A stretch of DNA of 64,000 bases, taken from NCBI GenBank assembly GCA_903813345.2, contig CAIIXF020000007.1, positions 12,568,714-12,632,713 on the forward strand, given 5' to 3'. The DNA is from Owenia fusiformis (taxonomy: Eukaryota; Annelida; Polychaeta; Sabellida; Oweniidae). This document shows, piece after piece, positions 1 to 64,000 of the stretch (position 1 is its first letter; each line of letters begins with the position of its first letter). The translations under genes and the position numbers were made by a program. The notes below the pieces were generated by a model. The model did no database searches. It was not told the DNA's origin and saw only the letters and a list, made by a program, of their open reading frames with translations.

Positions 1-359
1 TATTTCAAGATGCTCCTAACCATTCCATATGGATCATCTCTTAAACTGAATTATCAATCAAATCATTGCATCAAATTCACACACACCAACACTGTTTCCT
101 AACTGTCTGTGTCAATTAGAAAAGGAGAAGGACTATCAACTATATGTATTTCTAAGTCAATTGATATTGCTAGGAATACCAAAACATTGCATGTTGAACT
201 AGTGTTTCTGCACTGTTTCTTATCACTGTAATGTCACAGATATAACATATCTTTATACAGCATTGACATATTGCACAGGAACATCCTTTTATCATCATCA
301 TCCATTTACTATACTTTTATTTTATATCACCGGCACAGAAACTTTGTTTCAGCATCATC
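1..359. other. 3' flank of the aminopeptidase gene
   Basis: No coding exon was found here. On the minus strand a canonical AATAAA lies at 321..316, about 40 bases past the aminopeptidase stop codon, and is the likely poly(A) signal. The rest is AT-rich sequence without recognisable repeats. Confidence 0.5.
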
Positions 360-3300
360 TTATTCCAGCTCATGTTTGGTGAACCAGTCTCTTAGTTCTG
401 CTTCATGGTTCTGCATCCAAATAATATTCAAATGAATGGCCTCAAGGGATTGTCTCACCACACGCATATCTCCTACTTTATCATCAAAAAATGACTTTAC
501 CTGGAAATTAGAATATATATCTAAATATATTAGCAAACCTCTTGGACACTATAGAATTTTCCATTGGTAAAACGTCCCTTAAAGACTAACTTTTAACCAA
601 TACTGTATTGTAAAATTGTAAAATGTATGTTTATCATGTAACTGTACTGTAATTGTTTTTTGTAATTGCTTTAACATGCTTATTCTTTGAAATAAAAAAA
701 TTATAAAAAAAAAAGTTAAGTTTCAAAGAGTGGTCAAGAAATGATTTCTTTCAAGCTTTAACACTCGTCCCCCCCCCCCCCCCCCCTTTGCAACCCCCGC
801 CACCCTAAAGAAAGAGGACAATACTGTACCTGATCATAGTCAAATTGTGTAGAGAAGTACTTTGTTGAAGAGAATACAAGACCAGTGAAGGCAAAGCTTC
901 CTACAATGTGCCTAGAAGAAAAGAGAACAGTTACACAGTACAATCTTTAATTGGGGATGTCTTATACAGTAGAACCTGTAATTGTGGATGTCTTGTACAG
1001 TAAAAAAATATATAATTGTAAGTCGTAGACAGTAAAATCTGTGTGTATGTCTTATAATCTGTAATTGTATGTAGGTTTAAGCTTATGCTGGACCTGGAAC
1101 AGTTTATAGTATAATCAACTTACTCTCTGACTAGGGCCTCCCAGTTCTGTTGTACAAATCTCCAGTTGAGCACAGTACCTGCCGGGTTGAGAGCCACATG
1201 GGCTATAACACTAACTTGGTCCTGGGATCTAATCTTACTCTTGTCCAGGGAATACTGTAGAAGCCTGTGAGATAGAAATATATAATGTTAAATTGAAACA
1301 ATTCTGCTTAAACATATTTGCAAACTAGAATAAATCTAGTGTCATTCACAATATTCTTCAAAGTATTGGATTAAGTACTTATTACTTAAATGAAGGACAC
1401 CTCAACTCACCAATTGAGAAAGTATCCATTTTCTGTGTAAGTTAGAAACTCACCTGTTTAGAAGGTATTCATTTTCTGTGTAAGTTAGAAACTCACCTGT
1501 TTAGAAGGTATCCATTTTCTGTGTAAGTTAGAAACTCACCTGTTTAGAAGGTATCCATTCTCTGTGTAAGTTAGAAACTCACCTGTTTAGAAGGTATCCA
1601 TTCTCTGTATAAGACAGGGACATCAGATAGATTCTCCTCTCTGAGGGTACAGTCTCCTTTAGGTATTTCTGGAACATCCAATCCCAGGTGTCCTCGTCAC
1701 AGTACTGCAGAGCTGCCTTGAATACAGTTGACTTCAGGTTAACAGGGATCCTGTGTAAGAGATGTACAAATATTGATTTTAACTTGTTGAGATGAGTTTT
1801 ACAAAACTTGACTCTTTATGTGTAAAGGTGATTAATTTTAAATGTGGAAATGTTCACATATCATGGTGGATTACTTGATACCAAATTTCTGCCTAAAAGA
1901 CTTCATGCATTTCAAACCAAATACTGCCAAAGGATGGCGCTCATTTGAAAAGGTTGTAGAGCTCTTCTGCATGTATGCTGTGTGAAATGATTGAATTTGA
2001 TTGTGGCACATTCACAAATGTTTTAATGCTTCGGATGAAATTTTGAATTTTCAAAGATTTGACCAGAATTTGAACTTAAATCTGAAAAGTGGTTTGGAAC
2101 AACCCAGTCAAATTAATATTTTTGTACTTTTCTTAATTTCAAACCATCTTTTTTACATGTGTATTGTGTTATTTATTACTACTTTGACTTACGGGACATC
2201 ATTATTTTTCCAATTATTAAATAATTCTGTAGCTTTGTCAATTGATGCTTTGTGGCCACAGCTCACTGCCATAGAAAGTATGGAATTCCGCAAATACCTG
2301 GAAATATAGACGTGGAAAGTGATGATGGTTGCCATGGAAAGTGGGGATGGTTGTCATGGAAAGTGATGATGGTTGTCAATGTCGTAGTATCAAAGCATAA
2401 TCAAATGTTGGAATGGAATTTACAAATATAGAAAAACATGGAATTTGGTGAGCAAAAACTATTGTAAAATTTTAACTTATTTTTAACTTATTTTCTCAAC
2501 TTGTCCTTATAGGATGTATATAAATATCAAAGGCTTAGAAGAGTAGTTTATATAGAAGTTTTTTGAAGAATATCATCAACTAGATTCATTTTCATCCATT
2601 AAATCTGTTTTCTTTATATCATATTGAATGAAAGATGAGTATCCAGTCCAAATGTGTAAGTAAAAATACCAATATTATAAATGCACAGCAACATACTGTA
2701 TCAAGGCTTTGAAAAGGAATGAAAATCACTTTAATAGTTATACACAACCTTTAAATCATGTTGCACCTTTAGTGCCTCCATACATTGTGAAAAATGACTT
2801 TGCAATAACATGCATTCTTACTTCTCTAGGTGGTCACCCTGTGTATCATTCCAGCCAACCTGCTCTATTGTGGGACCAATGATCCTTAGCACATATTTCT
2901 GGAATAGCAGATATCTTACTTCTTATGTTATCTTTTTGCAGTTTTTCTAAAATAACTCATAACTTCGGCAATGAATAGATTTTTTTCAATTTTCCTTACA
3001 ATACTAGGACAAATCCATTTTCAAGCTTAATTATATCACACCTGGTGATTGGAAAAAATGAATGTTCATTTCCCAATCACTGGGTGTGTACATGTACATT
3101 GTACATACTACAGAAACGCCACCTTACAGTTACAAATGGAACTCTGCATAAAAATCAATACAAGTCAATGATGTAAACTTAAGGAGTACAATTCCAGGAG
3201 CACATACCTTAAAACTCTCATAGACAGCCGGCCTGCTATAGAGCTTATTCTGTATTGAATAAAGGTGCCCTAAGGCAGCATTCCATGGAAGGTAATCACG

Positions 3301-6300
3301 CTCATTCACTAAATATTGGCTCAGATTCATTGATAATTGGGTATTGACAATTCCAGCCCTGGAGAGTGAAAAGATATCTCCAATTATTCCTGCCCTGTCT
3401 CCTTCATCTATAACCTACAATGGAGAATATGGTAAATGTGAATTTTTGCTATGGCACCCACTAACCCACTTGCAAAGATGTATAGATGCACATACGCATG
3501 CATGCCTCTCAGCACAATATGACTGCAACATACAACTCTGAAAAAGTTCGAGTAGCGAGGAAATTCCACATTAATTCCACATCTAAGCTCCCATCATAAT
3601 TCAAGAGAGCTTCATTTGAGATTTTTAAGATCTTTCCAGCATCAAAATTATAAAAGCAATTGATGAAGTCAGAATGTGGTAAGCATATGGGGTTTCAGAG
3701 TTAAAATTACCTTGTGATCTTCCTTAAACTGATTTATTAGAGTCTGCCACGACTGTTCATCATAGTTCACCCTGTAGTAGCCCACACACTTGTAGTTACC
3801 CTTGAACCATTTGACATCTACAACACAAATTTAGAATTGCTCAACATGACTCAACTCAAACAAAAACAAGGCATACCCATGCAAAATGTCACCAACTGCC
3901 ATTTTATACCAACGCCAAGCATCTAACAGTATGTGAGCTCATGAAACATGAAACATTCATTTCTAACATTACGTCCTTTTCCAATTAAGTCAATAAGATT
4001 CAAAAACTCATTGAGTTGTCATTCCATTTGCACTGATTGCACTGATTTGCACTGATTGCACTAATTGCACTGATTGCACTAATTGCACTGATTGCACTAA
4101 TTGCACTGATTGCACTGATTTGTTTACAGTTGTACAGTTCTTACCATTGTCTAAGTAAAATGTTGCAGATTCCTTGTCCATCCAGATAGTTTCACTTCTT
4201 GAGTTTTTCTTGTCTGTGAAATATGTAAATGGAATAATCCATTTGTAGCTGCAACAAATAGAAATAAGTTTCATACTCAACTCAATAAAATATCTGACAT
4301 AAGAATACCAAATTGGAATCAGTTATAGACTATTTGATCATGAAGTGGCACTAACATATTAGCACAGCTTCAACAAGAGTAAACTACTCTAAATAATAGG
4401 CTTACGTGGTGCATAAACTTACTCATATGGAGACTTAAATTCAGATTCCTGAGTAGCATTTGGGTTCAGTAAGAATCTCTTTTGAGTAGCTACGACTTTT
4501 GATCCGTCTCGCATCAAAGTGACAACTGGATAATTCATTTGGAGAGTCCATGTGTCCATCATACGAGCAACATCTTTTATAGTACTACTGGCCTACAAAA
4601 AATAGTTAGTTTCTTAGTACAAAATACCTAATGCCCCACAGCCAACAAATCTACTGATCCAATGTTATGACAATAACAGACATAACATGCAAAATGTCAC
4701 ATCCTGCCATTTGTTACAGATGTTGACCACAGAACCCCTAACACTGAATGCCAATTGACCTTTCATACAAAAATCCTGAAAGTATTAAACGTACCATTGT
4801 TTTTCAGTGTCATTTCGTACTACAAATATGAATACTGAATGGCATCAAGGAGTGTCAATAAATGGTGAACAATTAAATAGGATAAATACTTTAACATTAC
4901 TCCATTATATTGATCATATTTGTTTCAATTAGAGTTATTTGTTATTTATCATCATGTTGTCTCTCACTTTTGCAAGCATATATATTACACCTACCTCGGA
5001 TAGGGAGTCCCACAGATCTTTAGTTTCTGCATTACCAAACTGGAATTTGTTAAGATACAACTTGAGACCCTTCTGAAGGACCCCTTCTCCCAGTACATCA
5101 TTCAGCATTCGTAAAATTGAAGACCCCTGCATAGAGTTGTAAAACCATTATAAAATAAGAATACTACAAATCTTAATAAAAAATGTTTCATATTTCACAT
5201 ATTCATGCACCAGAATTTGCTGGCCAATATGCATGGTCTAAATCCAGACAAAATCATCCCACTAGGATTCCATATTAATATAGATTACAAAGGTGTAAAA
5301 TATTCAGTTCATGTTGATATAAAATTGGTCTCTAATGATATCAATCACAATGACAAATCCACCAAGTTCTGGGCTCACAACTACTATGAACAGCAATTCA
5401 ATGATATGACTTGGAACAACAAAAAAAGTCTTTAAATGGAGAGTTAATGGCAATATTGTAGATCATCTGATTACAGAATCTATCCAGGAAATATGCATAT
5501 CCACCCTCATGTATCTAACACCATTTATTTATCCAATAAACTTCAAGTTCAATTCATTTATTAAACTGACACACAATCTTAAGGCTCACACTTGTACTCA
5601 CCTTGTCATAGGAAATTGCATCAAATATTTCATTGATTTCATTTGGGTTGTCAACAGGAACAGCAATTGGGTGCGAATTACTGAGACTGTCCAGGCCCAT
5701 AGCTTTTTGGAGGACATTCACGATAAATTGCTCATCCAGTTTGAAAGATGGATCAAAGTGTCCCGCCCCAATGTTCTCTACATAGCTGGCGAACCCCTCA
5801 TTCAACCACAAATCATTCCACCACTTCATGGTTACTAGGTTACCAAACCACTGCAACACAAATGATTTGACATTATCATCCTATTCCTATGCAACAGTTG
5901 TAAAACCTTTTGTCAATTTTTGCAGAAACTTGATATATGCCAGGCATTGATTTATATATTATTTGTATAATGTTCAAATCAGATTTATTGTTTCCCGAAT
6001 AAAATAAAGCTTCAACAGAAATATACGACTCTTTTTGCTTCAAATCTGTTCAGGAAAACAAAAGTGAAAATTTGAGACTTTCTAATACAATTAATGAGGA
6101 TATGAATACTTGATGAGGAGCCCGTCCCTATGTTTAAAAGCACAGCGTCTCCAAAATTATGTCAATTCCATCTTTAAAATGAACAGAAAAAATATTACAA
6201 ATGAAAAAACATACTTGATGAGCCAGTTCATGAGCCACTACAATGGCCACCCATTCCTTACTGCTTTCAGGTGATAGCTTAGGGTCATACATGATAGCTG

Positions 6301-9300
6301 TCATCCTGTATGTTATGAGGCCCCAGTTCTCCATGGCACCAGCTCCAAAGTCTGGGATAGCTATCAGATCTGAAATATATACAGGGTGAGCCATGTCTAT
6401 GAGTAAACTGCACCAAAAAGTCATATGATACTTGTGTCAAATTGTAAGAGGACATCATTTTCCAAAACGAAAAACATCGTTATTTCAATAAATATATGTA
6501 CTCTGGTTGTGAATTTGTAGGTTTGTTTGAAAGACTGAGATAGGATGCATAAGTGGGGTGAGATTTAACACTGTTGACTAAGAATAGATAGGAAAACTTA
6601 TCATTTTTCTGGATTAATAAAAAAATATGTGCACCTTGATCGAACGATCTTGATCTTCCCTCTCTTTAAATTGTCAGTGTATGGCTAGTTAATAATCTAT
6701 TTACCTTGCTTTGGTAATGGGTATTTTACACCAAAGAATTCCTCATAGTAGTTGAGTACATTTACGGCAACATCCAGAGCATATTTTACGAGATCTATCT
6801 GGTCCTTGGGGGCATGAACAGAAACCTAGAAAAATAGGCAAACCATAGAGTGCGTGTAGCAACATCTACGATGTATTTTATATGATCTATTTGGTCCTTT
6901 ATTAAAACCTAGAATATCTAAATAATATTCATCTTCTGCTGTTTCAATGACTTGTGATGACAAGTTTACTTGAAAGCTTGTACATTAACAGGTCAAGTCA
7001 AATAACATCATTATCTGCAAATTTCTGATATTGAAAAAGTATATCCACATGAACGACCAAGCCAGCCTGGAATTATCAGTTTGTCATTAACAAGACAATA
7101 AGCTACATTTCAATATATCATTTGAAAGCTTATTAGATTTCAAAATTGACTGTTATATGTTCCACAAATTAGAGCTTAGTTACTTTCATGTGCTAAACAG
7201 TGTCATTATTGATCTCCCAGAAGACCTTCAATATTCCCAGTGAGAACATCAACTTTACTTATAAGGGTCATCCATTTGATCTTAAGAATCAATTTTTCCA
7301 GAAAAACAAATTAGGCTTAGTTTAAGACATGTCAATGTAGTTGGTAGAGTTATGAAACGTGACTAAAAATAACTTGGCTTTTAAGGTTAGATTTTTAGAT
7401 TATAAAGAAACAAATATTCATAATAAAAAGCTCAGATCCCAAAAATCAAATGGTTCACCTCTCTTCACATTATTAAATAAATGCTAGCATGGTTCACTGT
7501 GAAGAGTGTTGAAAATAATGGATAGGTTACTTTGACCAAGAATAACATGGATCAATTTAATCTTGGGAGCATCTTAATCTTATTTACAAGTTGTGATCGA
7601 GAATTCATCTTTATTTTCAAAATCAAATTTTGTGTTTTATCTTGCGCATAAGATATCAACCTAATGATGCAAATGCCAGCATGAATAATTCATGTTATAT
7701 ATCATGATGGATGAGTATAAGTAGGATTAAACCCTGATAAAACAAGATGATGGCACTACATCTGTCAGTGTAAAAATTACATACTGAATTGTATTGTATA
7801 CTGGTAGCCTTGCCCTAAGTCGGTATTTTTTACTTATCTGATCTTGAATTATTACCGCCTTGTACAATCTAATGCATCATCACTGATATTATGATAAGTT
7901 ATTCAACGATTGACCAATCAAAACGATATCTGCATAAACAAAGCAAACTACCCTTCTACGACTTTCAATGATCTGATTGAGTATTTCTTCAGAGTTACAA
8001 TATGTTATGTAATTAAGTGTGCATTGGAATGTAAGCAGTCATTAATATAAATTAAATCATGCGATTCAATGTTGATTTAACACTGAATTCACAATGAAAA
8101 TGCACAAAGACCTAGTCCATGTAGTCTCCGATCTGATTCAGTGATTGATCTGAATCTATCATGTCCACAACGTTTCTTGTTGAAATCTTCTCACCTCCGG
8201 GTATTGTATTATACGTGTGTATATACATGTATGTGCATAATAATGAGCTAACGCTGCAGGACAGTCATTGATTGGTCAAATTTACTGACATAAACATTGG
8301 GTCGGTTAAGCATGTGGCTTTCCCATTGGTACAAGGCGGTCATAATAAAAATAAAAATAAGTAAGACTTTGGGCAAGGCTAGTATACTGGTTATTAACAT
8401 TAAGAGATTTGATTGTATACATATACTTACAGTAATATTCCTGTCAGTTTTCTTTGTTAAAGATTCATAATCAGTTGTGACGATAAATGCAACCAAATAT
8501 GTGCTCATCTTCACAGATGTCTCAAACTTATCAACTTTGTATTTCTCAGCGTAATTTTCGGTGGTTCTTAAAGGCATGTTAAACAGAGATTTGTGTGTTG
8601 GCTCTCGTACCATCTTCATGGTGAAAGTGGCCTTGAGGTTAGGTTCATCAAGGCAAGGGAATGCTGCACGGGCATCAGTGGGCTCAAAGTGGGTGGTAGC
8701 AATGTACCTAAAAATGATTTTCATTTACAAGTTAAATATGAGGGGACAATATCTAAAAATACAGTAAAACCTCTAAAGTGAAACACCTCCCAAGTGGAAC
8801 AGTATTTGATGTATCAAAGGCATTCCACTTAACACAGGTTTTAGTGTATTATAGCAATTTTTTCATGAGAGTATGATCATTTGAAAAAATATTCTACAAA
8901 GAATGCAAAATTATGAGTTCAAGTAAGCGTGACCACATGCTAATCTCAAGTAAGCGTGACCAAATGCTGATCTCAAGTAAGCGTGACCACATGCTGATCT
9001 CAAGTAAGCGTGACCACATGCTAATCTCAAGTAAGTGTGACCACATGCTAATCTCAAGTAGGCGTGACCACATGCTGATCTCAAGTAAGCTTGACCACAT
9101 GCTGATCTCAAGTAAGCGTGACCACATGCTAATCTCAAGTAAGCGTGACCACATGCTCTCAAGTAAGCGTGACCACATGCTAATCTCAAGTAAGCGTGAC
9201 CACATGCTGACCTCAAGTAAGCGTGACCACATGCTAATCTCAAGTAAGCGTGACCACATGCTAATCTCAAGTAAGCGTGACCACATGCTAATCTCAAGTA

Positions 9301-10772
9301 AGCGTGACCACATGCTAATCTCAAGTAAGCGTGACCACATGCTAATCTCAAGTAAGCGTGACCACATGCTGATCTCAAGTAAGCGTGACCACATGCTAAT
9401 CTGGCCAGTCTCAATGATGTTCAGATTTACCATAAATTTACACTGAATATACCTACCTAGTTGTGCCACTTGCATCTTTATAAGTACTTCTGTAGAAACC
9501 TGCTAGCTTATCCATTAATGTCCCTTCAAAATCTAATGACAATACATACTCCTGTCCTTTGCCTAGTTGTGCATCAAGCCCAAAGTAGAGCATCTCATAG
9601 GCCTTGTATTCCAGGACTTGCTTTATAGCAACTCTTTTATTTTCAGATCTTGGCTTCAGAGATTGTGCGTTGATTTTTAGATCCTTTATATGTACAATAA
9701 CAAAGTTTGTGCTCTCTGTGGCTTGTAAAACTATATCTATACTCCCAGTGTATTTGAATGTAGTGAGGTTGGGGTGCATTAGGATGTCATAAGACAATGG
9801 AATGATGCTTGAGGGGAGGCGGATATCCCGCCACGGAAATGGTTCACCATTTGTTGAAATGAAGTCATCCTTCTTGGGAGCTTTTGTTGGTGTTTTATCA
9901 GAGTCAGTTTTCTGGCAGCTTTGGTCACCTGGGCGGGCAAGGGAGGCTATTAATGCTATGCTTACGATACATAGTCCCACCACAAGAGCGATGACAGTAG
10001 CTCTCCCTTGACTGCATACAATCTGGCGACATCGCTGTATAGGATTGGGCTCATACACCGACCTCTTGTCAGATTTCCCTCCTTCTGAAAACACACAAAG
10101 AGTAAAGTTTAATTGAACTATCTAGAAATCATGCAATTCTAACAATACTGCAAATAATTTAAGTGAAGAACTTCAGGAAACATTCATAAACTAAGTCAAC
10201 ATCAATTTCACATGAATACTTTCTTCTATGTATCCATGGGGCCGCGGAATGTTCATTTGTGAACAATAAGTGAATAATGAAAATAAGATGACATTTTGAG
10301 TAGAACTGACGTGGCAATGTAGTACTTTATTGAAGGAGAAATTGTTCTATTGACTGAAACTGATACAGCATATTGCAAACTTCAGTTATTAATGCTGTTA
10401 TAATAACACAAGACTTCACTCGATTTGCTAACAAAAAGCAATCAACTGATGAAAACTACATTGTATAATACGAGTGCTAAAGCATCCTGCTGAGTATTGC
10501 ATCTCTGAGAGAGGTAATAATTAATGCAATATGTTAGGCCACATATTTCTATGTCACTGAAACGTTCAATAAACAATACACAAAAAATGAAAATGAACAT
10601 AATCAACCTAACAATGATAAAGTTCAAGTTAATTTTGAACAATAACTAATAACATAAAGTATAATTTAAACATCAATTTACGAAAACAAAAATTGTGAGA
10701 TCTAATGAAACATTTACCACTTCGATAAGCCAAGAATGGAGAATCATCGTCACTATCAATTCTAGTCGTCAT
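360..10772 (-). CDS. M1 zinc aminopeptidase, ERAP/LNPEP/APN-like, type II membrane protein
   Basis: Trims N-terminal residues from peptides at the cell surface or inside vesicles or ER. Exons in transcript order: 10772-10718, 10084-9457, 8707-8431, 6825-6705, 6369-6215, 5850-5602, 5126-4995, 4592-4423, 4248-4145, 3817-3711, 3414-3208, 2898-2822, 2297-2193, 1750-1583, 1264-1124, 911-830, 500-360. All junctions are GT-AG and in phase; the total is 972 codons, normal for the family. Seen: an acidic cytoplasmic tail, a membrane anchor at about residues 47-68, the beta-sandwich domain, GAMEN (371-375), the zinc site HELAH (407-411) with the second glutamate at 430 (HExxH-x18-E), the catalytic tyrosine near 493, and a full helical C-terminal domain. 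Motifs such as [17 protein letters not shown] and [14 protein letters not shown] are closest to ERAP/LNPEP, but orthology within the clade is not resolved. All catalytic residues are present. Six alternative first exons lie upstream. Introns carry three tandem repeats. Confidence 0.95.
1411..1605 (-). repeat. 43-bp tandem repeat copying the end of aminopeptidase exon 14 and its 5' splice site
   Basis: Four near-identical 43-bp units begin in the last 20-odd bases of exon 14 and continue into the intron. The GTGAGT donor recurs at a strict 43-base spacing (plus-strand complements at 1577, 1534, 1491 and 1448). Each intronic unit also carries an acceptor-like TTACACAG, so each could act as a 22-base microexon flanked by AG and GT. 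The donor nearest the exon keeps the reading frame. Confidence 0.9.
3037..3088. repeat. Short palindrome in an aminopeptidase intron
   Basis: An imperfect inverted repeat with arms of about 24 bases (CACACCTGGTGATTGG and its complement CCAATCACTGGGTGTG) and almost no loop. It may be a tiny foldback MITE; no target duplication was recognised. Confidence 0.5.
4026..4122. repeat. Simple tandem repeat, 9/18-bp unit
   Basis: The unit TTGCACTGA/TTGCACTAA alternates through this stretch, directly downstream of aminopeptidase exon 9. It keeps an open frame across itself, but there is no other sign of coding. Confidence 0.85.
8915..9403. repeat. 27-bp minisatellite, 18 copies, in aminopeptidase intron 2
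   Basis: Unit AAGTAAGCGTGACCACATGC plus seven bases, repeated 18 times; one copy is 24 bp. Copies are nearly identical, so expansion is recent. Because 27 is a multiple of three and the unit lacks stops in several frames, long repetitive open frames appear on both strands. These are by-products of the repeat. Confidence 0.95.
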
Positions 10773-12110
10773 ATCTTCAGCAGGTTATCCTACAAATCCG
10801 ATTGTCTTATCAGAACATTGTATCAATATTCAATAGCCATTGTATCAATATCCTCCAAAACAATAGTGAAATCCATATTAGTTAGACACATCAACCTGTT
10901 GCTCTGTAAACATCCATAATAAAACTGATCAATATTTGAAAATAGGCAATGATATTAAACTTTCAGCAGGTGCTCTTGTTAATACATATCCAACCTGCAT
11001 CAATTGTTATTTCCAATCATTAAACACAACTCCATTATTTAACACAACTCCATTATTAAACTGTGCATAGCATATTATCAATCAGACATCGACATTACGC
11101 CTAGAACTCATTAAAATAATCCCTCGCTGGCAGATCCTTGGAATCCAAATGAATCATGAGTCTTCATGAAACAACAAGAACTCAACTGCGCATTGAACAA
11201 GTGAACGAAATTGCAAATGCTAAAATAACAATATTTTCAACCCTAAAGTCACTACCTAAAAGGTTACATTTTTAGCGGCTATGTAGCCATAGTGGAATAT
11301 CAATAAAAACAACATTGGACAAGATATATATTCATTACATTGGTTCATTGAGACATTCTAATCTATTTTGTTATTAACTGACAGGCTGCTGAGAAAATAA
11401 TGATTGCTCCATCAATGCTATGCCTTTGCGAATGAGTTTAATAAAATGGCCACCTGCACTGCTTCCCATACTTTACTATATCTGTGACATTCTAGAATTT
11501 TCTACTTGCAAACAGAATCAATTAGGACAAAACATAAAATATGATGGGAAAACAGAAATTATGAAAGGTAAAACAGAAAATATGACGGATGACACAAAAA
11601 CATTTAGGTCAACACAGAAACCATTTAGCTATATCTCAACTATTTTCAATGCACAAGTAGTTGTGGGATTGATTTGAAAAATGAACCCCAGATGGGGGTA
11701 ATCACTGTTAAAGGTTGTATATAACTATTAAAGTGATTTTCACTCAAAACAGCATGTTGCTATGCATTTATAACACTGTTTTTACTTAAACACATTTGGA
11801 GTGAATACTCATCTTTCATTCCATAAAAGAAAACAAAAATTGATAAAATATTGATGAAGTGGGAGCTGTTACAATGACCCCCACTTTTAGCAATTTTCAG
11901 AAAGTTTCGTTCATTGCATTTAATACATGTAAGGGCCCCACCTTAATTCAATTACAATAACATTGCCATTTTTAGGCATATTTCTTAAAAGCATTATGCG
12001 CTATTATTATCAAATAGTTGTATTAATATGAGGAATCGATTGCAATATGATAGAATGCTTATTATACTCCAGTTAGAGTTAATTTTGAATATAAATGTGA
12101 AATAATTTGG

Positions 12111-12808
12111 CAAATCCATAGGGGTCAAGGAACATAAAAAAGTTGGAACGGTTCGGTTCGGAACATTTGGCTTCGGGACGGAACAATTTCAGAACTGTTC
12201 CAGAACAAAGTGACTATGACTATTATACTCTAACTTGCCCCATTTATTGCAGGACAAGATCTAATCATTTGCAACAAAACTACTTACTTTTGCGAGTCTA
12301 TGAACAATGACTGGATATCTAGCTTGTACAGGAAAAAAAAAAATTAGATCTATCTAGATCTGTCCTAGAAGTATAACTAACCCCTGACTGCAATATTTCA
12401 AAACGGGGATTTTCCGCCCTTCGAAGCATCCTCAATTGTTTTTGGGTATCAGATCATTTGACATTTAGCCGCCGCCATGATCAGTGCAAAGTTGCAGATC
12501 ATACTACTCCAGAAAGATAAACACTCAGCATATTTAGAACGTATAAAATAAGTTGATCGAGTATGTCTATCTGGTAACAAAAACCTCTTTAAAACTCTTC
12601 AATGAGAAGGAGTGAAAAATTGACTTATTTCGATGAAAAGAAAAATGCCGTTTTGCAGCGATTTGAGGGCTAAAAGCTGTGTAAAGGTACGATTTTCTTG
12701 TTCCGGAACTAAACCAAAATGTTGATTAATTGTTCCGAGTTCCGACCCGAGAGCCAAGTTTGGCAGAACAGAACAAAATCGGGTATCCATGACACCTCTA
12801 GAAATCCA
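12111..12808. mobile_element. Non-autonomous hAT-like DNA transposon, about 680 bp
   Basis: Element 12119-12800 has imperfect terminal inverted repeats (TAGGGGTCAAGGA against the complement of TCCATGACACCTCTA). It is flanked by 8-bp near-identical direct repeats, CAAATCCA and GAAATCCA, as hAT insertion produces. Subterminal GTTCGGTTCGGAAC-type runs recur. No transposase is visible. Confidence 0.7.
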
Positions 12809-13252
12809 CTTAACAGTTTGGGGCTTTCTCCAAAGCTATCGTTGTTAGGGTAATGACGTCACATTACATTAGATTTTCCCAAGAGCGGGCTATGAGTATG
12901 ATGACATCAATATGCGTTGGGTGGTATGGAGACAATCATTGTGATATTTGTTTTGGGGAATCCCTAACAACTACTTTCACTTTCGTTATGAGAGCACCTT
13001 CACATTTGATTAGAAAGCGAAAGTGTAATTATTGCATTTAATTGATGAAATTGAATCTAATTGACGGTATCCTTCAAAAAACTTATTTTTATCGTTTTCT
13101 AAGCTCTTCATAGTTATACACACCCTTTAAACTATATATCTGCTTTAAATGGGCTTGTTAGCCTTTTGCAGATTATTGATGTACATGTAGATGTAGAGGG
13201 AAAACCCTAGAGCTTCAGAGAGATGACAGACATAATTATATCTCCTGCTTAC

Positions 13253-13301
13253 CACCTTCATCTGTCGTATTTTCACTGGCTAGCTTACAAATATAGCACA
13301 T
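13253..13301 (-). CDS. Candidate alternative first exon 1b of the aminopeptidase
   Basis: ATG at 13301-13299 opens MCYICKLASENTTDEG and ends with one base (G) before the donor GTAAGC. That phase-1 end is what common exon 2 at 10084 needs, giving GAA (Glu), as exon 1a does. The tail would be short, acidic at its end, with two cysteines. No transcript evidence is available. Confidence 0.5.
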
Positions 13302-13599
13302 TGTTGTGATGTTTTTGTTGTGATGTTCATTTGTATATGATTTAATCAATTACTGACTAATCAACATGCCAGAAATTTACATAATATCATTGTCTTTAAA
13401 AAATATTTAAACCACCATTGAATGACTTCATTTGTCTGTCGATTTGACCAATCAGCGATACCGGGGACCATGTCTTCTCATGGTCTTCTCAACACAGATT
13501 TACAATATAGACATACATGTATATCGTCTTCTTTGAACCCTGGGTTTATTCCTCTCTTTCAATCTAAGTGGAGCACCTGTGAGTTTTTATATTGTTTCT

Positions 13600-14146
13600 A
13601 TACTTATTTCTTACTCTACCGAGCTGACAGAAGTCCGCTCTGGCATGCTGGATTGAAAATTCTTGAAGAGAAAAAATCAAGCCCATTTTGACTAAAGGCT
13701 GAGTATAATACACTATATATTTGAATCAATACATAATTTATTTGTTGTTACCTTGCAGCCATTTTAGGTCTCGCGAGATCTCTTGACTTTCGAAAGTAAA
13801 GATTTGCTTCAAAATAACTCGCGCTAGCTAAATATGAATAGTCACGTGATCTTTTAGTGGCAATGCCCATGCGCATGTAAAGCACAATACGCATGTGCAT
13901 GCATGCGCAAAAGTTAAAAAATGGTGCGCACCAGGTCTGGAATTTCTCCACTTAATTGCAAATTACACAACAAGTAGGATTCATTGTCACCACGCGTCAT
14001 GAAAAGGGCAAGTTACATTCAATTATCTTCTTAAATACCATTTTACTTATTCCAGCGTGCCTGCTGAAAGTAGGAGGAAACCACTTCACAAGAAGGTATA
14101 TTTAAACGTTCCCCCAGGTGGCTCAAAAGCCAGCTGTGTTCAGTAA
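13600..14146 (-). repeat. Dispersed repeat 'family A', uninterrupted copy
   Basis: This stretch is colinear, in reverse orientation, with pieces scattered through 21990-26665. Shared segments include the CTCGCGAGACCTAAAATGG stretch, the CATGCGCATGGGCATTGC stretch, and AACGTTC/AAACCACTTCAC. Here they run without the MITE insertions, so this copy serves as an empty-site reference. No open frame or target duplication identifies the class. Confidence 0.75.
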
Positions 14147-14446
14147 CTTATTTCTTTTTCATGACATTTTTCATGCTTGGAAAATGAATTATTGAATCAT
14201 GGGCTCTACAGTGGGGATCATAAAGAATTGCAAAAGCTATGAAAATTACATGCTGTCGCACATATAATAAATTCTTACCTCAGTGTATTCAGTGCTCTAT
14301 TTTCTCCATCTTAGTAAGTCCAAATATAGTGGAATTTGTGTCCATAATGACAAATAAGAACTAAAAAAAGTTGAAGTGGATATTCACATGTTATGCCGAC
14401 TCTTCAAATGTTGAGGTGATTTTGTCGCCCGATTGCGCCGGAACGG

Positions 14447-14568
14447 AGGATTGGCTCCCAGAATGCAACATGACACGTGCCAGCTTTCAAAATGCTGTTC
14501 CGCCATTTTGAAACCTGTCATGAGTAAATACGGTTAACTGATGTTGCATTCTGGGAGTCAACCATCCT
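14447..14568. repeat. Foldback repeat, about 120 bp
   Basis: Inverted arms of about 25 bases (GGCTCCCAGAATGCAACAT at 14453-14471 against its complement at 14541-14560) around a 70-base loop. A small MITE is likely. Confidence 0.6.
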
Positions 14569-14629
14569 TGGATAACAAACATGGCGATTCATGAAAACAT
14601 TCGTTCGATTTGGTAGGGATTTATCTTAC

Positions 14630-14663
14630 CTTCTTCTAAGGCCACTGTATCGTATTCCTGCAT
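14630..14663 (-). CDS. Candidate alternative first exon 1c of the aminopeptidase
   Basis: ATG at 14663-14661 opens MQEYDTVALEE, then one base G and a strong donor GTAAGA. Phase 1 matches common exon 2. It is the shortest candidate; a short open frame plus donor could arise by chance, so its support is mainly the shared phase and position. Confidence 0.45.
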
Positions 14664-15383
14664 GAACAAATGGTCATGGGGGGTAGGTATGAAAAATTTC
14701 GAACGGAATGCGTGACATATACGTGATTCGCGTGAAAAATCCGAACGAAATGCGTACGTTTTTTTTCGGCGTTCGTATTTTTGCTGTGTAGACGAACTTT
14801 TTTAGAAATTTTTTTTTTCCACATCACAATTTGAATTGCGAGTTTTAGCCTCACCAAAAATTCCAAAACACACATAAAGTGATCAGTGTTAGATCAGTGT
14901 TAGTTCACATCTTCTGGATCGCTAACTTAGAATTTACAGCCAGTTACTAATGTCAGACGTTAACGACATTTCGTCCAGTTTTCGAACATCGCCATTTTTC
15001 TTGGAGCCATTTTGTTTTAATTTTAGACGAAATCCTGATGAAATTATGTCATATCTCATCAAGGAGCCGAGCTGGGTCCGGTTTGATTAATGATTTATTT
15101 ATCTGGCGATTTTTAAAATATTCAATAAATTTATGACACCCCGGCCAGCTTTTTTCAAATAGAGTTCACAGTATTCCAGATGCAATCCCCTCTAGCCAAG
15201 TATTGGCTAGAGACTCGAGTAAGATTTATCCATTATTTGCAGGTATGAAGCTTTGGAATCATTTATTGTGCTACTTTAGTGAACGGGAATTATTTTTCTA
15301 CCGCTTGGGAGAGTTTGAGACACGAAACTTGGAATTTAGCTCATTGTGACAACTTGTGAACGTTGAGTTTTATTATTGTCCCC

Positions 15384-15910
15384 CACTAAGAATTTCTACA
15401 TCTAAAATGTCACTCGACTTTTTGGCAATTAAAAGTCCCTGCCTGCATTTAGTAGTCATATATTGTCATGTGCATAATTTTGAAACCATATCCTAATTAT
15501 TTCACAAACCCTTTGTTGATTCTGCCATAGTTTCCAATTTGTAAACAGCATTTAGCCTTTTTAATTGGGAACTTTTTTGAAATTTCCAAAATGGCTGCCA
15601 TGTGATTCCAGAATTAACATGAGTGTGACGTGACATCACAGTTGCTCGTTCCTAGGTAACAACAAGATCACAATTGCTCGTTTCTAGATAGCAACAAGAT
15701 TTTTGATAAAATGGCACAGAATTACCCTGATTAACACCCTAAAATCCGATTTTCAAAGAATATATTTGGAGAAACAATAAAAGGTAAGTGGAATAAATTA
15801 GAAGATGGTTTTAAGTTACCACAGAAGTCAATTTGAAACTCAAGAATGCTTTCTTTGACTCATAATCACAAAAATGTCAAGTGACATTTTAGATGGAGAA
15901 TTTCTTAGTG
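15384..15910. repeat. Inverted-repeat element, about 527 bp
   Basis: Terminal arms of about 35 bases (CACTAAGAATTTCTACATCT onward, and its complement ending GAATTTCTTAGTG). No open frame of note lies between them. It directly abuts the next foldback element. Confidence 0.65.
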
Positions 15911-15912
15911 TA

Positions 15913-16312
15913 AAGTCCATTTCACTGCTTCATTTCGTTAGTAGAACGGCAAAAATAAGAAATTGGGAGACCATTGTGCAATAATATATGAAAAAGTATA
16001 TTCATAATGTACATGAATGACATTTGTTAATTGTATATTTCAGATTTTTTAGTTTTTTGTGCAATAAGCCTGTGCCGTCTTGTAATTTGAAGAATTTCAG
16101 CCATGTTAATCTTATTGAAAATAACATGGCAGAGAAACATCCAAATATAAGAGGCCACACACTTTATAAGCCAAACTAGAAGCAATCCAAGATATACAAA
16201 TGTCATTCATGTACATTATGAATATACTTTTCCATATATTATTGCACAATGGTCTCCCAATTTCTTATTTTTGCCGTTCTACTGACGAAATGAAGCAGTG
16301 AAATGGACTCTA
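15913..16312. repeat. Foldback element with long arms
   Basis: Arms of about 115 bases at 15913-16028 and 16197-16312 are inverted and nearly identical (for example ATTGGGAGACCATTGTGCAA and its complement), around a spacer of about 170 bases. The structure could form a long hairpin. Non-coding. Confidence 0.8.
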
Positions 16313-16355
16313 GGAATCAAAAAATTCTGATCTGAATTCCATTTTAAATACATAC

Positions 16356-16395
16356 CAGGGAGAAATGAGACGTCCTCGATTTCGGTGTCATCCAT
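16356..16395 (-). CDS. Candidate alternative first exon 1d of the aminopeptidase
   Basis: ATG at 16395-16393 opens MDDTEIEDVSFLP, then G and the donor GTATGT, phase 1. The peptide is strongly acidic like the other candidate tails. It lies just beyond the foldback element. Confidence 0.5.
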
Positions 16396-16694
16396 TATAG
16401 CAATGCTTATAGCACCCTCATATCTTTGTTAAACATTGCAACTGTGATATTACTTCTGATATGCACGATAATGAAATTAAAAACAAAAATCGTACTATTT
16501 TGCTTTTAACCGGAAGTTGCGAGTCGCGCCCTCTATTGGGTAACATCAAAAACAAAAATCAGAAAGCCGGTACCTTATTATGCCTGAATATGCGAAATAT
16601 GACAAGAACATCTGTTTAAAGTTATAGCTAAAACATCTCTGTGTTTGTATTTAACATATTTAATATGATTTCATTACTTTACATATTGTCATAC

Positions 16695-16740
16695 CTAAAG
16701 ATATGACGACTTTCTGAGGACCTCTTTGGCGAACTTCCAT
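16695..16740 (-). CDS. Candidate alternative first exon 1e of the aminopeptidase
   Basis: ATG at 16740-16738 opens MEVRQRGPQKVVISL, then G and the donor GTATGA, phase 1. It is basic, unlike its acidic neighbours, so it would give the most distinct tail if real. Confidence 0.45.
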
Positions 16741-17533
16741 CTTCTAAATGTGAAACGAAATAACAAACGTCAATAATTAACATGAGACAACATGGATTTA
16801 ACATGATGTGTCAGGACAGTGACAGATCCAGAAATTAACAAGGGAGGGCAAATTTTGAGTCTTGGAAAAAACTCCGCACTTAGCAGGGGAAAAATTGGAA
16901 AATAAGGCCCATTTTTTATAAATTGGCCCAAAATAGGCCAAATTGTGCTGTAAGCTCAGTAAGCTTAAACGTAGGTTACGCTTACGGAGAAAATACAATA
17001 ATCAACAAAACACGATCGACCTTTTCAGTCAAAGTGACTCATCGGGTATATGCTATATCTGCTTAATGCTTAATAGCCTTTTGCAGATTGTTGACATAGA
17101 CCATGGGCTCTATCAGAGCCCATGCATAGACATAGACATGCCAATCTGAATGTATCCCAATATTCCTGGATAAAAGAAACAACGAACTACAACAAAATGT
17201 AATATATTTCAAACCTCACGTGAAAGACGCAACCTGCCTAGGGACAATAGGTTATGTCTACCAATGGTAAAATAAAACAAATATTTCAATATAAAGGAAA
17301 ATGTCTCGGTAGCCCTTGGATTTCGCAAGGACGGTAACCTACAACCTGGGGAAATCATCGAAATGTATGACACGTATTGTCCTTCCATCTTCGACTTCCA
17401 ACGTGTTAGAACTCACCCGGAATGACCTGCTCAATGTCGATTGACCTTTATGAAACTTGAAATATCTCCATGACGCCATGAGCCACAAAAGCAAAATCAA
17501 ATTATTTGAAAGGGTAAAATCTCAGAGACTTAC

Positions 17534-17645
17534 CAATAATTTTCTTTTTATCATCTGTACTAATATCATCATATGTAGTCGTATTACTGCTTACACTGGC
17601 ATCATTGGTGGGCATGTTGTCAAAACTATTGTAATAATTTGCCAT
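17534..17645 (-). CDS. Candidate alternative first exon 1f of the aminopeptidase
   Basis: A 37-codon start exon: MANYYNSFDNMPTND at the N-terminus, a Ser/Thr/Asp-rich middle, and an end DDKKKII before G and the consensus donor GTAAGT (phase 1). It is clearly homologous to exon 1g, sharing spacing and the ends MA..Y.S.D.M and DDK..II, with about ten extra codons in the middle. The DxxxII end resembles an acidic dileucine-type sorting signal. Confidence 0.65.
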
Positions 17646-18026
17646 CTATAAAATCTACTGACGAGCCAAATGGATATTTTTGTGTTACTTTAATACTACG
17701 GGCTTTAATAACTGTTGATAAAAATAGCCTAAATGCTTAGTAAACACGGTATTCATAAACAACATTTAAATGTTAGCCTGGGTATAAATGTAGTATTTTG
17801 AAAATGAAAACCCCAGGATGAAAGGACACAGTGACACATGACAATTTAGTGGCACCCTAAACTATTTGATTTTTCATATGTCAGTCTATCCTCAACTAAT
17901 ACTTGGGTTTTCAAATGTTTTCGCCTATTAATTCAATTGACTTTTATTCCCGCATGAATGGAACTAGTCTTTGTCCGGGCTTTGATATCCATAGTAGAGC
18001 CTTTTTAAATGTGATTCCTGTAGTTG

Positions 18027-18431
18027 CACACCGGAACACCCTGACAACGGTAAAGTGAGATATCGTTGTCACAAATGACGGACATAACCGTCGCTTCAAC
18101 TCTTTAATATCTCGGTTCTCTCATTTCATGAGACCTCATCGTCGTTGATTGTGTGCATGTATATTAAGCTATGATGATGTATTATATGAAATTCCAATTC
18201 GATCAAATGTGGTCGCAAAACTATGTATGTCTTTCATATCGCCAATGACAAACTGAATATGAATTTCAAATAATCAACTGTGGAGGGATAGATCCGGTTA
18301 TTTATCGGTATCCGTTGACCCGTGTCATATTTTGATCGGTAAAATTAAATTACTCAAATCGAATACGAACATGTGGGGGCCATTTGTGACAACGGTATCC
18401 GGCTTAACCGTTGTCAGGGTGTTCCGGTGTG
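18027..18431. mobile_element. MITE, about 405 bp
   Basis: Perfect or near-perfect terminal inverted repeats beginning CACACCGGAACACCCTGACA. AGTTG occurs immediately outside both ends and may be the target duplication. Non-coding; superfamily not assigned. Confidence 0.75.
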
Positions 18432-18947
18432 AGTTGGACGGCAATGATTTTTTAATTTTTCACAGTAGATAATGAAAATGGTATTATCAAACTTTGACAT
18501 CTGAACATATTTTCATACTTTTCCATTTTAACTTTAACACAATCAACCCTGGTATTATTGACAGGAAAATACCTCTAAAATGTGATATTTTTCCCGGGAT
18601 ATCCCCTGCAATTAATACGCTGTGTACGTGTTTAGCCCCGTGTTTACCGTAACGCCCCAATAAACAATACAACGCACTCAATAATGATAATGAAATCTGA
18701 TATTCTCAATAGAGATCGAGTTAGTATTACTTCACATTCAAGAGAATATACGATTTAACAATAGCAATCATTGTATTATGGCGAAACAAACAGTGGTAAC
18801 ACTTGATCCTCGGGCCTTGGTCCCAAGCAGTAAAGCATGAACACAGCGAAAATAAGTTGCATGGATTTTATTCCATGCATTATACCATAAAGAGTCTTAG
18901 ATATATGAATAATTCTAAAGGTTTGTAAAAGATATCCAGGAACTCAC

Positions 18948-19029
18948 CAATTATGTTTTGTTTATCATCTTCCGTATTACTGACATCGCTCGACATGCTG
19001 TCTAAACTATGGTAACTTTTATCCGCCAT
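18948..19029 (-). CDS. Candidate alternative first exon 1g of the aminopeptidase
   Basis: A 27-codon start exon: MADKSYHSLDSMSSDVSN at the N-terminus, ending DDKQNII before G and the donor GTGAGT (phase 1). It is homologous to exon 1f. It is the most upstream candidate, about 2.3 kb from the divergent POLR1B start, and would give a 981-residue isoform with a DxxxII motif before the shared juxtamembrane region. Confidence 0.65.
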
Positions 19030-21340
19030 TCAGCATTATATGTTTATTATATGAATCAACAATAGTTTTCATGAATATTATAGTTATCCATAATGATAAG
19101 AGCAGGATTGTAAAATTATTTCATAAACGTCCGCGTTTACTATTTACCACCATCATTTATTGTGAGGAAATTATTGAAATGATTACACTATTGATTAGAT
19201 CGAACTCATATTTCAAATCCAAATGTTTTTATTGCTGATGATATTTCAGCTGTACACAAATTGTTAACTAAGAGAAGTAAAAAATTATTTGTGATATCGG
19301 ATCGAGATTTAAACAAAAACCATGGACATAATCATTTTCCCATGAATTAAGAAACCCATGTATTGGTATATAGAGGTTATTTACTGACTGGGGTTCAATA
19401 TTAGTTTTATTCCGAGGGACAATATGATATTTCCCGAGGGCCCGGAGGGCCAGAGTAAATATCATATTCTCACGAGATATAAACCTATATTTAATCCCCA
19501 CAAGTAAATAAGCTTTTTATCCCATGATATTCACGACTCTTCATAAAATCAGTAGTTCAAAATCCATATTTGATTTTTGCACGAAACGAAACCAGCCTTT
19601 ATAGTTTACAAACTAATTTTATGACATTTTGAAATATAAAAACATTGTATAACATATAAACCCACCATGTCCATCTCACAGCATTTGTAAATTGCTCAGA
19701 TTTCTAGGACGTTGACTGTCCGTGTCAGAGCATGATGATGAAGTTACAATTCGCCTATGTTAATAGACTTAGCTAAAATCTTCATACTAGTAGTTACGTT
19801 TCAAAATCTCTATTTTCAATTATGTTTGGAAAATATCGTTTCTGATTTAGAACATCATTATATCGACTCAACTGAATGTTACCCTTTGCATTCGTTTGAC
19901 TTCACTTCTTAGAAGAGAGTAGTTTAACTAGACTCTGCACGCAGGGTAACTGAATGTAAGCTTTGCTTGCCAAAAATTCGCGGGATATGAATACGATTTT
20001 CGTTAGCAGGATTGGGAATAGAATACGATTTTCGTTAGCTGCGGGGTCAATACGATATTATCATACAAAAATAGTCCAGGTGTAAAAGGGTATGAGGACA
20101 GGTACTATTAATTCATGGTCCTACTCTCCATTGATTTATATGGTGACCTCTTTCCCTTATATTATCGTATACACAATAAGGGCCAGTAAGGGCCTTTAAA
20201 AGGGAGACCATAATCCCTGGGGGACCCATAATTTCTTTCACACCGGTTGTTATTCCCCGGGAACTGGAATAGTAGTATCATGGGATAATGCCGTTTGTAT
20301 TTTATACTATCTACCGAGGCTCCGGTACATAACGAACGAAAGATAAACATATTTCCCTTGGGATAAACCCGTATCAAAAACCCGTCCCAGTATCCCATGG
20401 TTGCTATGGTATAGATTGAATATCACATGAACATGTATCCATGTGCAGTCGAACAAAATATTATATTTTTCATATCCTTTGCAGTGGTACATGAAGAGTA
20501 TCAGTGTGGTAGAATGACATATCATTAAAATAGTATTACAGCATTAAAAAACATTAAAATATTTGATTAAATACATTATAATACTGGACATTAAATGTCA
20601 GTTATACAATATTATACATAATAGACTTTTATCTTCATGGTAATTGCAGAAAAAGAGAGTAACATAATGGGCTTTCAGCTAGAATAATTGAATGCCCATG
20701 GTAAAATCAATGTTTTAATGTCTCTTTATACCTTTATATACCTTTATACCAATAGTTCTGGAAGAAGGATGTTTGTTTCCTATATGATCCAGATCTTTTT
20801 GTGTTGTTGTGTCTTACTAATTAATTGGGGGGGGGGTAGTTGTTATAATGCTCACTGGACATGGGTTTAGAGAATCAGCTATGGTAGTGTGGTACATCTG
20901 GCTCGCTAGATGTCTGTCTATTTTTAGTTGATATCAACTAAAAATGTTTTTGATAGCTTATCAAAAGAACGAGAGCCTAGATCATCGATTCCCAATATAT
21001 AGCTACATCTCATCCCCCAAAATCGAACGTGTTTTCTCAAAAATTGAAAGTTGTAAAAAACTGTTAAATATTCCGAAGTTTATTAAACTTTTCAAAAATC
21101 GGTTGTGTTGTTTTCTGAGAGGTAAGTATTACAAAGCCCAGCTTAAATTGGCCAAAACTATCTGATAGAAGACTTTTCCTAATGTACCGAGTTCACAACA
21201 ATATGCTTCCACCCTATGTTATGAGTATCTTAATCTTCATCCCGGCAGGGATCTTCATTTAGCCGACAACTGTACAACCCTTGAAAATGATTAAGGCGAA
21301 CGTTGAAACAAAAATACAGGCGTTCGTATTTCCATTGTAG
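19030..21340. other. Intergenic region between the divergent aminopeptidase and POLR1B genes
   Basis: No exon was recognised. A direct repeat of ATACGATTTTCGTTAGC occurs near 19995 and 20030, and a GC-rich GGGCCCGGAGGGCC patch near 19440. The rest is AT-rich and unremarkable. Confidence 0.4.
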
Positions 21341-21347
21341 CCGGAAG
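21341..21347 (+). promoter_or_regulatory. ETS-type site (CCGGAAG) near the POLR1B start codon
   Basis: CCGGAAG lies 11 bases before the POLR1B ATG. Such sites are common at housekeeping promoters and short 5' UTRs in animals. A role here is inferred only from sequence and position. Confidence 0.35.
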
Positions 21348-21357
21348 CACATGTGAA

Positions 21358-24300
21358 ATGGAAAAAACAAAACCATCATTTCGCAATTTAACTGTCAGAA
21401 ACTATGGTTTACCACCGAATGAGCAACATTTGGTAAGTTATTTTGATACCTATTTGTGTAATGCAAAATTTCATTCATGAATTCATCGCGGAAGTGACAG
21501 TATTATACTGGAATAAATGAAAAATAAAAAAGTTTTCGGAATGTTTTTACAGGTCTAGGCTTAGGCTCATCCCCGGTGGTACTGGTACTTGAGAATTCAG
21601 TCTATTGGTCATCATGTCCCTCCTGTTGGAAAAACAGGAAATTGTCTGCACAAAATTATAAATTTTAGGAAGCCTTACTTCCAAAAATTAAACATTAGAT
21701 CTATAACAATTCAGGTACAGTTGGGGACATAAATAAATGACAGGTGGATTTGCTGAAGTGAGGATTTCCCATGTTAAAAATAAGAGAATTTACAAGAGGC
21801 CATAAATCAGTGGATGAGATTATACAAAATGTAAAATATACAAATTTTAAGGGATATGTATCTAGACAATATTGGAAATTATGGGCTTTCAGACCACCAT
21901 AATTAGGAAATGGTGATCGAAAATCGACCTGTCATTTATTTTTGTCCCCAACTGTAGAGGTCAGGGTGCATGTTTAGAATTTTGCTGCAACCCTCAATAG
22001 TTACTGAACACAGCTTTAGCCAGCTGAGGGAACGTTCAAATATACCGTTTTGTGAAGTGGTTTTCTCCAACTTCCATCAGGCGCTCTGGAATAAGTAATG
22101 GTATTTAAGGTCAGGGTGCATGATGGGGAATTTTCTGCACTCCTCAATTGAGTCACATGTTATTTTTCAAACAAGAATCACTCCTTCCCCACTTGATCTA
22201 TATCTTCCAGTTTTGCACAAAGAGTGCTCTTATGTGCCTAGAAAAGACTTGTGACAAGGATGTTTCGATAAAGTGTATAAAAAGTAAGAAAATTCAGTGA
22301 AAAAATTCAGAAAATTTTCATAAATTTTTTTCACTGAATTTTCTCGTTTTTTATACAATTTACAAAACAAATCTTCTCACAAGGCTTTTCTAGGCACATT
22401 AGTGCACTCTTTGTGCAAACCTGGAAGATGTAGACAATGTGGAGAAGGAGTTATTTTTGTTTGAAAAATAACATGTGACTCAATTGAGGAATGCAGAAAA
22501 TTTCCCAACATGCACCCTGTCCTTAAGAAGATAATTGAATGTAACTTGCCCTTTTCTTTAAGGCGACGCTATATTAAATAAAAAGTACAAAAAATGACTG
22601 CCATATTTTTTTGATAAAGACACATGTTTTTAAAATCTGTTTACCTTGTATATGAATTATGTATCTTGACTAATGAAACATGTCAAAGTTAACATCACAC
22701 ATAAACGCATTTTTCCAAACTATGAATTGGAGGTGCATGGATCCCCAAAGCTAGCATGAAGAGTGCGAAGTGAGGCTAATTTTTGAAAGTTTCAAGGAGT
22801 AGCCTTGCAACAGTCACACATTTGCAAGAGTCTAAAATTTCCACAAATCATCTTACCTTACCAAGGAACAACGAAGGAGCACGAAAATGTGTACTTCTTG
22901 CATTGTTAGAGTATAATAAAGCTCAAACCATTGTGAATTCTAAGGTATGAGGTTCCATATCCATCCGCCAAAAGGTATGACCCCTATATAGTCCATTTAA
23001 AAACCTGTGGTATCGTTCTAAATAACGCCATATTTGGCTTCTAGGGTACCTAGTATGCGACTATTTGGTATCAAAATAAAGAGGAGGAGTTCAACTTTCA
23101 TTTGAATTACGAAAATAGCGATGTAGGTCAAAATAGTTCCGAACGTGAGCATGTTTACTACGCGTTTGCCCGTCATATCAGTATTGAGGAAGTGGTAGCA
23201 AACGCGAGTTACAATAAACGGACACTGATATCTCAAAAAGTAACCTGACTCCATATAATTCGATGTAGGTCAATCGAACCCCTATATGAACAGGTACATT
23301 TTGATATATAACACTATGGGGGGTAAGCGTTTCATAGTTGGTCACCAACGCCATATGTGCAAAGTATTGTTATGAATTTTCGAATTTGGTGTTGGATTAC
23401 GGTACTCATACCCTAAATATTTCATGTCCACCATTTTGTTTCCTGGAACTATTTTTTAGTCCAGAGTTATCTTCATTCATGTTTCCATTGTTTATCATTC
23501 ATAAAGCCTCTATCATGTATCTATCATGATAATTACACTGTAATAGATAAAATATACAAGTGATAATCCATGCCACTTGGTGTAGTCACAAAACTTGCAT
23601 GAGGATTAATCAGGAAGTCTAGAAGTAGTTCCGGCAAACAAAATGTGGACATGAAATATTTGGAATTTACAATGGTTTGAGGTTTATTATACTCTAACAA
23701 TGCAAGAAGTGCACATTTTCATGCTCCTTCGTTGTTCCTGGGAAAGGTAAGATGATTTGTGGAAATTTTAGACTCTTGCAAATGTGTGACTGTTGCAAGG
23801 CTACTCCTTGAAACTTTCAAAAATTAGCCTCACTTCGCACTCTTCATGCTAGCTTTTGGGATCCATGCACCTCCAATTCATAGTTTGGAAAAATGCGTTT
23901 ATGTGTGATGTTAACTTTGACATGTTTCATTAGTCAAGATACACAATTCATTTACAAGGTAAACAGATTTTAAAAACATGTGTCTTTATCAAAAAAATAT
24001 GGCAGTCATTTTTTGTACTTATTATTTAATATAGCGTCGCCTTATCGCGTGGTGACAATAAGTCCTATTTGTGTAATTTGCAGTTAAGGTACAGCTGGAA
24101 AGTAACATTTTTGTAAAAAATTGCTATACCAGCACATGTTATTTTCTGGTACAAAATAAAGTACGAAGACATGTGTCAATTGCCTTGCTTTTTTCAGGAA
24201 AGTATCATTACATTGTCTTCTTTAAGAATATCTAGTAGGAGTTCAATGGGAACTCCAGCAAATTCTGATATTTCACACTTTCTATTTTTCCAAATTTTCT

Positions 24301-27300
24301 TTCAAAGTTTCCAGACAACAAAAGAGCTACCATTGACCTGTTTCCAGGTTTACTAAAAGTAGACAGTGTAATGATACTTTCCTGAAAAAAGCAAGGAAAT
24401 ACACACATGCCTTCATACTTAATTTTGTACCAGAAAATAACATGTGCAGGTATAGCAATTTTTTACCAAAATGTTACTTTCCAGCTGAACCTTAAAGAGA
24501 GAATCAGATATAGCGAGCAGGCTAAACAAAAAATTGTTTCAATTTTAGAATATTTTTGGCTCATGTCATTCCTTGTCATGTCTATTTTCTAAAAATAACA
24601 AAAGTGCATACTTTATTTCAGGAAAACTAAAGATTTTTACAATAATGCATTATTTTTCTATAAGAATGGTTACCATTCTTATTATTTGGGAGAATTTAAA
24701 CATTTTTCACCCATTTTTGCACTTTGAATCATTAATAACTTCACCAATTTATAACATATTTTGAATCTTTTGGGAGATACTGTATTTGATATTGTAAGGA
24801 ATAGATTTGTAGGTCAATTATACATGTTACTTGTAATTTTGTCACCCCCTATAGATCAGATTCTGCCTTTAAGGTCAGGGTGCATGATGGGAAATTTTCT
24901 GCATTCCTCAATTGAGTCACATGTTATTTTTCAAACAAGAATCACTCCTTCCCAACATTGTCTATATCTTCCAGTTTTGCACAAAGAGTGCACCTATGTG
25001 CCTAGAAAAGACTTGTGAGAAGGATGTTTCGATAAAGTGTATAAAAAACAAGAAAATTCAGTGATAAAACCAGAATATTTTCAGAATTTTTTTTCACTGA
25101 ATTTTCTCATTTTTTATACATTTTACAAAACAAACCTCACAAGGCTTTTCTAGGCACATAAGTGCACTCTTTGTGCAAACTTGGAAGATGTAGACAATGT
25201 GGGGAAGGAGTTATTCTTGTTTGAAAAATAACATGTGACTCAATTGAGGAACGTAGAAAATTTCCCAACATGCACCCTGTCCTTAACGTGGAGAAATTCC
25301 AGACCTGGTGCGCACCATTTTTTAACTTTTTGCGCATGCATGCACATGCGCATTTTACTTAAGGCGAAGCTAAAGTAAATAAAAAGTACAAAAAATGACT
25401 GCCATATTTTTTTTGATAAAGACACATGTTTTTAAAATCTGTTTACCTTGTATATGAATTGTATATCTTGACTAATGAAACATGTCAAAGTTAACATCAC
25501 ACATAAACGCATTTTTCCAAACTATGAATTGGAGGTGCATGGATCCCCATAACTAGCATGAAGAGTGCGAAGTGAGGCTAATTTTTGAAAGTTTCAAGGA
25601 GTAGCCTTGCAACAGTCACACATTTGTAAGAGTCTAAAATTTCCACAAATCATCTTACCTTTCCCAGGAACAACGAAGGAGCATGAAAATGTGCACTGCT
25701 TGCATTGTTAGAGTATAATAAAGCTCAAACCACTGTAAATTCTAAATATTTCATGTCTACCATTTTGTTTGCCAGAACTACTTCTAGACTTCCTGATTAA
25801 ACCTCATACAAGTTTTGTGACTACACCAAGTGGCATGGATTATCACTTGTATATTTTGTCTATTACAGTATAATTATCACGATAGATACATGATAGAGGC
25901 TTTATGAATGATAAACAATGGATACATGAATGAGGATAACTCTGGACTAAAAAATAGGTCCAGGAAACAAAATGGTGGACATGAAATATTTAGAATTCAC
26001 AATGGTTTGAGCTTTATTATACTCTAACAATGCAAGTACACATTTTCATGCTCCTTCGTTGTTCTTTGGTACTGTACAGTAAGATTATATCTGGAAATTT
26101 TGAATTCTTGCAAAGGTGTTACTGTTTCAAGGCTACTCCTTGAAACTTTCAAAAATAGCCTCACTTCACACTCTTCATGCTAGCTTTGGGGAGCCATGCA
26201 CCTCCAATTATGTTATGAAAAATGTGTTTAAATGTGAGGTTTTCTTTTATGTGTCTCTTTAGTCAGGAAATGCATTCACATACAAGGAAAACAGTATGCA
26301 AAATCTTCTCTCTTTATCAAAAAAATATGGCTCCCATGTTTTTGTACTTTTGATTAACTTAAATGTCACCTTAACATGGGCATTGCTGCTGAAAGATCAC
26401 GTGACTATTCATATTTAGCTAACGCGAGCTATTTTGTATTACTTTCGAAAGTAACGAAATCTCGCGAGACCTAAAATGGCTGCAATCTAAATTCAAAAGT
26501 TTTGTTGTCTAATAGAACATTGATTTGTACCTTATTTTGTTCATTCAACAGTCTGTTGTTGTGGTTTACAAATAAATCATGTATTGATTCAAATATATAG
26601 CGTATTATAAACGCTACTCAGCACAGCGTTAATTTTCAATCCTGCTTCTTCGGTAGAGTAACTCAATAGGGTCACTTGTTATTTTTCAAATTTAAATCAC
26701 TCCTTCCCAATAATAATAATAATAATAATGTTTATTTCAAAACTTCTAAGGCCACAGGCCTCCTAGTTACAGTTAGTTTTCATACAATTTTAGACAGTGA
26801 TAAGCAAAACAACTTAAATTACAAATTAAGTTTTCATTTTCAGTTGACATTAACTGTATAAATTTTACCATATTTGGTCTATAACAATAATAATCTGGCA
26901 AATACATTTTTCTTAGAGATCTGAATCTCTCACATATCATAACCATGTGGTACTCATCTCCAATAATATTAACATTTGCTGCTAAACAGAACTTACAAAA
27001 CCGTAGTTCCCTGGGCACATTATTTCTTCGACCCATTTCAATTTCTAATGAATGATTACTACATCTCAATCGAGTTAGAGCAACTCTAAATTTATTTATA
27101 TTTACACAGGAAAGATATTTTTCTCTTTCCATCACTGTTTTAATATTACAATATGTTACCATTTTTGGTAATTCTGAAAGTCTAGCAGCCCACTCTTGAC
27201 AGTAAATGTCTTTTAGCCTCTGCTTAAAACTTAAAATAAAAAGGTCCACATCACCTACTTCTTTGAAAGCCCAAACATCACCAAAGCCATTTGTACACAA

Positions 27301-30300
27301 TAACTTTCTAACATGTGTTGCCCATGTAATATGGCCTGTTGAATCAAGGTTCTCTAACATAGAAAAACAATGTTTTGGGATTCTCCCATTTTCCATCTCC
27401 ATATTTAGTTTTAACCAATATTTTACACATTTTGACATATATATTGTACATAATGGGTATCGTCCACATTCCCCTAGAACTGCCTCATTTGTTGTTTGTG
27501 ATGCAACTTTAAGAAATGATTTACAAAATTTTCTTTGAACCTTTTCCACTTGGTCGTAAACTTTAAAACCCCATATTTCTGAGCCATATGTTAAAATAGG
27601 AAGTGTCAGAGAATCGAAAAGTCTGAATCCCATTTCAAATGATAATGAGCCACCTAATTTTGAGATTTGGTTTATGACATGTAGTGACTTTCCACCTTGA
27701 TTGGCTAGTGTTTTGGTTGCGACTGACCAGTTTAACCTAGAAGAAATCATTAAACCCAGATATTTGTAATAAGAAACTATTTCTACATTTTTACCCTTGT
27801 ATAGCCATTTTTCATCCTTTTTAACAATACCACCATTTCTAAATACAATGATTTTAGTTTTCGAAAGGTTCACATTCATGCCAAATTTATCACAAAATTC
27901 TGATAGTATATTTAGCTGATTTTGCATATTTTCAACAGTATGATTTAAAAGACCAATGTCATCTGCGTATAAAAGTATATGTACATTATCCACACTTTCT
28001 GTTACAAATATTCCTTCAATTTCTGAACATTTATACATTTTTACTAACTGTTCTAAATATAAAATGAACAGAAAAGGGCTAATCATACAACCTTGTCTTG
28101 TACCTACTTGGCACATAAATGATTGGGTAAGACCATCTGGTGTTCTAACACATGATTTTAATTTACAGTACATAGATTGTAATGTTTTGAGAAAAGCTCC
28201 ATGAACATCCTCCTTAATTAAGTTATACCACATTTGCTTATGAGGAATAGAATCAAATGCCTTGCTAAAATCAACAAATGCTATAAAACAGCGCCCTCTG
28301 GATTTACATAAATATTTTTCTACCATAGCAGAGAGACTAAATATATGATCATAAGTGCTTTTGCCTTCTTGATATGCTCCTTGATGGTCACCTATTTTGT
28401 GATTTGTTTTAGCCCACTTAATAAATCTATTCGCTAGAACCTTTGTAAAAATCTTACCAAGTGTACAAAGTAAAGATATACCCCTGTAATTATTAACATT
28501 GTCAACTGGTGGTTTTTTTAATAATGCTGCAATGATAGCCTCGCTCCACAAATTTGGAAAGTAGCCATTTGACATGATAGAATTGAACAATAAATGAACA
28601 TATGGCATTAAAGTGTCATAACTATGTTGATACATCTCATATGTGATCCCATCTATACCATGGGCTTTCTTACTTTTTAAATTTGTAATTACATTTTCAA
28701 TTTCCACTACAGATATATTACAGTTCAGTTCATCTGGTAAATTTTGTAAACATTGATTGCAATCATTTTGGTCATGATTTTTGAGAAAGTCATCTGCAAC
28801 ATTTTGAAAGTCTTTATCTATATCGGAATCTGTAGTAAGCAAATTTTTGAAATACTCATACCATTCGACTGGTGAAATATGACCTTTTGTTTGAGACCCT
28901 TTTACATACTTAATCAATTGCCATAATTTATTTACATCATTCATACAATCTCTACATTTGCTCATAAATTCATTTTCATATACCTGTTTCTTATTTCTAC
29001 ATAATAGCTTGAACTCTTTTTTGATTGTTATATAGGCAATTAAAGATTCATTTGATTTTGAATTCCTATAATTAAGAAGACTATTTATTTTCCTTTTCTT
29101 TAATTTTGCACAATCACCATCCCACCAATCATCAGTTTTTGTATTTTGATTCCTCGGTTTAACTTTCATGCATTCAGCTCCATAGTTAATACATTTCACA
29201 ATTTTATCAACAGCACCATCTATGTTTCCATTTTGAATCATATCGTTAAATCCCCTTAATATATTTTGGGATGTTTGATCACGAATTTTGCTTTTAAATA
29301 TATTGACTTTATCAGGCTTCCAAATATACCTGTCATATTGTCGCATGTTTTGTTGATCATTTCTATTTGCTGAATGTAACATCAATTTGAGATCACAAGT
29401 TATTGGAAAATGATCCGTTCCCTCAGATGTATTAATATTGCCCACAGTGAAATTATTTATAAAATTGAAGAGGTCTGATGAGCATACACCATAGTCAATG
29501 ACGCTGCGCCCCATGGATGTGTTTATATATGTGTAGTTTCCATCTTTATCCCCCGAAAAACGACCGTTCAATATATGGATATCACATTCTTTACAAACTT
29601 CTAAGAAGGTTCTGCCAAACTCATTTGTAGTGTGATCACTTGAACTTCGTGGAAGTGAAAAGGTATCAACATTATACCAATCAGCACCAATCGGCAAATT
29701 TTGAATATCATCATTTAATATATAGTCACACTCATTCCCGGTTCTCGCATTCAGGTCCCCCATAATAAGAAACTTGCAATCTCCAAATGTTGCTTTAATA
29801 TGCCCGATTTGTTGTTCCAAACAAATAATACCATTATCCTCACCAATTCTCCAATATGTTTTTGAATACTGGGGTGGCAAATATAGAAATATAAGAAAAA
29901 CATCGTAAGTATATCCCGTCAATATTGTTGGGGCTTTCAAAATGATCATTAATTCAGACGAAATATTTTCCATGTATACTAATTTGTAGGGATGGGACGG
30001 TTCGTTTCGGTTCGGTTCGGTTTTTCGGATCATCAGCCGTCGGTTCGGTTTTTTCGGTTCGGTTCATTCATTTTAAGGATTTGTATTGATTGACATGATT
30101 AGCTGCTTTGTCTCTGACTTCACTGCTGACTGTCACTTTCTTAATCTTCATTTCTTTTGGGAAAACGGGAATTTGAGATCCAGACGCCATATTTGAATGT
30201 ATTGTGGGTGCGCACAAAATAATACCCTATATCGAACCTGCGCAAATATAAATTTGCGCAAATCTTTGTATCAATTATGCCACGTTATAACAATATTTTA

Positions 30301-33300
30301 TAGATAGAATTTTATGTTATAGCATTTCATGAACAATACATATTATTTAGAATACACGAGTAAAGAATATAGTACCAGGGACCACATGATTGATTACCGA
30401 GGGATACGAATACGCAGATACGAAACGAATCTAGTAAACGAGTGAGCTAGCAACAGACAAGACAGACAAGATAGGGACTAGGAATATCAAAAATGTTGCT
30501 GTAAAACAGTGTTTTTAACTGTTTTATTGATACTTGACCAATGAAATATTAATCCGAAAACGATCCGAAAAGCTGATCCGAAAGTAGGGCCGTGATCCGA
30601 AAACCGATCCGAAGGCTATGAACCGCGGTTTTTCGGTATTTCGGTTATCCGTCCCACCCCTACAGTAATTTGCCAGCTAATCCTTTTTTCACAAAAACAC
30701 TAATGCCACCAGGATATCTCCCTCTCGTACTACGACGTTGAGAAAATTGTCCAAAATGTGTGAATCCAGGCAAAAAGTCATCATACTCAGTTTTACTTTT
30801 AGCCCATGTTTCTGACAGTGAGACAATGTCAATGTTTTCAACGAAATCCTTTATTTGATTTTTGCTTGTTTCACATTTGATTTTGCCTTGGATGTTCCAT
30901 GCACATAGTTTCAAATTTGAGAAGACATGTGGCCCTATTGGTTTGACCCTTGATTTTCACCAGTGTTTCCTCTACTTAGTCTGACGATACTATCAGTAAC
31001 TTCATCATAGCCATACATGACACCATCTATTTTTAATTTATCATAGTTAAGAGAGGCTCGAGTATGGGGAATAGACTTCTTAAATTCTAGCAATTTTTTC
31101 CTAATATCCCGAACACGTTTTGAGAAATCTTCTGATACTGATATAGGGGTCCCTTTCAGATTTTTGGCTGCTTTAAACACTCTGTCTTTATCCTTATAAG
31201 AACTCAATTTAACAATAATTGGCCTCCCCTTTCCATTGGGCATGGGATCCTTGTATTGACCAATACGGTGTGCTCTGTCAATGTTAATGTCTGGCAGGTT
31301 CAGTTTGTTTTTAAAAACATCTTGAACTTTATCTTCCGATGTATCCCAGGTTTCATGTTGCCTGTCCTCGATTCCAAAAACAATTACATTTTCCCTTTTT
31401 GACCGATTTTCAAGTTCATCAATTTTGTTCTCGAGTTTATTAATGCATTTCTTACTTTGTTCAGCTTCTCCTTTCAACTCGGTAACTTTGTTTTCTAGAT
31501 CACTTAACCTAGTCTCCATACTATCAAAACGATTATCTAAAGTTGTGAAGCGATTTTCAATTTTTGACCATAATTCCTCATTTGTCATGTCCGATGATTT
31601 TGACCCTGCCCTAGGGCCTGGATTCATTTCTACATCTCCGGAGCACTGAAGCAGCACGCTAACCACGAGTAGCAATTTTATTAACGTGAATGCAGTTGAA
31701 CCATGAAACTTGAGAGTCTGATATGCGTGATTCGATAGTTTTGTTCTCCCGGGAGCTCCGACCCCAATGCAAGCTCTCCATTGCTCTCCTGGCCACTATG
31801 ATCATGCACTATTACACAGCAGTTTTCAATATATACAGGCTATTTATGTGGTGACAATATGTACAGCTATACATGAACTGACCTACTTATGTCCACTATT
31901 TGGCTGCCAATAAAACAATATTTATATGTAAAATGATCTAACTTTCTCACCGGAATTTTGTATCCTGTGTTCAATTTAGTCCAAATATTTTATGTATCCA
32001 CGATTCCTAGTATGTTCATGAACCATGTATCAAAATATTGTAACTGCATCCTATATATTTTTTAACTTTTAGACGATTTTAATCATTCCCAACAATGTCT
32101 GCATCTCTCACTTTTGCACAACGAGTGTATTAATGTACCTAGAAAAGAATGTACTCCTTGTCACAGTGTTAAAAAGGCAAGAACTTAACTTCGACATATA
32201 AGTGTTACCTGATGAATGGGAGCCTCACGGGCCTTCCAAATGGTAGTAAACGAACTCCAATGTAACTACATCAGCTTATCTTTCCGTCTGATCAACAATA
32301 AGTACAGTTATACAAGAAATGCAAACGAACTGAAAAAAATCCCCAGAATCTTCCGACTGGCTTGTCATTTCCGGAAGTTATGATACATTATATTACTGAA
32401 CATATGTGAAAATGGAATGTTTGTACTTAACTGTACTTCGTCTAATCGGAACGCCATTGGGACCGGATAAAAGCGTTCAGATTAGGAGGTGTTCACATTT
32501 CGAGGTTTTTTCATCCGCAATAATCCGGATTCTGAAGAAATGTGAACACATTCTCGGTAAATATTTATAGTTCTTTTGACCACATAGCTTTATGGCATTT
32601 CAGAAATTTGAAAATTTGATTCAAATGAATCTAATCATGCTGGAAAGCCCCATTATGAATGAAACCATTCAAGATTATTTCCCAAAGTTTTGATATCATG
32701 ACAAAATTTGAGCAATTTTGTATAAAACAGAAATTTTATGAAAAGTGTTCAGATTAGACTGGTGAATTTTTCAAATATGACTGTTCACAGTTCAAATTGG
32801 GAGGTGTTCACATTTCAAGTTTTTTTTAACATGGGAGTCAATGGGAGGAAAAAATTGGACCGAAAAAAAGTGTTCAGATTGGGAGGTGTTCGGATTAGCC
32901 AGGTACGTTCAGATATACAGGTTCTACTGTATAATAAATTTGTTGTATAGAAATGAAATAAAAGATATATGTGTGTTTAATATATTTGCAGCCTCTCCAA
33001 GAGTTGACCAAGCCACACATTGATTCATTTAACTATTTGCTCAAAGAAGGACTCACACATGCAACCCAAGTAAGTCAGAAATCACTATTTTGAAAATTCT
33101 AATTCTGAAAAATGACATCAACAAATGTATAGGGAGATAAAACAGGGTTAAATATTACAATCAGAGAACTTCAGAATTTCCTAAAAATTGGCTAAAAAGA
33201 TCAGGCAATTTGAACTGACAGAATCTTTAGTAGGTGAAAAATTAAAAATCAGACCAAAAACTGATACATGTACAGTGCATAGAATAAGAAAAAAAACAAA

Positions 33301-36300
33301 ATGAAAACTACTATTGTACTTGTAATCGGTGAACAAGTAATTTGTCTCTTTTTCTTTATTTTTCATCAGTATAATACAATTTTGATTTAAAATGTTATTT
33401 TTACATTTCAGGATCTGCGACCTGTAGAGTTTGCTCTAGCTAATGGACAAAGGGTGGAGATATCAGTGCAGGTGAGTTGGCCATTCAACTTTTCTATAAT
33501 TCAAAATGAGGTGCACGTTTATAGCTCACCTACTAATTGAACACTTAGAAAAAATGTATCTACATGTACAGTACTTACATTATTTGATACAAAATAGCAT
33601 GGTCAGCATTCAAATTGCAGTGTTTTGGTAGTCTTGTATTAATTCCCAGTCTGTTGTTCCCCACTTCCCTTCCTTATGCATTAATTATGCTAGGGACACC
33701 TATCATGGTTTCAGCGCAAGAGTAATGATGATCCTTACATACAATGCTTTTCTATAACGTTTAATGCAAGGGATGACCAATGAATTTTGCAAGTAACCCT
33801 TTCAAAGCTCAATGACACACAAATATATTCTAAAATAAAGAGTTTCTTACAAAACCTCACTGTGTATAGCCAGTCAACATTCAGGTTAAGTTGTTTTGAT
33901 TACATGTACTTGTAGGATGCTCAGATTGGTGGCCCAACTGTACCACAGGGCAATAGGTATGCCAGGACCTTCAAAATATACCCTGCTGAGGTAAGCACAC
34001 ATAATGGCTACTCATTCGGAATCATAGATTAACCACTTGCCCCATAGAGGTCTCTGGTCTTAATGTTCTTTTGTAACTTATACAACAAAAAGAATGAATG
34101 CATAAAATTGAATGCCCCTTGTAGAACTAAGAACTGGAGAATTTATCCAAAATACATGTTCCATCCAGATTTTAACTGCTCATTTTAGATTTTATGCATG
34201 TCTCAATTATAGTGCAGAGAGAGACATACAACGTACAAAGCCAAGTTACGGGCCAGTATAAGGGTACGGGTCGATGGGAAGTCAATGGGAATGTATGAAC
34301 GAGTTTTAGGAGAAGTCCCCATAATGGTGAAGGTAAGAGTGCCATTTTAGTTCTGTTATATTGCAAAGTCTTGAGTGAAATGTGCTTCAAGGGAACTTGA
34401 CGTTTTTTCAGTCATTGTCAGTTGTTGTGGCCTAAGAGCAATTTTAAGTCCATTAGGAAATGAATTCAAGACTTTTTATCAAACTCGTGACTAGTGATTT
34501 CATGAAGCAAAGAAACCACAGTGACACAAATTTGTTGTTATTTGGTTTAGATGATTAAATGACTCTGCTCAATTACATATTTATGTTGTCTCTTGAAGTG
34601 ATTATTTTGATAAACCTTTGTTCTTTAGTTGTGTGTATAGGGGTATCATATACCAATAATTAACCATATTCTTTGATTGCTTTTTAGTCTGATGCTTGTA
34701 ACTTAGCAGGGTTAACACCAAAAGGACTGGTGGCTCATGGTGAAGAACCACAAGAAATGGGTGGCTATTTCATCATTAATGGCAATGAAAAAGTCATCAG
34801 GATGCTTATCATGCCACGCAGAAACTATGTAAGTGAACTGTCCATAAAATCAGATGCGTCGTCAATTCTCTCCAGGAGTCCTTTTATTTACACAGAGCAC
34901 TTAGTTTCAAAATAAGAATGAACATTTGGAAATCTGATTTGATATTTGAATTACCATTTCAAATTTTAAATTTTCAACACCTAATGCAAGTGTAAAATAT
35001 AAATACGCATGTATGTTTATAATGTAAAGGAGTTGGGTAAACAAGGCCATTTTAAGCCCCACCTGATTTTCAAGTTTTCTCTTTATTTTATTAATCTATG
35101 TGATATATGTGTTTCAAAAATGTATGAAAATTTAGGTCAAGGTCATATTCCCCAGGTCAAGGTCAAATGAAAAAATTCATTATTTTCTACCAAAATATAC
35201 CTTTTTGGTTAAAATATCACAAATATCTGTAGGAATTTAGTCTCATAGAGGTTGGAATTACAATATATAGTAAATTGGCAATTTGCCAATAATGAGATAT
35301 TTATATTAATATATTCTGCCCTTCCCACGCAACACTGAAAGAGAACAAAAGTACCTAAAATAATGAAAATACATGTACATTTCATGATTTTCCTCTGCCA
35401 ATATCATATTTTCCCTCAGGATAAAATTCATATTCCATCCCTCCCATTATATAACCTCTATGTATTCAATAGCAATATCACCCAATTCAATATCGCCCAA
35501 ATATGACCCAGATAATGTCCTAATATCATAGCAACATCAACCAATTGTCAATCAAATGTCACTCTATATCAATCCAAAATAACCCAAGTATTGGCCTCAT
35601 TTTATTTAAGTAACAGTCCAATATCAACCCTCTTATTTACCAAATATCACCCAATTATTCTGATTGTAATAATATCCCACTGTAAATCCAATATCAGCCA
35701 AATATGAGCCAAATAATGGACCCAATATGATAGTGATATCACCCCAATATCAATCCAATATCACCCAAATATTGGCCCAATGTGATAACAATATCACCCA
35801 AATATCAAGCAAATATTGGCCCAATATCAATCCAATATCACCCAAATATTAGCCCAATATTATAGCAATATCACCCAAATATAAGCCCAATTCGATAGCA
35901 ATTTCTGACAAATATCAATCCAATATTAACTTTATATCTGCCCAATTACCAACATATTGCCATTACATAAGCAATATCAAAAAATATAAGTTCTGATATC
36001 AACCTAATATCACAACAATCTCCTCCCAAATCAAGGTTATTTACCTCAATATCACTTCTATTGTTAGTTGCAATAGTCTTGACTTGTGAAGCGAAATCTT
36101 CTGTAACCTTTCTCCGTTTTCTAGGAGAATTTACCTGCTTCCTACATATGCAGCATGAAGAGCATTTGGCCATTTTGAATAATCAACAAAAATGGCAGGC
36201 AAAATTTTCTATAAAGTTTTAAAATTCACATCGAGCATAATAAGTCTCCATCAAAATTATTCTTTGTATGCAACAATATAACATTTATGTAACTAAAGAA

Positions 36301-39300
36301 GCACTTATTAGAGTGGAGACTTGTAATGCTCTATGTGAAAACACTGAAAGGATTACTACCTCCAGTGAATAAAAATGTCACCCAGACTCAGCATGATATG
36401 TCCTTTCAAAGCTTTACTTACCTCTAAACTGTACATATTGTTTAAATCAATTGTATGTATGGATCAAATAAATATATATTGACATAATCCTGGACAGATA
36501 AATCAAAAACATTCATTCATAGCTGAGTAAATTGGAATTCATCAAGAGGGTTGTAAAATATGTGAATTTTAGTGTCCCATAGTAAAATCTGACTTGCGCC
36601 AACTTCTAAGTAATTGGATGGACTAAATGACAAAAGAGGAACAGTTTCTTTTATATTTAACTTTCTTCTGAGTAGAAGCTTGACCTTAAACTGAGTCATT
36701 ATGTAATTTTCCTATTTGTCTTACATATGATCATTGGGTATAAGACATAAACATGTGGTCCCCTCAACATGTTCTCCAAATTAAACTTGAGGTACCCTTG
36801 CCCATGCGCGCATGACTTGTAATATCACTTTGATTCTATCAATTAATTTTGCAGAAGTTCATTTAGGTCAGTTTGTGATGCTGTAAACCGCTTTCAGAGG
36901 CCCTTCAAAAACTCAAGGGTGTAAAGTGGGATGACGCTGGGGGCCAATCAATTGGGTAATTCAATGCTACTTTCTGATTTCCAAAGAGTTCTAGCAAATG
37001 ATCTGCCACAGGCCTTTGCACCATCCTGTTGCCATCATACGTAACAAAATTGAACCTTTGACAATGAAATGTTGTATTTCTATCCAGGAAAGAAATAACT
37101 GGATCATTGATCATATCAAGATATCACTGTCCACAGCATTCACACCAAAAAAGAATTGATCACCACATGTCCAACCACTGAGAAGTTGGCACAAATCAGA
37201 TTTCACATGCGTTTATAAAATCTGTCCTGTGCAGCCAATCATGGACGGAATTCATCAAGAGGGTTGTAAAATATGTGAATTTTTTTCCTTCTGGCCCCCA
37301 CCCTCTTTGAAGGTCTCCAGACACCGTAACAATTTTTTCTAAATTTTTTTTTAAATACTACCCAAAAATATAGACTTCAATCTATGCATTTCTGATGTTT
37401 TTTTCTCCTATTCTTAAAAAAAGTTTTTTCACACTTCAATTGGGGCACTCTCTGTTGCTAGTTTACCCAACTCCTTTGAAGAATAATATTTTGGTGATAA
37501 AACTATACAATAAAAAACTGATTCTTTATGAAATTTTCTATCAAATTGCAGCCTATAGCTATATTCCGGCCTTCCTGGAAAGGCAGAGGGCCTCAATACA
37601 CTGAATATGGCGTGTCCATGAGGTGTGTCAAGAGAGATCAGTCAGGAGCAGTGAGTAGATTAAACAAGTCAAAATTGATTTTAATAAATGAAGTCATAAC
37701 AGTAGAAATAGAGATACCCTAAAACCTATATATTTGAACACCTCTCTAATCATAACACCCCTCAATGGGAACACTTTCCTGCTCTAAATTTTGTTATCTC
37801 CAATTGACTTACATATTAGAAAATGTGAACTTTTACCAAGTGTCATTAAATGACGTCGTGAAGTGCCAATTAAATATTGCATATTGAATCTTTGAAAATC
37901 TTCTTGAAATTGGCAGGCTATGATTACAATGAGATTATATATATTATGATGTACATTTATAAGTTAATGTGTTGTTTTCTAGAACATAACGCTCCACTAT
38001 TTGAACAATGGGACAGCTACATTGTGCTTTTCCCACAGTAAAGAACAGTTCTTTGTACCAGTGGTGATGATATTAAAGGTAAGATTTTGTATCTTAATGA
38101 AGTATAAATTTCGAATAAATAGTAATATTTACAGTCAGTCCACCCATATACCTCAGTGGTAGAGAGTGTTTGACTGAGTGGTCCACGACTCGTAAAAAGG
38201 CTGTGGTGTGTACTTGTATGGCTATGTATGATTGCACATAAAAGAATGCAGGGCTCCTTCAAGGAGGGGTTCCTGGATCTGCCTTCCATGCTAATGCATT
38301 AATTAAGACCGTATATATACGGGATACACCCAAGAACAACTGACTGTTGAAAATATGTAAACTGCAATCTCTCTGAGTCCTGGCTTCTGTTTCGTTTGTA
38401 TTTCCATATGTAACTAACTATTTTCCCATTCTTCCAGGCACTTGTTGAGATGACAGATCAACAGATCTTTAGTGAGATCATCAAAGGGAAAGAAGACAAC
38501 TCCTACTTCAAAGGGTAAGACCTCATTTGTTTACTCAAATCACTTTCATATCTTACATTGATAAAGCAAAGCTTGGGTAAACAATTAACGCAGAGGTCTA
38601 TACAGAGTGTCTCAAAAAAAATGTTACACTTACAAAAAGTTCAATATCTTTCATAATTTTGACTTTTTCCTAAAATGTACTTTGGATACCAAAAGAATAA
38701 TCTTTATCCAATAATTTGACACCATCAGATTCAAAATATGTCCTTGATTGGCTCCACGGGACAGCTTTTAGTGTCCCATAGTAAAATCTGACTTGCGCCA
38801 ACTTCTAAGTAATTGGATGGACTAAATGACAAAAGAGGAACAGTTTCTTTTATATTTAACTTTCTTCTGAGTAGAAGCTTGACCTTAAACTGAGTCATTA
38901 TGTAATTTTCCTATTTGTCTTACATATGATCATTGGGTATAAGACATAAACATGTGGTCCCCTCAACATGTTCTCCAAATTAAACTTGAGGTACCCTTGC
39001 CCATGCGCGCATGACTTGTAATATCACTTTGATTCTATCAATTAATTTTGCAGAAGTTCATTTAGGTCAGTTTGTGATGCTGTAAACCGCTTTCAGAGGC
39101 CCTTCAAAAACTCAAGGGTGTAAAGTGGGATGACGCTGGGGGCCAATCAATTGGGTAATTCAATGCTACTTTCTGATTTCCAAAGAGTTCTAGCAAATGA
39201 TCTGCCACAGGCCTTTGCACCATCCTGTTGCCATCATACGTAACAAAATTGAACCTTTGACAATGAAATGTTGTATTTCTATCCAGGAAAGAAATAACTG

Positions 39301-42300
39301 GATCATTGATCATATCAAGATATCACTGTCCACAGCATTCACACCAAAAAAGAATTGATCACCACATGTCCAACCACTGAGAAGTTGGCACAAATCAGAT
39401 TTCACATGCGTTTATAAAATCTGTCCTGTGCAGCCAATCATGGACGGATTTTGAATCTGATGGTGTGGATTTATTCGAGATAGGCTGTTCTTTTAGTATC
39501 TAAGTATATTTTAGGGAAAAAGTCAAAATCATGAAAGATATTGAACTTTTTGTTAGTGTAACATTTTTTTTGAGACACACTGTAGAGGAAACATTCAGAA
39601 ATCATTGTTTTCTGTAATTCAATCTTGGGGCTGATCGAATACCATAGACTTTGAAAGATCCATGAAGATATATGCTAATCATGATCCTCCCCGAAAAAAC
39701 TCCCCTTTTCCAAGGCTAATATGAAACCTCCAAATCTTGTTTCAAGGTGTGTAGCCAACATGTTAAGACAGTGCCTTGGGGAGAATCTAACCAAACAGTC
39801 ATCTGTATTAAAATACCTTGGAGAGAAGTTCCGCATAAAGTTACGTCTTCCAGAGTGGTACACTGATCTACAGATAGGCAAGTTTCTCATTCAGTAAGTA
39901 CTGTTTATTTATCAATACCTCAATTTAAATCCTCGATATATATTGGACATAGCACAGTAGTTTTTCTGATCATTGAAAGAAAGTGACTTTTGATATGAAA
40001 TAATTCATTAACTGCTTAACAGTAATATTTGTTGAGATAGCGAGAGGGTCAATTTGAAATATGTTTACAATTGATTATGTTTTGAGACAACTAGTCGAAT
40101 AAGTTAAAGACCTGGTCACCCTAGTCCTAATGTTAGTAGCTGGCATTGTATTGTATTGTGTCTTTATCCCATCGAACGAAGTTCGGAGGGATATAGGGAA
40201 CGCCTCCGTCCGTCCGTCCGTCCGTCCGGGCAATAACTCAAATACTGTTGGCCCGATTTTGTTCATATTTTGTACACATATACCCTACGGGGGTAGAAAC
40301 TCTGCTCGAAAGGCGATTTTCAAAATGGCCGCTCATTTCAAAATGGCGGCCATTTTAGTGCCGAATTTACAGTAATTTAGTTGCAATATGTAAAACTGTA
40401 ATAGCAATATGTTTTAGATGTAAAAAAATTATATAGGACATTAATAAAGCTAGAAATGTAGATATTAAAGAAGCACATGGCAGCCATCTTGAAAAATGGC
40501 GGCCTTTACTCGTTATTTTACGATTTTTGCTGTAACTCGAAAAGTAGTGGAGCGATTTTGTTCATATTTGGTATGTGAATACTATAAACATTGCACACTG
40601 TCTAAAGACACTTTTGGTAGAAAGTGGCCATTTTAAAAAATGGCGCCATTTTGAAAAATGGCCGCCATTTTAACCTATTTTACTATAACTCGAAAAGTAG
40701 TGAAGCGATTTTGTTCATATTTGGTATGTGAATACTATAAGGATGGCACACTGTCTAATAACACTTTTGGTAGAAGGCGGCCATTTTTCAAAATGGCCAC
40801 CATTTTAACATATTTTACTATAACTCGAAAAGTAGTGGAGCGATTTTGTTCATATTTGGTATGTGAATACTAAAAGCATGACACACTATCTTTTGACACT
40901 TTTAGTAGAAAGTGGCCATTTTGAAAAAAATGTTGAAAAATGGCCGCCATTTTAATGTATTTTATAATAATTCGAAAAGTAGTGAAGCGATTTTGTTCAT
41001 ATTTGGTATGTGAATACTATAAGTATGGCAAATGGTCTAATGACACTTTTGGTAGAAAGCGGCCATTTTGAAAAATGCCTGCCATTTTTGCTATATACTT
41101 TGTTTGTAAAAATGCCTTCCATGGCTGTTCGATGGGATTCGCTACGCTTTGGCGTTGCCGTTGTTCTGGTTTTCCTTTTAAACATCTGAGTAACAAATAT
41201 GATATTATATAATGTAGCATAATATATTAAAGTATAATATATTTTACACATGTAAAGCTATTTAATCATAAAAAATTAATATTTAATCATATTTCTAAAT
41301 TGTTTTAGTGTACATCTACAGCATGAATGTTTTTCTTGTCTCTCATAAGTCGGCAACAGCTGGGTGTTACTTTTATTATATGTGAGACAAAAATAAATTA
41401 ATATATACATACATATGCATAAAACTTGTAGTTGTCCCATGTTTAATATTTGTAACTAAATCATGTTTTTCTTGCAGAGAATGTGTGTGTATGCATCTTG
41501 AATCAAAGCAAGAGAAGTTTAATTGTTTGGTGTAAGTATTCCATCATTATTATATCAAAACGTTGAAGAATTGTTTTAATATTGCTTCCTTATCACTAGA
41601 TCATTAGAGTAAAAGTGCTATATACTTATCGTAAAATAAGATATAAAATTTGAGAAAAAATTCTGTGGAAAACACTGAGCAAGATTTTTTTGTTAAACTG
41701 TCCAGTAAAACTGGTGCTTGCCAAAAGTGGTTGGATTATAATGTGTTCACATTTCAAAGTTTCTTGAAATTTGAATCAATTGGACGGGGAGATAACAAAA
41801 TTGAGCCAGATGAATGAAAAGTTTCACATTGAGAAGTGTTCAGATTAAAGAAGTGTTTGAATCAGACAAGTTTTACATATCTCTGCACAGGTACATGCTT
41901 AGGAAGTTGTTTGCCTTTGCCAAGGGAGAGTGTGCGGCTGAAAGTGCTGATAGCCCCATGAACCAAGAGGTTCTCTTGCCAGGACATTTGTACCTTATGG
42001 TGTTAAAGGTAGGTACTTGTACCTCATGGTGTTAAAGGTAGGTATTTGTACCTCATGGTGTTAAAGGTAGGCACTTGTACCTCATGGTGTTAAAGGTAGG
42101 CACTTGTATCTCTCCATAATGAGGCAATTTGATAACAGATTATTATATCACTGTCATATTCCTCACTTTCTGATAAAGAAATATATAGTGATATTCAATG
42201 GAAATCACGTGATTTAGTCCAGTGTAATTTCAATTGTATATATTCCGGAGAGTACATTGTTATGATTAATTAGACATCAATAGTTTGTTTTTCCATTAAT

Positions 42301-45300
42301 GTGAGTAAGGAATATAACAGTGAAAAATAAAACAAATATTTAATTCTATTTTTGGTGACACTTTCACAAGATTATATTCTGCTAGCCCTTCGGGCTTCGT
42401 GGAATATTAGTTGTGAAAGATGCACAGGTATTCATCTCAATACCATACAAATAGGGACTGCCTAATTTCGAGCAAAAGTGTAAATGATTTTCCCTTGGGA
42501 ATATCCTCTATAATGTACTATTCCCTCAGCCGCAATTGGGAATAACTTACAACTGAATGAAATTACGTTTTTTTTCCAGGAGAAGATAGAAACCTGGGTG
42601 CTAACTCTGCGGTCATCAATAGAGCGGAAAAGTAAAACTGTTGGAACAGACTACAAGCTATCAGAAAGTGAGTGATGATACATGTATTTTATTTATTGGC
42701 ATGGGTTACAGGAGTCTGTTATAATCAACATGCAGAGTCATTCATTCTGCTTTGTGAATGACCTTAAAAGTGACTATAGGTGAGAAAAAGGCAAAATACA
42801 ATTTAAACTCTTTGTACTCTTTTAAAGCTAAATATATTATACATCAAAATTATGTAAAATTCTATTAAAGTTCTAGTAATCAGGTTAACTCTGTAAAGAC
42901 TCATTCTAATGCTGCCATGTAAGATGCCTGATTGTATCTTGTTTGCATCTTGTAGAAAATTTCAATGATGCGTGCCTTCATGCTATAGATGTCACTAAGC
43001 CAATGGAGTATCTGATGGCAACAGGAAATCTCATTTCTAAATCTGGACTAGGACTCATGCAGGTGAGTACATAAAAGAAATGCAGAAAGTTGGATGACTA
43101 TTTTTATGTCATCACCAATAAATTGTGATAAATTATTGGTTCTTTATTTTTTCGACAAGCATATAGAATATTGTCACTTATTTGCAACTGTAATTTGCAC
43201 TTCTCTAGTCATTTGCAGATTGTGGTGTTTTGTCATTTTAATGCCTTGGGTCTCTTGATTTCTCTTCCAATTGGAGTAAAAACATTTATTGAAGTAAATG
43301 GCAATTATATTATAAAGTATAACCACTACCAAATCTCAATTAACCATGCTAAAACACATCGTTTGCTCAATAGTGGGGATACAGGGTGTCCATAAAGCCT
43401 CTACTCTTAACACAGACTTTGTATTGTAATTGTAAAAATACTTTATGGGCACCCTGTACTATGATTGAATTATGCATATCTTACACATTGATTAATATTA
43501 TGAATTACCTTACTTTATGATAGGCATCTGGGCTTACGGTGATTGCAGACAAGTTGAACTTCTTCCGCTACATTAGTCATTTTCGCTGTGTCCACAGGGG
43601 TGCTTTCTTTGCAGAGATGAGAACGACCTCTGTGAGGAGGCTGCTTCCTGAGGCCTGGGGTATGTTGATCTTTCATACAGTTATCCTCTCTTGACTCCCC
43701 AAATAGTCGTGTTCTTATATATAATTAATTGAGGTCTGTGTTTTGACAGTTTCCTTTTATTGCCCCCATATTGACTTTAATGTAAAATGATTATGTATAA
43801 TGTCCCAGCGTAGGGGATTTGCATGTATTTATTTCTATTGATTCACACATAGAGTGTCTTGCAGCCTGAGAGGTTATCATGAATTCAAATTGTGGTACAG
43901 GGCAAACACCCCACCTAAAGTGAATGGTTATAGCCTATAGAGGCATTTGCATTAAATCATTAAATTTGAAACCAATGAAGTCAACAAGGAAGCAAGGGGC
44001 AATCTTTTAAAAAATTGATTTATGAATTATTTGTTGTAGGCTTTTTGTGCCCTGTTCACACACCAGATGGCTCTCCTTGTGGCCTCATGAACCACATGGC
44101 TGCCCTCTGTCAGGTAAAATTCTAACAATAATTATACAATGTATTCACTTCGATGTGGCCTTTGATGTATTCAAATCTGGTCGCATCAATGCTGAGCTTC
44201 TACACTTCTTTACTGGTAAAAATTCTGTTAGATAATATGAATCTTAAAGTGTAAGGGGTCCTTTCTAAGCAATATCTTAACTGGAAGATTTCCATATTTC
44301 ATTATGATGCCCTAATGGGGTTTAGAATTTTAACCTAAGAATTTTCTGATATAAATTGACACATTATTTATATGTGGTACCTGATTTACAATGAATAAAA
44401 GTCATAATATGAAAGTGAATCACATTTGATAGTATGGTTCTTGTGTTTAAGGTGATGTGTTTACAACCCAGGGTTGCCCACATACCAGAGTTATTGAGCA
44501 CCATGGGAATGTGTCGTCTTGACTCCCCTGCCCCTGGTTGCTATAGTAACTACTATAGCGTGCTCATGGATGGGCGTGTACTAGGCTGGATACACCAAGA
44601 TGAGGCCCAGGGTTTAGTAGACAACCTCAGGTTCATGAAAGTTGAAGCCAAAGGAAAGGTGAAAAAATTGGAAGATAAATCCTTAAACTGTGAAATAGTC
44701 GATTTTGCTTACATGTTAAATATATTATATGCCAATGATATCACTGAAGAAAACTGTACCTTATATAGTGTATATATCTTTGTAGGTACCCGCATCACTT
44801 GAGATTTGCATTGTCCCCAAGACAAAGCATGCTAGTCAGTACCCAGGTGTCTACTTGTTTTCCTCACCAGCTAGATTCCTTAGACCCGTACAGAATATTT
44901 CCCAGGGAAAGTTGGAGTTGATAGGATCCTTTGAACAAGCCTACCTCAATATAGCTCTGTGTGAGAGTGAGATATACCCAGGGGTAAGTATCAGGGTTTA
45001 CAACTAAGGTTGAAACATGATTGTCCAGTTTAACATATTGGCATTCAGTCCATTGCCCAATAGGCAACCCGTTATTGAGTATAGAATGTCTTACAATTGT
45101 CAATGGCATTGCCATATTTGCTGAGGCATATGCAAATAGCTGAGGCAGGTTAAAAGATGCAAATAGCTGAGGCAGGTTAAAAGGTGCTTGTCATGACATT
45201 TGAACTTCATTCATCAGAATAAATGTATTTGACTGTAAAATTTTGATGGGGTAGTTGCCCTGCCTACTGTATGCCTGGCTATACCAATGAATTTAGAAGT

Positions 45301-48300
45301 AAATATCCCATAGAGATATAGAGAAAGTAAGTATCCCATCATCTGTCTGTCATTCCATCCATCCAATTCTGGTTGATAGGTATGATATTTAAAACCGTCT
45401 TGATGAGTCAGGACATATTTAGTAATCAAAGAATATGATTACTTCTGTAAAACATATATTGAAAATGTAGCCATATCTTATATTTGAGTTAATTCATTTT
45501 CTCCTAATGCCTATTACAGTTGACTACCCACATGGAAGTGAATGAGAGTAGCATGCTGAGTGCCATTGCAAGTCTTACCCCCTTTTCAGACTTCAACCAG
45601 AGCCCCAGGAACATGTACCAGTGTCAGGTAAGATGGGTTCTCCTTTTGATAAGTGAGTGTCTATGTTATTTACAATTGGTTCTCTTTAGCTATAGCTCCC
45701 GGGAAAAAACGGGTTGTTATTTTGAAAGTTTTGATCAGGGCTAGGTATGGAAAGTTTGAAGTCAATAAGGAGCAAAAGAATTAGTCATAAATATGAGGCT
45801 GTCTTTTAGCATTATATCAAACCAGTTTTTTAAGATGTTAATATGGGGTTCCCATTACATGACCCATTATCAGTCACATGACTCTTCTCCTTTTAGATGG
45901 GTAAGCAGACCATGGGTACCCCTTTACATGCATACCAGCACAGGGCTGACAATAAGCTGTACAGGATCCAGACCCCCCAATCACCATTGGTTCGTCCCTA
46001 CATGCATGATTATTATGGGATAGATGAATACCCTTTAGGGACCAATGCAATTGTCTGCGTCATATCCTACACTGTAAGTGACCATATTTATTCCATCATG
46101 ACTTGAATTGTATAATATTTTGCATCAAATAGTATGTACAGTTGTTTCATGTCAAACTGATAAACACAATCCAAATTAGCATTTAACTTGCTCATATATC
46201 CTAGCTTAAACAAGGAACTACATCTATTACAAGTGAGACACTTCATTGAGTCAATGATTCTGCAAGATAATCTATGATGTGGAATGTACCTGTAGTCTGT
46301 ACACATTTCTATGTTTTGTTCAATGCCATTAATATTACATGTTGCCCCATTGTCTTATACATGTGTTATAGTGATTAAGATATCATCCTGCTCATATGTT
46401 GATTCATATTAATTTGTATTCCTTTCCTCAAATCACTAACCAAAATAACTTACTTTTTCGAGCTTTCGGTAGCAGCTACTACCTTTGTCAAGATGATATA
46501 TTGGCGGGAAATGGGCTGACCCTTGACCTTGTTTGGGTTTTACTCCTGTGTAGTTCCAACAGTCCCGGGGAAACCTTAAATCCAGAGTCCCTGTTAAGTT
46601 GTGGCTTGCTTGTATGAATATGAAGTGCTTCCTTTACTTTCCGTTTAAAGTAATGGGGTTCTCTATCTAGAATTTTGTACTCCCAGTTAATCCTATGCGC
46701 TTTGGAAACTATATGTTCAGCGATGGCGGATTTATTGGGATTGTTCAGTCTAAAAGCGTCCTTGTGTTCCTTAACTCTTGTATCAATCGCTCTACCGGTT
46801 TCCCCTATGTAGAGTTCACTACAGTCCTTACATTCAATTTGATTCATATTGTCTGTTTTTAGGGCTATGACATGGAGGATGCGATGATTCTAAACAAGTC
46901 GTCCTATGAGAGAGGATTTGCCCATGGCTCTGTCATTAAGTCTGATGTAAGTTTATTACTCATGTCATGTACATTGGCAAATTGGTTCATTAACTTTGTC
47001 ACATTAAGAATTTCTCTAGAATGTCTCTAATGTGACATCATCATTTCCATGGTTACAACAGTTTATTTAGGAATCCTTAACATTATAAAGTTTCTGTTAA
47101 TGACCCCATATACACAAGTTTATTAACTTGAGGTGGTGACATTTTGTATGTTAATGCCTTGTTGAAATATGTGAGTCACTGGGAAATAACAAATTTGGGA
47201 TAAACTGTTAATAATAAGATTTGTTTGTATTAGATACGAGGGGTTATCCAAAAGTCTTGGACGCCCCGCTCTAACTTTGCTATTTTTTAATATAACTACA
47301 TGAAACTTTCAGATAATAAAGATCAATATCTTAACAAATTTATGTATAAGTTTCAACAGAAAATAATATGTTTTAGCTACTTTTCCACATATCTTTTAAT
47401 ACCGGGTCCCTGCCACCCGGAACGGTATATAAATATAGCAAATCACGTCACAACTGTTGCAATATGGCAAATACTTTAGGTGCAGGTGCACAACCTAACA
47501 CCAGCCATGATATGAGAGAATTTTCGATCTTCAATCTGAGTGTTATCTGTCATCATCATCTTCACATATTAAGACATACTTTTCAACATATTTTCCACGA
47601 ATTTGAACACATTTTTCATACCACTTTACCAATGGATGGAAGACATTTATGAAACCGTCATTGCTTATGTGATACAAATGCTGCTGGAGTGCTACTCTAA
47701 ACCTCATTCAATGATTAAAAAAACATTTTCTTTCAACCATCCTTTCAACTTGGAGAAAAGGAAGACAATTACATGGACCCATAGATAGACTGTATCGTGC
47801 ATATGGTAGCTGCTCAAGGTCAATAATAGTGAAAATATCTTGTAGTATTCTTTGTTCCACTTTGATTTCTTTCATGTTCTGCATTTCAGCAGCCATCTTG
47901 CAGCAAAAATGATACCAGAATGAGGGTTGCTTGCCTGATGGCATTTTCTTAGAATTTGACATGTGCGGCCATTGTCATATGTGACATTATAATTAAAACA
48001 CAATTAATTGGTTGCCTAGTAACAAAGGAAGTAAACTAACATGGTTTAACATTCAAAATTCAAAGAAATATAGTGGTCAAGACTTGCGAAACAAGTGAAA
48101 TGGCGGTAACATTTAAGGCTGAAAGTTGCCATGTGCGAATACCGTTCCGGGTGGCAGGGTCCCTGTATTAAAAACTATCTAGAAAACTATACAAAATATA
48201 TCATTTCTCCATGAAATTAATACACAAAGTAGTTAGGTTGTTGGTCTTTATTATTGGAAAGTTTAAAGTAATTTTAACAAAAACCAACAAAAATAGAGCA

Positions 48301-51300
48301 AGGCATCCAAGACTTTTGGATCACCCCTCGTATGTGTTCAGATACAAACATGTTTCATTGTATTTACATTACTTTGTATTCAGCTGATTAACCTAAAAGC
48401 AATCGGTAAAGACAAACACAGGGTGGCACTTCTCTTTGGCTTGAAACCAACAGCACCCAGGTATAATGAGCTAAAGAAGTTCCTAGGGGATGATGGATTG
48501 CCACATGTGGGCGTCTACTTGGAAAATGGAGATCCTTATTACAGGTAAACTTGCATTACAATTACAAATGGTTCCAGTTACATAGCAGAGTTTAATTGCT
48601 TTGTTACGAATCATTCTAACAGAAAGCTTCATAATGAAGGATTTTTGAGGTGTTACTGTGTAGGAAATTTTTATATGGTGGCCTCATATCATGTAATTGT
48701 GCATGTATTCCTAATTCATCCAAATCTCTTGGCAAATCAAGCGGTTTTTCGAAAAATTGCAGATGTCATGTTTTTGTTGAATTAAAGTTATGCAAGAAAC
48801 AAATTTGTATATGAGGCTTTAAATAAAAACTAAGACCCATCAGTCAGTGCCATTTGTAGTACAGTTATTCAGTTTTAACACTATCCTTTGCATTTCAGCT
48901 ATGTGAACATTCAGACTGGCGAGACAGTTGTCCAGAAGTACAAGAGTATGGAGCCAGCTTATATTGACCATATAAAGATACTAGGAAGTGATTTTGGAGT
49001 AGATGAACTACAACAAGTTTTAATTGTCCTTAGAATTGTGGTAAGTGATAAATAAAAGTGTCAGAGCAGAATATGTTTTTTATGCCACTAACATTATTAA
49101 TAAATTTATCCTCAATATGCAATGTCTCAAAACATGTTTTTTATTACATTTTGAGAGAGTACAATATTCTTGTCTTGTACTTAAAGGCAGTGCCTGTGTA
49201 CATCTGGGTGGGCAGATGCCCAATTATTGTGATTTTCATCAATGTATTGTTTTCATAGTGTTTATTTAACATGCATAACAAATGGCATTATTTGAAAAAC
49301 ACAAATTATCAGTCAACTAAAGTATTTGAAAAATATTCTTCAAAATTACTGACAGATATGTTAATTGATTTAAATTCCATTAAAACTCTTTTATAGAGGA
49401 ACACTATGAAAGGAGACAAATTCTCCAATAGACTCGGACAGAAAGACATTTGTAGTCAGAAGTGGCCAGTAGAGAATATGCAATTCTCCATATTGTTATA
49501 TTTCATTGTAGAGAAACCCCATCATAGGAGACAAGTTCTCAAGCAGACATGGGCAGAAAGGCATCTGTAGTCAGAAGTGGCCAGTGGAGAATATGCCATT
49601 CTCAGAGAGTGGGATGACACCAGATATTCTCTTCAATCCTCATGGATTCCCATCCAGAATGACAATAGGTAACATGATGTGATTGATATCAGTGTAGTAC
49701 ATTATTAGATACTTCCTGCTACTTGAAGTAGTTATTTTCTGCCAAAAGATGGCTCTTTGTTACAGCATAGAACCAATCGTTTGATGAGTGTTCGGTTTTA
49801 AGGACATCTAAATAGGACTGGTTATGATTTGGTGAACTAAATTCAACACTTTTGCACGATTTATTGATTCAGAAGACTGTCATTTGGGTTTGCTAAAACA
49901 AATTTTATAAGAAATATGAAGGTATATGAATATTTATCGAATTATCAATTTAAGAGAAAAAATGTTGAATTTAGTTCATCAAATCACATCGAGTCCTTTA
50001 GTAATACTTCCTATCTCAAATAGGATCACCACCAGCACAGCTGAAGTCAGCAGGAGTTGGTAAGGCAGCAAAGTCCAGCTCAAGGTGGATTTGGCTCAAG
50101 AGACAAGTGGTGTCCTTCGGCTCAACCATTACTGCCCCACTCAGTGGAAGCACAAAGGTTAAGGGGTGAAGTGCTGAGACACCTGATAATGATGCAGTGA
50201 AGGACTCCCACTTGTTTCCCTTTGACACTAATTACCTTTTTACATTTCCATGCTCAAAATTGTTGCAATGCAATGTTTATAGGAAAAAAAAAGAATTTCA
50301 TCACACTTATCGAAAAATGATTTTTAGCATACATAGTTTTAATGAATTATGCCTAATAATGGCATAAAGTAGTTCTTTTTGCAGTTTGATTGTGAAACAT
50401 AATTATGTAACATGTATTTTAGTATAACATATAAATACTTCTTCATAATCATCATTTTTGATTAATTTTTAAGCATTCAGAGATACATGACCAACTAATA
50501 AATAATAATCAGGGTCTGCTGGTGTTTAATAAATACTTTTCAATAGAACATATGAGTGCACTTCAGTAATCATTTCAGTTTTTGTATGATATATCTAGAT
50601 CAATGGTGTATAAGTACATCGTTTTGTATTGTTGTAGGAATGATGATAGAAAGTATGGCAGGGAAGTCAGGTGCTATGCACAGCATGTGTCATGATGCTA
50701 CACCTTTTACATTCTCAGAGGATAACTCCGCAATTGAATACTTTGGTGAAATGCTAACTGCTGGTAATTTTAATTATATTTGTTTGAGGCTTCTTAGTAC
50801 TTGGTGTATTTTGATTAAGATATTTAGGACACCTTCAGTGAAACACTATACTGTTGATTAAAATAAAATAAGAAGTTCATATATTAAATGTAAGTCTAAT
50901 ACAGATAACATACTGTAAATATAAGAGTAGTAAACATTGAATGTTTCAGCTGGTTACAACTACTATGGAACAGAGAGGATGTACAGTGGGGTGAATGGGA
51001 GAGAATTTGAGGCAGATATATTTATGGGGGTAGTCTACTATCAGAGACTCAGACACATGGTATCAGATAAATATCAGGTAAATGACTGTTGTCATAACAG
51101 AAGATTTCTATCATTTTATATTTCATAACGTGAGATGAAGGGTCCACCATGTTAAAGTCTATTGTCTTGAAGGTTTATGCATATTTTATATAGAGTTTTA
51201 CATGTTTTATTTCTTCCTTATATTTTGTTGTTTTATTTCTTATTTATATTTTGTTGTTTTATTCCTTCCTTATTTATATTTTGTTGTTTAATTTCTTCCT

Positions 51301-52237
51301 TATTTATATTTTGTTGTTTTATTTCTTTCTTATTTATATTTTTTTGTTTTATTTCTTCCTTTGTCTTGTAGGTTCGGACCACTGGGCCTATTGACCAAGT
51401 GACGCATCAGCCAGTGAAAGGGAGGAAAAGGGCGGGAGGAATCAGGTTTGGAGAGATGGAACGAGACGCACTTATAGCACACGGCACTTCATTCCTCTTG
51501 CAAGACAGACTGCTCAACTGTTCCGATAAAACAGTGGTATGATATTATTTATATATTATCTACTTAAAGGCCAAGACAGATTAATTGTCTGTCATTCTGT
51601 TCACATAGTTTTTTACAAAAACACCAAAATCTCACTTTTGCAAAGTGTAATATTTATATAAAAGTAACTTTTGGATAGGTAAAGCAATCTGTAATTTAGT
51701 TAGAGAGCAAGAGATGAAATCCAATCTTACTTATTTTATGTTAATTGACATCTGAACTGCTCCTATCAAAGTGAATAGAGTGAGATGACTTGTGCAGTAC
51801 AGTTTTTTTGATGTCAACACCAGAAGTTCTGACATATTTTTATTGTCTCCAACTTCTTTTGTGGACTGATTTTTCGCCAGTCATTGTTCAGCATTTGCAA
51901 ATTGGTTTTTGACAGTGTGTGTCTGTAATAAATGGTAGGTGGTGCATGTTTTGCATGTTAATGCCTTGTAATTGTCATACAATAAATGTCAAGCCATTTA
52001 ATATCATTTCAGGGGCATGTGTGTACAAAATGTAACAGCCTCTTATCCCCAGCTATAGAAAAGGTTCCTGACAAGTTGGCAGCTGCCTCATTTGAGGCCC
52101 AGAGAGGGTGGAAGTGTAGTGTATGTGACACCAAGGACACTGTAGAGACTGTTAATATACCATATGTCTTCCATTACCTTGTTGCTGAACTGGCAGCTAT
52201 GAACATTAAAGTGAAGGCAGAAATTGAAGTGACTTGA
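21358..52237 (+). CDS. POLR1B: DNA-directed RNA polymerase I subunit RPA2 (second largest subunit)
   Basis: Forms the active centre of Pol I with RPA1 and transcribes rDNA in the nucleolus. Exons: 21358-21432, 32992-33069, 33412-33471, 33916-33990, 34213-34332, 34688-34828, 37552-37650, 37983-38078, 38438-38514, 39747-39893, 41478-41531, 41891-42008, 42580-42667, 42956-43062, 43524-43659, 44040-44113, 44452-44658, 44786-44983, 45520-45627, 45897-46073, 46863-46946, 48384-48544, 48899-49040, 49512-49668, 50638-50763, 50950-51077, 51372-51536, 52013-52237. All are in phase and total 1140 codons; the vertebrate protein is about the same length. Seen: [20 protein letters not shown] in exon 6, [19 protein letters not shown] from residue 746, [12 protein letters not shown] near 880, and a C-terminal zinc ribbon (Cys 1070, 1073, 1101, 1104). 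Exon 1 ([18 protein letters not shown]) was placed by its match to the family N-terminus and its phase; intron 1 is 11.6 kb. Confidence 0.96.
21718..21954. mobile_element. Tc1/mariner-type MITE, 237 bp
   Basis: Terminal inverted repeats of roughly 30 bases starting CAGTTGGGGACA, including AAATAAATGACAGGT, with TA directly outside each end. Non-coding. Confidence 0.75.
22109..22522. mobile_element. TTAA-flanked foldback MITE, family B copy 1
   Basis: Begins GGTCAGGGTGCATGATG and ends with the complement (CATGCACCCTGTCC). Arms of about 200 bases are nearly complementary, and TTAA lies on both sides (22105-22108, 22523-22526). The intact family A copy reads straight through the TTAA-like target. 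piggyBac-type mobilisation is inferred from the TTAA. Confidence 0.8.
22562..24041. mobile_element. TTAA-type foldback MITE, family C copy 1, 1.5 kb
   Basis: Arms of about 385 bases (start GGCGACGCTATATTAAATA; end the exact complement) flank a core with no sizeable open frame. The left flank is TTAA, the right TTAT. A second copy lies at 25363-26370 with its core in opposite orientation and without the 22945-23400 segment. Confidence 0.8.
24088..24491. mobile_element. TTAA-flanked foldback MITE, family D
   Basis: Ends GGTACAGCTGGAAAGTAACA and its complement, with arms of about 170 bases. TTAA at 24084-24087 and 24492-24495. The right TTAA is shared with element E. Confidence 0.8.
24496..24868. 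mobile_element. TTAA-flanked MITE, family E
   Basis: Shorter imperfect inverted ends (AGAGAGAATCAGATATAG against CTATAGATCAGATTCTGCCT). It sits exactly between the TTAA closing D and the TTAA opening the second B copy, so its limits are set by its neighbours as well as by its ends. Confidence 0.6.
24873..25282. mobile_element. TTAA-flanked foldback MITE, family B copy 2
   Basis: Same ends and arm structure as copy 1, with TTAA at 24869-24872 and 25283-25286. It follows E with no intervening host sequence. After it the family A sequence resumes at GTGGAGAAATTCC. Confidence 0.8.
25363..26370. mobile_element. TTAA-flanked foldback MITE, family C copy 2
   Basis: About 1 kb with arms of 370 or so bases matching C copy 1, TTAA at 25359-25362 and 26371-26374. 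It interrupts family A between GCATTTTAC and CATGGGCATTGC; the intact copy near 13870 has these close together. Confidence 0.8.
26773..30914 (-). CDS. LINE ORF2: AP endonuclease and reverse transcriptase (split by a MITE)
   Basis: Begins [11 protein letters not shown] 20 bases after ORF1 ends. The endonuclease ([41 protein letters not shown]) is followed by a reverse transcriptase with [24 protein letters not shown] and the catalytic YADD, then a C-terminal CxxC...H...C motif. After 30672 the frame is interrupted by the hAT-like insertion and resumes at 29985 with [10 protein letters not shown]. The two coding parts total about 1151 codons with no other disruption seen, so the LINE was little decayed when hit. 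Confidence 0.9.
29986..30663. mobile_element. hAT-like MITE inserted in the LINE endonuclease
   Basis: Inverted ends GTAGGGATGGGACGG / CCGTCCCACCCCTAC and subterminal runs of GGTTCGGTTCGG. Direct repeats ACTAATTT (29978-29985) and AGTAATTT (30664-30671) flank it as an 8-bp target duplication with one difference. The LINE frame is continuous if the element and one duplicate are ignored. No transposase. Confidence 0.85.
30935..31675 (-). CDS. LINE ORF1 with 2A-like peptide, coiled coil and RRM-like domain
   Basis: Reads a hydrophobic stretch ([16 protein letters not shown]), then GDVEMNPGP, matching the 2A consensus D(V/I)ExNPGP, then a heptad-rich coiled coil (about residues 35-95) and an L1 ORF1p-type RNA-binding region ([41 protein letters not shown]). 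2A peptides cause ribosomal skipping and are known in LINEs of sea urchins, amphioxus and molluscs. The frame is open from 31795, after a TAG at 31798-31796, but no ATG precedes the 2A motif, so the start is unknown. The 31675 boundary is a TTG chosen only for reference. Confidence 0.85.
   Translation of the reverse strand: MLLVVSVLLQCSGDVEMNPGPRAGSKSSDMTNEELWSKIENRFTTLDNRFDSMETRLSDLENKVTELKGEAEQSKKCINKLENKIDELENRSKRENVIVFGIEDRQHETWDTSEDKVQDVFKNKLNLPDINIDRAHRIGQYKDPMPNGKGRPIIVKLSSYKDKDRVFKAAKNLKGTPISVSEDFSKRVRDIRKKLLEFKKSIPHTRASLNYDKLKIDGVMYGYDEVTDSIVRLSRGNTGENQGSNQ
32400..32960 (+). repeat. Dispersed repeat with GTTCAGATT/GTTCACATTTC motifs
   Basis: Blocks such as GGAGGTGTTCACATTTC and GTGTTCAGATT recur three to four times here and again, diverged, near 37740-37870, 41750-41870 and 8770-8850. 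Non-coding. This block lies just before POLR1B exon 2. Confidence 0.55.
35470..35960. repeat. Degenerate satellite-like tract (AATATCACCCAAATAT)
   Basis: Variants of CAATATCACCCAAATAT and TTGGCCCAATATGATAGCAA repeat irregularly across about 500 bases of POLR1B intron 6. Units vary in length, so this is an old short-period tandem array. Confidence 0.75.
36534..37283. repeat. Copied 683-bp internal segment of a mariner-type element, with 37-bp direct repeat at its edges
   Basis: Bases 36567-37249 match 38766-39448 at a constant offset of 2199; no difference was noticed in the stretches compared. The copy lacks the left arm of the source element and holds only the first 28 bases of the right arm. 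GGAATTCATCAAGAGGGTTG and 17 more bases occur on both sides (36534-36570 and 37247-37283). Junctions share TTTT and GGA with the source. Confidence 0.85.
38603..39582. mobile_element. Tc1/mariner-type element with long inverted arms, 980 bp, non-coding
   Basis: Ends CAGAGTGTCTCAAAAAAAAT and the complement of AGACACACTG, TA outside both ends, arms of about 160 bases. The interior encodes nothing recognisable; short frames in it recur identically in the copy at 36567-37249. It lies in POLR1B intron 9. Confidence 0.8.
40160..41140. mobile_element. Repeat element with internal 130-bp subrepeats
   Basis: Ends carry the inverted pair TATCCCATCGAAC / GTTCGATGGGA. A (CCGT)n run lies near 40205. Four imperfect direct subrepeats contain AACTCGAAAAGTAGTGGAGC, TTTTGTTCATATTTGGTATG and AAAATGGCCGCCATTTT. 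Non-coding; class unknown. POLR1B intron 10. Confidence 0.65.
41980..42110 (+). repeat. 29-bp tandem repeat copying the end of POLR1B exon 12 and its 5' splice site
   Basis: The exon end (TTGTACCTTATGGTGTTAAAG) and its donor GTAGG recur at a 29-base period; donors fall at 42009, 42038, 42067 and 42096. The first keeps the frame. As 29 is not a multiple of three, use of later donors would shift it unless three units were included. Confidence 0.9.
43382..43456. mobile_element. 75-bp mariner-type mini-MITE
   Basis: Inverted ends CAGGGTGTCCATAAAG / CTTTATGGGCACCCTG with TA outside, and a shared core ACACAGACTTTGT. A second copy lies at 53192-53267. POLR1B intron 14. Confidence 0.75.
46430..46850 (-). 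mobile_element. Penelope-like element fragment, GIY-YIG endonuclease region
   Basis: Minus-strand translation gives [20 protein letters not shown], then [29 protein letters not shown] and [12 protein letters not shown], the GIY-YIG endonuclease typical of the C-terminus of Penelope-like elements. Only this 3' part is present; no reverse transcriptase lies nearby. It is antisense in POLR1B intron 20 and reaches to within about 15 bases of exon 21. Confidence 0.85.
47237..48330 (-). mobile_element. Tc1/mariner transposon remnant, 1.1 kb
   Basis: Inverted ends start CGAGGGGTTATCCAAAAGTC, with TA on both sides. Subterminal inverted copies of CCTGCCACCCGGAACGGTAT lie near 47406 and 48137. Minus-strand remnants resemble the end of a mariner transposase ([20 protein letters not shown], then [18 protein letters not shown] in another frame). 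Most of the transposase is missing. POLR1B intron 21. Confidence 0.75.
49397..49488 (+). pseudogene. Decayed partial duplicate of POLR1B exon 24
   Basis: 92 bases, about 16 of them different, repeat the start of exon 24 (49512-49603), directly behind a TTATAG acceptor-like sequence. The translation [20 protein letters not shown] retains the frame but replaces the invariant His and Gly of SRHGQKG. No 5' splice site ends it. Splicing to this acceptor and reading through would add 115 bases and shift the frame. Confidence 0.85.
51190..51362 (+). repeat. Pyrimidine-rich tandem repeat before POLR1B exon 27
   Basis: About five units of TTTATTTCTTCCTTATTTAT plus TTTTGTTG precede the acceptor of exon 27 (51372). 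The array forms an extended polypyrimidine tract. Confidence 0.8.
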
Positions 52238-52242
52238 TGTAG

Positions 52243-52248
52243 AATAAA
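52243..52248 (+). terminator. Possible POLR1B poly(A) signal
   Basis: AATAAA occurs six bases after the stop codon. A second AATAAA lies near 52481. The first would give an extremely short 3' UTR, so the second may be the one used; both are predictions. Confidence 0.35.
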
Positions 52249-52828
52249 ATTAATAAGGGTAATGTTGAGATATCCAATTGAACTGAAGCATGATAAAATA
52301 TTATACGGTATTGCCAATGGGGGCTTATATAAGGGATGGTTTGATTTGATTTTGACAGTTGATAATATGATTCATGGGGAAATATGTAATGCAGTGGACA
52401 AGGAAAAATATGTAACAATTAAATGGCATGCTCTTCATGATAAAGTTCTAGAGACTTTAGTAAGGAGTTTAAGTATACAATAAAGCAGGAGTATTAATAT
52501 CACAATCCTGCATGGCACTTAATTGTGTATATCGATACAGCTGCTGCTACAGTGGGCTAGCATCTGCTAATAATTTCATTATGAGTTCTTCACTAAGAAA
52601 GCATTTCACAAAATTCACATATTGCCTTGCACTGCCCAAAAGGCAACTTGCTTATATCCATGCATGGAGAGAAATATTGGATGTTGAATATATTTTTGAA
52701 ATAAATGATATCAACTATTATAGTTATATATAATATTAATGTTTATTTTGTTAATGTGTGTCAAATGAACAAACTTGTCTTTCATTCAGCGTTGCTGAGC
52801 TCAAAGCTAAAATGTTACATCGTCAACT

Positions 52829-53035
52829 ATGAAATGATCCATGGGGAACAAGAAACATTGCAAATTATGAAATCATCCTTTGGAAATAAGAAACATTCCA
52901 TAATTGTATGAGATGATCCATTGGCAATAAGAAACATTCCATAATTGTGTGAAATGATCCACTGGGAAATAAGAAACATTACCAATTATGAAATGATCCA
53001 TTGGAAATAAAAAACATTGCCCAATTGAATGCAGT
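52829..53035. repeat. Tandem repeat of about 50 bp, four copies
   Basis: Unit: GAAATGATCCATTGGAAATA, then AGAAACATT and CCATAATTGT, with variation between copies. Intergenic between POLR1B and the DUF229 gene; the rest of 52238-53601 is AT-rich without recognised genes. Confidence 0.8.
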
Positions 53036-53191
53036 TGGCAATTAAGGTTCATTTTTTTCTTACCAATCACATGCTAATATTAGTTTGTTAGGAAAATAAG
53101 GTTTGATACTGCCTCGGACCAAATGTACAAAATGATGCAGTATGAATAATATGAAAGAGTAATGAAATTAAATGTGCATAACTATATTTTA

Positions 53192-53267
53192 CAGGATCTC
53201 CATAAAATCTCTGTTCACTTTACACAGACTTTGTCTTATAATTGTAAAGAGATTTATAGACACCCTG
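53192..53267. mobile_element. 76-bp mariner-type mini-MITE, second copy
   Basis: Ends CAGGATCTCCATAAA / TTTATAGACACCCTG with TA outside and the same ACACAGACTTTGT core as the 43382 copy, more diverged. Confidence 0.7.
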
Positions 53268-53601
53268 TATATTTAATTATACTTTAAGTTGAGCATTGGT
53301 GCTAATCTGTGGGTTACTTTGGAATCTGTACATATTTTTGAACACCTAATATCGCTTCAATTCAATATATTAATTACCCTAACTTAATAAAACATCTGCT
53401 ATGCCTTAGGAAATATGATAATGAGAATTAAAATGATAACGGAACACCTGCTTACTAATTCAGCTTATAATATTGGTGGTAAAGGAAATTATCAGCTCCA
53501 TAGTTGACTCACTGACATAATATATTTATCAAAGGAATATAGAAGCACAACAGTATATCACCAGAGAATTCAGATTTTAAATAAAAACGGGAAATAAGAA
53601 C

Positions 53602-55728
53602 TTGAGAATGATGAATCCAGTTACTTGCTTGAAGATTCGACTAAGGGGTAGAAAAGCATTATTATTTAGTCAAATCTTACTATGGACTGCTATTATAACT
53701 TTCATTGGACTTTATCAACTTGCCAATGATAACACAATATCCAAACCTGAACTACCTCGACTGGCTGATCCTGACCTTGGACTTCATCAGCTTGCCAAGG
53801 ATAAAATGATATCCAAACCTGGATTGTCTGAGCCTGAACTTAGACCTTATCAACTTGTCAATGTTAACACAATATCAAAACCTGAATTACCTGAACTAGC
53901 TGAGCCAGAACTAGCTGAACCCGAACTATCAGAGGATCCACAAGTTTGCACACATCCTAAACTGGATCCATTTGACAAAGAAATCCACAAATTCTACGAA
54001 AAAATGGAACCACTACACTGCTCATCTGATATCAACTGGATTGATGTGCAGAATGGAACGATTGTCTTTCAAGATGAAGCATTCAAGGAACATGGTGGAT
54101 TTGAATGCACCGTTTGGCCAATTATTCGTGAGGATGATTTCACAACCAAATATGACAATCCAATTGTTAATATAAAAACAGGATTCCGAATGACATTTGA
54201 TTTTTTCAAAATTGAATGTAAAGGGAAGAATGGCTCTTCATATGTCAATCTTCACTCTGGGGTTGGCTTTAATGCTGATATTCATCGCACCTTGAAAAAG
54301 ACATTGAAAAAAAATAATCGACAAAATAATCGGGATAAAACATTTTTTAGTTTAAATGTTTTGATGTTTGGTTTCGACTCTATATCACACATGAGCTGGA
54401 AACGAAATCTCCCGAAATCTTATAAATATTTCACAGAAATCCTCAAAGGGAATGTTCTGCAAGGATATAACATCGCAGGGGATGGAACTCCCCAAAATCT
54501 GCTTCCAATATTGACAGGAAAGACAGAGAAAGAACTCCCCGAGGCACGTCGAGGCCATGAGGGAGCACAACCAGTAGATGGTCACCCATGGATTTGGAAA
54601 CAATATGCAAAGAAGGGCTATGTAACTCAGTATGGGGAAGATGACCCACAGATCGGAGCATTTCATTATAGAATGCTTGGCTTCAAAGAACAACCTACAC
54701 ATCATTATCTTCGACCATTTTATATGAAGGTCAACAGTGAGGCTGATAAACTACAACATGGCTGTCTTGGGTCAGTACCCAGGCATGTCAATATGCTAAA
54801 CTGGATGCGACACAGTTATACTATGTACAGAGATACCCCTAAGTTTATGTTTACATTCCATGGTGAGCTCAGCCATGGCAATATGAATGGAATACAGGTG
54901 GTGGATGAAGACCTTCGTGATTGGTTGAAGCACATGAATGAACAACAGTACTTTGAAAACACGGCTTTGATTCTTATGAGCGATCATGGTGTTCGATTCT
55001 CTGAGATACGACAGTCAGTACAAGGTAAACTTGAAGAACGATTACCTTTTTTTGGTTTACGATTTCCAAACTGGTTCAAAAACCGTTACTCAAAAGCCAT
55101 AAAGAATCTAGAAATTAACCAACAACGTCTTACTACACCATTTGACATTCATGAAACTCTAGAACATTTGCTGAATATGGAAGATAGAGATGATACAGAG
55201 ACATCTAAGAGAGGTATCAGTCTATTTCAGGAGATCCCTAAGTCGCGATCGTGCCAGGATGCAGATATTGAAGCTCATTGGTGCGCATGTCTCAACTGGA
55301 ACCCAGTTCCAAATGACAACCCAGCAGTGGTAAAAGCAGTCAGTACACTCCTTAAAAGGATCAACCGTCTAACAGCCCTACAAAGATCTAAATGTGCTCC
55401 ATTGAGCATTGAGCTCATCGTAAATGCAGTGGAGCTTAAACCAAACACAAACCTCTTAAAATTCAAACAGAGTCTGGATATTGATGGACGTATTCCTGAT
55501 TTGTCTGATAACCTTGCATCAACAGAAATCCTTTACCAGGTAACCGTAGTAACCAAACCTGGTGGTGGCCATTTTGAATCCACGATTATACACTCTTCAG
55601 GAGAAGATACTTATAAAGTTGAGGATAGACAGATCAGTAGGATTAATAAATATGGGAATGACCCTCATTGTATAGTTGACACGTTCCCACATCTAAGTCC
55701 ATACTGCTATTGCAATAAGCCAAAATAA
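53602..55728 (+). CDS. DUF229 family type II membrane protein, phosphatase/sulfatase-like fold
   Basis: A single open frame of 708 residues without introns. A short basic tail is followed by one membrane segment (about 20-39), then a Pro/Glu stalk (about 37-115) made of three imperfect repeats of QLAxDxxISKPELP, then the DUF229 domain. Motifs typical of the alkaline phosphatase/sulfatase superfamily: LMFGFDS with Asp259, GDGTPQNLLPILTG with Thr296 at the nucleophile position, and SDHG (460-463). Cysteines in the C-terminal part (CACLNW, CYCNKP) suggest a lumenal or extracellular domain. The enzyme activity of DUF229 proteins is not established; catalytic roles are inferred from the fold. The start chosen is the first ATG (MRMM); a second ATG follows two codons later. 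Intronless structure among intron-rich genes hints at origin by retroposition. Confidence 0.9.
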   Translation: MRMMNPVTCLKIRLRGRKALLFSQILLWTAIITFIGLYQLANDNTISKPELPRLADPDLGLHQLAKDKMISKPGLSEPELRPYQLVNVNTISKPELPELAEPELAEPELSEDPQVCTHPKLDPFDKEIHKFYEKMEPLHCSSDINWIDVQNGTIVFQDEAFKEHGGFECTVWPIIREDDFTTKYDNPIVNIKTGFRMTFDFFKIECKGKNGSSYVNLHSGVGFNADIHRTLKKTLKKNNRQNNRDKTFFSLNVLMFGFDSISHMSWKRNLPKSYKYFTEILKGNVLQGYNIAGDGTPQNLLPILTGKTEKELPEARRGHEGAQPVDGHPWIWKQYAKKGYVTQYGEDDPQIGAFHYRMLGFKEQPTHHYLRPFYMKVNSEADKLQHGCLGSVPRHVNMLNWMRHSYTMYRDTPKFMFTFHGELSHGNMNGIQVVDEDLRDWLKHMNEQQYFENTALILMSDHGVRFSEIRQSVQGKLEERLPFFGLRFPNWFKNRYSKAIKNLEINQQRLTTPFDIHETLEHLLNMEDRDDTETSKRGISLFQEIPKSRSCQDADIEAHWCACLNWNPVPNDNPAVVKAVSTLLKRINRLTALQRSKCAPLSIELIVNAVELKPNTNLLKFKQSLDIDGRIPDLSDNLASTEILYQVTVVTKPGGGHFESTIIHSSGEDTYKVEDRQISRINKYGNDPHCIVDTFPHLSPYCYCNKPK

Positions 55729-55817
55729 TATCAACTCTGGATTTTAATATTATTATGCATTGAGAATGGTGTGGAGATATTTTGAAATGTCTTAATATTA
55801 TGATAATATACGGTATA

Positions 55818-56714
55818 CGAGGGTTGTCCCAGAAGTAATGCATTACATGCTCTAACTTTATTTACTGTTCTTCAATAACCCAGATGCGAGTAGAAATAAT
55901 CTTGATTTACGTCATTAAAAATTCAAAATTCAGTCAAAGTAATATCATATTTGAAATCTACATGTAAAATTACATCTAGAAATGTGGTTTTAAAAAGTGT
56001 TTATCAACTTTGAAAAATTACTTTTCTTTGAAAATGTGACTTCTAGCTCGGGGAGATTCCCCATAGACCCCATGCTATAAAATCACAAAAAATGAAATAT
56101 CTTTTCTTTTAATGGACAGATAATATTTTGCTTTACTGGACATATTTTCATTAGAATAAGTATTAGACACATAAGGGTTATATGAAAATTGAGCCACTTA
56201 AATTGATAATATTCAAGTTTAAGGGAACTTTCTTATATACCTGCCATGTTAATTGACCCGAATCAGCCACCTGGTGGTGAAACTGGTAACTACCTACTCG
56301 CATTTGGGTAATTCAGCTGAAATGTTGTGTATATTACAATTGAAGTTTTATCTGTCATATCCCGAAGTTTCAGCATCAAACATTAATATTAAGTTAATTA
56401 ATTAATATCATTGTAATTTAGTATCTTAAAATGTATTTTTGAGCATATTTCTTAAAGCTACACAAAATGGTATTTGTTGATTAATTATTTCATATTTTCA
56501 ACTTTTTATTCCTTTTGATGTGACTGTATAACATGCCCCACCCTACCCAAACTCACCAACTTGATTTTATTATAACATCGATATGGTTTTATCAGTCAAC
56601 ATTTTTAGAATAATCAAGATGTCTCTAAGGAACATTTACTGAAAATTTCATAGAAAAATATCCATTATTGATAAAGTTAAAACATATCGTGCATTAGTTC
56701 TGGGACAACCCTCG
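55818..56714. mobile_element. Tc1/mariner-type MITE, about 900 bp
   Basis: Inverted ends start CGAGGGTTGTCCCAGAAGTA and the complement of TTAGTTCTGGGACAACCCTC, with TA on both sides. No coding sequence. Its tips resemble those of the 47237 element (CGAGGG...TCC), so they may be related. Confidence 0.8.
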
Positions 56715-57229
56715 TATATGTACATATACATGTAAATGAATATTTTGTTGCTGTTTATCGAAACCACAGTGGCCATTATCAAAGATCAGCAGGATATCTC
56801 ATATTCATCCTAGAACAAGGAGTCCTTGAGGGGTCTGTCTGATTTCCTGTAGAGGCCAATGTGGCAAAACAACTGTATTCAAATATAAGTTTAATTCTTT
56901 ATAATGTGAATGGAGGATTTCAACATTTTTGTATCCTCAGGTCTTAATACTCCTTAAGTCAGTTTAATTCAGAGTAAAAACTGAAGATTCTATGATTAGT
57001 GACACAATAATTACACGATGTAATAAATGACAAGTGCTTAAGAAAGCACAAAACTTGGTGACTGCTATTTTGATTGGTTAGCTTGATTTTGAACAATCAT
57101 ATTCCATTATTTTGATTGAGAAGGCTAAATCAAAGGATTGTTGTCTAACTCAATTTTCCCCATTTAGACAGTAATATTCCATTAAATCCAGCATATGGGG
57201 TCTATGTATCCTAGCTTATTAGATATGGC

Positions 57230-57990
57230 AGGGCATGCTCTAAATATTTAGATTTTAAGTCAAGACACAGTACTTTAGTGATCAAACTGTTAGGTCAAGG
57301 TTATAATTCTATAAAGCTTAAGAAATTCTTTCTGGGCTTTGCTGAAAAATACAAATCATTAATTTCGAAGTTTCAAGTTTTACCACTTGAGATGCTGAAG
57401 GATGTGGGAATTGTTTAAGACTTTGGCAATGAACTCACAATATGTTCACTTGGCACCTTTTGAGGTGGATCCCGGCTATGGCATTAATGGTTGAGAAATA
57501 GGGATCGAAACCAGCCAGTTTTCTCCTGATGACCATTGTGAATTATTGTGTTTTATGATTATGGCGACGGCTTTTGTGAATGGATGTTGACCCTTTGAAA
57601 CGCCTATGGACTTGGAGACTGGATTTTATCTATCCCACATCATTTGAGACTGAATGCTCTATCTTGTATGAGTACTTGTATCTACAACTATTTTTGAGGT
57701 TATGAGTATTGGCTATCAATTTCTAATTTTTTCTTCAACATGTATTGTAATGACTTCAGAATGAATGAAATGTCCCTTGGTCTTCTGGTCTTGGATTGTG
57801 ATATTGATTCTTGAATGGTGGGGGGAAAAGGGGTATTAGACATTATTTCTTTTCACGTTAGATCATGGTTTTGGGCTATATGGGGTTTATTTTTCTTGAC
57901 TGGTATGCACTTAGAGTTTGCTTTTTCTTGCTAAGTTCCATTACAACTTTTGGTCCTTTCCCTTTGGCACTAGTGCTTATATAATCAATG
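57230..57990 (+). other. Degenerate retroelement-like region
   Basis: A short frame near 57270-57410 (QGYNSIKLKKFFLGFAEKYK) resembles sequence after the reverse transcriptase in some invertebrate retroelements, but the likeness is weak. The segment GCTTTTTCTTGC...GGTCCTTTCCCTTTGGCACT at 57915-57975 recurs inverted near 63690-63760, showing it is repetitive. It is an old remnant. Confidence 0.3.
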
Positions 57991-58689
57991 AATGTGGACG
58001 AAGCTCTCTTTTAAACAAACTGGTGAAATCAATGTCTCCAGTATAGTTTTAAATTAATGCTTAAATCCTGCTCTTAAGGTTCAATTCAATAAATTGAATT
58101 ATTATTATTATTACTAAAATATGCATACTTCTTTGTTTCTTAAATTCATTTTGTTTATTTGATCCTTCTAATACATATTCACAATCTTCTAAACTTCCAC
58201 AGAAAATAACTTATGATAATCATAATCTTTTTTATTTATGTATCTATAATTTCAAACACTAAAACATGCAATTTGTTCAACCTTGTGCCGATCAAAATAT
58301 TCCAATCCAACTCTAAACATTTGGTGTTTTGTATTAAACCAGATATGCTTTTCTGTTTAAATGAATCCAACAGATGCGATGGAATATCATCGTGAACTTT
58401 AGTTCTTGTGTTTTATCGATAGAAGCTTTACTTCTATTTGATGGTGCATTTGAATCCATTGATTTTCTCCACTTAGTCGCATCCATTCATCAAGTGTCCT
58501 CAATTATCAATTATCTCATCAGTTCCACATCTAGTCATACGCTTAAGGTGACAGAATGTTTGTTAAAGATGGCACAGTGATTCTTCCATCTTTAGATTGG
58601 CCTGAACCAAAAGATCTCAATTTTCCATATTTAGAATGTTGAGTCAGTGATGTTAGATTTATTCCCATTTTGGCTTCAGTTCCACACTG

Positions 58690-61753
<3,064 letters not shown>

Positions 61754-64000
61754 CTAGAAAAAGAGATGATATCTATTAATTGACAAAACCAATATCCAGT
61801 TTCATTATTTCAATGACAATTTTTTTTATTTTTTATATTGTATTTCTTTATTTCAAATTATTACAATAAATACAAATACATTAGCGGCAATTCTCTCTTA
61901 TATGGACATATAATATATCAAAAAATACATGTAAATACAAGTCTATAACTGTTTACTTGTAATTTATTAACATTACTATTATCATAGGCTTTCAATTCTA
62001 GTTGAAAGCCCATGCTATTATCTATTTCAATTTAACATCTAGACTTAATTTTCCCAAATTTTCCATGTTTCTGTTTTTTTTTCAGCCCTTAGCATTATCT
62101 AGTCTCATGAAATCTTCCTTACACCCATCATGTAATACATGTACATCATTTTAAAGCTGGAATAGAGTCTTAAAAATTGCAACAAATGAGAAAAATATGT
62201 AATTGAGAAAAATGTATTGACCTTGAAGATAGAATTCAATTTAATTAAGGAATAAATAATGATAGGCCATTCAATATGGTGAAATTCAGCACGAGTTGGA
62301 CAGAATGTTGTACAAAGCACGAACCGAAGGTGAGTGCATTTGTACTAACATTCTGTCCAATTTCCAATTTCACCATATTGAATGGCCTATCATTATTTAT
62401 TCCGATTCAAACATAAAAATTAGTAAAAGCCGTGTCTGTGGAACGGGCATGAAGGAAGAATACGCATGCTGTCAAGATTCTGAAGTCGGCCGGAAAAATT
62501 TTAGAATTTGTTTGGGCTGTTCTATTTTACCCCCCGTTTTAGATTTTATACGAAATAAAAAAATATAAACTGCAAACTTGAAGTCAGCCATAGTTAAATA
62601 GTTACAGTAGTTACGGAGGGAGTAAAAAAGAACAGCTATCCCCGGACAGAGCCCCAGATGTGCAGCTGAGATGTGACGTCACTCAAAACAATGCAAATTG
62701 CAGATTGAATAGAGCATGGTCGTGCATCTATTGAGAATTAGAGAACGTTCTATATTGGCTATGCTGCATTCTGATTGGTTGAGAAATTCGAATAGAGCAT
62801 GGTCATGTTTGAATGAAGTATAATGTTCTCTTAGCTGTTTGAATATCAACAAATGCTTACAACTCATTTCTAGATATATAATTCATATACAGAATACTTA
62901 TGTACAAGTATTACACATGTATCACTTCATTGTAGTTTTTGAGTATAAATCAATGGGGGGGGCTTTCTATGTTTTGTGCAAAGCTATCATCAAATGAGTC
63001 CAAGTACCTAAAATCTTGCATTTATTGATAAAATTTAGCAAAAAATGCTCATTTTTGGCCAAAACTATTAAAATTTTGCGAAAATTGTTCAGCTAAATTA
63101 CATTCAAATGTTCCTTCACAGTAACAGATGTATAAAGGGGGTCAAATATGCTTCAAATAGAATCCAATGTGCATCAACCTCACAAAACCACCTCTCCTCA
63201 TGACCTTAATATTGTCTAACCCAACCCTAAAACAATCAATATTCTGATAAAATACATTTTCCTGAAAAAAGCTATGCAAAAATAATACATTCCCTAATCC
63301 AATACCCAGGTCTAAAACACATGGGAGGAAATGAAAGTACCTGCAAAAATAACCTTCTATTTAATTGGTCTTCTAGCCAATATACACAACTCCTGATTGT
63401 CATGCTTGATCATTGATTACAGTCTCAGGCGGGATCATAAGGTAGGGATCATAATAAAGGTGTCCTCTTGATCTTTTAGGCGGGAAAGTAATCTTAAAGA
63501 CATCACTCTGATCAGAAGATTGCATTAATGATTGTTGAAAATAAACAATAGATCCAAAATCTATTATCAAACAAGTTAAAAAAAATTCTACCCCCACTTG
63601 CTGTTCATTATTTAGGTAATACCGGGGGAAAATCACTAATGCTTTAAAAACGTCTGCGTTTCAATTATATAGCAGAGCAGAGAACTAAATATATAAGCAC
63701 CAGTGCCAAAGGACCTAAAGTTGAAATTGAAGCTATAGCCAGAAAAAGCAAACTCTAAGTGTAATGTAATCAGAATGTCTAGAATAATATTTTAGAATTG
63801 ATTTTATTTTGATAACAGATTAACATTTTATGGGAAATATTTATTTTCTATATATGCAAATGAGGCATGATATTTCTGGGTTGCTTGAATCTTTTCTTTT
63901 CCGATCAGAGGATTTTTTCATTTCAATTCTTTTCCCAAATTTTCAACATTTTAAGAATTAGGTTTTAAGAGGGGGGGGGGTCAGAGATCAAACTTAATTC
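61754..64000. other. Right end: TEX9 intron, mostly unannotated
   Basis: No TEX9 exon was recognised. Contents: an inverted CTTTCAATTCTAGTTGAAAG palindrome near 61988, a foldback at 62249-62403, G-runs near 62955 and 63970, and an inverted match (63685-63765) to the repeat at 57900-57985. Confidence 0.4.
62249..62403. repeat. Foldback MITE, about 155 bp
   Basis: Arms of 38 bases (GGAATAAATAATGATAGGCC onward, exact complement at the right end) and an inner inverted pair GGACAGAATGTT / AACATTCTGTCC. The left edge is TTAA-GG, as in the TTAA MITEs; the right flank is GATT. Confidence 0.8.

Follow-up and report, generated by a model that had tools for sequence, protein, structure and literature searches.

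The ERAP/LNPEP-like M1 aminopeptidase gene that lies on the minus strand of the window analysed here, a stretch of 64,000 nucleotides from the annelid Owenia fusiformis, appears to have two or more alternative first exons, including e18 and e17, a pair that would stem from an old duplication, and we give this reading a probability of about 0.6. Two or three interchangeable first exons would probably provide the same enzyme with different tails on the inner side of the cell. An earlier note on this DNA had proposed seven variable first exons with as many cytoplasmic tails, and at least three of them look like repeats or chance. The proposal stands for the blocks at 17534 (e17) and 18948 (e18), which are apparent duplicates of each other, are similar in the exon and its donor only, and have exon 2 as the sole convincing partner found; it probably fails for those at 13253 and 14630, which belong to dispersed repeats, and for that at 16695, with its weak donor and lack of codon signal.

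The aminopeptidase gene and its common exon 2

As judged from its domains and motifs, the gene is an M1 aminopeptidase resembling ERAP and LNPEP, i.e., of the oxytocinase subfamily. Exon 2 matches the Pfam domain Peptidase_M1_N (E 8.7e-18), two downstream exons match Peptidase_M1 (E 1.3e-19 and 1.1e-30), and the sequences GAMENWG, HELAHQ, and WWNDLWLNE were read by eye in the exons, so that M1 domains occur together with the GAMEN and zinc-site motifs. With the first 305 residues as query against solved structures, and ranking by E value rather than by a tree, ERAP2 (1.3e-54), ERAP1 (7.3e-52), and LNPEP (5.2e-44) are the closest relatives among the matches listed (the best 60 of 78), followed by glutamyl aminopeptidase (2.6e-38) and aminopeptidase N (6.1e-34).

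The polypeptide encoded by exon 2 comprises a basic stretch, a membrane anchor, recognized by eye, and the first part of the M1 N-terminal domain. No ATG occurs in frame ahead of the anchor, and for this reason the start must come from upstream. All seven minus-strand blocks put forward for this role are present: each begins with ATG, stays open, ends in phase 1 with a G before GT, and would make Glu with the AA of exon 2, the tails having 11 to 37 codons. The donors of the six extra blocks are also as claimed (Table 1). The six positions by which these blocks had been designated are right, yet they mark the donor ends and not the ATGs; in the same way, the acceptor placed at 10085 is the last base of the acceptor, and exon 2 itself starts at 10084. 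The donor of exon 1a is weaker than the others.

Table 1. Features of the aminopeptidase region, all on the minus strand. Donor scores derive from generic splice-site matrices; the codon fraction is that of shuffled open frames reaching the codon score of the block (64 to 351 frames per block; 147 for e18 and 64 for e17).
Feature	Positions	Strand	Donor	Donor score	Codon fraction	Remarks
e18, probable alternative first exon	18948..19029	minus	GTGAGT	4.6	0.333	27 codons; homologous to e17
e17, probable alternative first exon	17534..17645	minus	GTAAGT	4.2	0.016	37 codons; homologous to e18
Block 16695, probably chance	16695..16740	minus	GTATGA	1.9	0.289	weak donor, no codon signal
Block 16356, candidate first exon	16356..16395	minus	GTATGT	3.8	0.006	13 codons; codon-like composition; single genomic place
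Block 14630, probably not first exon	14630..14663	minus	GTAAGA	6.1	0.003	within dispersed repeat that also contains the donor
Block 13253, probably not first exon	13253..13301	minus	GTAAGC	5.0	0.158	entirely within high-copy dispersed repeat
Exon 1a, candidate first exon	10718..10772	minus	GTAAAT	1.5	0.021	18 codons; weak donor; single genomic place
Common exon 2	9456..10084	minus				tail end (cytosolic), membrane anchor, M1 N-terminal domain start; phase-1 acceptor; 3' end approximate
Downstream M1 aminopeptidase coding exons	366..9455	minus				splice sites by eye; gene model incomplete

Exon 2 is the sole convincing phase-1 partner that a scan of predicted splice sites found downstream of e17 and e18, whose phase and donors are compatible with it. 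The scan covered the minus strand from 17500 to 9400 and took in phase-1 acceptor-to-donor stretches of 30 bases or more whose acceptor scored 1 or higher and whose donor scored 2 or higher; exons that are shorter, have weaker sites, or come last in a transcript fall outside it. Of the seven candidates obtained, six fall within exon 2, and the seventh has a codon-use score of −11.2; the score of the full exon 2, which was itself in the training set, is 25.0. Upstream of the gene, frames of at least 75 codons were listed and a few were scanned against Pfam, giving a retrotransposon reverse transcriptase at 26.8–30.1 kb on the minus strand, a plus-strand piece of Rpb2 (34.7 kb) that exceeds the Pfam cut-off, and, under the cut-offs, further pieces of RNA polymerase at two places (44.4 and 52.0 kb).

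Searches of the 498 Mb genome with the exon 2 protein returned its own locus and 13 matches of 27–35% identity, and a query fusing e17 to the beginning of exon 2 matched just the places of e17 and exon 2 and missed e18. Spliced retrocopies or a second haplotype were rejected, because neither search gave such copies. The paralogues L003 to L007 do not offer a parallel case to this layout, since, by eye, a possible start and anchor are found within one open frame in them.

The e17 and e18 pair

By their sequences, e17 and e18 appear to be diverged copies, with a similarity that is well beyond chance and limited to the exon plus its donor. Aligned from ATG to donor, the two exons have identical residues at 15 of 26 positions and identical codons at 13, and all five exon gaps in the full exon alignment are multiples of three. 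When shuffled blocks of 20–45 codons were paired without shared starts, none of the 106,953 pairs reached the anchored protein score of 52 (their maximum was 48), and one reached the nucleotide score. Among 2,415 pairs of 70 real blocks, the nucleotide score ranks third, after 40477/40930, which overlaps a tandem array, and 36812/39011. None of 500 shuffles reached the alignment score of the exon taken with six intron bases. No similarity was seen in the 200 bases ahead of the two exons (251 of 500 shuffles reach the score) or in the first 200 intron bases (200 of 500), and intron bases 7–60 are marginally similar (24 of 500). On the unfavorable side, two intron gaps by the donor are of length three as well under one scoring (1, 4, and 3 under the other), and both ATGs have T at −3. 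A repeat element of ∼405 bp with 51-nt inverted ends lies between the two exons.

Measures less favorable to the pair, or neutral, were also obtained. When the window is scanned without anchoring, e17/e18 scores 37, under one or two unrelated matches at 38, and no third copy stood out; the local score of the pair was reached by 12 of 1000 composition-shuffled peptides. Differences per codon position number 6, 5, and 7, with no excess at the third, and dN/dS is ∼0.37 (Fisher test, p = 0.13). In genome repeat searches with e17 and e18, neither found the other, so that diverged copies, or a repeat family, could be missed by such searches. Homologous tandem first exons, at least two and with the same strand as the common exons, can be proposed for e17 and e18 only.

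The other blocks and their number

Blocks 13253 and 14630 are probably not first exons, judging from their matches elsewhere in the genome. The former lies entirely inside positions 46–161 of its query, a segment that matches many genomic places with 78–85% identity excluding itself (40 of 580 candidates scored). The latter recurs at 28 other places (29 candidates, all scored), of which 10 cover the block in one piece, 6 in two, and 12 just its 3' part and the donor. Six copies of this repeat were fetched: L018, L019, L020, and L022 cover the block with extra bases inside, L021 and L023 align from its 3' part only, and the donor GTAAG is retained in five of the six, with GTAAC in L023. In addition, a high-copy element of ∼420 bp starts at the 14630 donor (14199–14625) and has 95–98% identity in the 40 best other matches (40 of 3,214 candidates scored). 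In the repeat searches, 1a, 16356, 16695, 17534, and 18948 each matched only their own genomic place.

The codon fractions of Table 1, in which e18 is ordinary, weigh little, because the blocks are short, seven of them were tested, and the best value belongs to the repeat-derived 14630. Exon 1a could serve as a third start, and 16695, with its weak donor and absent codon signal, is probably a chance block. Similarity among blocks other than e17 and e18 was considered and rejected, as the anchored scores of the remaining pairs are at the level of random peptides, with 0.095 as the smallest fraction (13253 with e18); for 14630 with e17, the local score was reached by 0.047 of shuffles, which is not notable among 21 pairs compared.

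The number of blocks exceeds chance modestly, and this excess is due in part to the two repeat blocks. When donors scoring 1.5 or more are counted, seven phase-1 blocks lie in the region versus a shuffle mean of 2.3, and seven were reached in 5 of 500 shuffles; at cut-offs of 3.5 and 4.0 the region has five and four, reached in 1 and 2 of 500, respectively. Block length is ordinary, since a block of at least 37 codons occurred in 140 of 500 shuffles (cut-off 1.5). Real DNA served as a stricter control, using 18 of the 26 tiles of the window, none overlapping the region, which overlap one another and include coding sequence: at the same three cut-offs, their phase-1 maxima are 6, 3, and 3, and with all three phases the counts of the region are equaled or exceeded in 3, 1, and 3 of 54 cases. 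Phase 0 in the region itself gives 7, 5, and 4, the same as phase 1. The count is not decisive, because these tiles and phase 0 nearly match or match the region, and it was rejected as proof. The case also shows that ATG-to-donor blocks, if counted with repeats left in, give too high a number of first exons.

Competing readings, tails, and known systems

The alternatives to two used duplicates differ in how many blocks they put to work. That a single first exon, for example 1a or e18, is in use and the other duplicate is a disused relic is unlikely; it is consistent with the even spread of e17/e18 differences over codon positions and with a dN/dS not significantly below 1, and it has to face two copies that both retain an open frame, ATG, phase, and good donor while their flanks have diverged beyond recognition. 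An evolving cluster, in which e17, e18, 1a, and 16356 would all be used, the repeat-derived 14630 would be a recruited tail, and promoter choice would set the place of the ectoenzyme, is improbable. Very improbable is the full proposal, in which all seven blocks would function as first exons, each with its own promoter. Their shared frame and G before the donor, their excess over the shuffle mean, the five blocks with donors of at least 3.5 (versus at most three in phase 1 of the 18 other tiles), and the codon-like scores of 1a, 14630, 16356, and 17534 speak for it; the dispersed repeats that contain 13253 and 14630, the weak donor and missing codon signal of 16695, and a phase 0 equally rich in blocks over the same stretch speak against it.

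Other readings detach the pair from the enzyme or from biology altogether. One makes e17 and e18 part of another, unrecognized minus-strand transcript never joined to the aminopeptidase; in its favor, phase agreement by itself is a one-in-three match, more than 7 kb separate the pair from exon 2, and very short exons, weak splice sites, and last exons lie outside the partner scan. We regard this as distinctly improbable, because the scan contains no other plausible phase-1 coding exon (with a codon model trained partly on exon 2) and exon 2 needs an upstream start. Hardly credible is the idea that every block arose by chance and that the e17/e18 likeness is a coincidence or an undetected old repeat: such blocks are common, with up to six in phase 1 of outside tiles, and copies that have diverged as far as this pair would escape the repeat searches, yet no shuffled pair attained their protein score, no shuffle their exon score, and their flanks are unlike.

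Under the preferred reading of at least two alternative first exons, an old duplication would have given rise to e18 and e17; these, and perhaps 1a, would each start their own transcript, spliced in phase 1 to exon 2, with separate promoters presumably serving e17 and e18. The isoforms would share the anchor and the enzyme and differ in the cytosolic tail alone, and the choice of tail may affect trafficking. In both tails a tyrosine motif of the form YxS plus F or L is retained, as is DDKxxII at the end of the exon, and a second tyrosine motif, YDDI, is found in e17 alone. Tyrosine motifs of this kind serve endocytosis. Since the two tails have these motifs in common and YDDI belongs to e17 alone, the likeliest effect would be a related but unequal endosomal sorting. 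Read by eye, neither tail has a canonical acidic dileucine, the form of which is given as [D/E]XXXL[L/I] (PMC2730553), as they have DKKKII and DKQNII, with I replacing the first L.

A layout of this type is already known from ECE-1, with four isoforms (a to d) produced from one gene via alternative promoters, which are set apart only by a portion of the cytoplasmic N-terminus and by localization (PMC2567069). Likewise, the arrangement described here would permit isoforms differing only in the cytosolic tail; in contrast, ECE-1 belongs to family M13 rather than M1, the two first exons found here are apparent duplicates of each other, and their use and effect on localization are predicted. The earlier comparison with UGT1A is apt as to layout, with ECE-1 as the nearer precedent. 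UGT1 and protocadherin are described as multiple-variable-first-exon clusters (PMC1885805), and they too have tandem homologous first exons, spliced there to common downstream exons and here only predicted to be; however, they have about a dozen variable exons for large domains, as opposed to two clear copies of 27 and 37 tail residues. Mammalian LNPEP/IRAP, a close relative by sequence that shares the type II anchor, has a tail that governs vesicle routing (PMC7550531), though that tail carries two dileucine motifs with acidic clusters, unlike those of e17 and e18, which lack a canonical one. Splicing variants for different LNPEP isoforms are mentioned (PMC7390905); that remark aside, the titles and abstract beginnings of the literature matches listed make no mention of an M1 aminopeptidase whose tails come from alternative first exons.

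The gene described here is probably a further case of the layout known from ECE-1, and one that is smaller than first claimed. Provided that both e17 and e18 are in use, an M1 aminopeptidase would pick its cytosolic tail by the choice of first exon, as ECE-1 does in M13, and this would be an independent case of the same solution to membrane-peptidase routing, with tail exons born by duplication.

Repeats and alike blocks in the window

Among the ATG-to-donor blocks (open stretches running from an ATG to a splice donor), which were compared pairwise across the window, the two most similar both lie on the plus strand, and this pair is probably a repeat. The window also holds several repeats, including a minisatellite of 18 copies of a 27-bp unit that lies close to the common exon, exon 2, of the aminopeptidase gene on its downstream side (minus strand), a high-copy short element of about 420 bp with 95–98% identity among the best matches listed, and an inverted repeat with arms of 117 nt, 97% complementary, and a spacer of 168 nt.

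Features of the window
Feature	Position	Strand	Basis
Minisatellite	8919-9402		
Acceptor-like site	9928	minus	splice-site scan
Short element	14199-14625		
Inverted repeat	15911-16312		
Non-LTR retrotransposon	26773-31795	minus	open frames, domain scan
Alike blocks	36812-36866; 39011-39065	plus	pairwise similarity
Presumed GIY-YIG endonuclease piece, Penelope-like element	46488-46889	minus	appearance of the frame
DUF229-domain open frame, 715 codons	53581-55728	plus	open-frame listing, domain scan
Presumed mariner-type transposase piece	59757-60095	plus	appearance of the frame

Frames of the retrotransposon

The reverse transcriptase domain of the retrotransposon lies in a 1096-codon open frame, which has a second frame, of 286 codons, on its upstream side.

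An acceptor-like site within exon 2

Exon 2 itself contains an acceptor-like site, located directly past the membrane anchor, which scores 8.4 versus 3.5 for the exon's own acceptor (generic splice matrix) and is in the same phase as the latter. The site could be there by chance; if a first exon were spliced to it, the anchor would be left out and the frame kept.
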